Below, piece after piece: positions 1 through 64,000 of a stretch of 64,000 nucleotides of DNA. Source of the stretch: Collinsella sp. TF08-11AT (GTDB lineage Bacteria; Actinomycetota; Coriobacteriia; Coriobacteriales; Coriobacteriaceae); NCBI RefSeq assembly GCF_003437035.1, contig NZ_QSRL01000008.1:40798-104797 (forward strand). The letters are read 5' to 3'. The position numbers were made by a program, and so were the translations under genes. The notes beneath the pieces were generated by a model. That model was not told where the DNA came from. It did not search any database and saw only the letters and a list, made by a program, of their open reading frames with translations. Within the stretch, counting starts at the first letter, position 1, and each line of letters begins with the position of its first letter.

Positions 1-1
1 C

Positions 2-508
2 ATGTGCGACGAATGCATCGACCTCTGCCCCCATACGCCGGGCGGCGACCCCATCGAGCCTGCAGATTCGCCCGAGGCGCAATCGCAATCGGATGCACTT
101 GCCAAGCGCATCCTTAACGGGCTTGGCTTCTGCGGCCATTACATGCACTTTCATGGCGGAGGCGTATCCGGCAAGGCGCCCATCATCTGCCTGCTGGCCA
201 AGCAACCCGGCGGCGAGATGTCGCAGCAGGAGCTCGGCATGCACTTTGACCTCAAGCCGGGATCGCTTTCCGAGATCCTGTCCAAGCTCGAGCTCAACGG
301 CCTCATCGAGCGCAGCCGTAACCCCAAGGATCGACGGCAACTCACCATTCGCCTGACCGAAACCGGCCGGGAAAACGCCCGCATCGACCAGGCGGCCCGC
401 ATCCGCTTTAGAGAACGGGCCTTTAGCGCGCTCACCCACGACGAGCGCGAGGACCTCGCCGAAATGCTCGATAAAATCCGCGTAACCTGGGAGGAACTGG
501 ATGATTAA
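2..508 (+). CDS. MarR family transcriptional regulator
   Basis: This 168-residue protein looks like a MarR-type winged-helix repressor. The recognition region lies at about residues 73-120 (MSQQELGMHFDLKPGSLSEI, then a basic wing with NPKDRRQLTIRLTETG) and is followed by a C-terminal dimerisation helix. Its stop overlaps the start of the ABC exporter gene by 8 bases, so the two are translationally coupled and the regulator very probably controls the exporter. The ATG sits at base 2, so a longer N-terminus outside the window cannot be excluded; the Cys-rich start (MCDECIDLC) has no visible upstream ribosome site for that reason. Ligand unknown. Confidence 0.85.
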   Translation: MCDECIDLCPHTPGGDPIEPADSPEAQSQSDALAKRILNGLGFCGHYMHFHGGGVSGKAPIICLLAKQPGGEMSQQELGMHFDLKPGSLSEILSKLELNGLIERSRNPKDRRQLTIRLTETGRENARIDQAARIRFRERAFSALTHDEREDLAEMLDKIRVTWEELDD

Positions 509-2345
509 AACCCTCATGGGAAGCATCCGCGACTATATGAAAGTCACTGTTGCCACGCCGCTGCTCGTGCTTGGCGAGGTGCTCTGCGAGATGCTGATTC
601 CATTTATCACCGCCAACCTGATCGACGCCATCAAAGACGGCGCCACCGTAGCCGAGATGCTTCCCACCGCAGGCTTTTTGGTGCTCATCGCGCTGACGTC
701 GCTTGCTTTTGGCGCCGCGGCTGGTGTCACCTGCAGCCATGCGAGCTGCGGATTCGCCAAGAACCTGCGTCACGACCTGTTCTACAAGATCCAGACGTTC
801 AGCTTTGCCAACATCGATGAGTTCTCGAGCTCCTCGCTCGTCACGCGCCTGACCACCGATATCAACAACGTGCAGCAGGCCTTTATGATGATCATCCGTA
901 TCGCCGTGCGCGCGCCGCTGGTATTGATCTTCGCCTTTACCATGGCGTTTATCATGGGCGGCAGCGTCGCCATGGTCTACCTGGTCATCATTCCGCTGCT
1001 GGGCTTTGGACTGTTCTTTATCATCTTTAAGGTGCGCCCCATCTTCTCGCGCGTGTTCCACAAGTACGATGCCCTTAACGAGTCCGTCGAGGAAAACGTC
1101 ACCGGCATGCGCGTGGTCAAGAGCTATGTGCGCGAAGACTTTGAGAAGGAGAAGTTCGCGACCGCCGCGCGCGACGTCCAGATGGACTTCACCCGCGCCG
1201 AGAAGCTGCTCGCCTTTAACAACCCCATGATGAACATCTGCGTCAACGGCGCGTTTGTCGTCATCATCTACCTAGGCTCCAAGCTCATCATCACGAGCCA
1301 GGGCACGCTGTTCGACGTGGGCCAGCTCTCCTCGACCTTTACCTATGGTTTCCAGATTCTCATGAGCCTGATGCAGCTGTCGATGATCTTTGTCATGGTG
1401 ACCATGGCCGACGAATCGGCACACCGCATTGCCGAGGTGCTGGCCGCCGAGCCCACGATCGCCAATCCCGCCGAGCCCGTGCTCGAGGTTGCCGACGGTT
1501 CCATCGACTTTGACCACGTGAGCTTTAAGTATTCCGCGCATGCGAAACGCCAGGCGCTCGACGATATCGACCTGCACATTACGAGCGGCGAGACCATCGG
1601 CATCATCGGCGGCACCGGCTCGGCCAAGTCCACGCTCGTTAACCTCATCGCCCGCCTGTACGACACCACCGAAGGCGCTGTGCGCGTGGGCGGCGTGGAC
1701 GTGCGCGACTACGACCTGGACGCGCTGCGTCACCAGGTCGCCATGGTGCTGCAGAAAAACGTGCTGTTTAGCGGCACCATCGCCGAGAACCTGCGTTGGG
1801 GCGACCCGAACGCCACCGACGAGGAAGTCCGCGAGGCAGCGCATCTGGCCTGCGCCGACGAGTTTGTCGACGGTTTCCCCAAGGGCTACGACACCTGGAT
1901 CGAACAGGGCGGCTCTAATGTTTCGGGCGGTCAGAAGCAGCGCCTGTGCATTGCACGCGCCCTGCTGCGTCGCCCCAAGATCTTGATCCTGGACGACTCC
2001 ACCAGCGCCGTCGACACCAAGACCGACGCAAAGATCCGCGCAGGACTGGCAAGCTATCTGCCCAACACGACCAAGCTCATCATCGCCCAGCGCATCAGCT
2101 CCGTGCAGGACGCAGACCGCATCATCGTCATGGAGGGCGGCCGTATCGCGCAGATCGGCACCCATGACGAGCTGCTTAAGACGAGCGAGATCTACCGCGA
2201 GACCTTTACCTCGCAAAACAAGATGTCTGCCGAAGGTACGCAAGACGCCGACGACGTCTCTGGCGACGCGAACACGGCGGCAGACAACACCGACATGACC
2301 GCAACGCAAGCTCAGACCCAGGAAGGAGGCGAGGCCCATGAGTAA
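501..2345 (+). CDS. ABC exporter subunit, degenerate ATPase site (pair 1, first subunit)
   Basis: A 614-residue type IV ABC exporter half: six-helix transmembrane domain (about residues 15-310) followed by a nucleotide-binding domain. Walker A reads GGTGSAKST near residue 370, with Ala where the usual Gly precedes Lys. The signature is VSGGQ. Walker B ends LILDDS, so the catalytic Glu position (about 499) is Asp. The Asp marks the non-consensus half of a heterodimer, and the next gene has the consensus half. A good ribosome site (GGAGG, 7 bases) lies inside the end of the MarR gene. The C-terminus carries a 50-residue Asp/Ala/Thr-rich tail. Substrate unknown; probably a drug, lipid or peptide. 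Confidence 0.92.
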   Translation: MIKTLMGSIRDYMKVTVATPLLVLGEVLCEMLIPFITANLIDAIKDGATVAEMLPTAGFLVLIALTSLAFGAAAGVTCSHASCGFAKNLRHDLFYKIQTFSFANIDEFSSSSLVTRLTTDINNVQQAFMMIIRIAVRAPLVLIFAFTMAFIMGGSVAMVYLVIIPLLGFGLFFIIFKVRPIFSRVFHKYDALNESVEENVTGMRVVKSYVREDFEKEKFATAARDVQMDFTRAEKLLAFNNPMMNICVNGAFVVIIYLGSKLIITSQGTLFDVGQLSSTFTYGFQILMSLMQLSMIFVMVTMADESAHRIAEVLAAEPTIANPAEPVLEVADGSIDFDHVSFKYSAHAKRQALDDIDLHITSGETIGIIGGTGSAKSTLVNLIARLYDTTEGAVRVGGVDVRDYDLDALRHQVAMVLQKNVLFSGTIAENLRWGDPNATDEEVREAAHLACADEFVDGFPKGYDTWIEQGGSNVSGGQKQRLCIARALLRRPKILILDDSTSAVDTKTDAKIRAGLASYLPNTTKLIIAQRISSVQDADRIIVMEGGRIAQIGTHDELLKTSEIYRETFTSQNKMSAEGTQDADDVSGDANTAADNTDMTATQAQTQEGGEAHE

Positions 2346-4257
2346 GGCAACGACCGCCGAGCGCGCGCTCAACCGCAAGGGCGGCACCATGTCGCGCCTC
2401 ATCAAGACGCTCTTTGGCTTCTATCCCGTGCTTTTGCCCCTTGTCGTCGCCGGCGTGGTGCTCTGCGCCATCATCAACTCCGTCGGCGCGACCTTCCTGC
2501 AGAGCGCCCTGCAGATTATTAGCGAATCGTGGCAGTCGGGCGATTGGGAAGCCGCACAGCCCAAGATTCTGCAGCTCGTGACCACCCTCGCCTGCATCTA
2601 CGGCGTCGGTGTCCTGTCCTCGCTCTTCTGGAACCGCGCCATGGCTATCGTCACGCAGGGCTCGCTCGAGAAGCTGCGCGAGATGATGTTCAACCGCATG
2701 CAGGACCTACCGATCCGCTACTTCGACACGCACCAGCGCGGCGATATCATGAGCCACTACACCAACGACATCGATACGCTGCGCCAGATGATCAGTCAGT
2801 CGCTGCCCAACCTGCTCATGACGATCATCATCATTGTCACGGTGTTCTTTATCATGCTGTACTACAGCGTGTGGATGTGCCTGGTCATCATCGCCGGCGT
2901 CGCCTTTATGACCTTTATGACCAAGCTGCTCGGCTCCAATTCCGCGCGTTTCTTCATTGCGCAGCAGACCGAGCTCGGCGTGGTCGAGGGCCATATCGAG
3001 GAGGTCATGAACGGCCAGAAGGTCGTCAAGGCGTTCTGCCACGAGTCTGCCGCCGAGGCCGATTTTGACGAGCGCAACGAGAAGCTCTTCGAGGTCTCGC
3101 AAAAGGCCAACATGTACGCCAACATCCTCATGCCCATCCTTATGAACCTGGGCAACCTGCTCTACGTGCTGGTGGCCCTTGCCGGCGGCATTTTCCTGGC
3201 ACTGGGCGTGCCCAACCTGAGCATCTCGGGCATGGCGCTGTCCATCGCCGTCGTGGTGCCGTTCCTCAACATGACCAAGCAGTTCTGCGGACAGATCGGC
3301 CAGATCTCGCAGCAGATCAACGCCGTGGTCATGGGCCTCGCCGGCGCCGACCGCATCTTTGAGCTCATCGACGAGAAGCCCGAGGCCGACGAAGGCTACG
3401 TGACGCTCGTCAACGCACAGGTGAACCCCGAGACTTGGGAGTTCGAGGAGGCTGACCACCACACCGGCATGTGGGCATGGAAACATCCGCACCGCGCAAC
3501 CGGCGAGATCGAGTACGTACCGCTGCGCGGCGACCTGGTCATGGACAACGTCGACTTTGGCTACACGCCCGACCACGAGGTGCTGCACGGCGTGTCCGTG
3601 TTTGCCAAGCCGGGCCAGAAGGTCGCGTTTGTCGGCGCCACCGGTGCCGGCAAGACGACCATCACCAACCTCATCAACCGCTTCTACGACATCGCCGACG
3701 GCAAGATCCGCTACGACGGCATCAACGTCAACAAGATCCGCAAGGCCGACCTGCGCCGAAGCCTGGGCGTCGTGCTGCAGGACGTGAACCTGTTCACCGG
3801 CACCGTGATGGATAACATCCGCTACGGCAACCTGGATGCGACCGACGAGGAGTGCATCGCGGCGGCCAAGCTCGCGGGCGCGGACGACTTTATCACCCGC
3901 CTGCCCGACGGCTATGACACCATGCTCACCGGCAACGGCGCCCAGCTGTCGCAGGGCCAGCGCCAGCTGATCTCGATCGCCCGCGCTGCCGTCGCCGATC
4001 CGCCGGCAATGATTCTGGACGAGGCAACGAGCTCCATCGACACCCGCACCGAGGCTATCGTGCAGGCGGGCATGGATAAACTCATGGAGGGCCGCACGAC
4101 GTTTGTCATCGCGCACCGCCTGTCCACCGTGCGCAACTCCGACGCGATCATCTGCCTGGACCACGGCCGCATCATCGAGCGCGGCAACCACGACGAGCTG
4201 ATCGCCAAGCGCGGGTATTACTACCAGCTGTACACGGGTGCGTTTGAGCTGGAGTAG
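2338..4257 (+). CDS. ABC exporter subunit, consensus ATPase site (pair 1, second subunit)
   Basis: A 639-residue ABC exporter half with an N-terminal transmembrane domain and a C-terminal nucleotide-binding domain. Walker A is GATGAGKTT (about residue 433), the signature is LSQGQ and Walker B ends MILDEATSSID with Glu562 intact. A 35-residue insert rich in Trp/His (about residues 365-400) joins the two domains. The start overlaps the previous stop by 8 bases, and AAGGAGG lies 9 bases upstream of the ATG. With the preceding subunit it should form a heterodimer in which this chain supplies the working Walker B, and its LSQGQ loop completes the degenerate site of the partner. Confidence 0.92.
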   Translation: MSKATTAERALNRKGGTMSRLIKTLFGFYPVLLPLVVAGVVLCAIINSVGATFLQSALQIISESWQSGDWEAAQPKILQLVTTLACIYGVGVLSSLFWNRAMAIVTQGSLEKLREMMFNRMQDLPIRYFDTHQRGDIMSHYTNDIDTLRQMISQSLPNLLMTIIIIVTVFFIMLYYSVWMCLVIIAGVAFMTFMTKLLGSNSARFFIAQQTELGVVEGHIEEVMNGQKVVKAFCHESAAEADFDERNEKLFEVSQKANMYANILMPILMNLGNLLYVLVALAGGIFLALGVPNLSISGMALSIAVVVPFLNMTKQFCGQIGQISQQINAVVMGLAGADRIFELIDEKPEADEGYVTLVNAQVNPETWEFEEADHHTGMWAWKHPHRATGEIEYVPLRGDLVMDNVDFGYTPDHEVLHGVSVFAKPGQKVAFVGATGAGKTTITNLINRFYDIADGKIRYDGINVNKIRKADLRRSLGVVLQDVNLFTGTVMDNIRYGNLDATDEECIAAAKLAGADDFITRLPDGYDTMLTGNGAQLSQGQRQLISIARAAVADPPAMILDEATSSIDTRTEAIVQAGMDKLMEGRTTFVIAHRLSTVRNSDAIICLDHGRIIERGNHDELIAKRGYYYQLYTGAFELE

Positions 4258-4272
4258 GAACGGTTACTGACG

Positions 4273-4380
4273 GAGGGTTCCCCGGGGACGGGCGGGGTAT
4301 TTCCTCCGCGCTCAAACATTCTCGCTGCGCTGCGAAACTGCGCGCGGAGGAAATACCCCGCCCGTCCCCGGGGCGCCCTC
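4273..4380. repeat. Long inverted repeat after the ABC operon
   Basis: Two arms of about 38 bases (4273-4311 and 4342-4380) are nearly perfectly complementary and flank a 30-base spacer. The arms are GC-rich (they contain CCCCGGGGACGGGCGGGG) and lack a T-run. It lies between the ABC stop codon and a conventional terminator. It resembles the other long intergenic hairpins in this window (11551, 37748, 38288, 56902) in design but not in sequence. Confidence 0.75.
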
Positions 4381-4424
4381 CTGCGCGCAGTCAGCCCGTC
4401 GTTTAGAACGGAATAAAAGTTAGT

Positions 4425-4460
4425 GAGGCCCTGGCCGTTTGGCCAGGGCCTCGTTTTGTT
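4425..4460 (+). terminator. Rho-independent terminator of the MarR-ABC operon
   Basis: A perfect 12-bp stem (GAGGCCCTGGCC / GGCCAGGGCCTC) with loop GTTT is followed by GTTTTGTT. It is placed 170 bases after the second ABC gene. Confidence 0.85.
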
Positions 4461-4550
4461 AGTCTTTTTGGGACGGGGCTTTTTGACTACTTTGAGGGTG
4501 CGCAGGCAGGGCGGCGAAAGTAGCTAAAAAAGCCCCGTCCCAAAAAGACT
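4461..4550. repeat. Dispersed hairpin element, GGGACGGGGC family, copy 1
   Basis: Arms of about 33 bases (4461-4493 and 4517-4550) are inverted copies beginning AGTCTTTTTGGGACGGGGCT. The same element recurs in slightly degenerate form at 53092-53166. The T-rich arm could act as a terminator for either flanking operon, here the ABC genes (+) and the LysR gene (-). Confidence 0.75.
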
Positions 4551-4566
4551 ACCCGCGCCAAATGAG

Positions 4567-5445
4567 CTAGTTGAGGAGTTGGGCCATGGCGTTGACGAAT
4601 TTTTGTACTTGGAGGGTGGGCTCGAGCGGGTAGTGCAAGAAGACCGGCACCTCGCGGCCGCATAGGAACGGCACGCCCACAAAGGCCGGGTGCACACCCG
4701 ACCATGCGCCGCAGGTGAGCACCGCGTCGCCCTTTTCCTCGGCTTCGTTAAAGAGCGCAAAGTCGAAGCTATCCACGTCGATCACGTCCACGCCGCCGTC
4801 GGCCAAAAGGTCAATGCGCAGGCTGTCCATGGCGTCGTTGCCGTGGCGCAGTACGCGCAGACGCATACCCTCCAAGTCGGCGATCGAAATACGGTTCTTG
4901 CGTGCCAGCGGGCTCGTGCGCGGCAGGTCGATATAAAACGGCACGTTGACAATGCGGAGCTTTTGGCAGGCATCACCCCAGCGCGGGGTCGAAAAACTCG
5001 ACTGCACCACATCCACCTCGCGCCCCAGACCTCGCATGACGGTCTCGCGCTCATCGTAAAGGTCCCCCACCGGCACAATCTCAAAACGCAAGCGCGGCTC
5101 CATGTCGTGCACCTGCGGCCACAGCGCGAGCGTGTGGCGCCCCGGGCACATCATCGATACGCCCAGGCGCACCGCACCGCCATCGCCCGCCGCTCGCCGG
5201 GCGCGGCGCAACGCATCCTCGGATTGGCGCATAATCGAGCGCGCGTCGTCCACCAACAGCGCGCCCGCCGGCGTCACCTTGACGCCCGAGTGCGAGCGCT
5301 CGAACAACGTGATGCCAAACTCGGCCTCGAACCCCGACACCTGTTTGACGAGCGCCGGGGTCGACACGCGCAGCTTTGCCGCGGCACGCGAGAAACTTCC
5401 CAGCTCCGCGGCGGCCGAAATAGCGTCAAGTCGTCGATCGTACAC
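4567..5445 (-). CDS. LysR family transcriptional regulator
   Basis: A 292-residue LysR regulator. The N-terminal helix-turn-helix runs through residues 1-60 (LDAISAAAELGSFSRAAAKL, then STPALVKQVSGFEAEFG and LFERS), followed by a periplasmic-binding-like effector domain. I chose the GTG at 5445 because GGGAG lies 6 bases upstream and the protein then starts at the usual distance from the helix-turn-helix; a GTG at 5478 would add 11 residues. It is divergent from the SDR/MFS/oxidoreductase operon and, by LysR convention, probably activates that operon and represses itself. Effector unknown. Confidence 0.88.
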   Translation of the reverse strand: MYDRRLDAISAAAELGSFSRAAAKLRVSTPALVKQVSGFEAEFGITLFERSHSGVKVTPAGALLVDDARSIMRQSEDALRRARRAAGDGGAVRLGVSMMCPGRHTLALWPQVHDMEPRLRFEIVPVGDLYDERETVMRGLGREVDVVQSSFSTPRWGDACQKLRIVNVPFYIDLPRTSPLARKNRISIADLEGMRLRVLRHGNDAMDSLRIDLLADGGVDVIDVDSFDFALFNEAEEKGDAVLTCGAWSGVHPAFVGVPFLCGREVPVFLHYPLEPTLQVQKFVNAMAQLLN

Positions 5446-5542
5446 GTCAATCTCCCGTTTTCGCACGCGCGGGCCCACAGCGCCGCAGGGGGTCGTTTTC
5501 GCAGGTCACACGCTCAATTGCGAACAAACCTCAATGCACAGT

Positions 5543-5559
5543 GTAAACCTACGGTTAAC
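5543..5559. promoter_or_regulatory. Candidate LysR operator
   Basis: GTAAACC-TAC-GGTTAAC is a near-perfect inverted repeat of the T-N11-A type in the divergent LysR/SDR promoter region, about 100 bases from the regulator start and 120 from the SDR start. Assignment rests on position and symmetry only. Confidence 0.45.
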
Positions 5560-5678
5560 GCCATTCTAACAAATATGCAATTCACCTGCGCGAACGCTAA
5601 GCATACGATAACCAGCGAAAACCACGTGGGTCGGTTAATGGGAGCGACCCACAGGGAGGCACAAGAAGGGAAGTTCCT

Positions 5679-6560
5679 ATGAGCAATTGGCTTAAGCTCG
5701 AGGGCGATGTCTGCGCCGTGACTGGCGCGCTCGGCGGTATGGGCGCCGAGATTTGCCGCGAGTTCGCCCGCAACGGCGCCAATGTCGTCCTGCTCGACCT
5801 GGACGAGGAGAAGGTCAAGGCCGCAGCCGCCGACCTCGCCGCCGAGTTTGGCATCCACGCCGAGGGCTACAAGATGAACGCCACCGACGAGGCCGAGGTT
5901 CAGGCCGCCGTCGACGCCACCATCGCCGAGTTCGGCCGCGTCGACGTTCTCGTCAACACCGCCGGCATCCTGCGCTTCGCCGCCATGGAGGACCTGCCGC
6001 TGAGCGACTGGGAGCAGGTGCTCAACGTCAACCTCACCGGCTACTTCATCACCTCGCAGCGCTTTGGTCGCGAGATGATCAAGGCCGGCCAGGGCCGCCT
6101 GGTGCACATCTCGACCGTCGCTAGCCACTCCCCCGAGACGTTCTCGGGCGTGTACAGCTCCACCAAGGCGGGCGTCAACATGATGTCCAAGATGCTCGCC
6201 GCCGAGTGGGGCCCTTACGGCGTGCGCTCCAACTGCGTCGAGCCCTGCTTTGTCAAGACCCCCATGTCGGCGAGCTTTTACGCCGACCCCGAGGTCGAGA
6301 AGAGCCGCAGCCGCCTCATCGCCACGCGCCGCATCGGCGAGGTCAGCGATATCGCCAACGCCGTCATGTTCCTGGCGTCCAAGCGCTCGGACTTTACCAC
6401 CGGCGACGCCATCAAGGTCGATGGCGGCTTCTCCAATATGATGGGCGACCTCACCGCCAAGCCCGGCGGTCGCCGAGCCTTTGCCGACAACTACCTCAAG
6501 AACAAGGGTGTCGAGCTTTGGTCCGATGAGTCCGGCGTCGCAAAGCCGACTGACCAGTAA
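5679..6560 (+). CDS. SDR family NAD(P)-dependent oxidoreductase
   Basis: A 293-residue short-chain dehydrogenase/reductase. The cofactor-binding motif TGALGGMG is near residue 16, an Asp after beta-2 (LLDLDEE) favours NAD(H), NTAG follows strand 4 (VLVNTAG), and the catalytic Ser and Tyr-x3-Lys (YSSTK) are present. A C-terminal extension of about 35 residues follows the usual VDGG end. It starts an operon with an MFS transporter and a Gfo/Idh/MocA enzyme. Two oxidoreductases plus a transporter under a LysR regulator suggest uptake and oxidation of a sugar acid, polyol or cyclitol, but the substrate cannot be read from the sequence. Confidence 0.88.
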   Translation: MSNWLKLEGDVCAVTGALGGMGAEICREFARNGANVVLLDLDEEKVKAAAADLAAEFGIHAEGYKMNATDEAEVQAAVDATIAEFGRVDVLVNTAGILRFAAMEDLPLSDWEQVLNVNLTGYFITSQRFGREMIKAGQGRLVHISTVASHSPETFSGVYSSTKAGVNMMSKMLAAEWGPYGVRSNCVEPCFVKTPMSASFYADPEVEKSRSRLIATRRIGEVSDIANAVMFLASKRSDFTTGDAIKVDGGFSNMMGDLTAKPGGRRAFADNYLKNKGVELWSDESGVAKPTDQ

Positions 6561-6624
6561 GCCAGCCCAACAGGGAGGCTCGCGGTGACGCCCGCTCCTC
6601 CCCGCATCGATTAGAAAGAGTCCA

Positions 6625-7881
6625 ATGGCTTCCACCAACTCCAACAAGGGTCGCGCCGTCGTGCTTTCCGCCGCGTGCGTCACCATGTTCTTCATCAGCT
6701 CCATCGCGCTGTACTCCGTCGTGTCCAAGAACCTGCTCGCCGTCTACCCCGAGTGGTCCAGCGCCCTTACCTGGGCTTTCCCGGTCTTTCAGACCATCAT
6801 GGCCGTGACGGGCATCTTCGCCGGCCGCATCTCCGATAAGATCGGTCCGCGCAACGTCGTGATCGCTGCCGCCGTGTGCTACGGCGTGGGCTGGTTCATG
6901 TCCGGCACCGTCACCGAGCCGTGGCAGTTCTACCTGTGGTTCTCGCTCGTCGCCGCCATCGGCAACGGCCTGGGCTACAACCCCGCGCTCACCACCGGCC
7001 AAAAGTGGTTCATCGACAAAAAGGGCCTCGCCTCCGGCATCACCCTGGCCGCTTCGACCGCCGGCCCCGCCGTGCTGTCCCCGGTGCTCGCCTCGCTGCT
7101 CATCCCGAGCCTTGGCATCTTTGGCGCCCTTAAGGCACTCGGCGTCATCTTCTTTGTGACGATCGCCGCCTCCGCCCTGTTCCTGAAGGCCCCCGAGGCC
7201 GGTTGGCTGCCCGAGGGCTTCGAGGCCCCCAAGGGCGGCGCGCACGCCGGCACCTTCGGCGACCTCACCCCGGGCGAGATGGTCAAAACCCCGCGCTTCT
7301 GGGTCCTCATCGCCACCTTCGCCTTCGCCGCCACCGCGGGCACCCTGCTCGTGGGCAAGGTTGCCTCCATCGCCGCTGTCCAGCTCTTCGCCGACCCCAC
7401 GAGCGCCGCGGCCGTCGCCCTCGGCGGCGTGGTCGTCTCCGTCAACACCTGCGCCAACCTGGTCGGCCGTCTGTCTTTTGGCCAGATCATCGACAAGCTC
7501 GGCGCCTACAAGTCGCTGCTCATCAGCCTTGTCGTCACCATCGTCGCGCTCGTCATCATGTCGATGAGCTTTACGCAGAGCATGTTCTTTGTGGCGCTCG
7601 CCCTGCTCGGCTTTAGCTTTGGCGCTCTGCTCGTCATCTACCCGCCGCTCACCGGTGGCGCCTTTGGCACCAGCAACATCGGTGTCAACTACGGCATCAT
7701 GTTCTTGGGCTATGCCGCTTCTACCTGGATCAGCCAGCCCATCACCGCCGTGCTGTATCACGCCGAGGCCGGCAGCGCCGCCTACCAGCAGTCCTTCTAC
7801 GGCGCCATCGTGATCGCCGCCATCGCCGTCGTACTCACCGTCTACATGATGGTCTCCGACAGCAAGAAGAAGTCCGCCTAG
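6625..7881 (+). CDS. MFS transporter, OFA (oxalate/formate antiporter)-like
   Basis: A 418-residue protein with twelve predicted transmembrane segments. The loop 2-3 motif GRISDKIGPRNV is typical of the major facilitator superfamily, and the overall pattern (SGTVTEPWQFYLWF, GNGLGYNPALTTGQKWF) fits the oxalate/formate antiporter-like subgroup, which carries small carboxylates. It lies 64 bases after the SDR gene and 68 before the Gfo/Idh gene, so it is probably the import step of the pathway they encode. The actual substrate is not known. Confidence 0.85.
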   Translation: MASTNSNKGRAVVLSAACVTMFFISSIALYSVVSKNLLAVYPEWSSALTWAFPVFQTIMAVTGIFAGRISDKIGPRNVVIAAAVCYGVGWFMSGTVTEPWQFYLWFSLVAAIGNGLGYNPALTTGQKWFIDKKGLASGITLAASTAGPAVLSPVLASLLIPSLGIFGALKALGVIFFVTIAASALFLKAPEAGWLPEGFEAPKGGAHAGTFGDLTPGEMVKTPRFWVLIATFAFAATAGTLLVGKVASIAAVQLFADPTSAAAVALGGVVVSVNTCANLVGRLSFGQIIDKLGAYKSLLISLVVTIVALVIMSMSFTQSMFFVALALLGFSFGALLVIYPPLTGGAFGTSNIGVNYGIMFLGYAASTWISQPITAVLYHAEAGSAAYQQSFYGAIVIAAIAVVLTVYMMVSDSKKKSA

Positions 7882-7888
7882 TTATACC

Positions 7889-7921
7889 AATGTGGCAAAG
7901 GGACAGTCCCTTTGCCACATT
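7889..7921. repeat. Hairpin of the TGTGRCAAAGGGA family, copy 1
   Basis: A perfect 15-bp stem (AATGTGGCAAAGGGA / TCCCTTTGCCACATT) with a CAG loop between the MFS and Gfo/Idh genes of one operon. Closely related hairpins occur at 34306-34340 and, in part, at 60044-60071. Inside an operon it could stabilise or partly terminate the upstream message. Confidence 0.8.
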
Positions 7922-7949
7922 CGCCAGCCACCAGCATTAAGGAGTCGAA

Positions 7950-8990
7950 ATGTCTGAGCTCAACCCCGTCCGCATTGCCGTCATCGGCGCCGGCGCCATG
8001 GGCCGCAACCACATCCGCTTTGTCACCGAGGAGCCCGAGGCCGAGCTCGTCGCCATCGCCGACGCCTTTGAGGGCGCCCGCGCCACGGCCGAGGCCGCCG
8101 GCGTGCCGTTCTTTACCGATCCCGCCCAGATGATGGACGAGGTCAAGCCCGAGGCCGTCATCATCGCCACCCCCAACGACCTGCACCTGGGCGTTGCCCG
8201 CGAGGCCATCAAGCGCAACATCGTGCCGCTGGTCGAAAAGCCGATCTCCAACGATCTCGAGGATGCCCAGGCCTTCGCCGCCGAGGCCGAGACCGCCGGC
8301 GTGCCCGTACTCGTGGGTCAGCACCGTCGCCACAACCCGTTTGTGAACAAGGCCAAGGAGATCATCGAGTCCGGCGAGCTGGGCAAGCTCACCGTGTCGA
8401 GCTTCCACTACATGATCTATAAGAACGACGAGTACTTCGACGTCGAGTGGCGCCGCAAGAAGGGTGCCGGCCCGATTCTGGTCAACCTGGTGCACGACGT
8501 CGACCTGCTCCGTTACCTGCTGGGCGAGCCCGTTGCCGTCCAGGGTATGCAGTCCAGCGCCGCCCGCGGTTTTGAGACCGAGGACTCCGCCGTGGTCAAC
8601 GTCCGTTTTGCCGATGGCGCGCTTGCGAGCATGACCATCTCCGACGCCACCGCCAGCCCTTGGAACTGGGAGGCAACCGCTCGCGAGGATCCGCAGTACC
8701 GCCCCTTCGACGCCGACGCCTACTTTATCGGCGGCACCAAGGGCGCCCTGTCGCTGCCCCGCCTGCACCAGTTCTCCTACGACGGCGCCTCTAACTGGCA
8801 CAAGCCGCTGCAGATGGAGATTCCGGCCGTCGACCCGGCGCTTCCCCACAAGATGCAGCTCAAGCACTTTGTGAAGGTCGTCCGCCGCGAGGTCGAGCCC
8901 GTCGTGACGCCGGCCGACAACGTCAAGACGCTCACGCTTCTCAACGCCGTCAAGGAGGCCGCCGAGACCGGCCAGCTCGTCGAGCCGTAA
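7950..8990 (+). CDS. Gfo/Idh/MocA family oxidoreductase
   Basis: A 346-residue NAD(P)-dependent sugar or cyclitol dehydrogenase of the Gfo/Idh/MocA family. The Rossmann motif GAGAMGRNH is near residue 12, the EKPIS motif carrying the catalytic Lys lies near residue 94, and the C-terminal alpha/beta domain begins with HRRHNP. AAGGAG lies 5 bases before the ATG. It closes the operon with the SDR and MFS genes and is followed by a terminator. A myo-inositol-like or ketosugar substrate is possible. Confidence 0.88.
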   Translation: MSELNPVRIAVIGAGAMGRNHIRFVTEEPEAELVAIADAFEGARATAEAAGVPFFTDPAQMMDEVKPEAVIIATPNDLHLGVAREAIKRNIVPLVEKPISNDLEDAQAFAAEAETAGVPVLVGQHRRHNPFVNKAKEIIESGELGKLTVSSFHYMIYKNDEYFDVEWRRKKGAGPILVNLVHDVDLLRYLLGEPVAVQGMQSSAARGFETEDSAVVNVRFADGALASMTISDATASPWNWEATAREDPQYRPFDADAYFIGGTKGALSLPRLHQFSYDGASNWHKPLQMEIPAVDPALPHKMQLKHFVKVVRREVEPVVTPADNVKTLTLLNAVKEAAETGQLVEP

Positions 8991-9061
8991 CGCCTTAAGA
9001 GCGGCCGCGACAGAAACCCCATGCCGAGCCCCTCGGTCCGCCACAAATAAGCCCCTCTTCT

Positions 9062-9098
9062 TTGCCCCGCGAGCAGCCTCCTGCCCGCGGGGCATTTT
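9062..9098 (+). terminator. Terminator of the SDR-MFS-Gfo/Idh operon
   Basis: The stem TGCCCCGCG / CGCGGGGCA is followed by TTTTGC, 70 bases after the Gfo/Idh stop. Confidence 0.75.
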
Positions 9099-9158
9099 GC
9101 TACGTTTCCAATGATTTTCTGAGACGGGGGGCCTTTTTGCACCTCGGCTTGATTCGTT

Positions 9159-9320
9159 CGCCACGGAATGAGCCTATCTACTACGTTTAACCAATCACCC
9201 TCATCCATACCGAATTTCGCGAAATAAAAACCGCAGGTAGACGGGTTGCGCATTTTCGGTAAAACCAGGCATGGTCGACCCATACGGGTTAAACGTAGTA
9301 GATAGGCCGTTTTCGTGGCG
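9159..9320 (-). repeat. 162-bp dispersed element, copy A
   Basis: The ends are inverted (CGCCACGG ... CGTGGCG), and just inside them a perfect 20-bp inverted repeat reads CCTATCTACTACGTTTAACC. The interior holds an ACCGCAGGTAGA block. The reverse complement aligns along its whole length with 53180-53341, which is exactly as long. No transposase or open frame is inside. Together with the terminator before it, it fills the 410-base gap between the Gfo/Idh gene and tex. Confidence 0.85.
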
Positions 9321-9401
9321 CGGCCCCAAAACAGCCTTTTGGGACGGGTGGTATCCTTGGTAGCTCTGTGCTGCAAACGCACCTCAAACGCAAGGAGTCC
9401 C

Positions 9402-11549
9402 ATGGATCTTATCGCCCAGCTCGCCCGCGAGCTCAACCTTAAGGCCGCCAACGTCGAGGCTGCCGTCAAGCTCATCGACGAGGGCAACACCATCCCCTTT
9501 ATCTCGCGCTACCGCAAGGAAGCCACGGGCGGCATGGACGACGTCGCCCTGCGCGCACTCGACGAGCGCCTGTCCTACCTGCGCAATCTTGAGCAGCGCA
9601 AAGAGGACGTCATTCTGCTCATCGACGCCCAGGGCAAACTCACGCCCGAGCTCGAACAGCAGATCCGCGAGGCCACGCAGCTCCAGCGTGTCGAGGACCT
9701 CCATAAGCCCTACCGCAAAAAGCGCATGACCCGCGCACAGAAGGCCCGCGAGGCAGGCCTGGAGCCGCTCGCCAACATGATTATCATGCAGACCTCGGCC
9801 AAGGGCAGCGCACTCGACGCCGCCGCGGCATACGTCAACGAGGAGGCCGGCTTCGACACGCCCGAGAAGGCACTCGCCGGCGCCGTCGACATCGTGGCCG
9901 AGACTGTGGCCGAGGACCCCGAGAACGTCGCCGACCTGCGCGCCTTTACGCAAAACACCGCCGATATCGTCGTCGAGGCCACCGACCCCGCCGAGAAGAC
10001 CCCCTACGAGCCGTACTACAGCTATGATGAGCCGCTGCGCCGTATTCCTAACCACCGCGTGCTGGCTATCGACCGCGGTGAGCGCGAGGGCAAGCTCCGC
10101 GTGCGCGTGAATGTCGACGGCGTCGCTGCCACGGCGCGCCTCGGCAGCCGCTGGCCCCGTCGCCAGGGCGTCTTTGCGCCCGTCTTTGACGCCGCTATCG
10201 CTGACGGTTACAAGCGCCTCATGGCCCCCTCGCTGGAGCGCGAGGCACGCGCCAAACTCACCGTCCGCGCCCAGACCGAGGCCATCAACGTCTTTGCCAA
10301 GAATCTCGAAGGCCTGCTCTCGGCACGCCCCGTGCGCGGCGCCCGCGTGCTCGCGCTCGATCCGGGCTACCGCACCGGCTGCAAGGTCGCCGTCATGGAC
10401 GAGACCGGCAAGCTGCTCGACCACGGCGTGGTCTACCCCACCAAGCCGCGCCACGACGTCGCCGGCACTAAGCGCGAGCTCGCCCGCCTCGTCAAGAAAG
10501 ACGGCGTCAACACCATCGTCATCGGCAACGGCACCGCCAGCCGCGAGACCGAGGAAGTCGTCTCGGAGTTCATTGCCGAGCAGGCGCCCAGCCTTCGCTA
10601 CACCATCGTTAACGAAGCCGGCGCGTCGGTGTACTCGGCTTCCGAACTCGCCAGCCAGGAGTATCCCGACTTGGACGTCACCGTGCGTGGCGCCATGAGC
10701 CTGGGCCGCCGCCTGCAAGACCCGCTGGCAGAGCTCGTCAAGATCCCGCCCCAGTCCATCGGCGTTGGCCAGTACCAGCACGACCTTGACCAGGCCGAGC
10801 TTTCGCGTACCCTGGGCCATGTGGTGGAAGACGTCGTCAACCGCGTGGGCGTCGACGTCAACACCGCAAGCGCAAGCCTGCTGGGATACGTATCGGGCAT
10901 CACGCCGAGCGTGGCCAAGAACATCGTGGCCTACCGCGAGGAAAACGGCGCCTTTACCGATCGCCGCCAGCTCAAGAAGGTCCCCAAGCTGGGACCCAAG
11001 GCATATCTCAACGCCGCGGGCTTCCTGCGCATCAGTGGCGGCAAGAACCCGCTTGACGCGACAAGCGTCCACCCCGAGAGCTACGAGGTGGCGACGGCCG
11101 TCCTGGAGCGCGCCGGCGTTGCGGCAAGCGAGCTCAGCCGCGGCGGCGTGCCCGACATCGAGCGCCGTCTGGGCAGCATCTCGGCGCTGGCAAGCGACCT
11201 GAACTGCGGCACCCTCACGCTCATCGACATCGTCAACGAGCTCAAGAAGCCCGGCCGCGACCCGCGCGATGACGCGCCCGAGGTGGTCTTTAGCCGCTCA
11301 GCACTTTCCATCGACGACCTAGAGCCCGGCATGGAACTCAAGGGCACGGTGCGCAACGTCGTCGACTTTGGCGCCTTCGTCGACGTGGGCGTGCACCAGG
11401 ACGGCCTCGTGCACATCTCCAAGCTAGCCAACCGCTTTGTCAAGCACCCGAGCGACGTGGTGCGCGTCGGCGATACGGTCAAAGTGTGGGTCGAAAAGGT
11501 CGATCGCGACCGCAAGAAGATCTCCCTCACCATGGTGCAGGGAAAGTAA
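9402..11549 (+). CDS. tex: Tex-like transcription accessory protein (S1 RNA-binding)
   Basis: A 715-residue Tex/YhgF protein, a conserved cytoplasmic nucleic-acid-binding factor of transcription and RNA metabolism. The N-terminal helical Tex region carries IPFISRYRKEATGG. A YqgF-like RNase H-fold lies in the middle (LALDPGYRTGCKVAVMD). Helix-hairpin-helix elements follow (VDVNTASASLLGYVSGI), and the last 75 residues are an S1 domain (GTVRNVVDFGAFVDVGVHQD). The ATG at 9402 was chosen because AAGGAG lies 4 bases upstream; an upstream in-frame start at 9315 would run into the 162-bp repeat. Single gene. Confidence 0.95.
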   Translation: MDLIAQLARELNLKAANVEAAVKLIDEGNTIPFISRYRKEATGGMDDVALRALDERLSYLRNLEQRKEDVILLIDAQGKLTPELEQQIREATQLQRVEDLHKPYRKKRMTRAQKAREAGLEPLANMIIMQTSAKGSALDAAAAYVNEEAGFDTPEKALAGAVDIVAETVAEDPENVADLRAFTQNTADIVVEATDPAEKTPYEPYYSYDEPLRRIPNHRVLAIDRGEREGKLRVRVNVDGVAATARLGSRWPRRQGVFAPVFDAAIADGYKRLMAPSLEREARAKLTVRAQTEAINVFAKNLEGLLSARPVRGARVLALDPGYRTGCKVAVMDETGKLLDHGVVYPTKPRHDVAGTKRELARLVKKDGVNTIVIGNGTASRETEEVVSEFIAEQAPSLRYTIVNEAGASVYSASELASQEYPDLDVTVRGAMSLGRRLQDPLAELVKIPPQSIGVGQYQHDLDQAELSRTLGHVVEDVVNRVGVDVNTASASLLGYVSGITPSVAKNIVAYREENGAFTDRRQLKKVPKLGPKAYLNAAGFLRISGGKNPLDATSVHPESYEVATAVLERAGVAASELSRGGVPDIERRLGSISALASDLNCGTLTLIDIVNELKKPGRDPRDDAPEVVFSRSALSIDDLEPGMELKGTVRNVVDFGAFVDVGVHQDGLVHISKLANRFVKHPSDVVRVGDTVKVWVEKVDRDRKKISLTMVQGK

Positions 11550-11550
11550 A

Positions 11551-11775
11551 CCGCCAAGGCAAGGGTACCCCCTGTAGTGGCGTGCAAAATCGCGAGTATT
11601 CTGCAAATTCCACCGTTCCGGATGCCCCTCAGAGACGAAAAGCATGGAACAGCCCCCGTTTTAGCGTCGTCAGAGCCAAAACGGGGGCTGTTCCATGCTT
11701 CGGTTAACTGGTAAAAGCCTTTACCTTGCTGAATACTCTCAATTTTGCACGTCGCAGGCGGGGGTACCTTTGCCT
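11551..11775. repeat. Large nested inverted repeat downstream of tex
   Basis: The inner stem is a perfect 23-bp inverted repeat around 11640-11700 (AAGCATGGAACAGCCCCCGT and its complement). It is enclosed by an imperfect outer stem of about 44 bases whose arms contain GGTACCCCC, GTGCAAAAT and GAGTATTC and their complements. The whole structure covers about 225 bases with no open frame and lies between the convergent tex and transaldolase genes. Confidence 0.8.
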
Positions 11776-11818
11776 ACGGCAGGATATGGAAGCCGAGTGC
11801 TAACTTGCCGGCAAGCTC
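11774..11818 (-). pseudogene. C-terminal remnant of a third transaldolase-like copy
   Basis: On the minus strand the 45 bases read ELAGKLALGFHILP and a stop. The end matches the C-termini of the two intact paralogues (LGFHILP) at 11930 and 15229, and the DNA ACGGCAGGATATGGAAGCC is identical to the 3' end of the nearer one. It probably marks an old duplication or recombination event. Confidence 0.55.
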
Positions 11819-11827
11819 GTGTCGGCA

Positions 11828-11899
11828 GCCCCGGCCTTTCCTTTGCCTAGCGCGACCCTCGCGAAGCGCGTGAGCGATAGGGAAAGGAAAGGCCGGGGC
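11828..11899 (-). terminator. Hairpin downstream of the first transaldolase gene
   Basis: A perfect 17-bp stem GCCCCGGCCTTTCCTTT / AAAGGAAAGGCCGGGGC encloses a 38-base loop. It sits 30 bases after the minus-strand transaldolase stop. There is no clean T-run, so it may protect the 3' end rather than terminate. Confidence 0.5.
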
Positions 11900-11929
11900 G
11901 AACAACCCGCGGCGCAGCCAGTGTTCGCG

Positions 11930-12634
11930 TTACGGCAGGATATGGAAGCCTAGCGAGGCGATATCCTTGGCAAAACCGCGCACGGTATCGAGCGAGACCT
12001 CGTACGGATCGCGACCGATGTTCTTGCGCTTGGCCAGGATGCTGTTGGGCACCGTGATGATCTGACAGCCGCAGGCCTGCGCCTGGTAAATGTTGATAAG
12101 CTCGCGCGTGGACGCCCACAGGACCTCGCAGTTGGGCTTGGCGGCGGCCTTCTTGACCGACTCCGTCATAAACGGAATGGGATCGACACCCGTGTCGGCG
12201 ATACGGCCGGCAAAGAGCGAGATGATGGACGGCGTCTCGGCGTCGACAGCGTCGACCATCTCGTCGACCTGCGTAGGCGTAAAGATGGTGGTGACGTTGA
12301 CCTTGATGCCATCGGCCGAAAGCTTGCGCACCAGCTCGGCGGTGGACTCGCCCTTGGTAGTCACGCACGGAATCTTGACGTAGACGTTCTCGGCCCAGGT
12401 AGCGATCTCGCGGGCCTCGACCTCCATGGTCTCGACGTCGTCGGCAAAGACCTCAAACGAGACGGACACATCGGTGATGTGGGCCAGGACCTCCTTGGCA
12501 AACGCGCGGTAATCCGTCACGCCGCCCTTCTTCATAAGGGACGGGTTGGTCGTGAAACCCTGAACGTTGCCGTTCTCGTACATGTCGAGCATGCCCTCGA
12601 GGTTTGCACCGTCAGCGAACACCTTGATTGCCAT
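11930..12634 (-). CDS. Transaldolase-like / fructose-6-phosphate aldolase family protein, paralogue 1
   Basis: A 234-residue class I aldolase of the small transaldolase/FSA family. The Schiff-base Lys is in YVKIP (about Lys87), with the family blocks GFTTNPSL, SFEVFADD and FAGRIADTG present. The start at MAIKVF (12634) is backed by AAAGGA 9 bases upstream and by the identical start of the paralogue at 15229-15939, which is roughly 80% identical. It lies downstream of the PTS operon terminator on the same strand, so it probably has its own promoter. It could cleave or form a ketose phosphate delivered by the PTS; the true substrate is unknown. Confidence 0.85.
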   Translation of the reverse strand: MAIKVFADGANLEGMLDMYENGNVQGFTTNPSLMKKGGVTDYRAFAKEVLAHITDVSVSFEVFADDVETMEVEAREIATWAENVYVKIPCVTTKGESTAELVRKLSADGIKVNVTTIFTPTQVDEMVDAVDAETPSIISLFAGRIADTGVDPIPFMTESVKKAAAKPNCEVLWASTRELINIYQAQACGCQIITVPNSILAKRKNIGRDPYEVSLDTVRGFAKDIASLGFHILP

Positions 12635-12863
12635 CTGCCTGATTCCTTTCGTTAGCATACGGCCGATAAACTGCTAAACACTTTACCTACGTTTATCAAG
12701 GCGTGAGCTGCGGGTTTTCATCTTCTCGGCGAACGGTTTTGCAGTTTTACCATTTTTATATCGACACCCCAGCGGCAAAACGTTTTTGCTGATCATCGCG
12801 GTTGATTCCGTTCGCGGCGCAGAGACAGCGCTTCACCGGTGCGTTTTCACAACCAGTCCAAAA

Positions 12864-12900
12864 CAAAAAGCGGTGACGCCTCATTTGAGACGTCACCGCT
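12864..12900 (-). terminator. Terminator of the ascorbate-type PTS operon
   Basis: On the minus strand the stem AGCGGTGACGTCTC / GAGGCGTCACCGCT with loop AAAT is followed by TTTTTG. It lies 58 bases after the IIC stop. The rest of the 324-base gap (12635-12958) is the AT-richer upstream region of the transaldolase gene; I see no other feature in it. Confidence 0.85.
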
Positions 12901-12958
12901 TCCGTGTAGGAGCCGGTTATCGGAGCTCCGCCCGATTAGGGCTTAACGTATGCCTGGA

Positions 12959-14350
12959 TTACTCTTCCTCAACGTGATTGATCACAGCACCCTTGGTGTG
13001 GATGAAGTTGGGGACGAAGGCGACGATCAGAAGGACAGCAAGAATCGCGTAGACACCGGTGGTACCGAAGGCCTCGGCAGCGCGGCCAAGCGTAATACCA
13101 ATGACGGAGAAATCGAAGTCGCCGAACGTAGTGTTCTTGAAGCCAAAGACGTCAAGAACGGGCAGGAGCAGGGCCGGGGCGAAGGTGATGAGCAGACCGT
13201 TGACGAAAGCGCCAAGAGCTGCGCCCTTGCGACCGCCGGTAGCATTGCCGTAGATGCCTGCGGTAGCACCGCAGAAGAAGTGGGGAACCATGCCCGGGAT
13301 GATGAAGATGCCCAGGGTAGCGCCCACGATGAACATACCGACCACGCCACCGATGAAGGATGCGACAAAGCCGAGGATGACGGCGGTGGGAGCATAGGGG
13401 AAGAAGACGGCGCAGTCGACGGCGGGGATGGCACCGGGGATCAGCTTGTTGGAGATGCCCTGGAAAGCCGGGACCAGGTCGGCAAGGATCATACGAACGC
13501 CGTTATAGACGATGGTGACACCAACGGCAAAGGACAGGGCACAGGTCAGGGCATAGACAATCACGTTGTCGCCGCCAGCGGTCTTGGTAACGACCGCAGG
13601 ATCTGCGATGTAAGCGGCGAAAGCGGTAACCAGGTAGAAGAAGGCCATGGTAAGAGCCGTGGAGATGGTAGTGTCGCGCAGGAAGGCGAACTTCTCGGGA
13701 ACCTCGATCTTCTCGGTGCTGTTCTCCTCGGCGTCCTTAGCAAAAAGCGTACCGACTGCAGCGGAGATGTAATAGGCGAGTGAACCGAAGTGGCCCATGG
13801 CGATTTCATCGCCATCGGTAACCTTCTCGGTGAAACGCTGACCAACGGCGGGAAGCATAGCGCTCACGAGGCCCAGGAACATGCCGCCCACGATGACAAG
13901 CTGGACATCCTGGAAGCCAGATGCCTGCAGAACGGCAGACAGCAGGCAGGCCATAAACATGCTGTGATGGCCCGTCAGGAAGATGTACTTAAACTTGGTA
14001 AAGCGGGCAATGATAATGTTCACGACATAGCCGAGAATCAGGATCATCATGGTCTGAACGCCGAGGACGCTCTGAGCCATCGAAACAACGACCTCGTTGT
14101 TGGGCACGACGCCGGTGATGTGGAAACCGGTCTCGATGAAGGTACCCAGCGGAGCAAGGTTCTCCTGAACAACAGCGGCGCCGGCGGACAGCATGATGTA
14201 ACCAAGAATGGGCTTCAGGGTGCCCGTCATCACCTTGTGGGCAGGACGCTTAAGCGCGACAAGGCCCACAAAGGCAAATAGGCCCATAATCCACGCTGGC
14301 TTGGTCAGAATCGATTGGATAAACTCAAGTATGGGAAGGATGGCTTGCAT
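12959..14350 (-). CDS. PTS transporter subunit IIC, ascorbate (UlaA/SgaT)-like
   Basis: A 463-residue membrane permease of the ascorbate-galactitol PTS superfamily, with about ten to twelve hydrophobic segments and blocks such as LTGHHSMFMACLLSAV and FFPYAPTAVILGFVASFIGG. It starts at MQAILPI (14350), with AAGGAAG 9 bases upstream. It is the last gene of the operon transaldolase 2 - IIA - IIB - IIC. In E. coli the equivalent ula operon takes up L-ascorbate, but the characteristic ulaD/E/F enzymes are absent here, so the substrate may be another sugar or sugar acid. Confidence 0.9.
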   Translation of the reverse strand: MQAILPILEFIQSILTKPAWIMGLFAFVGLVALKRPAHKVMTGTLKPILGYIMLSAGAAVVQENLAPLGTFIETGFHITGVVPNNEVVVSMAQSVLGVQTMMILILGYVVNIIIARFTKFKYIFLTGHHSMFMACLLSAVLQASGFQDVQLVIVGGMFLGLVSAMLPAVGQRFTEKVTDGDEIAMGHFGSLAYYISAAVGTLFAKDAEENSTEKIEVPEKFAFLRDTTISTALTMAFFYLVTAFAAYIADPAVVTKTAGGDNVIVYALTCALSFAVGVTIVYNGVRMILADLVPAFQGISNKLIPGAIPAVDCAVFFPYAPTAVILGFVASFIGGVVGMFIVGATLGIFIIPGMVPHFFCGATAGIYGNATGGRKGAALGAFVNGLLITFAPALLLPVLDVFGFKNTTFGDFDFSVIGITLGRAAEAFGTTGVYAILAVLLIVAFVPNFIHTKGAVINHVEEE

Positions 14351-14421
14351 CTGCGCTTCCTTTCTCTCTAACGTGGGCGCGTTTCCCTCTTCCACAGGGA
14401 ACCGCCCTTTTTTGTGCCGCT

Positions 14422-14697
14422 TTAGGCGTTAGCGGCGGCCGCCTTGATTGCCTCGAGGGCGTCTTCGCGGATCTTCTTCTTGTTCACATAGCTGCGAACG
14501 ATCACAACGTTGCCGTGGAGCTCGGGGGCGAGTTCCTTAACGGTGATGAACAGATCCGGATTTGCGGAAGAAGCACCGTTCAGGTCCATAGACTCAACGT
14601 CGGCCTTGATGCCCTCCTCCTCGCAAAGCTCCTCGACTTTGCCAGCGAGCATCAGGCTGGACCCGATGCCGTTTCCGCATACGGTGATGATATGCAT
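14422..14697 (-). CDS. PTS subunit IIB, ascorbate (UlaB)-like
   Basis: A 91-residue cytoplasmic phosphocarrier of the lactose/ascorbate IIB type. The phospho-Cys lies in the N-terminal loop CGNGIGSS (Cys7). It takes phosphate from the IIA protein encoded upstream and passes it to the sugar carried by IIC. It lies between the IIA and IIC genes on the same strand. Confidence 0.9.
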   Translation of the reverse strand: MHIITVCGNGIGSSLMLAGKVEELCEEEGIKADVESMDLNGASSANPDLFITVKELAPELHGNVVIVRSYVNKKKIREDALEAIKAAAANA

Positions 14698-14772
14698 GGC
14701 AACCTTCCTCTCCTACACGTGACGGTTTTCCGTCTATCCAAAAGCGGCGACGCATCGCCGTGCCATTAAGGC

Positions 14773-15219
14773 CTAAAAGAATGAACGCATGGTCTCCAAA
14801 ACCTGCTCGGGCGTATCGCATGCGCTGAGCTTGGCAACGCAGTCCTCGTCCTCGAACATCTGCGAAAGCTCCGCCAAGCAGCCAAGATGAGCCTTGGGGT
14901 CGGGTGCGCAAATACCCACGAGCACGTGAACCGGATCGAAATCCTCGTGTCCAAACGCAATGGCAGGGTCAAGCGTGACGATACAGATCCCCGCTTCACT
15001 CACATTGCCATCTGCCTGAGCGTGGGGCATGGCGATGCCCTCTTCCAAGACCATATAGGGGCCGAATTTGTGAACCGATGAAATCATGGCGTCAACATAG
15101 CTCTGGTCGCATTTGCCAGCGTCTACGAGCAACTTACCGCATGCCTTGATCGCTTCCTCCCAGTCGGAGGCCTCGACGTGGCAGGCAACAAGCTCGGGCT
15201 TAAGAAGATCGGTCAGCAT
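14773..15219 (-). CDS. PTS subunit IIA, fructose/mannitol-ascorbate type
   Basis: A 148-residue PTS IIA domain protein. The phospho-His is in GIAMPHAQ (about His65), and the flanking pattern VLEEGIAMPHAQADGNV is typical of the type 2 (mannitol/fructose/ascorbate) family. It accepts phosphate from HPr and donates it to the IIB protein. It starts 9 bases after the stop of transaldolase paralogue 2, indicating one transcript. Confidence 0.9.
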   Translation of the reverse strand: MLTDLLKPELVACHVEASDWEEAIKACGKLLVDAGKCDQSYVDAMISSVHKFGPYMVLEEGIAMPHAQADGNVSEAGICIVTLDPAIAFGHEDFDPVHVLVGICAPDPKAHLGCLAELSQMFEDEDCVAKLSACDTPEQVLETMRSFF

Positions 15220-15228
15220 GCTCGTCCC

Positions 15229-15939
15229 CTACTCCTCGGGCAGGATATGAAAACCAAGCGCCTGAATGTCGCGGGCAAAGCCCTTGACCGTATCAAGCGA
15301 GTACTCAAGCAAATCTTTCCCGAAATTCTTGCGCTTGGCAAGAAGGGCATTGGGGACCGTAATGATCTGACAGCCAACGGACTCCGCCTGGAAGATATTG
15401 AGGACCTCGCGCGTAGACGCCCAGAGAACCTCGGCAGCAGGCTTAACGGCAGCCTTCTTTACGGACTCCGCCATGAGGGGCAGCGGATCGACGCCGGTAT
15501 CGGCAATGCGACCGGCAAAGATGGACAGAATAGAGGGGGTCTCAGCAGAGACGGCATCGACAAACTCGTCGACCTGCTCGGGCGTGAAGATAGTGGTGAC
15601 ATTCACCTTGATGCCGTCGGCAGAAAGGCGCTTGACCAGCGCGGCAGTGGACTCACCCTTGGTGTTGAGCGCCGGGATCTTAACGTAGACGTTGTCTGCC
15701 CAGGTTGCGATCTCGCGAGCCTCGGCTTCCATACCCGCCTCGTCGTCGGCGAATACCTCAAAAGAGACCGACACATCAGTAATGTGCTCAAGAACCGTCT
15801 TGGCAAAAGCGCGGTAGTCGGTCACGCCGCCGGCCTTCATAAGGGAAGGATTGGTCGTGAAGCCCTGAACGTTGCCATTGTCATGCATGTCAAGCATGCC
15901 CTCGAGGTTAGCGCCGTCGGCAAACACCTTGATCGCCAT
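15229..15939 (-). CDS. Transaldolase-like / fructose-6-phosphate aldolase family protein, paralogue 2
   Basis: A 236-residue close paralogue of the protein at 11930-12634, sharing nearly all conserved blocks (MAIKVFADGANLEGMLDM, GFTTNPSLMK, YVKIP with the Schiff-base Lys, FAGRIADTGVDP). The start at 15939 has GAAAGGA 7 bases upstream. As first gene of the operon it is expressed with the PTS proteins, so it probably acts on the phosphorylated PTS product. Two such copies around one transporter suggest different regulation or different substrates. Confidence 0.87.
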   Translation of the reverse strand: MAIKVFADGANLEGMLDMHDNGNVQGFTTNPSLMKAGGVTDYRAFAKTVLEHITDVSVSFEVFADDEAGMEAEAREIATWADNVYVKIPALNTKGESTAALVKRLSADGIKVNVTTIFTPEQVDEFVDAVSAETPSILSIFAGRIADTGVDPLPLMAESVKKAAVKPAAEVLWASTREVLNIFQAESVGCQIITVPNALLAKRKNFGKDLLEYSLDTVKGFARDIQALGFHILPEE

Positions 15940-15967
15940 GTTCGGTCCTTTCTCATCTAACACTATT

Positions 15968-16044
15968 GCTATCGAAAGCCTTCTTCTTTGTTTCAAAAGC
16001 TTTTCGGTTTTCTTTTATAAACCATTTCAAAAGCTATCGAAAGC
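15968..16044. promoter_or_regulatory. Divergent promoter region with paired direct repeats (candidate DeoR operators)
   Basis: The 348-base gap between the PTS operon and the DeoR gene is AT-rich. Two 12-base copies of GCTATCGAAAGC (15968-15979, 16033-16044) and two of TTTCAAAAGCT (15991-16001, 16025-16035) lie next to the PTS operon start. Their spacing and location fit multiple sites for the divergent DeoR protein. Confidence 0.55.
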
Positions 16045-16287
16045 TCAATTGTCAACTTTCCGTGAACGGTCGAATATCGGGCGTGAACGTACTTCTTTTG
16101 GGCGGCACCTTCAGAATGAGACTCTTTATAGCCCGTTTACGTGCGAACTATCTGCTACGCATGCATTTGTGACATGCCATTCCGTTCTTTTGATTCATTC
16201 GAATTTGCCTTGTTCTTTTCATATCGATACGTTATATTTCGATTACGAAAGGCGCATCTTTTACCTTTTGTTCAAAAGGAGCGGCAT

Positions 16288-17079
16288 ATGGCATCTACTT
16301 CAGACCTTTCACCGGCCGAGCGTCAGCGATTTATCATGAATTGGCTGGCCGAAAAGCCAAATATCTCGGTATCCGACATCGTTCGCCGTTTTTCGGTTTC
16401 GGAAGTCACCGCACGACACGACCTCATCTCGCTGGAATCCGAAGGCAAGCTGCGTCGCGTACGCGGCGGAGCGGTATCGCTTTCTCGCTCCAACGCAATC
16501 TCGTATCCCGAGGAGCGCATCAATGTCCAAGTCGAGGCCAAGGAGGCCATCGCCGCAACCGCAGCAACTCTTGTTGATGATGGCGATGTTCTGGTAATTG
16601 ATATCGGCACCACAGGCTTTTACTTCGCTAAGGCCCTCATGGACAAGCGTGAGATCACCATTATCACCGGCGATCTTGCAATCGCGAACTACGCCAGCTT
16701 CAATCTCCCCAATGCTTCGGTAGTGCTGCTGGGCGGCTCCGTGCGCAAGGGCCACCTCTATCTCGCGGGCGCACTGACGCTCGACTGCATGAGCAAACTA
16801 CATGCCGACAAGGCGTTTGTCAGTGCTGACGGATTCCACCCCGACCACGGTTTTACCGTCGAGCACGACTTCTCGGCCATGATCAAGCATATGTACCTTA
16901 CCAACTCAAACCAGGGCTACATGATGGTTGACCAGGGAAAGTTCAACAAGACCAGTTTTTATCAGTCCGCGCAGATCGATGACCTCGACGGCATCATCGT
17001 TGATGGAGACGACGAGGGCATCATGACGGCGGCGATCGAGAGCAGTCGCAGTCATCCCAAGCTCTATATTGCAAAATAG
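16288..17079 (+). CDS. DeoR/GlpR family transcriptional regulator
   Basis: A 263-residue DeoR-family repressor. The N-terminal helix-turn-helix (ISVSDIVRRFSVSEVTARHD, about residues 26-45, then LRRVRGGAV) is followed by a sugar-phosphate-sensing domain (DIGTTGFYFAKAL, GGSVRKGHLYLAG, DKAFVSADGF). The ATG at 16288 is preceded by AAAAGGA at 7 bases; the frame stays open upstream but has no ribosome site there. It is divergent from the PTS-transaldolase operon and probably represses it until a phosphorylated intermediate binds. Confidence 0.9.
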   Translation: MASTSDLSPAERQRFIMNWLAEKPNISVSDIVRRFSVSEVTARHDLISLESEGKLRRVRGGAVSLSRSNAISYPEERINVQVEAKEAIAATAATLVDDGDVLVIDIGTTGFYFAKALMDKREITIITGDLAIANYASFNLPNASVVLLGGSVRKGHLYLAGALTLDCMSKLHADKAFVSADGFHPDHGFTVEHDFSAMIKHMYLTNSNQGYMMVDQGKFNKTSFYQSAQIDDLDGIIVDGDDEGIMTAAIESSRSHPKLYIAK

Positions 17080-17086
17080 CTCAAAT

Positions 17087-17126
17087 GGCCGGGTCGCCCC
17101 CACTGCGGGCGACCCGGCCATTTATT
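17087..17126. terminator. Bidirectional terminator after the DeoR gene
   Basis: A perfect 13-bp stem GGCCGGGTCGCCC / GGGCGACCCGGCC with loop CCACTGC, followed by ATTTATT on the plus strand and ATTTGAG on the minus strand. Confidence 0.8.
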
Positions 17127-17394
17127 AAATCAACCCAAAATGCTGCATCGCTGTGACGGTGCCGTCGTGTGCGACGTCGTCGGTCACGTAGTCGGCGATC
17201 GCCTTGACCTCGGGCATGGCGTTGCCCATGGCGACAGCCGTCTCGACGGCGGCGAGCATGCCCAGGTCGTTGCCCGAATCGCCAAAGCCAAAGGTGCGCT
17301 CGTTGCCAGCGCGACCCAGATACGCCAGCGCCCGCGCCAGGCCCACGCCCTTGTCGATGCCCTTGGGGCTCAACTCGCGATTTGTTTGCTGGGC
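17125..17394 (-). pseudogene. Truncated Cof-type HAD hydrolase, C-terminal part only
   Basis: The open stretch encodes about 90 residues ending in the C-terminal third of a Cof-like HAD phosphatase: SPKGIDKGVGLARAL, then the motif IV block GFGDSGNDLGMLAAV and VAMGNAMPEVKAIADYVTDD. The N-terminal DxDGT half is missing, and an in-frame stop lies at 17395-17397 immediately upstream. Upstream DNA is unrelated and leads into the esterase terminator. It looks like a gene cut by the arrival of the neighbouring 17.4-26.9 kb block. Confidence 0.75.
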
Positions 17395-17499
17395 TCACTT
17401 GGAAGAGCGGCGGTAAACGCATCTCCCGGTTAATCCGGCACCGCCGAAGCGAACCCCACACACGCCCTCCGGCAAGCGGCACGCGCCCGTCAACGCAAA

Positions 17500-17534
17500 G
17501 GTCCGGCGGGACGCACCTAGCATCCCGCCGGACC
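17500..17534 (-). terminator. Terminator of the esterase-AKR-PTS gene block
   Basis: A perfect 12-bp stem GGTCCGGCGGGA / TCCCGCCGGACC with an 11-base loop, 34 bases after the esterase stop on the minus strand. No clear T-run. Confidence 0.6.
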
Positions 17535-17567
17535 GCCACTCGTCCAGGAGGCCGCCGCGACGAGCCC

Positions 17568-18647
17568 CTAGATCTTCGCAAGCTCCTCGGAGATGACGCG
17601 GCAGACGTCCTCAGCCTGAGGCATCACGCCGTACATCTCGAAGAAGCCGTGGTCGCAGCCGCGATAGCGAATCGCGGTGACGTCAACGCCCGCATCCTGC
17701 AGCCTCTTCGCGAATAGCTCGTCCTGATAGCGCAGGTAGTCATACTCGGAAGAGATGATGACCGTGCGGGGGAACGCGCTCACGTCCTCCGCGAACAGGG
17801 CAGACACCCTCGGGTCGAGCATCTCCTCCGCATTGCCGTTGGTATACATCACTGGCAGGTCGTCGTTGGCGTTGCGGATGCGATCCACCCTGCTCAGAGC
17901 CTCGGCCCTCTGGTCGTTCACGATCTCATAGAGGTCATAGGACCATTCCTCCGGAACAGGGCCGCCGTCGACGAGCGGATACAGCTCGGCCACGAGCTTG
18001 ATCCTGTCCGCATGGGACCCGTCGAGGACGACGGCGTTGGTCAGGCTTCCGCCCGCGGAGTCGCCAGCCACGGCGACCCGCGTCGCGTCGACACCCAGCT
18101 CATCCGCATGCTCGACAAGCCAGTCGAGCGTCTTCACGCAGTCCTCGACACCACCGGGGAACATCGTCTCGGGAGACAAGCGGTACTCCGGGTAGATCGC
18201 GACGCAGCCCGTTCGCTCCGCGATGTCGCGCAGGCAGTTCTCGTACTGGCCAATGTTGCCCACCATGAAGCCGCCGCCGTGGATGAACACGAGCGCGGCG
18301 GAGCCGCACCCGTGGCCCTCGGGCGTGAAGACGTGCAGGGGAATGCCCCTGTCGCCAAAGTTCATGACGACGGTCTTCTTGGCGACGTTCGAGCCCCTCA
18401 CGACATGGGTCTCCTTGTTGGGAGCGGAGCGCCACGCGATCACGTCCACCGGCCCCGCCGGCGCCGGGCCGGCGGCGAGCTTCGCATGGGCGCGCGCGTA
18501 GACGCGCGGATCGAGCACGCGCTCGCGCTCGTCTCCCGGCACGGGCTTCAGCAGGAGCTTCAGCCCGTTGGGCTCCACGACCTCCCTAGATCCACGCTCA
18601 AGCACTTCAAGCTCGGAAGTGGGGTACTTCCTCTCCTCGGTGCCCAT
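17568..18647 (-). CDS. Alpha/beta hydrolase, HSL-type esterase
   Basis: A 359-residue serine hydrolase. The oxyanion-hole motif HGGG (VFIHGGGFMVGN) and the nucleophile elbow GDSAGG (VAGDSAGGSL) define the hormone-sensitive-lipase family. The C-terminal part supplies the Asp (EYDYLR) and His (GCDHGFFEM) of the triad. No signal peptide, so it acts in the cytoplasm. It is 2 bases from the aldo/keto reductase stop and has only a weak ribosome site, suggesting translational coupling. In this sugar-uptake block it might remove acyl groups from an imported sugar ester; that is conjecture. Confidence 0.88.
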   Translation of the reverse strand: MGTEERKYPTSELEVLERGSREVVEPNGLKLLLKPVPGDERERVLDPRVYARAHAKLAAGPAPAGPVDVIAWRSAPNKETHVVRGSNVAKKTVVMNFGDRGIPLHVFTPEGHGCGSAALVFIHGGGFMVGNIGQYENCLRDIAERTGCVAIYPEYRLSPETMFPGGVEDCVKTLDWLVEHADELGVDATRVAVAGDSAGGSLTNAVVLDGSHADRIKLVAELYPLVDGGPVPEEWSYDLYEIVNDQRAEALSRVDRIRNANDDLPVMYTNGNAEEMLDPRVSALFAEDVSAFPRTVIISSEYDYLRYQDELFAKRLQDAGVDVTAIRYRGCDHGFFEMYGVMPQAEDVCRVISEELAKI

Positions 18648-18649
18648 GG

Positions 18650-19594
18650 CTAGCCGATCTTCAGCTCGTCAAGCTTGGCGTCAAGCTTGGCCATCTCATC
18701 GGCGGAAAGCTCCCACTCGAACGTCTCGCAGTTCTGAATCGCGTGGGCGTCCGTGCGCACGCCAACGAGCGCGGTGCCCACGTACTCCTTCTGGGTGCTC
18801 CAGTTCACGGCGACCTGTGCCACGGGCTTGTCATGAGCCTCGGCGATCTCGTCCATGACCTTGAGCAGCTCCTGGACGCGCGAGAACTTGGGCTCCTGGA
18901 AGTAGTCGTAGAAGCCGCCACGAACATCGCCCTCCTCGAACTTCGGCAGCTCGCGGAACTTGCCCGACAGGATGCCCGCGCCAAGGGAGCCATAGGTGAA
19001 GGAGTCGATGCCACGCTCGTAGCCCCACTTGATAAGGTCCTCGGAGGAGCGGTCGACCATGGAGTAGGGCGGCTGCTGGACGTCGACCTGAGCGACCTTC
19101 TCGCACTCCTCGATCATCTCGGTCGTGAAGTTGGAGACGCCGATGTGGCGAATCTTGCCTTGCTCCTTGAGGAGCTGGAGGGCGCACATCGTCTCGGAGA
19201 ACGGGGTCTTGGCGTCGGGCCAGTGCACGAAGTAGAAGTCGATGTAGTCGGTGCGGAGATTGCGCAGCGAGCTCTCGACCTCCCTCATGATGTTCTTGAA
19301 CGAAGAGTCGCGGTCATAGCCGGCGGCGCTGGTGATCAGGCCAACCTTGGTCGAGAGCAGGTAGCTCTCTCGGTCGACGCCCCTGAGCGCGTTGCCGACG
19401 ACCTTCTCGGACGCGCCGTTGCCATAGCACGGCGCGGTGTCAATGAGGTTGACGCCGTGATCGAGCATGGTGCGGATGGCGGACATGCTGGCGGCGTCAT
19501 CGTTCTCACCAAAGGAGTCGCCGCCGATCGCCCAGGTGCCCACGGCGAGCTGGGAGACGTCAACGTCGGAGTTCTTGAGGTGCGTGTAGCGCAT
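18650..19594 (-). CDS. Aldo/keto reductase
   Basis: A 314-residue NADPH-dependent (beta/alpha)8 reductase. The catalytic tetrad is visible: Asp in NLIDTAPCYG with Tyr 5 residues on, Lys in LLSTKVGL and His in FYFVHWPDAKTP. AAGGAG is 5 bases before the ATG. It lies between the esterase and the PTS IID gene on the same strand and may reduce a sugar aldehyde or ketone in the same pathway. Phe codons here are nearly all TTC, unlike genes outside the block. Confidence 0.9.
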   Translation of the reverse strand: MRYTHLKNSDVDVSQLAVGTWAIGGDSFGENDDAASMSAIRTMLDHGVNLIDTAPCYGNGASEKVVGNALRGVDRESYLLSTKVGLITSAAGYDRDSSFKNIMREVESSLRNLRTDYIDFYFVHWPDAKTPFSETMCALQLLKEQGKIRHIGVSNFTTEMIEECEKVAQVDVQQPPYSMVDRSSEDLIKWGYERGIDSFTYGSLGAGILSGKFRELPKFEEGDVRGGFYDYFQEPKFSRVQELLKVMDEIAEAHDKPVAQVAVNWSTQKEYVGTALVGVRTDAHAIQNCETFEWELSADEMAKLDAKLDELKIG

Positions 19595-19691
19595 ATTCTC
19601 TCCTTCTAATGGGGCGGCACGCGTCGAATGTCCTCGATCGCGTGCCGCCAGGAATTGCCTTGAACAGGCTTCGGATGATCCGGAAACCGCC

Positions 19692-20528
19692 TTACACGAT
19701 GCCCACGAGGCCGAGGACGAGCGCCAGAACCATGATGCCGACCAGGATGATGTTGACGTTCACGTTCTTCTTGCGCAGGAGCCAGAGGACGACGAGCGTA
19801 AGTCCCAGAGGCACGATGCCCTTGAAGATCGAGTCGAGGTAGGTCTGGATCATGACGGGGTCGGAGTCCTGAACCGGAATGGACAGGATCGTGTTGAATT
19901 GGACGTTCGCCGCGGTCATGGCGCCGATCATCACCAGGCCGATCGTGGAGGTCGCCTTGGTGATGAGCTTCATGAGACCACCCTCGTACATCTCGGAGAT
20001 GAAGTTGGTGCCCATGCTGAAGCCGAGGTAGGTCATGAAGTATCGGCAGAGGATCGACGGGATGTTGTAGATCAGCAGGAACATGATCGCGCCGAGGGGC
20101 GAGCCGCTCATGGCGAGGTTAATGCCGATGCCGGCGGCGATAACACGCAGGACGCCCCAGAAGATTGCGTCGCCGATGCCGGACATCGGGCCCATCAGGG
20201 AGACCTTGATACCGTCGATGGACTCGGTGTCGAAGTCTTCGTGCTGCGAGTTCTCCCTCTCCATGGAGGCGACGAGGCCCATGGCGAACGTGCCGACGTT
20301 CTGGGTAATGTTGTACCAAGTCGTGTGACGCTTCATGGCGTCGGCACGAGCCTCGGGGTCATCGGCGTAGTAGCGGTTAAGCGCGGGCTGGACGGAGTAC
20401 AGCCAGCCGTCGGCGCCAGCCTTGACGGAACCGCCGGCGCAGGAAGCGAACACGGAGAAGGAGCGCAGGAAAATGCTGTTGAGCATCTTCTTGTCTTCAG
20501 GGCTCACATTCTTGGTCAGGTTGCTCAT
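19692..20528 (-). CDS. PTS mannose-family subunit IID
   Basis: A 278-residue IID membrane component of the mannose-fructose-sorbose PTS family, with the characteristic N-terminal SIFLRSFSVFASCAGG-type segment, WYNITQNVGTFAMGLVASME and a hydrophobic C-terminal anchor. It starts at MSNLTKN (20528), overlapping the IIC stop by 4 bases. With IIC it forms the sugar channel; IIA and IIB phosphorylate the cargo. Confidence 0.92.
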   Translation of the reverse strand: MSNLTKNVSPEDKKMLNSIFLRSFSVFASCAGGSVKAGADGWLYSVQPALNRYYADDPEARADAMKRHTTWYNITQNVGTFAMGLVASMERENSQHEDFDTESIDGIKVSLMGPMSGIGDAIFWGVLRVIAAGIGINLAMSGSPLGAIMFLLIYNIPSILCRYFMTYLGFSMGTNFISEMYEGGLMKLITKATSTIGLVMIGAMTAANVQFNTILSIPVQDSDPVMIQTYLDSIFKGIVPLGLTLVVLWLLRKKNVNVNIILVGIMVLALVLGLVGIV

Positions 20529-21337
20529 GCGAAGAAATCCTCCTCGTCGCTGGTTACAGAGTCGCCGGAAACGGCCTGGGTGGCCACTCCCTTCTTGGTG
20601 AGATCGAAGATCTCCTTGTCGCGGAGGGCGGAGGCAACCGCGATGATGACACCGAGAACTGCGATGGCGATCATCGGGAGGCCGAGGTACTGGTAGAGCG
20701 TAAAGCCCAAGAAGAAGTAGATGCTGAGCTCGGTGCTCCACAGCATCTGGAGCAGGAGCGCCATACCAACGGCGGGCAGGAGGGCACCCACGGCGTTGAG
20801 GCCGCTCATGACATTGGCCGGAATCTGGTTGACAATGGCGGCAACGGGCTCGGCGCCAAGGTAAACGCCGAGGAAGGCGATGAGGCCAAAGGCGGCGTAC
20901 TTAACGAACCAGAGAACGAAGTGCTGAAGCGCGAGGCCCTTCTCGTTGCCCTCGGCGGCCATCTTGTCAAAGGTGGCTGCGAAGAACGCGAGGAACACGT
21001 TGTTCATGAAGATCGAGAGAAATGCGGTGACGACGCCCACGGGAACGGCCAGTGTGATGGCGGCACCCTGGTCGATACCAGCGCCAACGGTGAAGGCGAC
21101 GGCGAGGGCGGTCGCGGTAACAGGCTCGGCGGAGATAGCGCCACCAATGTTAACCGCGCCCATGAAGATCGCCTCGAGAGAGGCACCGATGATGACACCG
21201 GTCTTGACGTCGCCCATCAGGAGGCCCGCAACGAGACCTACCACGAGAGGACGCTCGATCATGCACTGACCGAGAACCCAGTTGCCGCCGTAGCAAATCA
21301 GCACGGTCAACCAGGCCATTATTGCCAACCCAACCAT
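20525..21337 (-). CDS. PTS mannose-family subunit IIC
   Basis: A 270-residue polytopic IIC permease of the mannose-family PTS. Conserved blocks include IERPLVVGLVAGLLMGD, GVIIGASLEAIFMGAVNIGG and the acidic C-terminus. AAGGAAG lies before the ATG. It is the third gene of the IIA-IIB-IIC-IID series. Substrate specificity of this family (mannose, fructose, sorbose, N-acetylgalactosamine, fructosamines) cannot be decided by eye. Confidence 0.92.
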   Translation of the reverse strand: MVGLAIMAWLTVLICYGGNWVLGQCMIERPLVVGLVAGLLMGDVKTGVIIGASLEAIFMGAVNIGGAISAEPVTATALAVAFTVGAGIDQGAAITLAVPVGVVTAFLSIFMNNVFLAFFAATFDKMAAEGNEKGLALQHFVLWFVKYAAFGLIAFLGVYLGAEPVAAIVNQIPANVMSGLNAVGALLPAVGMALLLQMLWSTELSIYFFLGFTLYQYLGLPMIAIAVLGVIIAVASALRDKEIFDLTKKGVATQAVSGDSVTSDEEDFFA

Positions 21338-21383
21338 TTGACTTCCTTTCTTTCATTTCATTTGGCCGCCTGGCCAAATCCCC

Positions 21384-21887
21384 TTATTTCCCCGCCGCCT
21401 CGATCAGACTCTTGAGAGGAGTCTTGGGATTGGACGGGATAAGCTGATGGAAAACCGGAATACCCTGCTCGCAAAGCTCCTTCGCGGCCTCGAGCTCATC
21501 CGGGTTGAGCATGATCGTGGAGTTGAGGGCGACCTTGCTATCCGGATCGGACTTGTCGAAGCGGCCGACGTTGGCAACGTTCACGCCCTCAATCTTGCCC
21601 GGCGCGCCCTTAACGAGCTCAAGCACGTCACGCACGCAGTTGGTGAGCGCGAAGATGCGCATGGAGTCCGCGCGCGGATCGTTCGCGATGCGGCAGGCAT
21701 CCGGAACGTCCTTGACGAGGAGTTTCTGGCCCGCCGGCGTACCCATGGAAAGCGTCATGCGAAGGGCGTCGCTCTCCACGGCGTGCTTGTTGGCGACGAT
21801 GATCCTGGTGGTGTTGAGCTCCTTGGTCCACACCAGGGCGACCTGTCCGTGAATCAGACGGTCATCGACTCGAACCTGAACAATCAT
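21384..21887 (-). CDS. PTS mannose-family subunit IIB
   Basis: A 167-residue cytoplasmic IIB phosphocarrier. The phospho-His is His13 in RVDDRLIHGQV, the hallmark of the mannose family. It receives phosphate from the IIA protein encoded upstream. It has a GAGAGGAAG ribosome site. Confidence 0.93.
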   Translation of the reverse strand: MIVQVRVDDRLIHGQVALVWTKELNTTRIIVANKHAVESDALRMTLSMGTPAGQKLLVKDVPDACRIANDPRADSMRIFALTNCVRDVLELVKGAPGKIEGVNVANVGRFDKSDPDSKVALNSTIMLNPDELEAAKELCEQGIPVFHQLIPSNPKTPLKSLIEAAGK

Positions 21888-21916
21888 TGCTTCCTCTCTC
21901 TACTTGTTAGTACTCT

Positions 21917-22345
21917 CTAATCAAAGAAGTCTCCCTCGGACTCCTCGTTGTCCGCGGCCTTGCTCGGAGGCTCGACGACCTGCATCGTCGCCCTCGCCAG
22001 CTCGACGCTCTGCTTGATCGAATCTGCCGTGACCGGCTCGGCGCCGAGGAGCGTCTCGATCACGAGGCCGAGGTTCATACCGGTGACGTGGACGATTCCG
22101 CGCTTCTCCGGCTCCATAAGGACGACCTTCTGGAAGACGGAACCACCGTAGATGTCGGTGAAGATGATGGCCTCGTCCTCAGGGCCCACCGAGTCAATAA
22201 AGGCCTGGATGCGAGGGGTGAAATCGGAGTCGTCCACGTAGCAGTCAACTGCCTCCACCATGTCCGCCATGCCGGTCAGGATTCCGATCGAGCTCCTGAT
22301 TCCGCTTGCGAGGTGGCCGTGCGACGCGACAAGAACTTTCTTCAT
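21917..22345 (-). CDS. PTS mannose-family subunit IIA
   Basis: A 142-residue IIA phosphocarrier with the phospho-His at His9 (LVASHGHLASG) and the conserved FTDIYGGSVFQ block. It starts 10 bases after the class II aldolase stop, so both belong to one transcript. Separate IIA and IIB genes are found here, unlike the fused ManX of E. coli. Confidence 0.92.
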   Translation of the reverse strand: MKKVLVASHGHLASGIRSSIGILTGMADMVEAVDCYVDDSDFTPRIQAFIDSVGPEDEAIIFTDIYGGSVFQKVVLMEPEKRGIVHVTGMNLGLVIETLLGAEPVTADSIKQSVELARATMQVVEPPSKAADNEESEGDFFD

Positions 22346-22355
22346 CGAGTCTCTC

Positions 22356-23210
22356 CTAGAGCGAATAGTGGTTGGGGTTCAGAAGCTGGATCTTGCTGAC
22401 GACGAACGCGCGCATGTCGGGGGCGGCGTCCATCAGGAGGCCTATGCCGTTGCCGTCGTTCTTACCGGAGTTGATGTCCTTCTCGAAGGCGCGGTACATG
22501 GAACGGAAGTACTCCGTGGCGATGTTGAACTTACTCATGCCGAGGTTCACGGCCTCCTGGAGCTGCTCGTCGGGGATGTCGGAGCATCCGTGCATGACGA
22601 GGGGGACGCTGACGGCCTCCCTGCAGGCCTTGATGCGCTCCATGTCGAGGTTCGGGACCTTGACATAGGGGCCGTGGGCATTGCCGACGGCGATGGCGAG
22701 CGAGCCGCAACCGGTGCCCTCGACAAACTCCTCGGCGAGGTTCGGGTCGGTGTAGTGGTCGCTGTTCACGAAGTCGTTGGCGTCAGAGCCGTTGCCGACA
22801 TGGCCGAGCTCGGCCTCGATGTCGACGTCGAAGATCTTGGCGACCTGGACGACGTCCTTCGTGAGCTGGAAGTTCTCCTCATAGGGAAGTGAGGAGCCGT
22901 CGACCATGACGGATGGGAAGCCGGCCTTGACGCCCTTGACGGCGATCTCGTAACCAGCGGAGTGATCCTGGTGGACGGCGACGGGCACGCTCGCGCGCTC
23001 GGCGTAATAGCGGGCGGCGAAGGCGATGATGTCGAGGGCGCAGTGGTCCTCGAAGCCAGGCCAGTACTGGATGATGATGGGCATGTGCTCATCCTCGGCG
23101 GCCTGGATCGCATAACGGATGGTCTCCGTATTGATGACGTTAATCGCGGGCACGCCATAGTGGTGCTCGGTCGCATGTTGAAGAAGCTCGTTGACCTTGA
23201 TGAGTGACAT
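22356..23210 (-). CDS. Class II (zinc) ketose-bisphosphate aldolase
   Basis: A 284-residue class II aldolase of the fructose/tagatose-bisphosphate family. Metal and catalytic residues are visible: QDHS (Asp/His), EAELGHVG, NAHGPY and the phosphate-binding MHGCSD near residue 210. The last replaces the more common HGGSG or HGASG, so the enzyme may belong to a less studied subgroup. It lies directly upstream of the mannose-family PTS genes, consistent with cleavage of a ketose bisphosphate formed from the imported sugar. No kinase for the second phosphorylation is in the block. Confidence 0.88.
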   Translation of the reverse strand: MSLIKVNELLQHATEHHYGVPAINVINTETIRYAIQAAEDEHMPIIIQYWPGFEDHCALDIIAFAARYYAERASVPVAVHQDHSAGYEIAVKGVKAGFPSVMVDGSSLPYEENFQLTKDVVQVAKIFDVDIEAELGHVGNGSDANDFVNSDHYTDPNLAEEFVEGTGCGSLAIAVGNAHGPYVKVPNLDMERIKACREAVSVPLVMHGCSDIPDEQLQEAVNLGMSKFNIATEYFRSMYRAFEKDINSGKNDGNGIGLLMDAAPDMRAFVVSKIQLLNPNHYSL

Positions 23211-23324
23211 CTTTGTCTTCCTTTCACCTGAATAATCATTGGATCGGACAGTTCTCAGCTCGTCAGCTGGTTGAACACGAAGCGAAGCGCGAGGCAGGCA
23301 GGCGCTTGCGAGGCGCGGTGGAGC

Positions 23325-24527
23325 CTATGCGGCCGCCTGGCCCTCAGGCTGCGGCGCCGCGCTTCGACGCCATAGCACGTACGCCACAAGAGCAGCGACT
23401 GCAGCAATCGTTGAAGCGAGGGCGAAGGCCAGGAAACCCGCGTGCGTGCCGAGCGCATCGCACGCCCAACCGCCAAACAGGTTCGCAACCACGACGGACA
23501 GACCGCTCTGGACCATCGCGAAGGCGCTCTGACCTCGAGCGCGACAATCCTCGTAAGTGTGGTTGGCAATGTAGGTAACGCAGGAGTAGTAGACGGTCAT
23601 GTAACTCACGCTCTGCAGCAGCTGGCCGCAGACCATGACCGGGACGATGCCGGTGCCCACAAGCACGAGCCTGAGCGCCGCCATGAAGCAGGAAAAGATC
23701 AGGAGGTTCATCTCGCCGAAGCGCCTGACCAGCTTGGAGGAAACGAGCAGGATGGGGATCTCGCTCGCAGCGGAGACCGCACTCAGGACGCCCACGAGGT
23801 TCTGACCCTCGCCAAGCTCGACCGCGTAGCGGCCCAAGAACGCCCCGATGAAGCCAATCGCGGCCGAACTGATGAAGGCGAAGACCAAGACGAAGGCGAT
23901 CTCATTGCTGGTGAACAGCGAGAGGAGGCCCTTTCCGTGGGAGACCTTGGGATCGTCCGCGGCATTGGCGCGAATTCCCGCCTCGGGGAGGCGCCACATG
24001 TGAGCCGCGAAGACCACCAGCGCGGCGGAGACCACCGTGAACTGGATTTGAGGAGCCATGTCGAGCAGCCGACCGACGATCAGGACGACGATGGCATAGC
24101 CGATAGTGCCACCCATGCGAATGCGAGAAAAGTCCAGGCCAGAGCGATCCGCGAGCTCGATGACGAGGGAGTCGCTCAGGGGCAGGAGCCCCGAGAAAAA
24201 CGCCGAGAATGCAAAGGTTACGAGAAGGACCGGGACGAACGTCGACGCCAGGTAATACAGCGGAGCGAGTACCGCCGCCGCAAGGCAGAGGGCCACGATG
24301 ACCGCGCGGCGGCGCCCGAGCTTGTCGGCGATCGTCGACCAGAGCGGCTGGATGGCGAGCGCACACACCGGGGTCGCCGCGAGGAGAATGCCGGTCTGGG
24401 CCGCGCTGAGGCCGAGGCTCGTGTAGTGAGCGGAGAGAAACGGCGAGTACACACCCGCGCAGACCCAGTAGAGTACGTTCGCGAAGAACAGCGAAGTCAT
24501 GCTTGCGTTTGTCTTGGCGTTGTGCAT
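23325..24527 (-). CDS. MFS transporter (LacY/HcaT-like)
   Basis: A 400-residue major facilitator protein with twelve predicted helices and the motif ADKLGRRRAV between helices 2 and 3. The start FFANVLYWVCAGVYSPFLSAHY and the Pro/Asp-rich loop resemble the LacY/3-phenylpropionate-type proton symporters. GGGAG lies before the ATG. It is the first gene on the minus strand after the divergent RpiR promoter and may give a second uptake route for the same or a related sugar or glycoside. Confidence 0.8.
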   Translation of the reverse strand: MHNAKTNASMTSLFFANVLYWVCAGVYSPFLSAHYTSLGLSAAQTGILLAATPVCALAIQPLWSTIADKLGRRRAVIVALCLAAAVLAPLYYLASTFVPVLLVTFAFSAFFSGLLPLSDSLVIELADRSGLDFSRIRMGGTIGYAIVVLIVGRLLDMAPQIQFTVVSAALVVFAAHMWRLPEAGIRANAADDPKVSHGKGLLSLFTSNEIAFVLVFAFISSAAIGFIGAFLGRYAVELGEGQNLVGVLSAVSAASEIPILLVSSKLVRRFGEMNLLIFSCFMAALRLVLVGTGIVPVMVCGQLLQSVSYMTVYYSCVTYIANHTYEDCRARGQSAFAMVQSGLSVVVANLFGGWACDALGTHAGFLAFALASTIAAVAALVAYVLWRRSAAPQPEGQAAA

Positions 24528-24612
24528 CGTGCTTCTCCCTTCTTGCTCGCCGGGTGCCTGTCTGGGCTTCGAAGTGATTCACCATCTAGCGTGAAACGGA
24601 GTTGCGAGGCGT

Positions 24613-24756
24613 TGAAACAATGTTCTGTTGTTTCATCGTTTTCGTGCCGTTGTTTCACGGCTCATAAGATAGCAGCTCAAGCTGAGATTGCGCCGAGGAA
24701 GTACCGATTTACCGTGAACGGTAGGAAATCAGCGGTGAAACGCTATTTCACCGCTG
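24613..24756. promoter_or_regulatory. Divergent MFS/RpiR promoter with palindromic TGAAAC sites
   Basis: Two inverted repeats lie in the 300-base gap: TGAAACAA-N7-TTGTTTCA (24613-24635, perfect) and CAGCGGTGAAA-CGCTA-TTTCACCGCTG (24730-24756, perfect 11-bp arms). Extra GTGAAAC / GTTTCAC half-sites occur at about 24591 and 24650. They are good candidate operators of the RpiR regulator. Confidence 0.65.
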
Positions 24757-24827
24757 ATGAAACATTTTGCTTATTTTTCACCTCTCTTGACCTAAGATAC
24801 AAAGCAAGCTAGGACCAAGGAGTAACC

Positions 24828-25691
24828 ATGGATAAGACAGGAGATGTGCTCAGCCACATCTGCGCGGTCATGAGCAGCCTATCCCCCTCGGAGAAGGCAA
24901 TCGCAACGTATGTGCTCGACCACCCGTCGGATGTCGCAACGATGACCGTCCGCGAACTCGCCGCAGAAACCGGTACGTCACCGGCGTCTGTTTCGAGATT
25001 CGCAAGGACGCTTGACTACCGAACCTATTCGGACATGCGTCTGGCGCTCGGCATATCCATCAGCAGGGCATCCGGCGAAGAAAAGGCCACGGACGGCAGG
25101 ATTACTCTGGACGACGTCGAGGGCTCCATCAAGTACGTCCTGTCTCACAAGGTCAAGGAGCTCTCCCAAACCGCCTCGCTCATTGACTCCGATGACTTTT
25201 CGGCAGTCGTCAATCTGCTCCACAACGCCAACCTCGTCCTGATCGCGGGCGTCGGCAACTCGATTAACATGGGCGTAAACGCGGCGTTCAAGCTCTCGCA
25301 GGTTGGAGTCAGAGCGTTTTGCCCCAGTACCACCGAAGCCATGGTCTCCGTCGCAACCAGCCTCAAGGAGAATGACGTTCTGCTCGTCATTTCGACGTCC
25401 GGATACTCGAAGCGCCTCGTCAACATATTCGACTCTGCCGAGGATTCGAACACCCCCATCATCATGATCACAGACAACCCGGATACGCCGCTCGCGAAGC
25501 GTGCCACGCATATCATCCGAGCCATCTCGCGAGATCAGGCCATCACCGGAACCGAGATCGCCTTCTCGCACAGCTCGATCAACTTCGTCATCGAGCTGCT
25601 GTTCCTCTTCCTGACCTCTTGCTGGGATGACCCGGTAGAGTTTAACAGGATCATCTCGAAGAATCTCATGGGAGACAAGCAATACAGCTAG
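24828..25691 (+). CDS. RpiR family transcriptional regulator
   Basis: A 287-residue RpiR/MurR regulator with an N-terminal helix-turn-helix (MTVRELAAETGTSPASVSRF, about residues 43-62) and a C-terminal SIS sugar-phosphate-binding domain (LVLIAGVGNSINMG, then LLVISTSGYSK). It is divergent from the MFS-aldolase-PTS genes and almost certainly regulates them in response to a sugar phosphate. The HAD phosphatase gene follows at 50 bases. Confidence 0.92.
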   Translation: MDKTGDVLSHICAVMSSLSPSEKAIATYVLDHPSDVATMTVRELAAETGTSPASVSRFARTLDYRTYSDMRLALGISISRASGEEKATDGRITLDDVEGSIKYVLSHKVKELSQTASLIDSDDFSAVVNLLHNANLVLIAGVGNSINMGVNAAFKLSQVGVRAFCPSTTEAMVSVATSLKENDVLLVISTSGYSKRLVNIFDSAEDSNTPIIMITDNPDTPLAKRATHIIRAISRDQAITGTEIAFSHSSINFVIELLFLFLTSCWDDPVEFNRIISKNLMGDKQYS

Positions 25692-25740
25692 GACGACGCA
25701 CGCCGGCGCACCGATGCCCAGACCGAAACGGGAGGACCCC

Positions 25741-26568
25741 TTGATAAAGCTCATCCTCGCAGACATGGATGGGACCCTGTTGCCGTTTGGCTCAAGGGTC
25801 GTATCGGAGCGCACGCACAGCGCGATTCTTTCGGCGCTCGATGCGGGCATCGCGTTCGGCCCCGCAAGCGGGCGCGACTACGCCGACCTGGCCGATGCCT
25901 TTGACGGCGACGCGCGCTGTTTCTCGACCGGCATCATGGCCAACGGAAAGAAGGTCTTCTCCAGCGGCGAACTCGTGTTCAAAAAGACGCTCTCGACGGA
26001 GGCCCTCGTCAAGCTCGATAGCGCTGTACGCCCCTACGCGGGGACGTCACTCTGGCTAGTCGCCGATGTCGATGAGACAGGCAAGCGCTGCGAGCAGTTC
26101 CTCTGCGCCGTCGAGCCTGGCGACGAATTCGCCCTGGAAGTCGTTAAGGACTCCGGAAGAGACATGGCGCTCGGAGACGTGCCCACGAACCGTGACGTCA
26201 TAACCGCCGGCATCTTCGTCAACGTCAGCTCCGCCCCGACGGAAGTCGTTCGGAGTCGATGCAAGGAAGCCTGCCCAGAACTTGATTCCCCCTCGCCCGT
26301 CCCATTCTTCCTCGATGTTGTTCCGGCTGGCTGGAGCAAGGTAAACGGACTCGACGCGCTTCTCGGCAGCCTTGGGGTCACGCTGGACGAGGTCGCTTTT
26401 ATCGGAGACTCGGAAAACGACGTGACGCTCCTCGAAAAGGTGCCGAACTCCTACGCAGTCGCGGGCGCGATGCCAGAGGCGAAGGCCGCGGCCCATCACC
26501 TGATCGGGAACGCAGCCGAGGACTCCGTCGCGAAGCTCATCGAACAGATTGTCCAGCAGCGAGGCTAG
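25741..26568 (+). CDS. Cof-type HAD-IIB phosphatase
   Basis: A 275-residue HAD hydrolase. The nucleophile motif is ADMDGTLL near the N-terminus, and the motif IV block FIGDSENDVTLL lies near residue 225; the C2B cap sits between. I prefer the TTG at 25741 because GGGAGG lies 5 bases upstream; an ATG at 25714 would add nine residues but has no ribosome site. It may dephosphorylate sugar phosphates that accumulate from the PTS. Confidence 0.85.
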   Translation: MIKLILADMDGTLLPFGSRVVSERTHSAILSALDAGIAFGPASGRDYADLADAFDGDARCFSTGIMANGKKVFSSGELVFKKTLSTEALVKLDSAVRPYAGTSLWLVADVDETGKRCEQFLCAVEPGDEFALEVVKDSGRDMALGDVPTNRDVITAGIFVNVSSAPTEVVRSRCKEACPELDSPSPVPFFLDVVPAGWSKVNGLDALLGSLGVTLDEVAFIGDSENDVTLLEKVPNSYAVAGAMPEAKAAAHHLIGNAAEDSVAKLIEQIVQQRG

Positions 26569-26620
26569 GGTTCCGCCAGCGTGGCATGCGCCGCGTGCCT
26601 CGTCATCCGTTCGTGGCGCG

Positions 26621-26770
26621 CTACCTCGTGACGATCCAGAGCGTGGCCATCGTCGCGACGCCGATGCCTACGATGAGCGCGGCCCACAGGACGCGGACCA
26701 CGGGGTTCATGTCGCCCGTCACCACCATGTCGTTCGCGTGCCAGAACCAGCTCTCGTTTCCCTTGCGCAT
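26621..26770 (-). CDS. Small single-pass membrane protein, 49 residues
   Basis: A short gene with a strong ribosome site (AAGGGAG, 6 bases before the ATG at 26770). It encodes a polar, Trp/His-containing N-terminal part (MRKGNESWFWHAND), then one hydrophobic segment (VLWAALIVGIGVATMATLWI, about residues 27-46) and a basic end (VTR). The charge pattern suggests the C-terminus is cytoplasmic. It lies between the HAD gene and rlmKL at the right edge of the putative island. I do not recognise a family. Codon choice fits the neighbouring genes. Confidence 0.55.
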   Translation of the reverse strand: MRKGNESWFWHANDMVVTGDMNPVVRVLWAALIVGIGVATMATLWIVTR

Positions 26771-26988
26771 GATGCACTCCCTTAGCCTCGATTACGCCAT
26801 CTATGGCCGAGCAATCGCAGGTCACGTGCCATAGATTTGCCCTACGCCCAGCTTTCAGTTCTGTAAGGCGGCGGGAGCCTGTGCGAGGCCCCGAGTCCTG
26901 AGGCCGTTGCAATGAAAATGGGAATCAAGGGGCACGCATCAATCATATGGGTTCCTTTCGAGGGCGATGGCAAACGAAGCATCCATCA

Positions 26989-26994
26989 TATAAT
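26989..26994 (+). promoter_or_regulatory. Probable -10 element of rlmKL
   Basis: A consensus TATAAT lies 28 bases before the rlmKL start codon. The -35 region is not clear. The 26771-27021 gap holds nothing else I can identify. Confidence 0.5.
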
Positions 26995-27021
26995 GGAGCG
27001 ACGCAACCAGAGAGGTCACCC

Positions 27022-29580
27022 ATGGAATTTTATGCAAGCTGCCCCGAGGGCTTTGAATCCGCACTCGCCGACGAGCTCAAGTGGCTCGGGCTTTCGCATG
27101 TCCGCCGCCTGAAGGGCCGCGCTACGTTTGAGGGCGAGCTCGAAGAAGGCTACCGCGCCTGTCTGTGGTCGCGCCTGGCCAGCCGCGTGTTTGTGGTACT
27201 TGGGCGCTTTGAGGCGCAGGATGCCGATGCGTTGTACGACGGCGTTTACGACATTGCCTGGGAAAACATCGTCCGCCCCGGCGCCACCATTGCCATCACT
27301 GCCCGTGGTGTGACCGAGCAGCTGCGCAACACGCGCTTCTCGGCCCTGCGCGCCAAGGACGCATTGTGCGATCGCCTGGCCGAGACCACGGGCCGTCGCG
27401 CCGATGTCGATGCTGCCGACCCCGATGTCCACCTGCTGCTTTCGCTACGCCAGCGCCGTGCGAGCATAAGCCTGGACCTTTCGGGCGACCCGCTGTTCAA
27501 GCGCCTGCCGCCCGCCGCGACCCGCGCCGGCGAGGGCGCGCACGTGCTGCGCCCCGACTACGCCGCCCTGGTGCTGTCGCAGGTCGGCTGGACCGCACTG
27601 TGCGAGCGCGAGCTGACGGCCGACGACTACGAAAACGAAGCCCTGCCCACGCTGATCGACGCCTCATGCGCCGGCGGCGGTCTGCTGTTGGAGGCCGTGA
27701 ACATTCTGACCGACCGCGCCCCGGGTACCGCACGCGAGCACTGGGGCTTTGAGGGCTGGCAGCTGCACGACGCCGCCCTGTGGAAGCAACTGCTTGCCGA
27801 GGCGCGCGAGCGCGAGACGGCAGCACGCGAGCGACAGGCGCGCATCGTGGCCGTAGACATCGACCCCGCCGCCCGCAAGACTGCCGAGCGCATGGTCAAG
27901 TGCGCCGGCTACAAGCGTTTTGTCGACTTTTGCGCTGCCAAGCCAGCCACCGTGTTGGACCATGCAGGCGCTGTCGCCGGCGCCGCCGTGGTCGCGGATA
28001 CGACCGAGACGCCGCTTTCGCTCATGCACGATGCCATGACGCTGGTCGGCGAGCTGCGCCGCGCGCCCGAGCTTGCCGCGGCACCGGTCGCCGCACTCAC
28101 CCGCGACGGATTGCTGGCCCGCGCGCTCCACGCCGAGCCCGAGCGCTCCATCGCCGTCATGCCCAACAACGAAGAGGCGACCGTCGAAGTCTGGCCTTCT
28201 CTCGACCACGCCGCCGCGGCATTCGAAGCTGCGACCAGTGCGAATGCCGAGGAGCAGACCGCGGATGCCCAAGACGAAGCCGCCAATACCCCCATGCCCG
28301 AGCCCGCTGCCACGCTCGACCTGGGCGACGGCAAGCCACTGCCCGTGCTCATCCCCGAGTCCGAGCAGTTCGCCAACCGCCTGCGCAAGAACGCCCGTCT
28401 GCGTCGCAAGTGGGCAAAGCGCGAGGGCGTTACCTGCTACCGCGTCTACGATGCCGACCTGCCCGATTACTCCGCCGCCATCGATCTGTACGAGGGTTGC
28501 CCGCAAACGCCGGGCCGCTGGCTCGTCATCGCCGAATACGCCGCGCCCAAGACCATCGACCCCGCACTGGCCCAGGCCCGTATGCTCGACATTCTGGCCA
28601 TCGCGCCGCGTATCCTGGACGTGCCGGCCGAGCACGTGCACGCCAAGGCCCGCATGCGCTCGCGCGGCGGCTCGCAGTACGGCAAGCAGGGCGCCGGCAA
28701 GGGCGCATCGGGCGAACGCGCCAACATCGCGCGCCGTCGCCTGCCGCTCATCGAAGAGGGCGGCCTTACCTTTGCCGTCAACTTTGACGACTATCTGGAT
28801 GTGGGCATCTTCCTGGATCATCGCGTCACCCGCAACCTAGTGCGCGAGCACGCCAAGCAGGCACGCCGCTTCCTCAACCTGTTTGCCTACACCGGCACCG
28901 CTACCTGCTATGCGGCCGACGGCGGCGTCGAGGAAACCGTGACGGTCGACCTTTCCAACACCTACCTGGACTGGGCCGAGCGCAATATGCGCCAGAACGG
29001 CTTTGTTGGTCCGCAGCATCATTTTGTGCGCGACGACGTGCTCGCCTGGATTCGCGACCAGCGCCAGACGCGCAACCGCTGGGACCTGATCTTTGTCGAC
29101 CCGCCCACGTTCTCGAACTCGTCCAAGATGGGCCGTCGCACCTGGGATGTTCAGCGCGACCATGTTGAGCTTTTGGCCGGCGTATCGCGCCTGCTCGCGC
29201 AGGGCGGCCACGCCATCTTTAGCTGTAACCTGCGCGGCTTCCGCCCCGAAACGCGCAAGCTCGCGCGCGCGGGCGTCGTGTTGGAGGACATTACGGCGCA
29301 GACCATCCCCGAGGACTTCGCGCGCAACCAGAAGGTGCACCATTGCTACATCGTGCGCCGCCTGCCCATCGAGGATGCCATGGCCGAGGTCGGCTTTAGT
29401 GCCGAGGAGATTGCCGAGCGAACCGAGGAGCTGCGCAACCCCGAAGCCCGCAAGCCCCGTGCAGCGGCACCCGCGCATGCACAGGCCGGCAACGGCAAGT
29501 CCAACTTTGCCGGCAAGCCCTCCCCCACCGGCAAGCTCAAAAAGAAGAAGTTCTACGCCAGCAAGCCCAAGGGCAAATAA
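27022..29580 (+). CDS. rlmL: Bifunctional 23S rRNA methyltransferase RlmKL homologue with degenerate RlmL half
   Basis: An 852-residue homologue of E. coli RlmKL (about 700 residues), which makes m2G2445 and m7G2069 in 23S rRNA. The order is an N-terminal THUMP-like region (MEFYASCPEGFESALADEL), a first methyltransferase domain, a second one (VNLFAYTGTATCYAADG-type motif I, DPPTFSNS active site) and a Lys/Ala-rich tail of about 50 residues. In the first domain the SAM motif expected as CGSGTL reads DASCAGGGLLLEA, and I cannot find the NPPY motif; an Ala/Glu-rich insert takes that place (about residues 320-450). The RlmK half looks intact. ATG chosen by the GAGAGG site. Confidence 0.88.
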   Translation: MEFYASCPEGFESALADELKWLGLSHVRRLKGRATFEGELEEGYRACLWSRLASRVFVVLGRFEAQDADALYDGVYDIAWENIVRPGATIAITARGVTEQLRNTRFSALRAKDALCDRLAETTGRRADVDAADPDVHLLLSLRQRRASISLDLSGDPLFKRLPPAATRAGEGAHVLRPDYAALVLSQVGWTALCERELTADDYENEALPTLIDASCAGGGLLLEAVNILTDRAPGTAREHWGFEGWQLHDAALWKQLLAEARERETAARERQARIVAVDIDPAARKTAERMVKCAGYKRFVDFCAAKPATVLDHAGAVAGAAVVADTTETPLSLMHDAMTLVGELRRAPELAAAPVAALTRDGLLARALHAEPERSIAVMPNNEEATVEVWPSLDHAAAAFEAATSANAEEQTADAQDEAANTPMPEPAATLDLGDGKPLPVLIPESEQFANRLRKNARLRRKWAKREGVTCYRVYDADLPDYSAAIDLYEGCPQTPGRWLVIAEYAAPKTIDPALAQARMLDILAIAPRILDVPAEHVHAKARMRSRGGSQYGKQGAGKGASGERANIARRRLPLIEEGGLTFAVNFDDYLDVGIFLDHRVTRNLVREHAKQARRFLNLFAYTGTATCYAADGGVEETVTVDLSNTYLDWAERNMRQNGFVGPQHHFVRDDVLAWIRDQRQTRNRWDLIFVDPPTFSNSSKMGRRTWDVQRDHVELLAGVSRLLAQGGHAIFSCNLRGFRPETRKLARAGVVLEDITAQTIPEDFARNQKVHHCYIVRRLPIEDAMAEVGFSAEEIAERTEELRNPEARKPRAAAPAHAQAGNGKSNFAGKPSPTGKLKKKKFYASKPKGK

Positions 29581-29583
29581 CAA

Positions 29584-29650
29584 AGTTGCGGTGGAATACG
29601 GACTGTTTTGCCTGGAATTAGGCAGTTTTAGACCGTATTTCACCGCGGCT
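29584..29650. repeat. Hairpin of the GTTGCGGTGGAATACGG family, copy 1
   Basis: Arms AGTTGCGGTGGAATACGG and CCGTATTTCACCGCGGCT pair over 18 bases with an inner TGCCT/AGGCA stem. It lies between the convergent rlmKL and kdpE genes. A second copy is at 53385-53453. Confidence 0.8.
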
Positions 29651-29674
29651 CATATTGGGATGATGGTTGGCGAT

Positions 29675-30388
29675 CTAGCCTTGGGTGACCAGTCGGTAAC
29701 CGATACCCACGTGCGTTTGGATATAGCGCGGGTGCGCGGGATCGGACTCGATCTTCTTGCGCAGCGTGCCCATAAAGACACGCAGGCTTGCCAGGTCGCT
29801 CTTGGTCGCCGTGCCCCAAATCTCGTGCAAGATAAACTGGTGCGTCAGCACCTTGTCGGCGTTGTGCGCCAGCAGGCACAAGAGCTTGTACTCGATCGGC
29901 GTCAGATGCAATTCCTCGCCGTCCATCGTTGCGATACCGGCATCAAAATCGATATGCAACTCACCGGTATCGAACGAGCCCTCGGAGGCAACGCCGCCCG
30001 CCTGCGCATACGAAAGGCGCCTGAGCGTCGTGCGAATGCGCGCGAGCAGTTCCTCGACCGAAAACGGCTTGGTCAGATAGTCGTCGGCGCCGGCATCGAG
30101 CGCGCGGATCTTGTCCGCGTCCTCGCTGCGCGCCGAGACCACAATGATCGGCATGCCCGACCATGCGCGCACCGACTCCACCACCTTGACGCCATCCATA
30201 TCGGGTAGGCCCAGATCGAGCAGCACAATGCTCGGTGCCTGCGACGAGGCGGCGGCGATGGCGGCATGGGCGGTCTCCACAGCCATATGACGCAGGCCGT
30301 GCGCCTCGAGCGCGGCAACGATAAGGTTGCGGACGGCGGGATCGTCCTCAACGACCAAGATGAGCGGTTTTACGGCAGAGTTCGGCAC
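29675..30388 (-). CDS. kdpE: KdpE-like response regulator
   Basis: A 237-residue OmpR-type response regulator most like KdpE. The receiver domain has the acidic pair VVEDD, phospho-Asp58 (IVLLDLGLPDMDG) and Lys in LTKPF; the winged-helix output domain ends RKKIESDPAHPRYIQTHVGI. The GTG at 30388 was chosen because AAGGAG lies 7 bases upstream, inside the end of the kinase gene 4 bases away; the upstream in-frame ATG would overlap the kinase by 75 bases. Confidence 0.88.
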   Translation of the reverse strand: MPNSAVKPLILVVEDDPAVRNLIVAALEAHGLRHMAVETAHAAIAAASSQAPSIVLLDLGLPDMDGVKVVESVRAWSGMPIIVVSARSEDADKIRALDAGADDYLTKPFSVEELLARIRTTLRRLSYAQAGGVASEGSFDTGELHIDFDAGIATMDGEELHLTPIEYKLLCLLAHNADKVLTHQFILHEIWGTATKSDLASLRVFMGTLRKKIESDPAHPRYIQTHVGIGYRLVTQG

Positions 30389-30392
30389 GGCG

Positions 30393-32018
30393 CTACTCCT
30401 TATCAAACGAAACATCGGCGGCGGGAAGCTCAATCGTAAAGACCGAGCCGTGCGGGTCCGCCGCGGCAACCTCTATGCTACCGCCATGCGCCAACGCAAT
30501 GGAGCGGCAGAGCGAAAGACCCAGGCCCACGCTGCGGTGGCTGTCGGCCAGACCATGGTTGGCGGTGTAGAACGACTCAAAGATCCGCTCGCGGTCCTCG
30601 GGCGCGATGCCCGGCCCGTCATCGGCCACCGAGCACGTCACGTGCCCATCGTCGACGCCAATCGAAATCACGATATGCGAGCCTGCGGGCGTATAGGTGA
30701 TGGCATTGTTCACCAGGTTCACCACGAGCTGTACCATCAGACGCGCGTCGACGCTAACGAGCGCCGGCTCATCGCACGCCACCACCTTAAGGTCGTGCTC
30801 GCGCACGGCCGGACTTACGTGGCGCAGCGCCTCCTCGACGATATCGTCCATGAGCTCGAGCGTGGTCGACAGGTGCATACCGCCACCCTCGAGCTTGGTG
30901 ATGGCGAGCAGGTTCTCAACGGTGGCGTTGAGCCACAGTGCATCCGAGCGAATGGATAGGAGCATGCCGCGGCGCGTCTGGTCGTCGAGCACGGCCGTGC
31001 CGGTCGAGCCCTGGTCGAGCAGCACGTCGGCATTACCCGAAATGCTGGTAAGCGGCGTGCGCAGGTCGTGCGAGATGGAGCGCAGCAAGTTGGCGCGCAG
31101 CTGCTCGTTTTTAGCGAGCACCGCCGCCTCCTCGCGAGCCTCCATGGCGCGGGCGCGATCGAGCGCCAGCTCGCCTTCGCTCACGATGGCATCGGCAAGC
31201 GTCCGCTCCTCGGGCGTCAGCGCATCGGGCTCGGCGACAATGGCGAACACCCCCACCACCGAGGCGGGATCGCCCGCGCGCACCATGGTGTCGCCCGAGC
31301 GCACGGTCAGGTATATGCCGTAGAACGCCGAGGCGCCATAGGTGGCATCGAGTGGCGTTCCCACATAGGCGGACGCCGAGAGCCGCAGCGGCATCTGGGG
31401 CGCCAGCTGGTGTACCGGCGCGGCATCGCCCACGGCCGTGTACGTCGTGCGCGGCAGCAGGTCATCGTTATCGGCATCGGCGCTATACCACACGACCGGA
31501 CAGTCCGAAAGACGCGCCAGCTGCGTTGCCATAGCGTGCACAATCTGTTGCTGATCGCCACACCGCTGCAGCATGCGGTTGGTCTCGAGCACCATCTGCG
31601 TGCGACGGTCGCTGGCGGCAGCCTGCGCCAAGGCGCGGCGCAGGGCCAGCGCGATCGAGCTCGATACGAGCGAGACCGCAAACATGATAAAGAACATGCC
31701 GGGATAGACGCGGTCGATAAACGACAGCGCGTAGCGCGGGTCGACAAACAAGAAGTTGTAGAGCGCCACGGCGGCAGCCGAGCTCAGCAGGCAGTACAGG
31801 CGGCTCCAGGTAAAGAAAGCGCACAGCTGCACGGCGAACACATAGACGATCATGATGCTCGGCGCGAGCCCCGGATGGTCGAGCAGCGCGCCCACAATCG
31901 TCGCCGCGGCTAGCAGCCCCGCCGATACGCAGGCGTCATACAGAGGGCTGCGACGCGTCAGCGTTGTACGCCGCCACCAAAAGTTCTCGGCAATATCGCC
32001 GTCCGCACGGACGTCCAT
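30393..32018 (-). CDS. kdpD: KdpD-like sensor histidine kinase lacking the N-terminal KdpD domain
   Basis: A 541-residue membrane histidine kinase. It begins with four closely spaced transmembrane helices (about residues 28-130, DUF4118-like, with the typical YNFLFVDPRYALSF turn), then a GAF-like region and a kinase core with phospho-His317 (RSISHDLRTPL), an N box (NLVNNAITYTP) and G boxes (DDGPGIAPED, VGLGLSLC). E. coli KdpD is about 890 residues; the cytoplasmic KdpD/Usp sensor half is absent. With KdpE and the adjacent Kup gene it probably senses K+ or turgor through the membrane part alone. Confidence 0.87.
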   Translation of the reverse strand: MDVRADGDIAENFWWRRTTLTRRSPLYDACVSAGLLAAATIVGALLDHPGLAPSIMIVYVFAVQLCAFFTWSRLYCLLSSAAAVALYNFLFVDPRYALSFIDRVYPGMFFIMFAVSLVSSSIALALRRALAQAAASDRRTQMVLETNRMLQRCGDQQQIVHAMATQLARLSDCPVVWYSADADNDDLLPRTTYTAVGDAAPVHQLAPQMPLRLSASAYVGTPLDATYGASAFYGIYLTVRSGDTMVRAGDPASVVGVFAIVAEPDALTPEERTLADAIVSEGELALDRARAMEAREEAAVLAKNEQLRANLLRSISHDLRTPLTSISGNADVLLDQGSTGTAVLDDQTRRGMLLSIRSDALWLNATVENLLAITKLEGGGMHLSTTLELMDDIVEEALRHVSPAVREHDLKVVACDEPALVSVDARLMVQLVVNLVNNAITYTPAGSHIVISIGVDDGHVTCSVADDGPGIAPEDRERIFESFYTANHGLADSHRSVGLGLSLCRSIALAHGGSIEVAAADPHGSVFTIELPAADVSFDKE

Positions 32019-32046
32019 CAGCGCCCCGCCCCTCTCTCAAAAACAA

Positions 32047-32102
32047 AAACCACCACAAAGGGGACTGGCACCTTTGCGGTGGTGGCCTCCTTGTGGTGGT
32101 TT
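32047..32102. repeat. Hairpin between kup and kdpD
   Basis: Arms AAACCACCACAAAGG and CCTTGTGGTGGTTT pair with one bulge, and the interior GGGGACTGGCACC resembles the loop of the TGTGRCAAAGGGA hairpins. As kup, kdpD and kdpE lie on one strand, it may weaken read-through from kup into the kinase. Confidence 0.6.
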
Positions 32103-32154
32103 CAAGTGTATAGCCTTTGCAGCCTGCGGTCGCTAGACAAACAGCAGACGTCGA

Positions 32155-34182
32155 CTACGGACGCTCGTCGGGAGGCAGGCGCTGCATCTTGCTCACGGCC
32201 TTAAACTTGGTGAACAGCGGCACGTACTCAAAGCTCACGTTGGAGTTCTCCAGGCCGTACCAGCGCGCAGGCGTGCCGGCGGCGCGGCGGATGATGTACT
32301 TGAGCGTGATGGCCGTACGCTCGCTGGGCTCCACGTCGCTTTCGGGCGCCAGCAGCTTGCGGATCATGACGAACTTAAACGTACCGATGTTGCCCGGGTC
32401 CTTGTAGACCGAGTAATCGTGCGTCTGCGCCGGCAGCTCGCCGCTGGCAGCCAGGTCCTGAACAACCTGGCGCAGGTAAGCATTGACGCGCTGGTTGATC
32501 TTATAGCCCAGATACAGATGCACGCGGAATACGTAGTCGGTGCCGAACGTCTCGACCGAGTAGGCAAAGGTATGCGGCTCCTCCATGGTCTCGACATTCA
32601 CGAACCACCAGGCACGAGCGCGCTTGGGGTGCTTATCCAAAATCGAGTAGACGATATCGCGGTCGATATAGTCGGTGTTGGTGTCCTTGGTCAGGTACAC
32701 GATGTTGTCGCTCATGAGCTCGTAGCGATCGTCGTCGCGCAGGCGTTTGAGCTGCGGCAGATAGCTGCGCAGCGGCAGCAGCGTAAACTGACGTTGCTCG
32801 ACCGCCGTACCGTTGTACCAGCACACCATGATGCCCATGATGAGTGCAGCCATGAGGATGGTGAAGTAGCCGCCGTGGAAGAACTTGGTGAGCGAGCTCA
32901 CAAAGAAGAAGCCCTCGAGCAAAAGGAAGAAGGCGGCAAAGATCCACGGCGCGACCTTGAGATTGCGCTCCACGTGCAGATAGAAGAAGAGCAGCATTGT
33001 CGTGCACATCATGGTCAGGGTAATGGCCAGGCCGTACGCGGCCTCCATGTGCGCCGAGTTCTGGAACAGCAGCACCACGACGACGCAGCCCACGAGCATG
33101 ACGTTGTTGACCATGGGGATGTAGAGCTGGCCCTTGGTCTCGGCAGGATAGAAGACCTGCATATGCGGCATGAGGTCCAGGCGGCTGGCCTCGGACACCA
33201 GCGAGAATGCGCCGGTGATGAGCGCCTGCGAGGCGATGATGGCCGCGACGGTGGAAAGGCCGACGGCAAAGGGGCGCAGACCCGGGGCGAGCATCTGGTA
33301 GAAGGGGTTGAGGTCGGCGATACCCATGAGCTCCGGGTTGTCGGCGTTGTTGATAAGCCACGCGCCCTGGCCCATGTAGGACAGCAGCAGGCAGCACTTA
33401 ACGAACGGCCAGGTGGCATAGATGTTGCCGCGGCCCACATGGCCCATGTCGGAATAGAGCGCCTCGGCACCGGTGGTAGCGAGGAAGCAGCTGCCCAAAA
33501 TCATGATGCCCGCATGGTTGTTGGGGCTCAGCAGAAAAGCGATGCCACGCAACGGGTTGAGGCACAGCAGCACCGCGGGATACTGGCAGACAAAGAACAG
33601 GCCCGTGCCGCCCAGGAACAAAAACCACAGCGTCATGATGGGGCCGAAGGCGTGACCGATCTTGGCCGTGCCGATGCGCTGCACCAAGAAGAGCGCGATG
33701 ATGATGGCAAGCGTGATGGCGACGACACGACCCTGGTCGTCACCGAGCACGGCATGGACCGCCGGGATGGTGCGCAGGCCCTCGATGGCCGTGGTGACGG
33801 TAACGGCAGGCGTCAGGATGCCGTCGGCGAGGAGCGCCGCGCCGCCCAGCATGGCGGGGATGATGAGCCACTTGCCGCAGCGCTTGACCAAGCTGTACAG
33901 GGCAAAGATGCCGCCCTCGCCGTGGTTGTCGGCGCGCAGCGAGATCAGCACGTACTTGACGGTCGTCAGCAGCGTGACCGTCCACACGACAAGGGAGAGC
34001 GCGCCGAGCACGAACTCCTGCGTGACGCTTCCGATGCCGCCGTTGCCGGCAACGAGCGCCTTGGTTACATACATGGGGCTGGTGCCGATATCGCCATACA
34101 CCACGCCCAGCGTGACGAGCATCGCCGAGATGCTCACAGGAATCGCAGCGTGCGAGGCTACTTCCTTTGCCTTTTGTTCCAT
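32155..34182 (-). CDS. kup: KUP family potassium uptake transporter
   Basis: A 675-residue K+ symporter of the KUP/HAK/KT family. Family-defining blocks are present: GVVYGDIGTSPMY at the N-terminus, DNHGEGGIFALYSL and GGAALLADGILTPAVTV, with about twelve transmembrane helices and a cytoplasmic C-terminal domain of about 180 residues. The start at MEQKAKE (34182) follows GGGAGG at 10 bases. It sits directly upstream of the KdpD/KdpE-like pair. No kdpFABC genes are in the window. Confidence 0.95.
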   Translation of the reverse strand: MEQKAKEVASHAAIPVSISAMLVTLGVVYGDIGTSPMYVTKALVAGNGGIGSVTQEFVLGALSLVVWTVTLLTTVKYVLISLRADNHGEGGIFALYSLVKRCGKWLIIPAMLGGAALLADGILTPAVTVTTAIEGLRTIPAVHAVLGDDQGRVVAITLAIIIALFLVQRIGTAKIGHAFGPIMTLWFLFLGGTGLFFVCQYPAVLLCLNPLRGIAFLLSPNNHAGIMILGSCFLATTGAEALYSDMGHVGRGNIYATWPFVKCCLLLSYMGQGAWLINNADNPELMGIADLNPFYQMLAPGLRPFAVGLSTVAAIIASQALITGAFSLVSEASRLDLMPHMQVFYPAETKGQLYIPMVNNVMLVGCVVVVLLFQNSAHMEAAYGLAITLTMMCTTMLLFFYLHVERNLKVAPWIFAAFFLLLEGFFFVSSLTKFFHGGYFTILMAALIMGIMVCWYNGTAVEQRQFTLLPLRSYLPQLKRLRDDDRYELMSDNIVYLTKDTNTDYIDRDIVYSILDKHPKRARAWWFVNVETMEEPHTFAYSVETFGTDYVFRVHLYLGYKINQRVNAYLRQVVQDLAASGELPAQTHDYSVYKDPGNIGTFKFVMIRKLLAPESDVEPSERTAITLKYIIRRAAGTPARWYGLENSNVSFEYVPLFTKFKAVSKMQRLPPDERP

Positions 34183-34305
34183 AAGCCGGTTTCCTCCCAA
34201 TTTTAACGTTCGACGGGATTATATGTAATCAGCACATATTTTAATGGCACCGTTTTCCCAGCTAGATAAACATTTATGCGGCCTTTAGGCCACCGCGGCG
34301 ATATG

Positions 34306-34340
34306 GAATGTGACAAAGGGACGCCCCCTTTGTCACATTC
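34306..34340. repeat. Hairpin of the TGTGRCAAAGGGA family, copy 2
   Basis: A perfect 15-bp stem GAATGTGACAAAGGG / CCCTTTGTCACATTC with loop ACGCC, placed between the kup start region and the 3' end of the nitroreductase gene. Confidence 0.8.
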
Positions 34341-34341
34341 G

Positions 34342-35214
34342 TCATTTTCCGAGCCAGTTTTTGAACCACCACTCCATAGAGCGGCTCATCTCGGCCATAA
34401 AGGGGCTCGTGTGCTTACGGGTGTAGATGTCGATGACGCGCTCGCCCACCTCGCGGGCGTGCGGGCGAAACATCGCATCCATCTCGGCCACCTGCGCATC
34501 CATCGTCGCGGCGTCGGCGCGACAATAACGCTCCTCGTGCACCAGGTTCACCACGGGATGCGCGATTGCCGGGCGCTCCTTACGGGGCGTGCCGATGATG
34601 AGCATCGACAGCGGCATGGTATAGGCAGGCAAGTCCAGCAGTGCGGCAACTTCCTCGGCGTTCTCGACGATATCACCGATGTAGCAGCTCCCCAGCCCCA
34701 GGGCCTCGGCGGCAACCACGGCGTTTTGAGCGGCGATCACGGCATCCTGCGCCGCGATGGCAAAGTCGCCCAAACCCGGCGCGCGGCGGGGCGCCTTGCC
34801 CGTGCGCCCGACAAACTCGGGTTCAAAGCAGCCCACGTGCTCAAACAGATCGATCCACTTGGCATAATCGACCACAAATATAAGTGCCCAGGGCGCCTTG
34901 GCGATCATGGGCTGGTGATCGCACAGGTCGGCCAGACGGTCCAGCGTAGCCTGCTCGCGAATGCTCACGATGGAATACATCATCATGGCGCCCGCCGACG
35001 GCGCGCGACTCGCCGCATGCAAGATCGCCGCCCGCTGCTCGTCGGTCACCGCCACGGGACGGCCGTCGTCATCGCGCGCAAAAGCGCGCGTGGACGAGCG
35101 GTGCTCCAAAATGTCCAGTACCGCGTTGCCCGTAGTCTCGACCGGATAGCCGTACGTATCCACGCCCGCAGCTCCGTCGCCGCCCATGTCCGCCTCGCAA
35201 ACCTGCTCGCTCAT
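34342..35214 (-). CDS. Nitroreductase family protein
   Basis: A 290-residue FMN-dependent nitroreductase-fold protein. The RSSTRAF motif near residue 40 binds the FMN phosphate, SRAPSAGAMMMYSIV follows, and ALGLGSCYIGDI is the conserved C-terminal block. A C-terminal extension of about 60 residues ends with MEWWFKNWLGK. It is monocistronic. The natural substrate of such flavoproteins is usually unknown. Confidence 0.85.
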   Translation of the reverse strand: MSEQVCEADMGGDGAAGVDTYGYPVETTGNAVLDILEHRSSTRAFARDDDGRPVAVTDEQRAAILHAASRAPSAGAMMMYSIVSIREQATLDRLADLCDHQPMIAKAPWALIFVVDYAKWIDLFEHVGCFEPEFVGRTGKAPRRAPGLGDFAIAAQDAVIAAQNAVVAAEALGLGSCYIGDIVENAEEVAALLDLPAYTMPLSMLIIGTPRKERPAIAHPVVNLVHEERYCRADAATMDAQVAEMDAMFRPHAREVGERVIDIYTRKHTSPFMAEMSRSMEWWFKNWLGK

Positions 35215-35427
35215 TGCCCTACCCTCGCCATTTCTTTAAGAAGCCTTTACGTTTCCGTGTAATTCCCGTCCATTATCGCGCAGGTCGCCACTACATTGCG
35301 CCACACCGCCACACGCGCGCGTTAATATGGCTGGTTGGTGTGCGCAGCCACCAATTGCTGCGCATATCTTGGTAACAATCGGGTAAATCCCCGCTTTCGT
35401 AGGTTTTAGTTTGTGAGGAGTCTCAGC

Positions 35428-37728
35428 ATGTTCGCTGCCGCCATCTCGCTCGTCGGTCTTGCGGCGACCGTCTACCTTGTCTTGCGCGAGGCCAAGGCCA
35501 TTTGCGCAAAGTCGGGCACCGTTGCCAAAAGCGCTCTTGGGTGGAGCGTCGCCTTCGGCCTGTTCCAGCTCTTTTTGACCATTTGGGGCGCCATTGGCCT
35601 CGTCGCTCAAAACGAGCCGCTCGCCTTTGTAATTCTCATCCTGACCAACGCCATTCTCACCGGATGCGCTTGGGCCAGCATCGCCCGCGACCGCATCGCA
35701 CCGCGCGTCTTTGCGTTCGCCTCGGCCGACGCTCCCGCCCCCACTGGCAAGCTCGCCCGCCTGCGCGGCGCCTTTGTGGGCAAACCGCTCGTCGCCGCCG
35801 TCCTGTGCCTGCTGCTCGCCGGCGTCTTTGCGCTGCTGGGCATGGAGGTCTCGTCCAACCACGACTTTACCTGGGTCTACCCCCTGTGCATCCTGCTCGA
35901 GTGGGCCATCATCACCGTGCTCATGACCGGCCTGTTCTTCCTATTCCAGCGCCACGGCGCAGCTCCCGCGGTCCTGGCCTTTGCCCTCTTTGTCCTGGGC
36001 ATTGCCGAGTTCTTCGTTATCACGTTTAAATCCATGCCCATCCAGCCGGGCGACCTTTCGGCCATCTCCACCGCCGCCGCGGTCGCCGGCAACGGCTACA
36101 CCTTCTCGATCTCGCTGTTCTGCGTGCTGTCCATGGGCTTTACCGCCATCGCCATGCTGCTGTGCGAGTACGCCGGCCTGGTGGCACCGCACCGTCAGAA
36201 GGGTGCCGCCAGCGCCAAGCGCATGCTGCTCACCAACCTGCTCGTGGCAGTGCTATGCCTGGGCGGTGTGACCGCGCATGTCACGCTCATCGACTACTAC
36301 AACACTCTCGGCATCACCGTCTACACCTGGCGTCCGCTCGAGAGCTACTGGCGCGAGGGCTACCTGCCTGCCTTTATTAGTGCGGCGCAGTCCATCAAGC
36401 CGCCCAAACCCGCCGACTACTCCGTCGACGATGCCAAGGCCACGCTCAAAAAATACGCCAAGGCCTACGACAAGTCCGACGCCGCCAAGAGCGACGAGCG
36501 CACCGCCGCAAAGGAGCAGTTCGACAGCGAGAAGCCCACGGTCATCGCCATCATGAACGAGACGTTCTCGGACCTGTCGATCTATCAGAACATGCGCGCC
36601 GGCTACGAGGGCCCGCAGTACTTTAAGAACCTGTCCAACTGCCTCAGCCGCGGCAAGCTCTATGTGAGCGCCTACGGCGGCGGCACGGCCAATACCGAGT
36701 TTGAGTTTATGACCGGCAACTCCATGGCCAACCTGGGTTCGGGCGTGTACCCCTACACCATCTACAACATGGAGACGACCGGGAACCTGGCAGAGCAGTT
36801 CAAATCGCTCGGCTATTCCACCACGGCCATGCACCCCAACCACGCCACCAACTGGAACCGCGAGAACGTCTATAAGGACTTTGGCTTTGACCAGTTCCTG
36901 TCCATCAACGATTTCCAGGGCGCCGATACCCTGCGCGGCATGGTGACCGACCAGGCTACCTACGACAAGATTCTGGAGCTTCTCGACCAGAACGCCGACC
37001 CGCAGTTCATCTTCGATGTGACCATGCAGAACCACTCGGGCTACGACACGGGCCTGCTGCCGGCAGATAAGCAGATGCACCTCAACATCGACACGACCGA
37101 TCTGGACGCCAAGACCGTCGAGGACGGCACGCTGTCCGATGTCGACGAGTACGTCTCGTGCATCGAGCAGTCCGACCAGGCGCTTCGCTACTTCCTTAAC
37201 GCCTTGAGCAAGCTCGACCGCAAGGTGGTCGTGGTGTTCTGGGGCGACCACCAGCCGTTCTTCCCGTCCAAGTTCAACGATAAGTGGTTTACCGGCGAGG
37301 ACGACGCCACGCACCAGGAGCGCTTGTGGCAGACCGACTACATCATCTGGGCTAACTACGACGTCGCCGGCTGCGACCAGACGAGCGAGGTCGACGACCT
37401 GTCCACCAACTACCTGTCCACCCAGCTGATGCAGCTGATCGGCGCCCCGCTGACCGACTACCAGAAAGCGCACATGACGCTGCGCGAGTCGCTGCCCGCC
37501 ATCAACTCGGTGGGCTACGAGGACGCCAGCCTGCGTTGGGCGCTTTCCTCCAACGTCACCGGTGACGACGCCGCCGCAGCAGCCGCCACCAAGGCGCGCG
37601 AGGATTACGCCAAGATGCAGTACTACGAGATGTTCCGCGACGGCAAGAACGTGTATACCGAGCACTTCCAGACCGAGGCCAACGAGACCGACCCCAACCT
37701 GGCACCGGGCACGACCAAGATCAAGTAG
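35428..37728 (+). CDS. LTA synthase-type sulfatase-fold phosphoglycerol transferase
   Basis: A 766-residue membrane enzyme of the LtaS family, which moves phosphoglycerol units onto cell-surface polymers. About six hydrophobic segments occupy residues 1-300, followed by an extracellular alkaline-phosphatase-fold domain. Metal and catalytic residues are recognisable: NET near residue 380, the catalytic Thr about 423 in ANTEFEFMTGNSM, and WGDHQP with HD-type ligands near residue 610. The ATG at 35428 has GGAG 8 bases upstream; a GTG 15 bases earlier is possible. Could make lipoteichoic acid or modify another glycopolymer. A 131-base hairpin follows. Confidence 0.88.
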   Translation: MFAAAISLVGLAATVYLVLREAKAICAKSGTVAKSALGWSVAFGLFQLFLTIWGAIGLVAQNEPLAFVILILTNAILTGCAWASIARDRIAPRVFAFASADAPAPTGKLARLRGAFVGKPLVAAVLCLLLAGVFALLGMEVSSNHDFTWVYPLCILLEWAIITVLMTGLFFLFQRHGAAPAVLAFALFVLGIAEFFVITFKSMPIQPGDLSAISTAAAVAGNGYTFSISLFCVLSMGFTAIAMLLCEYAGLVAPHRQKGAASAKRMLLTNLLVAVLCLGGVTAHVTLIDYYNTLGITVYTWRPLESYWREGYLPAFISAAQSIKPPKPADYSVDDAKATLKKYAKAYDKSDAAKSDERTAAKEQFDSEKPTVIAIMNETFSDLSIYQNMRAGYEGPQYFKNLSNCLSRGKLYVSAYGGGTANTEFEFMTGNSMANLGSGVYPYTIYNMETTGNLAEQFKSLGYSTTAMHPNHATNWNRENVYKDFGFDQFLSINDFQGADTLRGMVTDQATYDKILELLDQNADPQFIFDVTMQNHSGYDTGLLPADKQMHLNIDTTDLDAKTVEDGTLSDVDEYVSCIEQSDQALRYFLNALSKLDRKVVVVFWGDHQPFFPSKFNDKWFTGEDDATHQERLWQTDYIIWANYDVAGCDQTSEVDDLSTNYLSTQLMQLIGAPLTDYQKAHMTLRESLPAINSVGYEDASLRWALSSNVTGDDAAAAAATKAREDYAKMQYYEMFRDGKNVYTEHFQTEANETDPNLAPGTTKIK

Positions 37729-37747
37729 CGACACGTCTTAACTGGTT

Positions 37748-37878
37748 CGTCTGCCTGGCGGCGCGGAATGTAAGGTTCCCTGCTCGGACAGTCCTGCTCG
37801 CACGGAGAGCACATTAAGTGCTCTCCGGCTCGTGCGGAACTCGCGATGAACCTTACATTCCGCGTCGCCAGGCAGACG
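37748..37878. repeat. Long nested hairpin after the LtaS-like gene
   Basis: Outer arms of 31 bases (37748-37778, 37848-37878) contain CTGCCTGGCG and GGAATGTAAGGTTC and pair with one or two mismatches. The inner stem GGAGAGCAC / GTGCTCTCC encloses ATTAA. A related small hairpin, AAGGCCACATTAAGTGGCCTT followed by CTTTAT, stands at about 37934-37958 and may be the true terminator of the upstream gene. Confidence 0.75.
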
Positions 37879-37961
37879 CCTCGGTGTTGAAGCGCGGCTT
37901 GTCATGAAAGCATCCGCAACATATATAAGTTGAAGGCCACATTAAGTGGCCTTCTTTATAT

Positions 37962-38292
37962 TCGGAAAGTGTGTCCCGGAATCTGCCTTCGGAATGGGAC
38001 GCAGTTTCCGCTTGAGGGCCTGTTGGGAAAGCGCATCCCACTTCAAGAGAAAATTCCGGGTCGCACTTTCCGCTAAGGCTCTCAACCGGAAAGTGCATTC
38101 CATTCCAAGCCTTAATTCCGGGACATAGTTTCCGGACAAGACATCAACCGGAAAGTGGGGACCACTCTGAGCGCCGATTCTGGGACACACTTTCCGAAAC
38201 CCCGCCCATCCGGAAAGCCCGTCCCACTCCGTATACATCCAGGCATGAAATCATCAGCTTATTAGGCCTTCTATCAATAAAGAGACACCCTC
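37962..38292. repeat. Cluster of short inverted/direct repeats (TTCCGGGAC family), copy 1
   Basis: At least four or five units of roughly 70 bases alternate between motifs like TTCCGGGACGCAGTTTCCG and CCGGAAAGTGCATTCCATTCC. From about 38176 to 38292 the sequence aligns with 47758-47874, including the shared block ATCAGCTTATTAGGCCTT and CATCAATAAA. The arrangement resembles the BIME/REP clusters of enterobacteria. Open frames across it reflect the repeat and lack ribosome sites. Confidence 0.7.
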
Positions 38293-38409
38293 CCGGGCGG
38301 CGGGCACGAAGTTCATCGCGAGTTCCGCACGCAAAGAAGACCACTTAATGTGGCCTTCGTCTTGCGCAGGACTGTAGAGCTGGGAACTTCGTGCCCGCCG
38401 CCCAGGAGG
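38288..38409. repeat. Long nested hairpin before the surface operon's 3' end
   Basis: Outer arms of about 26 bases (GGGCGGCGGGCACGAAGTTC and complement) enclose an inner stem CACTTAATGTG that repeats the motif found in the hairpins at 37748 and 37934. It lies 22 bases beyond the last gene of the minus-strand surface operon and could end its transcript. Confidence 0.7.
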
Positions 38410-38431
38410 GCGTTGCGTTTAGAAGATGGAC

Positions 38432-39130
38432 CTAGCGCTTGTTCCTCCGGGACAAGAGAAGCGCGGCTATAAAAGCGATGATGGCAAGCGCCAGCAACAC
38501 CAAAAGCAAAGCGAGCGTGTTGTCGCCCGTTGCCGCCAGACCAAGCAAGCCGGGCTTCTTGCTGCCAGCAGGTTGTACGGGGATCTTCTCGCCATCGTCT
38601 TCGGCGGTGATTTCCCAGCGAATTGCCTTGTTTGCGTCGGCAAGCTCGTTGCCCACCGACGTCGGGACACTTAGTTGCAAATTGAGTACCGTGCTGCCAT
38701 CGCTCGTAAACGTTGCGACCTGCGTGGGATAGGCAAACACGCTGCCCGGCGTTCCCGTCTGGAGCCAACCGGCAGACGCATCGGCCGCCGACGCCGTTAG
38801 GGTAATGGGCGACAGCAGATGTGCCGTCTCGTGATCGACAACAGCCCGCACAAACACACGTACCTGGGACTTTACACCCGTGGCACGAACCCCAATCTGT
38901 TGCTCGCGTACATCGCCGGGCATTAGATCTTTAAAGGCTGGAAACAGATCGGGCTCCCCCGAGGAGTCCGTCGCTCCCGATACCGTTAGCTGGCGTGCAT
39001 TTCCGTCATAGGCAATCGAGGGCGTATCGGCGAACGCACGGGCAGGAACGGCGAGCGCGACCACGCAGAAAATGGCCGCGACCACACAACGCAAGGAACG
39101 CGCAACGTCTTTGAAAATCGGTAAAGCCAT
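38432..39130 (-). CDS. Wall-anchored camelysin/TasA-like surface protein with LAATG sorting signal
   Basis: A 232-residue exported protein. A signal peptide (about residues 1-34, ending ARAFADT) is followed by a beta-rich domain with DLFPAFKDLMPGD, typical of TasA/camelysin-like proteins, then LAATGD, a hydrophobic stretch (ALLLVLLALAIIAFIAALLL) and RRNKR. That tail is a sortase signal of the LAXTG kind recognised by class E sortases. GGAGG lies 9 bases before the ATG at 39130. Last gene of the surface operon; probably ties the structure to the wall. No sortase gene is in the window. Confidence 0.75.
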   Translation of the reverse strand: MALPIFKDVARSLRCVVAAIFCVVALAVPARAFADTPSIAYDGNARQLTVSGATDSSGEPDLFPAFKDLMPGDVREQQIGVRATGVKSQVRVFVRAVVDHETAHLLSPITLTASAADASAGWLQTGTPGSVFAYPTQVATFTSDGSTVLNLQLSVPTSVGNELADANKAIRWEITAEDDGEKIPVQPAGSKKPGLLGLAATGDNTLALLLVLLALAIIAFIAALLLSRRNKR

Positions 39131-39132
39131 GC

Positions 39133-39702
39133 TTACGCACCTCCGTGCGGCGGCACCAGCACGCCATCTTTGACCGTACAGTTCCATGCCTCGGTGACCG
39201 CATCGTCGGGCGTAGACTGAATCGCTTGGGTCGAGATGTCAACAACTAGGTTTTTACCATCTGCCTTCTTCTCGGACACGCCCTTGATGAGCACGCCCGT
39301 CTTGTCGAGCGGCGCAACAGGAGACGTCCAGTAGTAGAACCCGTCGGCCGAGCGAACCCAAGACGAGGCGCTGCCAGTAGTTGAGGCATTGGACACGTTG
39401 CCCCACACAATGGCGTAGTCGGTACCCTCGACCGGCTCATCCCACAGGCGCGCGCCATCCTGGTCCTGCCAGTAGATATCCACCGCAGCACGCAGGTATG
39501 CCGGAGCCGAGCCCTTGTTTGTAATCGTGACGTCACTCTTCACGTTGCCATTGAGCTTCTCGTCTACCGAGGGCGCCACCGAACCAAAGCCAAACTCGTT
39601 GACCAGCACGCCCGTAACCGAAAGCCACGCAAAGGTGCCGGCAGCGCCAGCCAAAAGAAGAACGCCGACAAGGAGGGCAACGATCTGCTTGCGCTTACCC
39701 AT
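39133..39702 (-). CDS. TasA/camelysin-like protein with SipW-type signal peptide (C)
   Basis: A 189-residue exported protein. The N-terminus MGKRKQIVALLVGVLLLAGA followed by AGTFAWLSVTG is the pattern of SipW-dependent signal peptides, cut after the conserved Trp region. The mature part is beta-rich (DVTITNKGSAPAYLRAAVDI; DGFYYW) as in TasA/CalY proteins that form fibres. Its start is 1 base after the stop of the giant protein and it ends 2 bases before the anchor gene, so all are co-translated. Confidence 0.75.
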   Translation of the reverse strand: MGKRKQIVALLVGVLLLAGAAGTFAWLSVTGVLVNEFGFGSVAPSVDEKLNGNVKSDVTITNKGSAPAYLRAAVDIYWQDQDGARLWDEPVEGTDYAIVWGNVSNASTTGSASSWVRSADGFYYWTSPVAPLDKTGVLIKGVSEKKADGKNLVVDISTQAIQSTPDDAVTEAWNCTVKDGVLVPPHGGA

Positions 39703-39703
39703 C

Positions 39704-42700
39704 CTAGTCCTCCCTCCTTAGCGTGCCGTTTTCCCAAACATTCTTGGCACGCGAGCCACCATCGACCCATTTGTCCTTCGCGCGCGTGTTAACGCACGTC
39801 ACCACGGCGTCGCCTGCGCTCGAAGCAGACGAAATCGTCAGCTCGGCAGTTTTACCGGGCGCCTTGCCCGGCGTGCTCAGCTCGCCCCGGTAGCGCCATG
39901 CCCAAGCCGTATCTTCCTCGACGGTATAGATGCCCGCCGGAGCGGCGAACTGCACGCTGCCGACATACCAGGTCTCACCGTTTTCCGGCTGCTGCTTATC
40001 GACTTTCACCTCGACCATGCGCGTCTCGGCAGGAGAATCCTGCGACATCTTTCGCGTTACCTTAAAGCGGAACGTTTGCCCCATAGCGCTGGCATCGGTC
40101 GTCTTTTTAACGATCGTCAGCGCATGAGTCTGGGCAAAGTTGAACACGGCTTTGCCGGGGCCCTGATCGCCCTCGCCCGTCTTCTTGGACTCCAGACGGT
40201 TGGCCAGGTCGAACGAGCCGCCACCCGAACCCAGACTGTAGAGCGAGACAAACTTGCCGTTCACAGGCTTTTCCGCCGCAGAAACGCCCTCTGCACCAGG
40301 GCCGTAGCTTGCCTGCGTTACCGTAACGGTCAGTTGTGTTCCCATAAACGGCTCGGCAAAGCAGACCTTAAACGGCGCCTGGTCGGCACCGTCATCGACG
40401 GTGTTGGCGGCGGCGGGATCGAGCAGCCATTTAAGCTGCGCGGTCATGGTTACGGGTTTCGCGGGATCAGACGTATCGTTGGCAACCACGCGATACGTCA
40501 CGGGATACAGGTCCATGTCGCCCTTGACTGGCTCGCCCTTGAACTCATCCCAAGACTTTGCAGTGCCATCGGCACCCACATATCGCCACTCCAAGAAGAG
40601 CTCGCGCTTATCGCCATTGGCAGCAGCCTGTTCATCGAGCAGCGCGACGATCTTGGAGTGGGCGTCCGGATCGTACGCCACGGATTTTTGCTCCATCACA
40701 GGATTGCCGTCGTTGTCGTAGAAAGGGTTGCCGCTCTCGTCCATTTTGGGAACATCGACCGTGTAGACAAAGCCAGGCTTACCGTCCTGCGCGCGCTCGT
40801 CGCCCGAGTCGACCGTCGCCGTAAAGATGACCGCCCCGTCGACGCTGTGATAGCGCACCTTATACGGCGTGACCTTGTACACCGCGGTATACGTCGCGCC
40901 CTTAAAGGGTTCACTACCCTCGAGGGGATACTTATCGTCTTCGGTCAACAGGGTGTATTTGCCATCGGGTTCATAGTCGCGCGACCAGCCGACAAAGTCG
41001 TACTTGGTGCCGTCAATGCCGACAACCTCAGCTGTAGCTCTTACTTCCAGCGAAATTTGATCGCCAGAGTCGGTGCGCGAAAGAGAACGCACGGAATCGG
41101 GGTTATCCAGATTGGCATCGATATTCGATTGGACAATTACCGCGCTGGCACGGTAGACCGGGTACAGCTCCATGGGGGCGTTAACCACAGTGTTTGTATT
41201 CACCATGGGAAGGCCGTCCGACCAAACGACATAACAGTTGCCGGATGCCGGTTTAGTTTCCGTCCAGCCTACGAAGGCATTGTATGCGTTCGTTGCATCA
41301 TCGATGTCGCCAACGTTATACGTCGGCAGCGGGATGCCGTCCTTAAGGCTGCCGAGCGTATCGCCCTGCTGGGCTACCTTGCCATCCACATCTTTGGCAT
41401 TGAGATGGTACACGACCGCCAACGGCGAATAGTACGCCACAAATGTATAGGCTCCGCCGGGTTCCACCTGATAGGAATACGAGTTATCGCCGTTAGGTTC
41501 GAGCTTTTTAACCTCACCGTTCGGGAGTTCGATTTCGACCTTATTCAGCTTGTATAACTCGCCGCCGGACTTGTATACCGTCGTTTCGATATCAGGAGTC
41601 ACCGTTGCCGTGGCGGGATCGTTGTCCGCATTGAGATTAGGGGTGATGTCATACCTAGGAACATTCACCTCGGAAGTGCCATTAAAACCGGCGCGGTGCA
41701 GGTTGGTGGTGTAGTTGACGTCGAACTTTGCGTAGACGGGATAGGCATCCTGACACTTGGTGACCTTGAAGTCATCCGTCGCCAAGTATGGCGCCGCCTT
41801 TTCCGGATCGCTCGTCACATAGGGGTCGTTGGCGACATCATAGATATAGTTCCAGACGGGAGAATCCTTCTGGACCTCGGCGGTCGAAATCCAACCCAAG
41901 AACTTATATCTCGGATCCGGCTCGCCCTTAGGATTCCGCACGGCCATTTCAGTATCGGTCGGAGAAGACTCGAGGGTCAGGGGGCTCTCATACGATCCCT
42001 TCTCACCATCTTCTGGCTTTTCGGCCACTTTAACCGACTTATTAACATGCGGGTAGTAATACGTGAACGTCGGATCCGCCCCGTTCACCTTGGTCTGCAG
42101 CAAGTTACTCTCATAGCGCCGCGTGGCAGTCCTCACGACATTATCGCCCTTGTTGTAGAAATTAACGTCCGTGGTAATCATCGCGCGAACGTAGTACTTC
42201 TTATCTGTACGCACCATGCTCTCGATGGGATTTTTCACATATGTCCAATATTCACCATCGCGCTCAAGCGTCCAGAAATTCAGGCGATAGCGATCATTCA
42301 CCGGTTTGACCGTTACGTTCAGCGAAGCCGAAGTCCAAGTATCGCTTAGCGTTGCAGCGCCTGGAAAATCGGTATCGGCATAGAGGTTTTTTAGAGTATC
42401 GGCTCCCGTATCGTTTTTAACGTTGTGCGAGTACGCGTTAAGGGGACTCACGACAAGGGTTTCCTTCGTGAAGCGTGTGCCACACGTTTCATAACTATCC
42501 TTTATACCGTGGTCAACATGCTCCGGGCCCCAGTGGACGACGTTTTCACGCACGAAGGTACTACCGACGTTTTCCTCAAAGGGCGTTTGATAGCGATTCC
42601 AAACGGAACAAAGTAGCTTGCTGTCCGTAAACTCATGGTTGGTATAAGCCCGAACGTAATAATCCACTCGGTACTCAAAGCGGGCGATGTAGGTATGCGG

Positions 42701-45202
42701 CGCGGTTAAATCGACATCGGTGGGGAGCGTATAGCTGGGATCGCGGCTTACGCGCACCTCAAGCGGGGCATCCTCGGTTCCCTTGTTTTCATACCAACCC
42801 AGGAAACGGTAGCCGTCGGGCAGCGCACCGTCCTCTGATAAAGGCTTGTTGTCCACGTCGCACACCCGCACCGTGTACACACCGGTGCCATCCTCGTCAG
42901 TCTCAACCTTAACGTCAGTTTTGCCCACACCATCGCGCCGAGTCTGATCGTCGATTGCATCCTGCTCATTGCCCTCAAACACCGTCATGATGTTCGACAC
43001 ATAGTCGGTGTACACCGGATAAAAATCGGTAGGGCCAAGCACAGTGATCTCAGCGCCGGCAGGATAGAACGCACCGGCGTTTTTTAGCTCGGCAAGCTTA
43101 GGCGAGGTGATGGCCGCGTAACCGCCATGCATCCCGGCCTCGCCGCTCGGCTGCGTCGTCCAACCAATAAAGGTGGCGCTGGCAGATAGAGTGCCGCGGT
43201 CCGCAGGGGCAACCGGCGTTAAACCGACACCATAGCGGTACCAATCCGTCGACTTGTCGTGCGCCTCGCCGCTCTGCCACGAGAGCATCTCACCCTTGAC
43301 GTTATAGAACAGCACCTGCGCCTCGTACGAAGCAATAAAGAGGTCGTTGCCCTTAAAGGCCTCGGCCCCCTTCGCGTTATCGGCAGTATAGGTCGACGTT
43401 TTGTCGTTTGCCTCGTTCTTCTGGACCTGCTTGCCAGCAGCCACAGCATCGGCATCGGTCTTGCCGTCAAACCAGCTGTTGTCTTGTCCAATTCGGTTCA
43501 CACGCACATCGGGCTCGCGGAACCAGCCCATAAAGCGGTAGCCGCCGTTCGCCTCGCTCAGGTCGGCAGGCTTTGCAGAGGTCTCCTGCTTAAACGTTAC
43601 CGAGGTATCGCCCTGGGCCAAGCCCTGAGCAGTTCCCGCCAGCACGGCACTCACGGCAAAGGCATACGGATCCGAGGTCGCCTGATCAATACCGAGTTTG
43701 GTTGCCGTAATAGTCGCGGTACCCGCACCGGGAAAATCGATCGTCGCCTTAACGCTTTGGCCATGCACGGGGATATTCAGCTTGTAATCCATCGCCCATT
43801 CGTTTGCATGGTCGCCGCCCAGATAATCGTTATTGGCAGTCGAGCGCATGGTGCCGGCACAGAAGTCGTAGTCGTGCTCTTCCCATAGCTCACGCGTGGT
43901 ATAGCGCTCGTCGTCCCACGGGCCATAGCCGTCGCCCTTGGTGGTACCGTCGCCGCCAAAAGAGGGGATCTTCTTCTTAGCCGCGGTACCCTGGCTGCTG
44001 CCGTTTAGGCTCACGCTCGGCTTAAAGTAGCACTCGGTGACCGTGGCGTCGCCCTTGTTGGCGCGCGCAGCAATACCGCCCAGGTTCACGTCGTTTTGGA
44101 TGATGGGGATCACGGCGATGGGGTTGTATTGACGCGAGCTCAGGTCACCTGCAAAGTGGCTGCGGACGAGCTCATTGCCTTCTTTGGTTAAAATACGACC
44201 CGCCAGGCCACCCGCCCACGCGCGCGTCACGGCGACAACGCCCACGTACGACGCGGCATAGCTGTAGCACTGGGCCGTCGAGAAGCAGTCGATGATCTTG
44301 GCGTCACCTGCCATGCAGCCCACAAAGCCCGAGGCGTACACGTTGTTGCCGCCCAGGGCGCCAATGGCCACGTCGTACTTATTGGTGACGTCGGTCATGC
44401 CCTTCTCGGCAATCGAGCCGTCGTCCTTACGCGTCGGCGTCACGCGGCAGTACTCGATAGTCGATTTCTCAACGTAGCCGGCAAACGCCGCCATATACAG
44501 ACCCTCACCGCCGAGCGCCTGCACGCCCGAAGTCGTGTTGTTAACGGCGCGGCCACCACGTACCTCGCAGTTATAGAGGGTACAGCCGTCGAGCTCGCCG
44601 GCGATGAGACCGCCCTCAAAGCCTGCGTTGGTAATGAGGTTGAGAGCATTGTTGGCGCAGGTCACGTGCAGCGTGCTCTCCATGACCATAACGTTTTCGA
44701 AACGCGTATTGACGGCCTTGCCCACGATAATGCCACCGCGGAAGTCCGCCCACACGTTGGCGTCCTTGACCAGGAAGTTTTTGATGGTGGCACCGTTGGT
44801 CTCGGCAAAAAATCCCGTATCGCGCTCGGGGTCAAAAGCGTCTTTATCGTAGTTCAGGCCCTCAACGGTGTGGTTTTGACCATCGAACACGCCCTTAAAC
44901 GGATGCTCCTTGTTGCCAAACGACAGATGCTTAACGGTGTTTGCAACGATGTCTTTCATGTCGTCGCTGTCGAGCTCAATGTCGTTATCGAGATAAACGT
45001 GCCAGCCGGACGTATCGCGCTCGCGCGACAGCGCCACACACGACAAAAAGTCAGCCTCGTTTTTGATGTGGAATTCGTTTTTGTTCTCGGGCACGTCCTC
45101 GGCATGCACCGCCGTCGGCAGCGCCATAACGCAGCAAATGGCAATCGTCGCGACGGCAACTAGCCTGCTAAGCACGCCCCGGTTCATGTTCTTGATCTTC
45201 AT
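39704..45202 (-). CDS. Giant repeat surface protein (GLUG-like N-terminus, InlB-B-like repeats)
   Basis: An 1832-residue exported protein. Signal peptide about 1-35 (cut near VHA-ED). Residues about 40-450 form a right-handed-helix-like region with GLUG-type motifs (FDGQNHTVEGLNYD; GGIIVGKAV; GFVGCMAGD; GGLAGRI). From about 490 to 1640 come at least seven blocks with F(x)GW and YPVY/YxAxF signatures (YRFMGWFREP, ATFIGWTTQP, YRFLGWYENKG, YKFLGWIST, AFVGWTETKP, YDFVGWSRDY), related to Listeria-Bacteroides/InlB B-repeats. The end is a prealbumin-like domain (LTIVKKTTDA, GIYTVEED) closing with NTRAKDKWVDGGSRAKNVW. It has no sortase motif. Likely an adhesin or scaffold attached through its TasA-like partners. 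Confidence 0.8.
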   Translation of the reverse strand: MKIKNMNRGVLSRLVAVATIAICCVMALPTAVHAEDVPENKNEFHIKNEADFLSCVALSRERDTSGWHVYLDNDIELDSDDMKDIVANTVKHLSFGNKEHPFKGVFDGQNHTVEGLNYDKDAFDPERDTGFFAETNGATIKNFLVKDANVWADFRGGIIVGKAVNTRFENVMVMESTLHVTCANNALNLITNAGFEGGLIAGELDGCTLYNCEVRGGRAVNNTTSGVQALGGEGLYMAAFAGYVEKSTIEYCRVTPTRKDDGSIAEKGMTDVTNKYDVAIGALGGNNVYASGFVGCMAGDAKIIDCFSTAQCYSYAASYVGVVAVTRAWAGGLAGRILTKEGNELVRSHFAGDLSSRQYNPIAVIPIIQNDVNLGGIAARANKGDATVTECYFKPSVSLNGSSQGTAAKKKIPSFGGDGTTKGDGYGPWDDERYTTRELWEEHDYDFCAGTMRSTANNDYLGGDHANEWAMDYKLNIPVHGQSVKATIDFPGAGTATITATKLGIDQATSDPYAFAVSAVLAGTAQGLAQGDTSVTFKQETSAKPADLSEANGGYRFMGWFREPDVRVNRIGQDNSWFDGKTDADAVAAGKQVQKNEANDKTSTYTADNAKGAEAFKGNDLFIASYEAQVLFYNVKGEMLSWQSGEAHDKSTDWYRYGVGLTPVAPADRGTLSASATFIGWTTQPSGEAGMHGGYAAITSPKLAELKNAGAFYPAGAEITVLGPTDFYPVYTDYVSNIMTVFEGNEQDAIDDQTRRDGVGKTDVKVETDEDGTGVYTVRVCDVDNKPLSEDGALPDGYRFLGWYENKGTEDAPLEVRVSRDPSYTLPTDVDLTAPHTYIARFEYRVDYYVRAYTNHEFTDSKLLCSVWNRYQTPFEENVGSTFVRENVVHWGPEHVDHGIKDSYETCGTRFTKETLVVSPLNAYSHNVKNDTGADTLKNLYADTDFPGAATLSDTWTSASLNVTVKPVNDRYRLNFWTLERDGEYWTYVKNPIESMVRTDKKYYVRAMITTDVNFYNKGDNVVRTATRRYESNLLQTKVNGADPTFTYYYPHVNKSVKVAEKPEDGEKGSYESPLTLESSPTDTEMAVRNPKGEPDPRYKFLGWISTAEVQKDSPVWNYIYDVANDPYVTSDPEKAAPYLATDDFKVTKCQDAYPVYAKFDVNYTTNLHRAGFNGTSEVNVPRYDITPNLNADNDPATATVTPDIETTVYKSGGELYKLNKVEIELPNGEVKKLEPNGDNSYSYQVEPGGAYTFVAYYSPLAVVYHLNAKDVDGKVAQQGDTLGSLKDGIPLPTYNVGDIDDATNAYNAFVGWTETKPASGNCYVVWSDGLPMVNTNTVVNAPMELYPVYRASAVIVQSNIDANLDNPDSVRSLSRTDSGDQISLEVRATAEVVGIDGTKYDFVGWSRDYEPDGKYTLLTEDDKYPLEGSEPFKGATYTAVYKVTPYKVRYHSVDGAVIFTATVDSGDERAQDGKPGFVYTVDVPKMDESGNPFYDNDGNPVMEQKSVAYDPDAHSKIVALLDEQAAANGDKRELFLEWRYVGADGTAKSWDEFKGEPVKGDMDLYPVTYRVVANDTSDPAKPVTMTAQLKWLLDPAAANTVDDGADQAPFKVCFAEPFMGTQLTVTVTQASYGPGAEGVSAAEKPVNGKFVSLYSLGSGGGSFDLANRLESKKTGEGDQGPGKAVFNFAQTHALTIVKKTTDASAMGQTFRFKVTRKMSQDSPAETRMVEVKVDKQQPENGETWYVGSVQFAAPAGIYTVEEDTAWAWRYRGELSTPGKAPGKTAELTISSASSAGDAVVTCVNTRAKDKWVDGGSRAKNVWENGTLRRED

Positions 45203-45205
45203 AGG

Positions 45206-45853
45206 CTAGTTCGCCTCCGGCCAACCCACAACGTCAAGTACGTCGAGGGCGGTATCGCTTGCCTGCTGGTTTTTGGCCTGCACGGCCTGAACATCGATAT
45301 CGAGCCTGAATGAGCCGCCGCGCGCGGCATCGTGGTAGTCGTCCACAAAGCGCAGCGAGTCCATGAGGCTTTCCGTCATGGCGCCGGGGTCGAGCGTGCC
45401 GCCACGCCCGGCCAATCCGCGGTAGTAGTACCACCCATCGCCGCCATCGACCCACGGGAACCCCTCGCCCGCGTTCACATGAAACGCAACGCTGCCCGAA
45501 GCATCCGCGCTCGAACCGTCGGGCGCCACCGACGTCATGCGCAGACGCGCGCGAACGTACTCAGGCTGCGTGCCAGCGTTCTCCACGCGCACAATGCGGC
45601 TGATGTCAGAACCCCCGGCCTTGGTGTCGGGATAGTCCCCGTGCTCGTTGGGCTCAAACGGAATCTCCTCGCCCTGCTCGTTGAGGGTGTATTCGCAGAC
45701 TCGTACCTTCACGCTGCCAAACGATAGAACGTTGTTCGCCGGAACCATATCAACGGTAAAAGCCAGCGTGCCGCACAGGCACGCCAGGGCCAACAGCGCC
45801 ATCGCGGCAAGCGCCAAGGTGCGTTTCTGATTGTCGGAAAGATTATTGAGCAT
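45206..45853 (-). CDS. TasA/camelysin-like exported protein (B)
   Basis: A 215-residue exported protein with an N-terminal hydrophobic segment (TLALAAMALLALACLCGTLAF) and a beta-rich mature part. NVLSFGSVKVRVCEY, then VRVENAGTQPEYVRARLRMT and DGWYYYRG resemble protein C and the CalY/TasA fold. The ATG at 45853 is taken as start; a TTG four codons earlier is possible and neither has a strong ribosome site. It ends 3 bases before the giant gene and follows the intercistronic hairpin. Confidence 0.68.
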   Translation of the reverse strand: MLNNLSDNQKRTLALAAMALLALACLCGTLAFTVDMVPANNVLSFGSVKVRVCEYTLNEQGEEIPFEPNEHGDYPDTKAGGSDISRIVRVENAGTQPEYVRARLRMTSVAPDGSSADASGSVAFHVNAGEGFPWVDGGDGWYYYRGLAGRGGTLDPGAMTESLMDSLRFVDDYHDAARGGSFRLDIDVQAVQAKNQQASDTALDVLDVVGWPEAN

Positions 45854-45882
45854 TACGTTCGCCAATCGTCGATAAGGGGGGG

Positions 45883-45933
45883 ACCGAGATCCCGGCCCGA
45901 AAATGGGGGTGGGGAGCGGACCGGGATCTCGGT
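45883..45933 (-). promoter_or_regulatory. Intercistronic hairpin between TasA-like genes A and B
   Basis: Arms ACCGAGATCCCGGCCCG (45883-45899) and CGGACCGGGATCTCGGT (45917-45933) pair over 17 bases with one mismatch around a 17-base loop. No U-run follows, so partial termination or 3' protection of the upstream message is more likely than full termination. This would raise protein A relative to the genes downstream. Confidence 0.65.
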
Positions 45934-45949
45934 GGAGGGGGTTGGATTA

Positions 45950-46636
45950 CTACAGGTCCTTAGCCCAATCCTTGGCAGCAGCCTCAGCAGACGCAGCCGA
46001 GCCCTCAGTGGTGCTGTCTTCAGCGTAAACGAAGCAGTTGACCGTCATCTTGGCATCCTTGGCGAAATCCTTTTGCTCGGTCTCCTTGGGCGTAGTCACA
46101 TTGCTGAACAGCTCACCGGTCCACTTGTCCTCGGTCTTGCTGGCAATAAGCGGAGTGGCCTCGGTCTCATTGCCAACATAAACGAAAAGGCCACCGAGAT
46201 AATGAGTCGGTTCGCCCTCAACAGCGGTCGCCTCAACGGCCTCCCAACCCTTGTTAATGGTGAAGTAAGTCGTCTTGGAATCAGCAGTCCCAGCAGACGC
46301 TGTCTCGTTCTTCACGAAAACGTACACATAAGCGTTTTCGGACCCCTTGCCAATACCGACATTAGGATTCTTAGGAACAGACACGCCAGGGGCGAGCTTG
46401 GAGTCCGCAACCCAGTTAGTCTCGGTCAGATTGCCGTTGACCTTAGCCTTGTCATCCGGAATCGGCTGATCCGGATTATCAGGATTAGTGGTGGGGTGGT
46501 TGATGCCCGCAGTAGTGAAGTTGTTGGTCAGGCTCGACTGCGCCGTCAGCCATGCATAGGTACCCACGCCGGCAGCCAGCACCAACAGCAGCAGGGCGGC
46601 AATGATGCCGTAGCGCTTTTTCTTCTTGTTTTCCAT
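45950..46636 (-). CDS. TasA/camelysin-like protein with SipW-type signal peptide (A)
   Basis: A 228-residue exported protein. MENKKKKRYGIIAALLLL and VLAAGVGTYAWLTAQSSLTN form a textbook SipW-dependent signal peptide. The mature part carries a Pro/Asp-rich linker (TTNPDNPDQPIPDD), then ENAYVYVFVKNE and an Ala/Glu-rich end. AAGGAAG precedes the ATG at 46636. First structural gene after sipW and separated from the rest by a hairpin, so it may be the most abundant component, possibly the fibre subunit. Confidence 0.78.
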   Translation of the reverse strand: MENKKKKRYGIIAALLLLVLAAGVGTYAWLTAQSSLTNNFTTAGINHPTTNPDNPDQPIPDDKAKVNGNLTETNWVADSKLAPGVSVPKNPNVGIGKGSENAYVYVFVKNETASAGTADSKTTYFTINKGWEAVEATAVEGEPTHYLGGLFVYVGNETEATPLIASKTEDKWTGELFSNVTTPKETEQKDFAKDAKMTVNCFVYAEDSTTEGSAASAEAAAKDWAKDL

Positions 46637-46706
46637 CGTTCTCTTCCTTTCGAGAATCGTCTTCCCCGGCAACGGCCCCTACCGCCGCCGACGCTTTTCC
46701 CTGCCG

Positions 46707-47264
46707 CTATGAACGCCGCTCCCTCGCATGCACGCGGGCATGCTTGCCCGCAGGCTCGTCGGGAACCATCCGATCGAGCACTATCGACGCCGTGATCAGC
46801 AGCGCCAGAACGGCAACCACAACAAGCAAACCAGGCATCGTCGTGCAATATGCGTTGACGAAGCCCAGGTAAGGGACACAAAAAGAAACAGTGCCGATAA
46901 CACTCGAAAAAGGCGTCTGCTCGGCATCGTGCATGATGCTTCCGTCTGCATTTTTGTTCGCAATTCCCTGCGTGCCGATCATCTGCGCGGCAGGGTCGAT
47001 CTCGTACACCTGGTGCGTCACCACGGCGCCGTCCGATCGGTAAAAGGTTGCATTGTCGCCCACGGCAATATCCGTTGGCTCAACCTGGCGGACAAACACG
47101 ATGGAGCCAACGGGAAGCTCGGGTTCCATAGAGCCCGAAAGCACAGCAAAGGGCGTGTATCCAAATGCGCGAGGCACAAAAGAAACAACGGCAAGGGCTA
47201 TGACAAGCGCGAACGCCAAGCTACTCAAAAGTGCAATAAATCGTTTGAGTCTACGCGCCGTCAA
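46707..47264 (-). CDS. sipW: Signal peptidase I, SipW (ER-type) family
   Basis: A 185-residue membrane serine protease with transmembrane segments near residues 9-30 and 140-165. The nucleophile is Ser45 in AVLSGSMEP. Its general base is His84 in VVTHQVYEI rather than the usual bacterial Lys, the mark of SipW/ER-type enzymes, with GTQGIANKNAD as the acidic block. The start is a TTG at 47264 because an in-frame stop lies four codons upstream; GGGGGA is about 12 bases away. In Bacillus subtilis SipW processes TasA and TapA; here it heads an operon of three TasA-like proteins. Confidence 0.85.
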   Translation of the reverse strand: MTARRLKRFIALLSSLAFALVIALAVVSFVPRAFGYTPFAVLSGSMEPELPVGSIVFVRQVEPTDIAVGDNATFYRSDGAVVTHQVYEIDPAAQMIGTQGIANKNADGSIMHDAEQTPFSSVIGTVSFCVPYLGFVNAYCTTMPGLLVVVAVLALLITASIVLDRMVPDEPAGKHARVHARERRS

Positions 47265-47562
47265 AGTGATAATTCATCCCCCTTGAGGACCTATTCGACC
47301 CATCCAAAGGTCAGCAAGTTTCAACAGGAACCGCAAGGCGCTTGAAAAGTGAGTCCGAAATAAGCCAATTTGGAATCTTTTCGTAATAAAAACATAGCGA
47401 TGTGCTACACATTTTTCAATGTTTTATCGCTAAATGCTACTTATTTTGGCGTAAGTGGTCATTTATCCCCAAATTAGTCTGTTTTATCCAATACTTATAA
47501 CTAACCCCCTACGCAACTTCCCCATAGAAGGTTCGATTTTTTGCGGAACTAAAATAATGGTA

Positions 47563-47575
47563 CCCCCCCCCCCCC
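47563..47575. repeat. Thirteen-base C/G homopolymer upstream of the surface operon
   Basis: A run of 13 C (13 G on the operon strand) stands in an AT-rich stretch about 300 bases upstream of sipW. The region 47265-47600 otherwise holds no gene and has the composition of a promoter region. Such tracts can change length by slipped-strand mispairing. Confidence 0.85.
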
Positions 47576-47667
47576 ACATTAAAACAAATTGCTGGAAGTG
47601 CCCTTTATTTTTAACCCTCTTTTTGTAGCTTTATGACAGCCTCATGTAGTTTGCAGCCCACAGCCCT

Positions 47668-47880
47668 CTGGAAGCCATGTCCCAGAATTCCCGTCCGGAG
47701 TGGGATGCGACTTCCGCTTGTGGCCCCGTTGGGAAACCACATCCCACTCCGATCACAAATTCCGGGACGCAGCTTCCGCAACCCCACCCATCCGGAAATC
47801 CCATCCCACTCCGCACACATCCGGGCATAGAACAATCAGCTTATTAGGCCTTCCATCAATAAAGGGGCGCCCTCGTGTCA
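47668..47880. repeat. TTCCGGGAC repeat cluster, copy 2
   Basis: About 200 bases with alternating GACTTCCGC, GGGAAACCACATCCCACTCC and TCCGGGACGCAGCTTCCG motifs. The stretch 47758-47874 aligns with 38176-38292 through the end block ATCAGCTTATTAGGCCTT. It borders the flavodoxin terminator. The two clusters bracket the surface operon in the same orientation. Confidence 0.7.
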
Positions 47881-47882
47881 CG

Positions 47883-47910
47883 AAAAAAGCCTCGAGAACT
47901 TCGAGGCTTT
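47883..47910 (-). terminator. Terminator of the flavodoxin gene
   Basis: On the minus strand AGCCTCGA / TCGAGGCT with a 5-base loop is followed by TTTTTT, 43 bases after the flavodoxin stop. Confidence 0.85.
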
Positions 47911-47952
47911 CACATTTGTATTGTTTTGCACGAAGGACCGCGAACGGCGAAG

Positions 47953-48504
47953 CTACTCGCCCAGCACGGCCTTCTTTGCGGCTGCGGCCATGTTATCCAG
48001 ATCCTCCTTGGTGGGGTGATCCTTCGCGGCAACCCAGTTGTCGAGCAGCATCTTAAATCGGGCGTTTTCGGGATCTCGCTCGAGCATGGCCTCGTAGCGC
48101 TGCTTGACCGCGGGGCCCATCTTGCCCTGGCACATCGCCCAGCCCGCAAGCTCGGCATCATTAGCCAAGTTAGACGATACGCGGTCGATAATCTGCCTAA
48201 AGTACTCCTCGCTGGCGCCAAAACCGCAGGTGCCAAACAGGAAAACGCGCTTACCGTGCAAGGCGGAGAGCAACGCCGCGACCGAAGGCGTGCACGCGCC
48301 CTTGTCGCACCAAAAACCGACAAGCACCGTGTCGGCCGCGCAGGCGCCCTGCGCCTCGAGCGCAACCTGATCTGCATCCGCATCGTCGCTCAACGCCGCA
48401 GCATGGACAAACTCAACGCCCGCAGCCTGCAGAGTGCGCTTGATCGCACCCGAAACCATTCTGGTATTACCGCTCTTGCTGTTAACCACCAAAGAGCACG
48501 TCAT
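47953..48504 (-). CDS. Flavodoxin family protein (BilS-like)
   Basis: A 183-residue flavodoxin-fold protein. The FMN-phosphate loop is VVNSKSGNTRMV near the N-terminus, followed by VLVGFWCDKGACTPSV and VFLFGTCGFGASEEYF around the isoalloxazine ring. The C-terminal half with WAMCQGKMGPAVKQRYEAML and DNWVAAKDHPTKEDLDN is like the flavodoxins called BilS, partner of bilirubin reductase; no bilR is in the window, so that role is unproven. ATG at 48504 used; a GTG six bases earlier sits 4 bases from GAGG. Monocistronic, with a repeat array upstream. Confidence 0.75.
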   Translation of the reverse strand: MTCSLVVNSKSGNTRMVSGAIKRTLQAAGVEFVHAAALSDDADADQVALEAQGACAADTVLVGFWCDKGACTPSVAALLSALHGKRVFLFGTCGFGASEEYFRQIIDRVSSNLANDAELAGWAMCQGKMGPAVKQRYEAMLERDPENARFKMLLDNWVAAKDHPTKEDLDNMAAAAKKAVLGE

Positions 48505-48660
48505 AGTCACGTTGCCTCGTTTCCCCCAAAACTAAAGCCACTAATGCAATTTATTAGATGAATATCTTAGTACTAACGTGACAGATGTAAACCACCGTCT
48601 GTCGATTGGCGACGCAGACGACATCTTTGGACAGATTTCGAACAGTATGTACTTCGGATT

Positions 48661-48752
48661 GAAACCGCCGCAGAACGTTTCACGAATGGCCGAAAAACTG
48701 TTTCACAAAACGCCGTCAAATTGTGTCACGGAGTATCGTCAAAATGTTTCAC
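48661..48752. promoter_or_regulatory. Four tandem 23-bp repeats ending GTTTCAC
   Basis: GTTTCAC (once GTGTCAC) recurs at 48677, 48700, 48723 and 48746, exactly 23 bases apart. The units share a looser core of about GCCGTCAAAAT before the heptamer. The array is 150-250 bases upstream of the flavodoxin start on the opposite strand. The spacing of about two helical turns fits cooperative binding of a regulator on one DNA face. The remaining 323-base gap (48505-48827) shows nothing else. Confidence 0.7.
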
Positions 48753-48827
48753 GCGCTGGTAGAACGCTATATAACAAGATCGCTCTATGGGACAAACAAA
48801 CCTGATTAATTTGCCCCACGGGCTTGC

Positions 48828-50687
48828 TCACTGGGCGAATTGGCTGCGGTAGAGTTCGGCGTAGAAGCCACCTGCCGCTAGCAGCTCGTCGTGCGTGCCG
48901 CGCTCGATAATCTCGCCGTCGCGCATGACCAGAATGCAGTCGGCGTTGCGAATCGTGCTCAGGCGATGCGCCACCACAAAGCTGGTACGACCGGCCATGA
49001 GCTCGTCAAATGCCGCCTGAACCTGCAGCTCGGTGCGCGTATCGATGCTCGAGGTCGCCTCGTCCAGCAGCAAGATCGCCGGGTCGGTGAGCATGGCGCG
49101 CGCGATGCACAGCAGCTGTTTTTGACCTTGGCTAAACGTGCCGCCGTCCTCGCCGATCACCGTATCGTAGCCGCCTGGCAGCTGCACGATAAACTTGTGC
49201 GCATGCGCGCGCTTGGCAGCCTCGATAACCTGTTCGCGCGTGGCATCCGGGCAACCGTAAGCGATGTTTTCCGCCACGGTGCCCTCAAACAGCCAAGTGT
49301 CCTGCAGCACCATGCCAAAGGCACGGCGCAGGCTTGCGCGCGTGTAGTCACGCGAGGAACGGCCATCGACCGCAATGCGACCGGCGTCGATATCGTAAAA
49401 GCGCAGCAACAGGTTGATGAGCGTCGTCTTGCCACAGCCCGTGGGGCCGACCAGGGCAAAGCGCATGCCGGGCTTGGCATCGATGCAGATATCCTGCAGC
49501 AGCTTGCGGTCGGGCACGTAGCTAAAGTCCACGTGCTCAAAGGTCACCTCGCCCTGTGGGGCAGCAAGCTCCACGGCATCTGGCGCATCGGGCTCTTGCT
49601 CACGGGCGTCGAGCAGTGCAAACATGCGGCGCGCCGAGGCATACGCCGTCTGGATTTGCGTAATGACGTTGGTGACCTCGTTGAACGGCTTGGTGTACTG
49701 GTTGGCGTAGGACAGGAAAATCTGCACGCCGCCCACCGTAAGCGCCGCGGGCACACCTGTGATCACACCGACGCAGCCGATCACGGCGACCACGGCGTAG
49801 ATGATGTTGTTGATAAAGCGCGTGCCGGGGTTAGAGAGCGAGCCCATAAACTGTGCGCGCTCACCTGCCGTATAGAGCTCGGCGTTGAGGACATCGAAGC
49901 GCTGCTGAGCGCTCGGGCCGTAGGCGAAGGCGTCCACGAGCTTTTGTTCACCAACATACTCCTCGATATGACCGCCAAGTTGGCCCTGGATGCGCTGCTG
50001 TGCCGTAAAGCTCTTGTTGGAAAGCTTGGCGATGGCGCCGGCTGCAAAAATGGAAAGCGGCGTGACGAGCACCACCACGAGCGTCATGGCCAGGTTAATG
50101 GAGAGCATAAACGCGAGCGTGCCCACGATGGTGATAACGCCGGTGAAGAGCTGCGTGAAGCCCTGCAGCAGACCGTCGCCCACCTGGTCGACGTCATTGA
50201 CCACGCGGCTCATAAGGTCGCCGTGGGCATGGCTGTCGATAAAGCTGAGCGGCATACGGCTGAGCTTGTCGCTCGCCTCCACGCGCATGTCACGCACCGT
50301 CTCGTAGGACAGGCGGTTGACGCAGTAGCCCTGCAGCCACTGGAAGGCCGCGGCACCTACGACGACAATCGCGAGTTTGGTGACAAGCGGCAGCAGTGCA
50401 TCGAAATTCACCTGGCCCGCGGCAACGATCAGGTCGATGCCCTCGCCAATGAGAATAGGCGTATAGAGCTGTAAGATCACCGAGACGGCGGCGCTCACAA
50501 ACGACGCCGTAAACGAAATACGGTGCGGACGGACGTAACCCATCAGGCGGCGGGTCACCGCACCCACGGGATAGCGCTCGGGATCACCGGGTTGGCGCGG
50601 ACCGTCGCCCAGGTCGTTAAGGTTATCGTTGCCGGACACGTTAGCGGTCATCGTGGCGACCGAACCGGAGGAAGTATACGGATTCAT
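48828..50687 (-). CDS. ABC exporter subunit, consensus ATPase site (pair 2, second subunit)
   Basis: A 619-residue ABC exporter half. The transmembrane domain is preceded by a 40-residue polar leader (with DGPRQPGDPERYPVG), and the nucleotide-binding domain has Walker A VGPTGCGKTT, signature FSQGQ and Walker B LLLDEATSSID with the catalytic Glu. It starts on the base following the stop of its partner, with AAGGAGG 8 bases before the ATG. Partner of the degenerate subunit at 50688-52550. Confidence 0.92.
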   Translation of the reverse strand: MNPYTSSGSVATMTANVSGNDNLNDLGDGPRQPGDPERYPVGAVTRRLMGYVRPHRISFTASFVSAAVSVILQLYTPILIGEGIDLIVAAGQVNFDALLPLVTKLAIVVVGAAAFQWLQGYCVNRLSYETVRDMRVEASDKLSRMPLSFIDSHAHGDLMSRVVNDVDQVGDGLLQGFTQLFTGVITIVGTLAFMLSINLAMTLVVVLVTPLSIFAAGAIAKLSNKSFTAQQRIQGQLGGHIEEYVGEQKLVDAFAYGPSAQQRFDVLNAELYTAGERAQFMGSLSNPGTRFINNIIYAVVAVIGCVGVITGVPAALTVGGVQIFLSYANQYTKPFNEVTNVITQIQTAYASARRMFALLDAREQEPDAPDAVELAAPQGEVTFEHVDFSYVPDRKLLQDICIDAKPGMRFALVGPTGCGKTTLINLLLRFYDIDAGRIAVDGRSSRDYTRASLRRAFGMVLQDTWLFEGTVAENIAYGCPDATREQVIEAAKRAHAHKFIVQLPGGYDTVIGEDGGTFSQGQKQLLCIARAMLTDPAILLLDEATSSIDTRTELQVQAAFDELMAGRTSFVVAHRLSTIRNADCILVMRDGEIIERGTHDELLAAGGFYAELYRSQFAQ

Positions 50688-52550
50688 CTAGCAGCCCTCC
50701 TTTGTGCAGACGGATGCGGGGGCAGTCGAGGCGGGCGCGGCGCCTGGGGCGGGGGCGGGCGACGCGCTCCCCTGCTGACCCTCGAGCTCCTCACGGCGAA
50801 GCTGCGACTGACAGATTTCGCGGTAGAGCTGGCAGGTCGTGTACAGCTCATCGTGCGTGCCCAGGCCCGCAACCGAGCCGTGGTCGAGTACGCAGATCAT
50901 ATCGGCGTCGCGCACGGTCGAGACGCGCTGGCTCACAATCACCGTCGTGAGCGGCAGCCCGCCCTCGGCGGCACCGCGCATGCTGCGCTCGCGAATGGCA
51001 CGGCGAAGCGCCGCGTCGGTCTTAAAGTCGAGCGCCGAGGCGGAGTCGTCCATGATCAATATCCGAGGCGAACCCACCAAGGCGCGCGCGATGGTCAGGC
51101 GCTGGCGCTGGCCACCGCTAAAGTTCTTGCCGCCCGCCTCGACCGGGGCATCGAGCCCCTGCGGTTTGTTGCGCACGAACTCGCTCGCCTGCGCCATGTC
51201 GAGCGCCGCCCAGAGCTCCTCGTCGGTTGCCGACTCGTCACGCCAGGTCAGGTTGCTGCGGATCGTGCCGCTCACCAGCGACGCGCGCTGCGGTACGGTC
51301 GCGACCACGTGGCGCAGCTGGTCGAGCGGCCAGGTGCGCACGTCGGCACCCATCACGCTCACGCTGCCGGTGCTCGCATCGTAGAGGCGCGGAATAAGCG
51401 AAACGAGCGTGGACTTGCCGCTACCCGTGCCGCCGATAATACCGAGCGTCTTGCCCAGCGGGAGCTCCAGCGTCACATCGTTGACAGCATTGGCCGCGCC
51501 GGCGCCAAACGAGAAGCTCGCATGGTCAAAGCTCAGCGCAGGAACGGGAGCGACATTGCCCGGCTCGGGCAGTGCGACCGTCTCGTTGTCCTCGTCGGTG
51601 ATGCTCGGCATGCAATTGAGCACCTCGTTGATGCGCGACGCGCTGGCGCTCGCCTTGGTAAAGACCACAACCAGGTTGGCGACGTACACGATGGAGGTGA
51701 GCGTCTGCGTCATGTAGTTCACAAACGCCATGACCTGGCCCTGCGTGAGCTCGCCCACGTTGACCTGGATACCGCCCACCCACAGGATGGCGCACACGCC
51801 CAGGTTCATCACAAGAAACGTGACGGGGTTGAGAATCGACGAGAGCTTGCCCACCGCGATGGCAGTATTGGCCTGGTCGTCGGCTGCCTGGGCAAAGCGC
51901 TCGCGCTCATGGTCCTCGCGCACGAAGGCGCGAACCACGCGGGCGCCCGAAAGGCCCTCGCGGCAGATAAGCGCGATGCGGTCAAGCTTTGCCTGCAGCT
52001 GCTTGTAGTACGGGATACAGCGCGCCATGACAAACCAAAACACCAGGCCGATGGCGGGCGTGCAAATCAAAAAGATAATGCCGAGCTTAAGGTCGATGGC
52101 AAGGGCCGCGACCATGGAGCCCACCGCCAGGAAGGGCCAGCGGATGAGCATGCGCACGCCCAGCGCCACAGCGAGCTGCACCTGGTTGACGTCGTTGGTG
52201 ATGCGGGTGATAAGCGACGGCGTGCCAAAGCGGTCGAGCTCGGCATAGCTCAGCTTATTAATGTGCCCGTAGAGCGCACCGCGGATGTCGGTGCCCATGC
52301 CCTGCGAGGTCAGCGCCGCCATCTTTTGGCAGACGAGCGTAAACGAGATGCCGATTACAGCCATGGCGGCGAGCACCGCGCCGTAACGGACGACGGCGTT
52401 GACATCGTGTGCGCCGATGCCCTTATCGATCATCTGGGCAATCACCAGCGGCGTAAGCAGGTCAAAGATCACTTCGATCAGCTTGCACGCAGGGCCAATC
52501 ACCATATACCGGCGAAACTTACCACCAAAACGCCTGAGCAGCTCAATCAT
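50688..52550 (-). CDS. ABC exporter subunit, degenerate ATPase site (pair 2, first subunit)
   Basis: A 620-residue ABC exporter half. Walker A is canonical (GGTGSGKST), the signature is FSGGQ, and Walker B reads LIMDDSASALD, where Asp takes the catalytic Glu position. A Pro/Ala-rich tail of about 40 residues ends CTKEGC. The ATG at 52550 was chosen for GGGAG 9 bases upstream; a TTG 11 codons earlier is open. No regulator gene is adjacent: the upstream 380 bases contain no convincing gene before the SRP RNA. Confidence 0.92.
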   Translation of the reverse strand: MIELLRRFGGKFRRYMVIGPACKLIEVIFDLLTPLVIAQMIDKGIGAHDVNAVVRYGAVLAAMAVIGISFTLVCQKMAALTSQGMGTDIRGALYGHINKLSYAELDRFGTPSLITRITNDVNQVQLAVALGVRMLIRWPFLAVGSMVAALAIDLKLGIIFLICTPAIGLVFWFVMARCIPYYKQLQAKLDRIALICREGLSGARVVRAFVREDHERERFAQAADDQANTAIAVGKLSSILNPVTFLVMNLGVCAILWVGGIQVNVGELTQGQVMAFVNYMTQTLTSIVYVANLVVVFTKASASASRINEVLNCMPSITDEDNETVALPEPGNVAPVPALSFDHASFSFGAGAANAVNDVTLELPLGKTLGIIGGTGSGKSTLVSLIPRLYDASTGSVSVMGADVRTWPLDQLRHVVATVPQRASLVSGTIRSNLTWRDESATDEELWAALDMAQASEFVRNKPQGLDAPVEAGGKNFSGGQRQRLTIARALVGSPRILIMDDSASALDFKTDAALRRAIRERSMRGAAEGGLPLTTVIVSQRVSTVRDADMICVLDHGSVAGLGTHDELYTTCQLYREICQSQLRREELEGQQGSASPAPAPGAAPASTAPASVCTKEGC

Positions 52551-52907
52551 AAAAAGGCGCTCCCTATCATCATCTCTCTTCAATCTGATTCATGATAGTA
52601 CGGCGAACCCTGAAGATGCGTAAGCAACTCGTTACAGAAGAGTCTTGAGCGGTGGTAAAAAACGCCACTGTTTTGGCGCAGTCAGCGAGCGACATAACGC
52701 CAGGGATTCAATTATCAGATAAATGTGACCCTTCAGGCAGTTTTGGTCGGCTACCCGCGAGTGCCGGCAGGGCGCTTGGTAGTCGAGCGATCCCGCAGGC
52801 GAAGCCGAGGACCAGCGAGACACCAAACACTTCATCGCCTCTTGAAGCACGTAGCCGTCGATGTTTTGACAAATTGTCGCTCTGGGTGGCGCGCAGCGTC
52901 GAACATT

Positions 52908-52928
52908 GCGCGGTTTGGAAAACCGCGC
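52908..52928. other. Short perfect hairpin beyond the SRP RNA 3' end
   Basis: GCGCGGTTT-GGA-AAACCGCGC is a 9-bp perfect stem immediately after the T-run of the SRP RNA on its strand. On the plus strand it is followed by A6. The remaining 52551-52907 stretch, upstream of the ABC pair, has no gene I can support. Confidence 0.6.
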
Positions 52929-52929
52929 A

Positions 52930-53040
52930 AAAAAGCGCGCTCGATGGATTCGGATGCCCGACAGAGGCTCCTTATGGCTGCTTCCTTCCGGACCTGACCA
53001 GATTCGGAACATGTCGTCATCCGAACCCATCGAACGCGCT
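52930..53040 (-). ncRNA. ffs: Signal recognition particle RNA, small bacterial type
   Basis: The minus strand contains the SRP signature GGTCAGGTCCGGAAGGAAGC followed by AGCC at the apical domain. Flanking 23-base arms (53040-53018 and 52956-52934) pair almost perfectly into the long closing stem AGCGCG...GGATG. A T6 run ends the transcript at 52929-52934. The length of about 107 bases matches 4.5S RNA, without an Alu domain. It works with Ffh to target membrane proteins. Confidence 0.93.
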
Positions 53041-53091
53041 AGGCGCTCGATATATCTTACCCGCTCCCGCCCGATGGGGCAAGGTAGCTAA

Positions 53092-53166
53092 TTTGGGACG
53101 AAGCTTTTTTGACTACTCGGGCAATCGAATCGGCAAGTAGTCATAATAGCCCCGTTCCAAAAAGAC
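53092..53166. repeat. GGGACGGGGC hairpin family, copy 2
   Basis: Arms TTTGGGACGAAGCTTTTTTG plus ACTACT and AAGTAGTCATAATAGCCCCG plus TTCCAAAAAGAC pair with a few mismatches. The element matches 4461-4550 but is shorter and more diverged. It begins about 50 bases upstream of the SRP RNA 5' end. Confidence 0.72.
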
Positions 53167-53179
53167 TGGTCTGACGCTG

Positions 53180-53341
53180 TGCCACGAAAGTGGCCTATCT
53201 ACTACGTTTAGGCCGCAGGGGTCAACCATAGCCGGTTTTTTCGAAAACCGGCAAGCTCTCTACCTGCGGTTTTATTTTTGCAAATTCCGAGATGGTCGAG
53301 GGTGGTCGGTTAAACGTAGTAGATGGCCGCATTTCGTGGCG
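53180..53341 (+). repeat. 162-bp dispersed element, copy B
   Basis: It starts TGCCACGAAAGTGG and CCTATCTACTACGTTTA and ends GGTTAAACGTAGTAGATGG, then TTTCGTGGCG. Whole-length match to the reverse complement of 9159-9320; both copies are 162 bases. The internal blocks CTACCTGCGGTTTT and GATGGTCGAGGGTG are also shared. Confidence 0.85.
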
Positions 53342-53384
53342 GACGGTCCGACCCAAGGCGACCAGCCTCGCATGACCATTCACG

Positions 53385-53453
53385 AAGTTGCGGTGGAATA
53401 CGGACTGAATTGGCACCTTAAAGGCAAAAACACTCCGTATTTCACCGCAACTT
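53385..53453. repeat. GTTGCGGTGGAATACGG hairpin family, copy 2
   Basis: Arms AAGTTGCGGTGGAATACGGA and TCCGTATTTCACCGCAACTT are a perfect 20-bp inverted repeat with a 29-base interior. It ends 17 bases before the 3' end of the TadA-glycerate kinase gene. Confidence 0.85.
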
Positions 53454-53469
53454 ATCGAGGGGATGGGTT

Positions 53470-55251
53470 TTAGAGGCGAGCGAGGTCATAGGCTTGGGCA
53501 GCTGCCTCGCCGGCGCAGATGAGGTTGGTTGTGGCCTCTTGCACACCGAGCGCCTGGTCGAGGGGCATGGGCTTGCGGCAGATCGGAAGCACCAAGTCGA
53601 TGCCCTGCCCATACACCGCGTCCAGATAGTCGGCGCGACCGCCCACGACAGCGGCCACCGGCTTGCCATATCGCTTGGCGCGGCGGGCCACACCCACCGG
53701 CGCCTTGCCGGCGGCAGACTGCTCATCCATGTTGCCCTCGCCCGTTATGACCAGATCGACATCGCGCACGCGCTCGTCAAACCCCACGAGGTCGAGCACC
53801 GTCTCCACGCCCGAGCATAGCTCTGCACCGAGTGCTAGCAGCGCGGCGCCCAGACCGCCAGCAGCACCGGCGCCGGGCACGCCGAGCACCGAGCCAAACG
53901 TCCGCGCGCCCTCGGGCACGCGCAGCAATCCCCGAGCCCGAGCCTCGGCAATCGCCGTATCGAGCAGGCGACCGTAGCCGACCATCCAGCCGTCGTACCC
54001 GCCCAGTGTTTCGACATCGTCTGTCGGCAGGCCCTTTTGCCCGCCAAACACCGCAAGTGCCCCGCGACGTCCCACGAGCGGATTCTCGACATCGGAAAGC
54101 ACCACGACACGCGCGCCATTCAGTGCCCGAAGCGCCGGTGCCAAATCGATACTCGCCACGTGTTCAAGGCCCGCGAGCCCCGGCGCGATATTGCAGCCAC
54201 ACTCATCGACCAGGCGGGCGCCAAGCGCCTGCAGCATACCGGCGCCACCATCGTTGGTGGCACTGCCGCCCAGACCAATATAGAGTGTCTTTGCGCCCGC
54301 GCGAACCGCGCGAAGCATGAGCTCGCCCACGCCATAGGTTGTGGCCGCCAACGCCGCCGACTCCGTGCAAGGCGAATACCCAATGCCGGCCGCCTCGGCC
54401 ATCTCGATGACCGCGGACTCGCGCTCGACATCAACCAGCATCCGGGCAGGCACACGCTTGCCCAAGGGACCTGCCACCTCGCAGGTCACTATCTCACCGC
54501 CGCACGCGGCAACGGCATCGAGCGTTCCCTCGCCGCCATCTGCCAGCGGCAATGTGCACGCCTCGGCATCGGGCCAAACGCGTCGCACGCCTCCGGCAAC
54601 CGCCGCCTCCGCCTGTGCACTCGACACGCTACCCTTAAAGGAATCGATCGCCAACAGCACACGGCGGGGCCGGCGGCACGCGGCACCAAAATCGACCGCC
54701 TCAACGGCAATATCTTCGGCACACGCGAGCGCCTCGGCATGAGCGGCATGCGCCTCAAGATCGGCCCCACAACCGCAGCCAGCACCATCGGTGCCACGCA
54801 GCCCACTAAAATAGCTGCTCAACACCTCACGACACTCGTCTGCCAGCACGCCGGCGGTCACATTAAACCGATGATTCAGGCGCGAGTCGGCATTCAAATC
54901 GTATAGGGATCCCAACGCGCCCGCCTTGGCGTCGCTCGCGCCATACACGCAGCGCCCCACGCGCGCGTTGACCATAAGCCCCGCACACATGCAGCAGGGT
55001 TCAAGCGTCACGTAGACCGTACAGTCGGAAAGGCGCCAGCGGCCAAGCGCCTGGGCAGCGGCGCACAGGGCCGCAAACTCGGCATGCGCCGAAGGGTCCT
55101 GGTCGAGCTCGCGACGATTATGCGCCCTCGCGACGATCTCGCCGTCGCGCACCACTACAGCTCCGATGGGAACCTCGCCCACCGCCGCGGCGGCTCGCGC
55201 CTCCGCCAACGCCTCGCGCATGAACTTCTCGTCGATTTCGGTGATCGTCAT
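53470..55251 (-). CDS. tadA: Fusion of tRNA adenosine deaminase TadA and glycerate kinase
   Basis: One continuous 593-residue frame joins two enzymes. Residues about 1-150 are TadA: HAE (SAHAEFAAL) and PCCMC (TLEPCCMCAG) bind zinc for A34-to-inosine editing of tRNA-Arg. A Cys/Ala/His-rich linker spans about 165-210. Residues about 212-593 are a GlxK/GarK-type glycerate kinase (AIDSFKGSVSSAQAEAAV; PLADGGEGTLDAV; GLGGSATNDGGAGMLQAL; VITGEGNMDEQS). The start at MTITEID (55251) has GGAAGG upstream. The linkage is unusual since the functions are unrelated. No stop or frame change is visible at the junction. Confidence 0.88.
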   Translation of the reverse strand: MTITEIDEKFMREALAEARAAAAVGEVPIGAVVVRDGEIVARAHNRRELDQDPSAHAEFAALCAAAQALGRWRLSDCTVYVTLEPCCMCAGLMVNARVGRCVYGASDAKAGALGSLYDLNADSRLNHRFNVTAGVLADECREVLSSYFSGLRGTDGAGCGCGADLEAHAAHAEALACAEDIAVEAVDFGAACRRPRRVLLAIDSFKGSVSSAQAEAAVAGGVRRVWPDAEACTLPLADGGEGTLDAVAACGGEIVTCEVAGPLGKRVPARMLVDVERESAVIEMAEAAGIGYSPCTESAALAATTYGVGELMLRAVRAGAKTLYIGLGGSATNDGGAGMLQALGARLVDECGCNIAPGLAGLEHVASIDLAPALRALNGARVVVLSDVENPLVGRRGALAVFGGQKGLPTDDVETLGGYDGWMVGYGRLLDTAIAEARARGLLRVPEGARTFGSVLGVPGAGAAGGLGAALLALGAELCSGVETVLDLVGFDERVRDVDLVITGEGNMDEQSAAGKAPVGVARRAKRYGKPVAAVVGGRADYLDAVYGQGIDLVLPICRKPMPLDQALGVQEATTNLICAGEAAAQAYDLARL

Positions 55252-55302
55252 CGTTCGCCTTCCCTGTTGCAAATTCAAAACGATGCTATCATTACGACTC
55301 AC

Positions 55303-55392
55303 GGAGAGATGGCAGAGCGGTTGAATGCGGCGGTCTTGAAAACCGTTGAGCGCGAGAGCGTTCCGGGGGTTCGAATCCCCCTCTCTCCGCCA
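55303..55392 (+). tRNA. tRNA-Ser (anticodon TGA)
   Basis: A 90-base class II tRNA. The acceptor arms GGAGAGA / TCTCTCC pair, the anticodon stem-loop CGGTCTTGAAAACCG shows TGA, a long variable arm (GAGCGCGAGAGCGTTC) is typical of Ser, and the T-arm is GGGGGTTCGAATCCCCC. CCA is encoded after discriminator G. It is divergent from the tadA fusion gene. Confidence 0.96.
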
Positions 55393-55395
55393 CTT

Positions 55396-55992
55396 TTAGT
55401 GATGCACCGGTGTCATGGTCCGCTCAAACAGCGCATCGACCACGTCGGCCATCTCGGGTCGACGCTCAAGATCATGGCCCGATTCCCACCATATCGTGAA
55501 AAGTCGAATAATACCGCCGGCGACAAACTCAGACGTCGTCTCGAGTGACACGGGGGCCAGGGCATCCTCGGCAAGCACGTTCATCACACGCTCGCGGATG
55601 GAGCGGGCAATGCGGTCGCAAATAACGTTGGTCAGCATTCCCGACATGCTGCTCGCCAAAATGTTGTCCATGAGCTGCTCATGGGCCAGAATCAGGTCCA
55701 TGGCATCGTCCAAAATCGCGTGCCGAAGCGCGCGCACGTCCTCGGCAGACACTGTGCCGGCCTCATCGGGCTGTTTTTGCGGCAAGCCCGACATGAGCTC
55801 ATCGATATAAAAGGCAAAGTAGTCGTTCTTGTCGCGAAAGTGCTTGTAGAACGTCGTGCGGCGAATCATGGCGCGGTCGCACAGCATGGCAACCGTCAGG
55901 TCCTCAAAACGATGCTCCTCGAGAAGCTCGGTGAAAGCATCGAACAGGGCACGGTAGGTTTTCTTAATGCGAAGGTCCACTGGTATCGCCAT
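55396..55992 (-). CDS. TetR family transcriptional regulator
   Basis: A 198-residue TetR-type protein. The N-terminal helix-turn-helix spans FEDLTVAMLCDRAMIRRTTF and YKHFRDKNDYF (about residues 28-60), followed by an all-helical ligand domain of the DhaS/TetR_C_7 kind. Its stop is 3 bases beyond the tRNA-Ser 3' end on the other strand, so the genes are convergent. The ATG at 55992 is the best start by homology although GAGG is very close; a GTG at 55980 is possible. Targets are unknown; the divergent lemA gene is 200 bases away. Confidence 0.82.
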   Translation of the reverse strand: MAIPVDLRIKKTYRALFDAFTELLEEHRFEDLTVAMLCDRAMIRRTTFYKHFRDKNDYFAFYIDELMSGLPQKQPDEAGTVSAEDVRALRHAILDDAMDLILAHEQLMDNILASSMSGMLTNVICDRIARSIRERVMNVLAEDALAPVSLETTSEFVAGGIIRLFTIWWESGHDLERRPEMADVVDALFERTMTPVHH

Positions 55993-56191
55993 CCTCAGGG
56001 CAAAGACAACACTCGACAATCTGTCGCATATCTTACACCTGTACCTCGCGCGCTTTGCCCCGGTGCCAACCCCGCCGAAAACATAACGCTTACCGGAAAG
56101 TTCGGCACGGCAAAACGTTGCGGGTATACTAGTAGCGTTATACCAACGGCAGCTGGCGCATGCCGCCGCGGCCATTCGAAACGGAGACATC

Positions 56192-56743
56192 ATGATTACC
56201 GTCATCATCGGCATCGTTGTTGTCATTGTGATTGTCTGCGCCATCGCCGGCATCTACAACAACATGGTCACCAAGCGTAACCGCATCGATAACGCTTGGC
56301 AGAACATCGATACGCAGCTGCAGCGCCGCAACGACCTGATCCCCAACCTGGTCGAGACCGTCAAGGGCTACGCCAAGCACGAGCAGGAGACGCTCTCCGC
56401 CGTGATCAGCGCGCGTAACACCGCCGTCAAGGCCACCACGCCCGAGGCCAAAATGGAAGCCGACAACGTGCTGACCGGTGCGCTGCGCCAGCTCTTCGCC
56501 GTAGCCGAGGCCTACCCCGACCTTAAGGCGAACACCAACTTTACGCAGCTGCAGGCATCGCTCGAGGATACTGAGAACAAGATTAGCTATGCACGCCAGA
56601 GCTACAACGATTGCGTGCTCAGCTACAATAACGCCATTCAGACGTTCCCGGCTGTCATCTTTGCCGGCATCTTCCAGTTTAAGGAGCGCCAGGGCTTCGA
56701 AGCAGCTGAGGCCGCCCGCCAGGCACCGACCGTCAAGTTCTAA
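56192..56743 (+). CDS. lemA: LemA family protein
   Basis: A 183-residue LemA protein. One N-terminal transmembrane segment (IIGIVVVIVIVCAIAGIY) is followed by the helical domain with NRIDNAWQNIDTQLQRRNDL, IPNLVETVKGYAKHE and NNAIQTFPAVIFAG. Membrane-anchored; the function of the family is poorly defined. Monocistronic with its own terminator. Confidence 0.93.
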   Translation: MITVIIGIVVVIVIVCAIAGIYNNMVTKRNRIDNAWQNIDTQLQRRNDLIPNLVETVKGYAKHEQETLSAVISARNTAVKATTPEAKMEADNVLTGALRQLFAVAEAYPDLKANTNFTQLQASLEDTENKISYARQSYNDCVLSYNNAIQTFPAVIFAGIFQFKERQGFEAAEAARQAPTVKF

Positions 56744-56783
56744 CAATCACGGCCGAGTCTTAAGCCAGTTCATCAACTCTTTG

Positions 56784-56813
56784 GGGTCCAAGGCACAAAC
56801 CTTGGGCCCTTTT
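56784..56813 (+). terminator. Terminator of lemA
   Basis: GGGTCCAAGG / CCTTGGGCCC with a 6-base loop, followed by TTTTCTT, 40 bases after the lemA stop. Confidence 0.8.
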
Positions 56814-56901
56814 CTTATCCACGCACAACGCGCGGCCAATAGGCCGCGCACCATCTTTATTCAGATTAATTATTGCCCGTTGTGGCAACGCCGAGCCCGC
56901 A

Positions 56902-57026
56902 GGGCGGAGAGCAAGTTCCCTCCCGGCGCACTCCGCAGGACGCAAGAAGCCCTCGCCGCACGAAGTGCGCAGCGAGGGCTTCTTGCATGTCCGAGGACGC
57001 GCCGGGAGGGAACTTGCTCTCTGCCC
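56902..57026. repeat. Long nested hairpin between lemA and ilvE
   Basis: Outer arms of 28 bases (56902-56929 and 56999-57026; GAGAGCAAGTTCCCTCCCGG and complement) enclose a second stem GCAAGAAGCCCTCGC / GCGAGGGCTTCTTGC at 56942-56986. It lies between convergent genes, 16 bases from the ilvE stop, so it may end ilvE transcription. Confidence 0.78.
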
Positions 57027-57042
57027 GGATAGGTAAGACAAA

Positions 57043-58095
57043 TTACGCCACGGTGTAAACCCAGTTGTGCTTATCCTCGACAGCACCGGACTGGATACCA
57101 GTCAGGGTCTCGCGGAGCTTCTTCATCACGGGGCCGATCTCGGTGTAGCCAGCCGGGAAGGTCACGGTCTCGTCGGCACCGTAAACCTTGTTGTCGATCT
57201 CGCCGACCGGGGAGATGACGGCAGCGGTGCCGCACAGGCCGCACTCGACAAAGGTACCGGCCTTGACCTCGGCCCACTCGACGGGACGCTGGTCAACGGT
57301 CATGCCCAGGTCCTGAGCAACCTGAACGAGCGAACGGCGGGTGATAGAGGGCAGGATGGAGTCGGTGTGCGACTGCGGAACGACGAGGGTGCCGTCCTCC
57401 TTCACGAACAGCACGTTGGCGCCGCCGGTCTCCTCGACATAGGTGCGGGACTCGGAGTCGAGATACAGGTTCTCGGCATAGCCCTCGCGGTGAGCCTCCA
57501 TCGTGGGCTTGAGGGACATGGCGTAGTTGAGGCCGGCCTTGATGTTGCCGGTGCCGTGCGGTGCGGCGCGGTCGTACTCGGAAACGCGCAGCTTGACGGG
57601 CTTGAGGCCACCCTTAAAGTACGGACCGACCGGGGTCACGAGAATGCGGAACGTGTACTCAGGAGCGGGAGCCACGCCAATCACGTCACCGGAGCCGATC
57701 ATAAACGGACGCACATACAGGGTTGCGCCAGAACCGAAGGGCGGAACCCATGCGGCGTTGGCAGAGACGACCTGCTTGACGGCTTCGACAAACTTGTCCT
57801 TGGGGAACGGGGGCATCTCCAGACGCTGGGCGGAGTTGTACATACGCTCGGCGTTCATATCGGGACGGAAGCAGACGATGCTGCCATCCTCGGCGGTGTA
57901 GGCTTTCAGGCCCTCAAAGACCTCCTGGCAGTAGTGGAAGATGCCGCCGCACTCGGAGACGTGCATGGTGTGGTCGGTGGTCAGGCCGCCCTCGTCCCAC
58001 TCGCCGTCCTTCCAATGGGCCTCGTAGCTGTAATCGGTCTTCATGTAGCTAAAGCCGAGGCTACCCCAATCGATATCCTTCTTCTCGACAGTCAT
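57043..58095 (-). CDS. ilvE: Branched-chain amino acid aminotransferase
   Basis: A 350-residue class IV PLP aminotransferase, which interconverts Leu, Ile and Val with their 2-oxo acids using glutamate. Family blocks are QEVFEGLKAY, FRPDMNAERM, YVRPFMIG and the PLP-Lys in GTGNIKAGLNYA; VEETGGANVLFV and ECGLCGTAAVISPVG follow. The start at MTVEKKD (58095) has AAGGAG 6 bases upstream. No leader peptide or T-box is evident in the 5' region. Monocistronic. Confidence 0.95.
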   Translation of the reverse strand: MTVEKKDIDWGSLGFSYMKTDYSYEAHWKDGEWDEGGLTTDHTMHVSECGGIFHYCQEVFEGLKAYTAEDGSIVCFRPDMNAERMYNSAQRLEMPPFPKDKFVEAVKQVVSANAAWVPPFGSGATLYVRPFMIGSGDVIGVAPAPEYTFRILVTPVGPYFKGGLKPVKLRVSEYDRAAPHGTGNIKAGLNYAMSLKPTMEAHREGYAENLYLDSESRTYVEETGGANVLFVKEDGTLVVPQSHTDSILPSITRRSLVQVAQDLGMTVDQRPVEWAEVKAGTFVECGLCGTAAVISPVGEIDNKVYGADETVTFPAGYTEIGPVMKKLRETLTGIQSGAVEDKHNWVYTVA

Positions 58096-58320
58096 ATGTC
58101 GCTCCTTACATACACGGTTGCATACTCGCGAACCCGCACGCAAGGACCGAAGCCGGCCGCGTCGCAACGTCGCATACCCGGAGCGTAGAGCCGGGCAGGA
58201 CACGCGGGCAGCATCAAAGCCGATGGCGCGTCGATTCGCATGCAGGTGATTGTACTCCCCGCACGCCTTAGATAAAACGATTTTCTTTAACTAAGTAAAG
58301 TATTTTCATTTGCCTTCTAC

Positions 58321-58356
58321 ACAAAAGGCCCGCCATCGAATCCGATGACGAGCCTT
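58321..58356 (-). terminator. Terminator of dedA
   Basis: On the minus strand GGCTCGTCATCG-GATT-CGATGGCGGGCC (with G-U pairs) is followed by TTTTGTG, about 30 bases after the dedA stop. Confidence 0.75.
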
Positions 58357-58384
58357 GGAATTAACGTCCGAAAACAAGCTCGGA

Positions 58385-59032
58385 CTAGGCGTTCTTTTTA
58401 CCGAGCTTAGCCTTAACCAGACCGACCACGGTCGGGATGATCGACACGGCGACAATGCCCACGATCAGCAGCTCAAAGTGCTCCTGCACAAACGGAATGC
58501 CACCAAAGAAGTAACCAAGCAGCGTAAAGACTGTCGACCAGGTAATGCCACCCAGCACGTTAAAGATGACAAAGTTGCGCCAGTGCATACCGCCCATGCC
58601 GGCGATGAAGGGCACAAAGGTGCGGATGAACGGGAAGAAGCGACCGAGGAAGATGGCCAGATGGCCCCACTTATCCAGGAAATCCTCGGACTTTTTGATG
58701 CGCTCGGGCGTCATGGCCTTTACCTTGCCCGAGGCGATGATCTTGCGGCCAAAGAAGTGGCCGATCATAAAGTTGCACTGATCGCCCAGGATGGCTGCGG
58801 CCCATGCGGTGGCCAGAAGCGCCACAATGTTAAAGCCACCGTTATGGGCAAAGAAGCCCGAGGCAAACAGCAATGAGTCGCCGGGAAGGAACGGGAAGAA
58901 CACCACGCCCGTCTCGATAAAGATGATCAGGAACACGCAGCCGTAGGCCATGAGCGGGCCGGCGGCGATCCAGCTGGCGATCGCAGTGCGCGGATCCTTA
59001 AGCAGCTCGGCGATAAAATTGATGAAACCCAT
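58385..59032 (-). CDS. DedA family membrane protein
   Basis: A 215-residue DedA/SNARE-associated-family membrane protein with about five hydrophobic segments. Typical motifs are ETGVVFFPFLPGDSLLF near residue 40 and FLGRFFPFIRTFVPFIAGMG with its essential Arg residues near 130. Members act as undecaprenyl-phosphate or phospholipid flippases or in proton-coupled transport. The start at MGFINF (59032) has GAGAGG 9 bases upstream. Confidence 0.9.
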   Translation of the reverse strand: MGFINFIAELLKDPRTAIASWIAAGPLMAYGCVFLIIFIETGVVFFPFLPGDSLLFASGFFAHNGGFNIVALLATAWAAAILGDQCNFMIGHFFGRKIIASGKVKAMTPERIKKSEDFLDKWGHLAIFLGRFFPFIRTFVPFIAGMGGMHWRNFVIFNVLGGITWSTVFTLLGYFFGGIPFVQEHFELLIVGIVAVSIIPTVVGLVKAKLGKKNA

Positions 59033-59256
59033 GAAGTAAAACCTCTCAGTTGTGGGCGCGGACACGTCCAAGTTGACCAGTATACGGTTGCGGCGCGAGG
59101 ACGGGCCAAACCCCTCAAAAGTCTTACTTCATTACCAGCAAGTTTGCATAACTGACACCTGTCGCCTAAAGCAAAGCAAGATTGCCCTTCCTAATCCCTA
59201 GCGAATCGCTATACTTTATTGAATCGCATTGTCGTGGCGCTAAGGGAGGGCGGCCG

Positions 59257-59961
59257 GTGAGCTTTATCAACACCATTCGCGAGGACATCAAGACCGTCCA
59301 GGCGCAGGACCCTGCCGCGCAAAATGGCCTGGTCATCTTCCTGTCCTACCCCGGCCTGCATGCCAAGTGGAATCATGTGCCCGAGCACTGGCTGTGGGAA
59401 CACGGCCATCGATCGCTTGCCCGCGTGCTCTCGCAGTTAACCCGCCACATCACCGGCGTCGAAATTCATCCCGCCGCGCAGATCGGCAAGCACTTCTTTA
59501 TCGACCACGCCATGGGCGTCGTTATTGGCGAGACTACCATCGTGGGCGACAACTGCGTGCTCTACCAGGGCGTCACGCTCGGCGGCACCGGCAACGAGAC
59601 CGGCAAACGCCACCCCACCCTGGGCAACAATGTCACCGTGGGCACGGGCGCCAAGGTGCTTGGCAACATCCACATCGGCAACAACGTCAAGATCGGCGGC
59701 AACTCGGTCGTCGTCAAGGACGTGCCCGACAACTGCACCGTCGTGGGCGTGCCCGGGCGCATCATCAAGCGCAACGGCTGCCGCGTGTTCGAGGAGAGCT
59801 TCGACGCCAAGCAGCATCGCGAGTACATGCCCGACGATGCCGCCGAGCAGAGCGCCCTCAACCGTCAGGGCATCACCGAAAACGCCCGTCGCGTCAAGGA
59901 ACTCGAGCAAGAGGTGGCCGAGCTCAAAGCCCTCGTCGCCAAGCTCGTGGACGAGCGCTAG
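59257..59961 (+). CDS. cysE: Serine O-acetyltransferase
   Basis: A 234-residue left-handed beta-helix acyltransferase. The N-terminal helices ([18 protein letters not shown]) and hexapeptide repeats with the catalytic [20 protein letters not shown] and [13 protein letters not shown] identify CysE/EpsC. The C-terminal 25 residues form a coiled coil ([20 protein letters not shown]). GTG start at 59257 with GGGAGGG upstream. It makes O-acetylserine for cysteine synthesis. No cysK is adjacent. Confidence 0.92.
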
Positions 59962-59997
59962 GGCCGCGGGCAACCGCCACAGCATGAACGCCAACAC

Positions 59998-60040
59998 AAA
60001 AGGCGCGCCAGGGAATCCGCCCCCGGCGCGCTTTCTTTTC
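59998..60040. terminator. Bidirectional terminator between cysE and the third ABC pair
   Basis: GGCGCGCCAGGG and the complementary CCCCCGGCGCGC pair around AATCCG; TTTCTTTT follows on the plus strand and TTTTGTG on the minus strand. Confidence 0.75.
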
Positions 60041-60043
60041 GAT

Positions 60044-60071
60044 GTGACATGCGGGACTGACCCTTTGTCAC
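60044..60071. repeat. TGTGRCAAAGGGA hairpin family, partial copy 3
   Basis: GTGACA-TGCGGG-ACTGA-CCCTTTGTCAC retains the CCCTTTGTCAC arm of the family; the left arm is altered. It touches the stop codon of the ABC gene. Confidence 0.55.
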
Positions 60072-60072
60072 C

Positions 60073-62076
60073 TTATGCGAACTGGCTTAGGTAGAGGTCG
60101 GCATAAGCGCCCTCGGCAGCCAGCAGCTCCTTGTGCGTACCCTGCTCGATGATATTGCCGTGATCCATGACCAGGATGAGGTCGGCATCGACGATCGTCG
60201 ACAGACGGTGCGCGATCACAAAGCTCGTGCGCCCGCGCATGAGCGCATCCATAGCACGGCCGATGGCGAGCTCGGTGCGCGTGTCCACGCTCGACGTCGC
60301 CTCGTCCAGGATGAGGATCGCCGGGTTGTTGAGCAGCACGCGCGCGATGGTCAGCAGCTGACGTTGGCCCTGGCTGATGCTCTCGGCATCGTTAGCCACA
60401 CGCGTGTCGTAGCCCTGCGGCATAGTGCGCACAAAGAAGTCGACCCGTGCGGCACGTGCGGCCGCGACAATCTCCTCGCGCGTCGCCTCGGGACAGCCGT
60501 AGGCGATGTTCTCGGCAATGGTGCCATCAAATAGCCAAGCGTCCTGCAACACCATGCCAAACTGCTGGCGTAGCTCGCCGCGGTTCATGCGGCTCGTGTC
60601 CACGCCGTCGAGGGTAATGCGGCCGCCGTCGATCTCGTAAAAGCGCATGAGCAGGTTGATGAGCGTGGTCTTACCCGCGCCCGTGGTTCCCACCACGGCG
60701 ATCTTCTGACCCGGCTCGGCGGTAAACGACACGTCTCGCATAAGCGGCTTGTCGGGCGCATAGCCAAAGCGCACATGCTCAAAAGCGACACGGCCTTCCA
60801 CTTTGCCCGGCAGCTTGGCGGCGGCCACCGGCAACGGATCGGCCTCCATCTCGGGCTCGTCGAGCAGGTCGAACACGCGCTCGGCGCTCGCCAGCGCACT
60901 CTGCAGCGAGTTAAAGGTAAACGACAGCTCCGTCATGGGCTCGGACGCCTCGTAGATGAACTGGAGGAACGCCTGGAACACGCCGACGGTCATGTGACCG
61001 GCGACCAGCATGCTGCAGCCCACCAGTGCGATCACGATCTGCGCCAAACGGCCGATAAAGCGCACCGCAGGGCCGACGGCGTTAATCATAAAGTCGGCCT
61101 TGGCACTCACGCGCGCCAGCTCGCCCGAGGCTTCGTGCACCTCGGCAGAACTCTGGCGTTCGCGGTTGAACGCGCGAATCACCAAACGGCCCGAGTAACC
61201 CTCCTCAACCGCGCTCGTAATCTTGGAGACCCATTCCTGGCGCTCACCGGTTACGTCATGCGTGCGGCGCGAGACCACCTTGGTCACCAGCAGCGATACC
61301 GCCGTAAAACCCAAAAAGATCAACGTGAGCCTAACGCTATAGACGAACATCATGATGATGGCGCCCGTCACGGTGCCGATCGACACCAGCAGCTGCAGCA
61401 ATCCGCGCTGCATGCTCTCGGACATCTTGTCCAGGTCGTTGGTTGCGCGGCTGACTACCTCACCGGGGCGATGCGCATCAAAGTAAGCGAGCGGCAGACG
61501 GCTGAGCTTTTGCGCGATGCGGTTGCGCAGGCGCAGGTTGAGGCGCTCAGCAACACTCGACATCAAAAAACTCTGCAGCGCATAGAACGATCCGGCGGCC
61601 GTCCAGATTAAAAAGTAGACAAAGATGGTCTTACCGCATTGGTCCCAGGTGATGCTAAAGGTGGTTCCGCTGGCAAACGCCGCCTGTATTTGGCCCCACA
61701 GCTCGTCGATGACATGAGCGCTATATGCCGGCGCGGCGGTGTTAAAGATGACGTAGAACACGATGCTCGCGAACACGATATAGAAGCGCCAATGGTCGCC
61801 GGCGGCCTCGCTCCACAAGCGGCGCACCGTCGCCCAGGTATCCCGGGGCGTCTCGTCCTCTTCTTCGTCGTCCACGTCGCGCATACGCTCTGCCTCGGCG
61901 CGGGCGCGCTCGTCCTCGGCACGCTCGTTTTCCTCGTACAGCGCCTGGCGACGAGCCTCGCGCTCGGCCGCGGCCCTGGCGGCATCGTCCAGCTCGGGCG
62001 TGGCGCCCGTCTTCTCGACTGTCTCTGCAACCGCGGCGTCATCGGCGATGACCTGCTTCTTGAGCTCCTCGGTCAT
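60073..62076 (-). CDS. ABC exporter subunit, consensus ATPase site (pair 3, second subunit)
   Basis: A 667-residue ABC exporter half. A highly charged N-terminal extension of about 80 residues, rich in Glu/Arg/Ala (REARRQALYEENERAEDERA, then DVDDEEEDE), precedes the transmembrane domain and probably forms a cytoplasmic coiled coil. The nucleotide-binding domain has Walker A VGTTGAGKTT, signature ISQGQ and Walker B LILDEATSSVD with the catalytic Glu. ATG at 62076 with GGGAGG 8 bases upstream, one base after the partner gene's stop. Confidence 0.92.
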   Translation of the reverse strand: MTEELKKQVIADDAAVAETVEKTGATPELDDAARAAAEREARRQALYEENERAEDERARAEAERMRDVDDEEEDETPRDTWATVRRLWSEAAGDHWRFYIVFASIVFYVIFNTAAPAYSAHVIDELWGQIQAAFASGTTFSITWDQCGKTIFVYFLIWTAAGSFYALQSFLMSSVAERLNLRLRNRIAQKLSRLPLAYFDAHRPGEVVSRATNDLDKMSESMQRGLLQLLVSIGTVTGAIIMMFVYSVRLTLIFLGFTAVSLLVTKVVSRRTHDVTGERQEWVSKITSAVEEGYSGRLVIRAFNRERQSSAEVHEASGELARVSAKADFMINAVGPAVRFIGRLAQIVIALVGCSMLVAGHMTVGVFQAFLQFIYEASEPMTELSFTFNSLQSALASAERVFDLLDEPEMEADPLPVAAAKLPGKVEGRVAFEHVRFGYAPDKPLMRDVSFTAEPGQKIAVVGTTGAGKTTLINLLMRFYEIDGGRITLDGVDTSRMNRGELRQQFGMVLQDAWLFDGTIAENIAYGCPEATREEIVAAARAARVDFFVRTMPQGYDTRVANDAESISQGQRQLLTIARVLLNNPAILILDEATSSVDTRTELAIGRAMDALMRGRTSFVIAHRLSTIVDADLILVMDHGNIIEQGTHKELLAAEGAYADLYLSQFA

Positions 62077-62077
62077 G

Positions 62078-63814
62078 CTACTCACCTCCCTTCATCTGCG
62101 ACTCCGCGATGGCGCGGTATACCTCACAGGTTTCCATAAGCTCGCCATGCGTGCCCAAGCCCACGACCTCGCCATCCTTGAGCACGACGATCTGGTCGGC
62201 GTGCAGAATCGTCGAGATGCGCTGCGCGATGATAAGCACCGCGGCGTCGCGCGTCTCGTCCTGCAGCGCATGGCGCAGGGCCGCATCGGTCTTAAAGTCC
62301 AGGGCCGAAAAACTGTCGTCGAAGATATACAGGTCGGCGCGCTTCATGAGCGCGCGAGCAATGGCCAGGCGCTGGCGCTGACCACCCGAGAAGTTCGTAC
62401 CGCCCTGGGCCACCGGGGTATCGAGTCCCTGCGGCTGATCGAGCACAAAGGTGCTCTGGGCAACCTCAAGCGCATGAAGCATGTCGGCCTCGGTCGCGTC
62501 TTCGTTGCCAAAGCGCAGATTACTTGCCACCGTGCCCGAGAACAGCCATGCCTTCTGCGGCACATAGGCGATGCGCCCGCGAATCTCGTCTTGCGAAAGC
62601 TCGCGCAGATCGACGCCGCCCAGGCGAATGGCGCCCTTGGTGGCATCGTGGAAGCGCAGCAGAAGCTTTGCCACCGTCGACTTGCCCGATCCCGTCGAGC
62701 CCACGATCGCGGTCGTCTGGCCGCGGCGACAGGTAAAGTTCAGATCGCACAGCGTGTCCTCGTCGGCATCGTCAAAACGAAACGACATGTGATCGAACAC
62801 GGCGACCGCATCGGCCCCGTCCTTTGAGTCGGACGCGGCCGCATCGAGCGTACGCTGGCCATCGACGATGCTCGGCTTAATCTCCAGCACCTGCTGCGCG
62901 CGGTTCAGACATGCGGCGGCGCGCGGGAGTGTCAGCACCACCATCTGCGCCATCATCACAAAGAACAGAATCAGGATCGCGTACTCCAGCACGGCCGAGA
63001 TGCTGCCGATTTGCATCGCATGGGCGCCCACGCGGTTGCCGCCCACCCACAGCACCGCCACCTCGGCAATGTTCATCAAAAAGAAGCTGGAGCTGTCGAG
63101 CCCCACAAAAAGGTGGTTGACCTTAATGGCGTTGTCCGCGTACTCGCTAAACACCTCGTCCAAGCGCTGCTCCTCGTGGCGCTCTTTATTAAAGGCGCGG
63201 ATGACGCGAACGCCCACGATGTTCTCGCGCAGCACCACGTTCATGCGGTCGATAAAGCTCTGCAGGCGCATAAAGATCGGCGCGGCGTTAGCGACCGTAA
63301 AGACCGCCGCCACCAGCACGATCGCAACCACGACGCCCAGCAGCGTGCCCATGGCGGGATCGATGAGCCAGGCAAAGATGATGCCCGCCACGGCCAAAAA
63401 CGGCACCGGCAGCACCAGTTGAATCGTCTGCAGAATCGCCTGCTGGATCACGTTGATGTCGTTGAGCGAACGCGTGATCATCGAGCCCGTGCCAAAGCAC
63501 TCAAAGTCGCTGGCAGACAGCTCAAGCGACTTGTCGTAGACGGCGTTGCGGATATCGCAGGCCACGTTGGCGGCCAGGCGCGCCGAAAGATAGCAGCCCA
63601 GCACCGCGCCGCCGCTGGCCATGCCGGTCGCAATAAGCATGTAGAGGCCGTTGCGCAGGATGTAGTCGACATCGCCCGTGGTGATGCCGGTGTTGACCAT
63701 GTTCGCCAGCATCGTGGGAACCAACAGCGTACCGACGTTGTCGATTAGCAGCACCAACAACGTCACCGCGACAAGCCCGCGATACGGCTTCATAAACCTC
63801 ATTAAGAGTCGCAC
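62078..63814 (-). CDS. ABC exporter subunit, degenerate ATPase site (pair 3, first subunit)
   Basis: A 578-residue ABC exporter half with a short N-terminus. Walker A is GSTGSGKST, the signature FSGGQ, and Walker B IFDDSFSALD shows Asp at the catalytic Glu position. The GTG start at 63814 overlaps the end of the upstream MarR-like gene by 13 bases; an ATG four codons in is also possible. A run of 7 G lies just before the GTG. Partner of the gene at 60073-62076. Confidence 0.92.
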   Translation of the reverse strand: MRLLMRFMKPYRGLVAVTLLVLLIDNVGTLLVPTMLANMVNTGITTGDVDYILRNGLYMLIATGMASGGAVLGCYLSARLAANVACDIRNAVYDKSLELSASDFECFGTGSMITRSLNDINVIQQAILQTIQLVLPVPFLAVAGIIFAWLIDPAMGTLLGVVVAIVLVAAVFTVANAAPIFMRLQSFIDRMNVVLRENIVGVRVIRAFNKERHEEQRLDEVFSEYADNAIKVNHLFVGLDSSSFFLMNIAEVAVLWVGGNRVGAHAMQIGSISAVLEYAILILFFVMMAQMVVLTLPRAAACLNRAQQVLEIKPSIVDGQRTLDAAASDSKDGADAVAVFDHMSFRFDDADEDTLCDLNFTCRRGQTTAIVGSTGSGKSTVAKLLLRFHDATKGAIRLGGVDLRELSQDEIRGRIAYVPQKAWLFSGTVASNLRFGNEDATEADMLHALEVAQSTFVLDQPQGLDTPVAQGGTNFSGGQRQRLAIARALMKRADLYIFDDSFSALDFKTDAALRHALQDETRDAAVLIIAQRISTILHADQIVVLKDGEVVGLGTHGELMETCEVYRAIAESQMKGGE

Positions 63815-64000
63815 GACCCCCCCTCTCCTTGATTCTCGGCCTGGCTCTCGGCAGCGATATGCTGCTTAAAGGCATCGCACTCATCGCCGAGCGCATGGGA
63901 AAATTTTCCGATTAGGCGCATGATTTCGCGCTGCTCACACGGCTCAAGCGCCTCGATTGCTCCGCTGGTATATAACAGGCTCTCCGTCAAGGTCGTCTTA
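63802..64000 (-). CDS. Probable MarR family regulator, C-terminal part (cut by window edge)
   Basis: The frame is open to the window edge, so only about the last 65 residues are visible: TESLLYTSGAIEALEPCEQR followed by a helical EIMRLIGKFSHALGDECDAF. Length, helix pattern and the 13-base overlap with a heterodimeric ABC exporter match the arrangement at 2-508, where the regulator is clearly MarR. The DNA-binding region is outside the window, so the family is inferred. Confidence 0.55.
   Translation of the reverse strand, partial: KTTLTESLLYTSGAIEALEPCEQREIMRLIGKFSHALGDECDAFKQHIAAESQAENQGEGGSCDS

What the first reader, a model, noticed from the sequence alone, without database searches (positions are those of the whole stretch)
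38432..47264. A six-gene SipW/TasA-type surface assembly with a giant repeat protein
SipW (Ser-His type), three TasA/camelysin-like proteins, an 1832-residue GLUG/InlB-B-like protein and an LAATG-anchored protein are separated by 1-3 bases in the distal part of the operon. In Bacillus, SipW-TasA-TapA build biofilm fibres; here a giant adhesin and a sortase-anchored base are added. It may be an undescribed fibre or adhesion apparatus. This is my best candidate for a new system in the window.
Basis: partly seen in the sequence, partly recalled or inferred. Interest (0 to 1): 0.75.

Follow-up and report, generated by a model that had tools for sequence, protein, structure and literature searches.

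The report
Switchable surface-fibre operon of Collinsella
A gut bacterium carries a six-gene kit that probably builds a wall-anchored protein fibre with a giant sticky protein; the same kit recurs in the same order in related gut bacteria, its exposed parts vary strongly, and a slippery run of G's near its start suggests that cells can switch it on and off.

Summary
In detail: six minus-strand genes (47264 to 38432) encode a SipW-type signal peptidase, a TasA/camelysin-like protein (A), two BsaA-like proteins (B, C), an 1832-residue protein and an LAATG-ending protein (D). The window is Collinsella. The same six genes in the same order stand in all 7 contiguous Collinsella loci read (window included) and in all 7 other Coriobacteriia loci fetched; 8 of 43 Collinsella genomes carry a full-length giant.

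In three other lineages an intact or interrupted G-run lies inside a TTGACG-type promoter. This points to phase variation by slippage; in the window's own clade the promoter link is not significant. (2) A's mature part (40-44% identical to five of six close relatives) and the middle of the giant are hypervariable, while SipW, B and D are 81-98% identical. (3) The operon sits at a site that is nearly empty, or holds another surface protein, in relatives.

Best reading: a phase-variable, antigenically variable donor-strand fibre with a giant adhesin. Fibre, adhesion and switching are inferred. New variant of a known kind.

The parts
47563..47575 (-). G13 tract on the operon's coding strand, about 300 nt before sipW; candidate slippage switch
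   Evidence: only homopolymer of G/C>=8 or A/T>=9 in the 64 kb window; same flanks and other lengths in relatives
47391..47419 (-). promoter-like TTGAAA-17-TATGTT, about 145 nt downstream of the tract
   Evidence: 1 found; shuffles give 0.8, so not above chance; similar sequence in the aligned relatives (by eye)
46707..47264 (-). SipW-type signal peptidase, 185 aa, TTG start
45950..46636 (-). A: TasA/camelysin-like protein, 228 aa, likely major subunit, hypervariable mature part
45206..45865 (-). B: BsaA-like minor subunit, 219 aa
39704..45202 (-). giant protein, 1832 aa: beta-helix/GLUG head, InlB-B-like repeats, prealbumin-like end, conserved unanchored tail
39133..39702 (-). C: BsaA-like minor subunit, 189 aa
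38432..39130 (-). D: LAATG sorting-signal protein, 232 aa from the ATG at 39130, likely wall anchor

Best explanation
The operon encodes a cell-surface fibre of the SipW/TasA kind, switched on and off by slippage in a poly-G tract. SipW removes the special signal peptides of A, B and C; A polymerises by placing its N-terminal segment (SLTNNF) in the next subunit; B and C start or cap the fibre; D is joined to the wall by a sortase and holds the fibre; the giant is the adhesive partner, held by its conserved C-terminal tail. A and the middle of the giant are diversified by recombination. Shown: genes, families, order, tract, its recurrence and length differences between genomes, mosaic divergence, exchange site. 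Inferred: fibre, adhesion, anchoring, switching and the role of each subunit.
For: Same six genes in order in 14 contiguous loci. Giant and close sipW orthologue in the same 8 of 43 Collinsella genomes. SipW, A and C family matches. Foldseek of A: bundling pilus first, TasA fibre fourth, fimbrial donor-strand pilins in the list. G>=9 run within -500..+60 of the operon start in 12 of 16 loci, against 3 in about 516 bins elsewhere, one of these the displaced tract of G008. Intact or interrupted G-run inside a TTGACG-type promoter in G335, G109, G103 (shuffle p 0.016, 0.037, 0.032). In G038 the tract lies in the start of sipW, and the start with a ribosome site is out of frame at the assembled length. 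Mosaic identity in A and the giant. Precedent for G-tract switching of gut pili: PMC9187656 (passages).
Confidence: 0.6

Rival explanations
1. The fibre reading is right, but the tract is not a switch: it is neutral or structural, and ordinary regulators act on the operon.
For: No significant promoter bridging the tract in the window's clade, G017, G052 or G182; G092 has no tract; other G>=10 runs occur in 41 of 43 Collinsella genomes.
Against: Tract near the operon start in 12 of 16 loci at several different positions, with lengths 9 to 13; once inside sipW.
Confidence: 0.22
2. The proteins are secreted or wall-bound separately and do not build a joint fibre.
For: No physical data; the giant and D have ordinary-looking signal peptides (by eye) and need not use SipW.
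Against: Six genes kept in order across genera; C. perfringens BsaA, of the family that C matches, forms polymers and needs SipW to leave the cell (PMC7395162, passages).
Confidence: 0.1
3. The giant is an enzyme on a fibre rather than an adhesin.
For: Its N-terminal model resembles IgA1 protease beta-helix regions (prob 1.00, E 4.1e-3) and PL6 lyases; PF05342 (M26 N-terminal region) matches 1 of 13 members at 0.017.
Against: No HExxH in the 1832 residues; a Lactobacillus reuteri surface adhesin (SRRP) matches too (prob 0.96); no Foldseek match at E<=0.001; no catalytic family match.
Confidence: 0.08

Closest known systems
tapA-sipW-tasA of Bacillus subtilis; sipW/TasA/CalY/CapP of B. cereus (PMC9674648, PMC10151520, PMC13082335: abstracts or passages seen)
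   Same: Dedicated SipW, TasA/camelysin-like substrates; A has an N-terminal N-x-F segment where TasA has its donor strand
   Different: Giant protein and a sortase-signal protein in the operon, BsaA-like B and C, poly-G tract; no TapA or CapP recognised among the six; B. cereus system is described as sortase-independent
sipW-bsaABCRSD of Clostridium perfringens (PMC7395162, passages)
   Same: sipW first, BsaA-family proteins, heterogeneous expression of the fibre operon
   Different: There bimodality needs a two-component system and PilA2; here a tract; a giant and an LAATG protein are added, bsaRS-like genes are not among the six
Archaeal bundling pili, PDB 7ueg
   Same: First Foldseek match of the model of A
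   Different: Weak match (E 4.5e-3, TM 0.28/0.33); archaeal; neighbouring genes not compared
Sortase-dependent pili of Bifidobacterium breve (PMC9187656, passages)
   Same: Actinobacterial gut pilus operons with G-tracts that slip
   Different: There the tract is inside the first pilus gene and pilins are sortase-linked; here it is intergenic (inside sipW only in G038) and only D has a sorting signal

Membership tests
SipW/TasA (camelysin) fibre systems | ER-type signal peptidase with Ser-His | tested here: met
SipW/TasA (camelysin) fibre systems | SipW-type signal peptide on the subunit | tested here: met
   A 20.0 bits, cut-off 19; 25 of 26 members
SipW/TasA (camelysin) fibre systems | Camelysin family by sequence | tested here: inconclusive
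   A 14.8 bits, cut-off 22.5; 23 of 26 members at E<=0.1; no TasA chain by profile search of the PDB
SipW/TasA (camelysin) fibre systems | TasA fold | tested here: inconclusive
SipW/TasA (camelysin) fibre systems | Polymerisation by donor strand | not testable with these tools
   N38 and F40 invariant in 26 sequences; no assembly test
BsaA-family SipW-dependent matrix proteins | TIGR04090 match | tested here: inconclusive
   Window C 16.6 and B 17.5 bits, cut-off 60; 13 of 13 C members at E<=0.01
Sortase-assembled (class C) pili | Pilins with sorting signals and a pilin sortase in the cluster | tested here: not met
   Only D of the six has a sorting signal; no sortase among the six and two flanking genes scanned. 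Sortase genes lie elsewhere in the genomes
Phase-variable loci by homopolymer slippage | Long tract at promoter or gene start, kept in relatives with differing length | tested here: met
   Window clade G13, G13, G11, G10 and G9 in four (G026, G031, G032, displaced in G008); other lineages G9-G12
Phase-variable loci by homopolymer slippage | Length variation within a clone and effect on expression | not testable with these tools
   No reads or RNA data used

The most novel reading that the evidence does not exclude
A distinct Gram-positive pilus class of Coriobacteriia: a donor-strand SipW fibre with a sortase-anchored base, switched by poly-G slippage, in which the giant adhesin docks on the fibre through a C-terminal tail that imitates the subunits' donor strand (tail R-x-x-N-[VE]-F against A/C N-x-F-x-x-G). 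In one search the best window in the last 45 residues ranks 1, 1, 2, 2, 3, 4, 6, 10, 13, 15, 17, 33 and 41 among 1706-2003 windows in 13 giants; in 4 of the 13 that best window is not the motif itself, and the rows are homologous, so this is suggestive only.
Probability: 0.25. Interest if true: 0.85.

Novelty: new variant of a known kind. Interest (0 to 1): 0.62.

Why it matters
Collinsella is a common human gut genus (recalled), and my literature searches found nothing on its surface fibres (open-licence library, listings only). A switchable, antigenically variable fibre operon shared by several Coriobacteriia genera would offer a concrete cause of strain-to-strain differences in colonisation, directly testable by counting tract lengths in cultures and stool reads. 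It would also extend TasA-type fibres to a form with a likely wall anchor and a giant adhesin.

Full report
Observation. The distal junctions are 3, 1 and 2 nt; the first two gaps are 70 and 84 nt. The named records that encode the closest giants are all Collinsella (5 loci). The window's own assembly is not held.

Proteins. SipW is an ER-type signal peptidase. A carries a SipW-type signal peptide over cut-off and is camelysin-like at family level. C is BsaA-like at family level (13 of 13 members); B is a full-length profile relative of C; A and C share the signal peptide and the N-x-F segment over 44 columns (97.7%). D ends in LAATGD, a membrane segment and a basic tail; 11 of 13 aligned D proteins keep L-x-x-T-[GSN], 2 have I in first place. 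The giant has no Pfam match of its own at E<=0.1; of 13 aligned members 9 match Flg_new, 5 Flg_new_2, 4 Glug. Residues 36-745 model with mean pLDDT 79.6; Foldseek has no match at E<=0.001, the first being IgA1 proteases (prob 1.00) and the third a Lactobacillus reuteri SRRP adhesin (0.96). There is no HExxH. No sorting signal is seen at its end; the tail (window DKWVDGGSRAKNVW) is alike in 13 relatives, with one Asn of it invariant.

Distribution. The giant query matched 9 of 43 Collinsella genomes: 8 full-length and one short piece, G020. The sipW query matched 34 of 43 at E<=0.001; matches at E<=1e-44 lie in the same 8 genomes, the next best is 3.6e-12. In 396 Coriobacteriia genomes 47 match the giant profile; 14 are long matches, the others are short pieces. 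All 7 non-Collinsella loci with long matches were fetched (G182, G335, G092, G109, G052, G220, G103): each has the six genes in the same order and strand. In Collinsella 7 loci are contiguous (window, C. aerofaciens L013, G026, G008, G003, G038, G017) and 3 (G031, G032, G035) are split over contigs. In G052 a further gene with a sorting-signal-like end stands 3 nt before sipW.

The tract. The window has a single long homopolymer, G13 on the coding strand about 300 nt before sipW. At the same place and with like flanks C. aerofaciens has G13, G003 G11, G035 G10, G026, G031 and G032 G9; in G008 the G9 tract lies 3.9 kb upstream, beyond ORFs that look like transposases by eye. Elsewhere: G017 G9, G182 G10, G335 G9, G052 G12 (measured from the extra gene before sipW), and G038 G9 inside the start of sipW, where the start with a ribosome site is out of frame at the assembled length; in-frame sipW genes exist in relatives. 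So 12 of 16 loci have a G>=9 run within -500..+60; G092, G109, G103 do not and G008's is displaced; G220 could not be scored. In about 516 bins elsewhere in these loci there are 3 runs: G008's displaced tract and one each in the short stretches of G031 and G032. Fisher p 9e-19, but loci of one clade are not independent. G335 has an intact and G109 and G103 an interrupted G-run (G5CG4, G5AG4) directly after TTGAC in a promoter-like frame (shuffle p 0.016, 0.037, 0.032); G017 0.15, G052 0.28, G182 0.98, window clade 0.23-0.74. So a promoter-spacer switch is supported in three lineages, not in the window's own; there the tract lies about 145 nt upstream of a TTGAAA-17-TATGTT site that is itself no more than shuffles give (1 against 0.8). 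G>=10 runs occur in 41 of 43 Collinsella genomes; most have few, while G008, G031, G032 and G033 have high overlapping counts, in G008 mainly a few very long runs. In the closed genome G003 there are two sites, one of them this tract.

Variation. Among seven Collinsella the signal peptides of A are 91-100% identical and the mature parts 40-100%. The window's mature A is 40-44% identical to five of six and 81% to G032; B is 90-95%, D 86-95%, SipW 81-98% (five compared), C 72-84% (five compared), giant 73-88%. Against G026 nucleotide identity in 100-nt blocks is 94-98% in sipW, 99-100% over its end and A's signal peptide, 54-77% in mature A, 93-100% in B, and 48-77% in the 11 blocks of about 41900-43000 in the giant, with more low blocks to 41400. 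This mosaic fits exchange of alleles by recombination. A profile search gave 777 clusters for A among 7993 scored; the 120 listed are 42-50% identical to the window's.

The site. In this clade the operon lies between a sulfatase-fold (LtaS-like, below that model's cut-off) gene and a BilS-like flavodoxin gene. Of 23 genomes with the flavodoxin match: 7 have the two genes 0.4-0.7 kb apart, 1 (G014) 1.4 kb, 5 have 5.3-5.6 kb between, 3 have the operon on one contig, 3 have it split, 4 are unresolved by contig ends. In the five the insert is a 1374-aa protein ending in LANTG, LASTG or LSNTG and a membrane segment, in G034 as two ORFs. So this is a surface-protein exchange site. G038 and G017 carry the operon elsewhere.

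Sortases. 43 of 43 genomes match the sortase family, 42 over cut-off. G003's three: one class C, two nearest class B but below its cut-off. Which one would serve LAATG is open.

Literature (open-licence library). SipW+TasA+Collinsella 0 papers; SipW+Eggerthella 0; Collinsella+pili+adhesin+sortase 1 and Collinsella+phase variation 7, listings only, none on this by title; SipW+phase variation 11, 10 listed, none on such a switch by title; three of homopolymeric/promoter spacer/phase variation/Collinsella 1, on mycoplasmas. Nearest precedents: G-tract slippage in Bifidobacterium pili (PMC9187656, passages) and the bimodal sipW-bsaA operon of C. perfringens (PMC7395162, passages).

Verdict. A real, conserved six-gene unit; most likely a switchable and variable SipW/TasA-type surface fibre with a giant adhesin. 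The parts list is shown; fibre, adhesion, anchoring and switching are inferred. New variant of a known kind.

Noticed in passing
window 47953-48510 (-): Flavodoxin gene next to the operon matches NCBIfam BilS (NF045594, 167.5 bits, cut-off 155).
   Followed up: no
window 37748-38413 and 47670-47819: Clusters of inverted and direct repeats lie on both sides of the operon; they may belong to the exchange site.
   Followed up: partly
L087-L091 (five Collinsella genomes): At the same site five genomes hold a 1374-aa protein with an LANTG-type end (two ORFs in G034) instead of the operon; no NCBIfam match for the one tested.
   Followed up: partly
L099-L107 (G003, G002, G006, G007): Other G>=10 runs in Collinsella: 10 runs in nine fetched stretches, several inside or beside ORFs; one adjoins a masked stretch. 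Poly-G tracts may be used more widely in the genus; the genes were not identified.
   Followed up: partly
L016 about 2269-5879 (G008): ORFs that look like insertion-sequence genes by eye separate the G9 tract from sipW.
   Followed up: partly
window 52938-53033 (-) and 55303-55392 (+): Small SRP RNA (RF00169) and tRNA-Ser(TGA).
   Followed up: no
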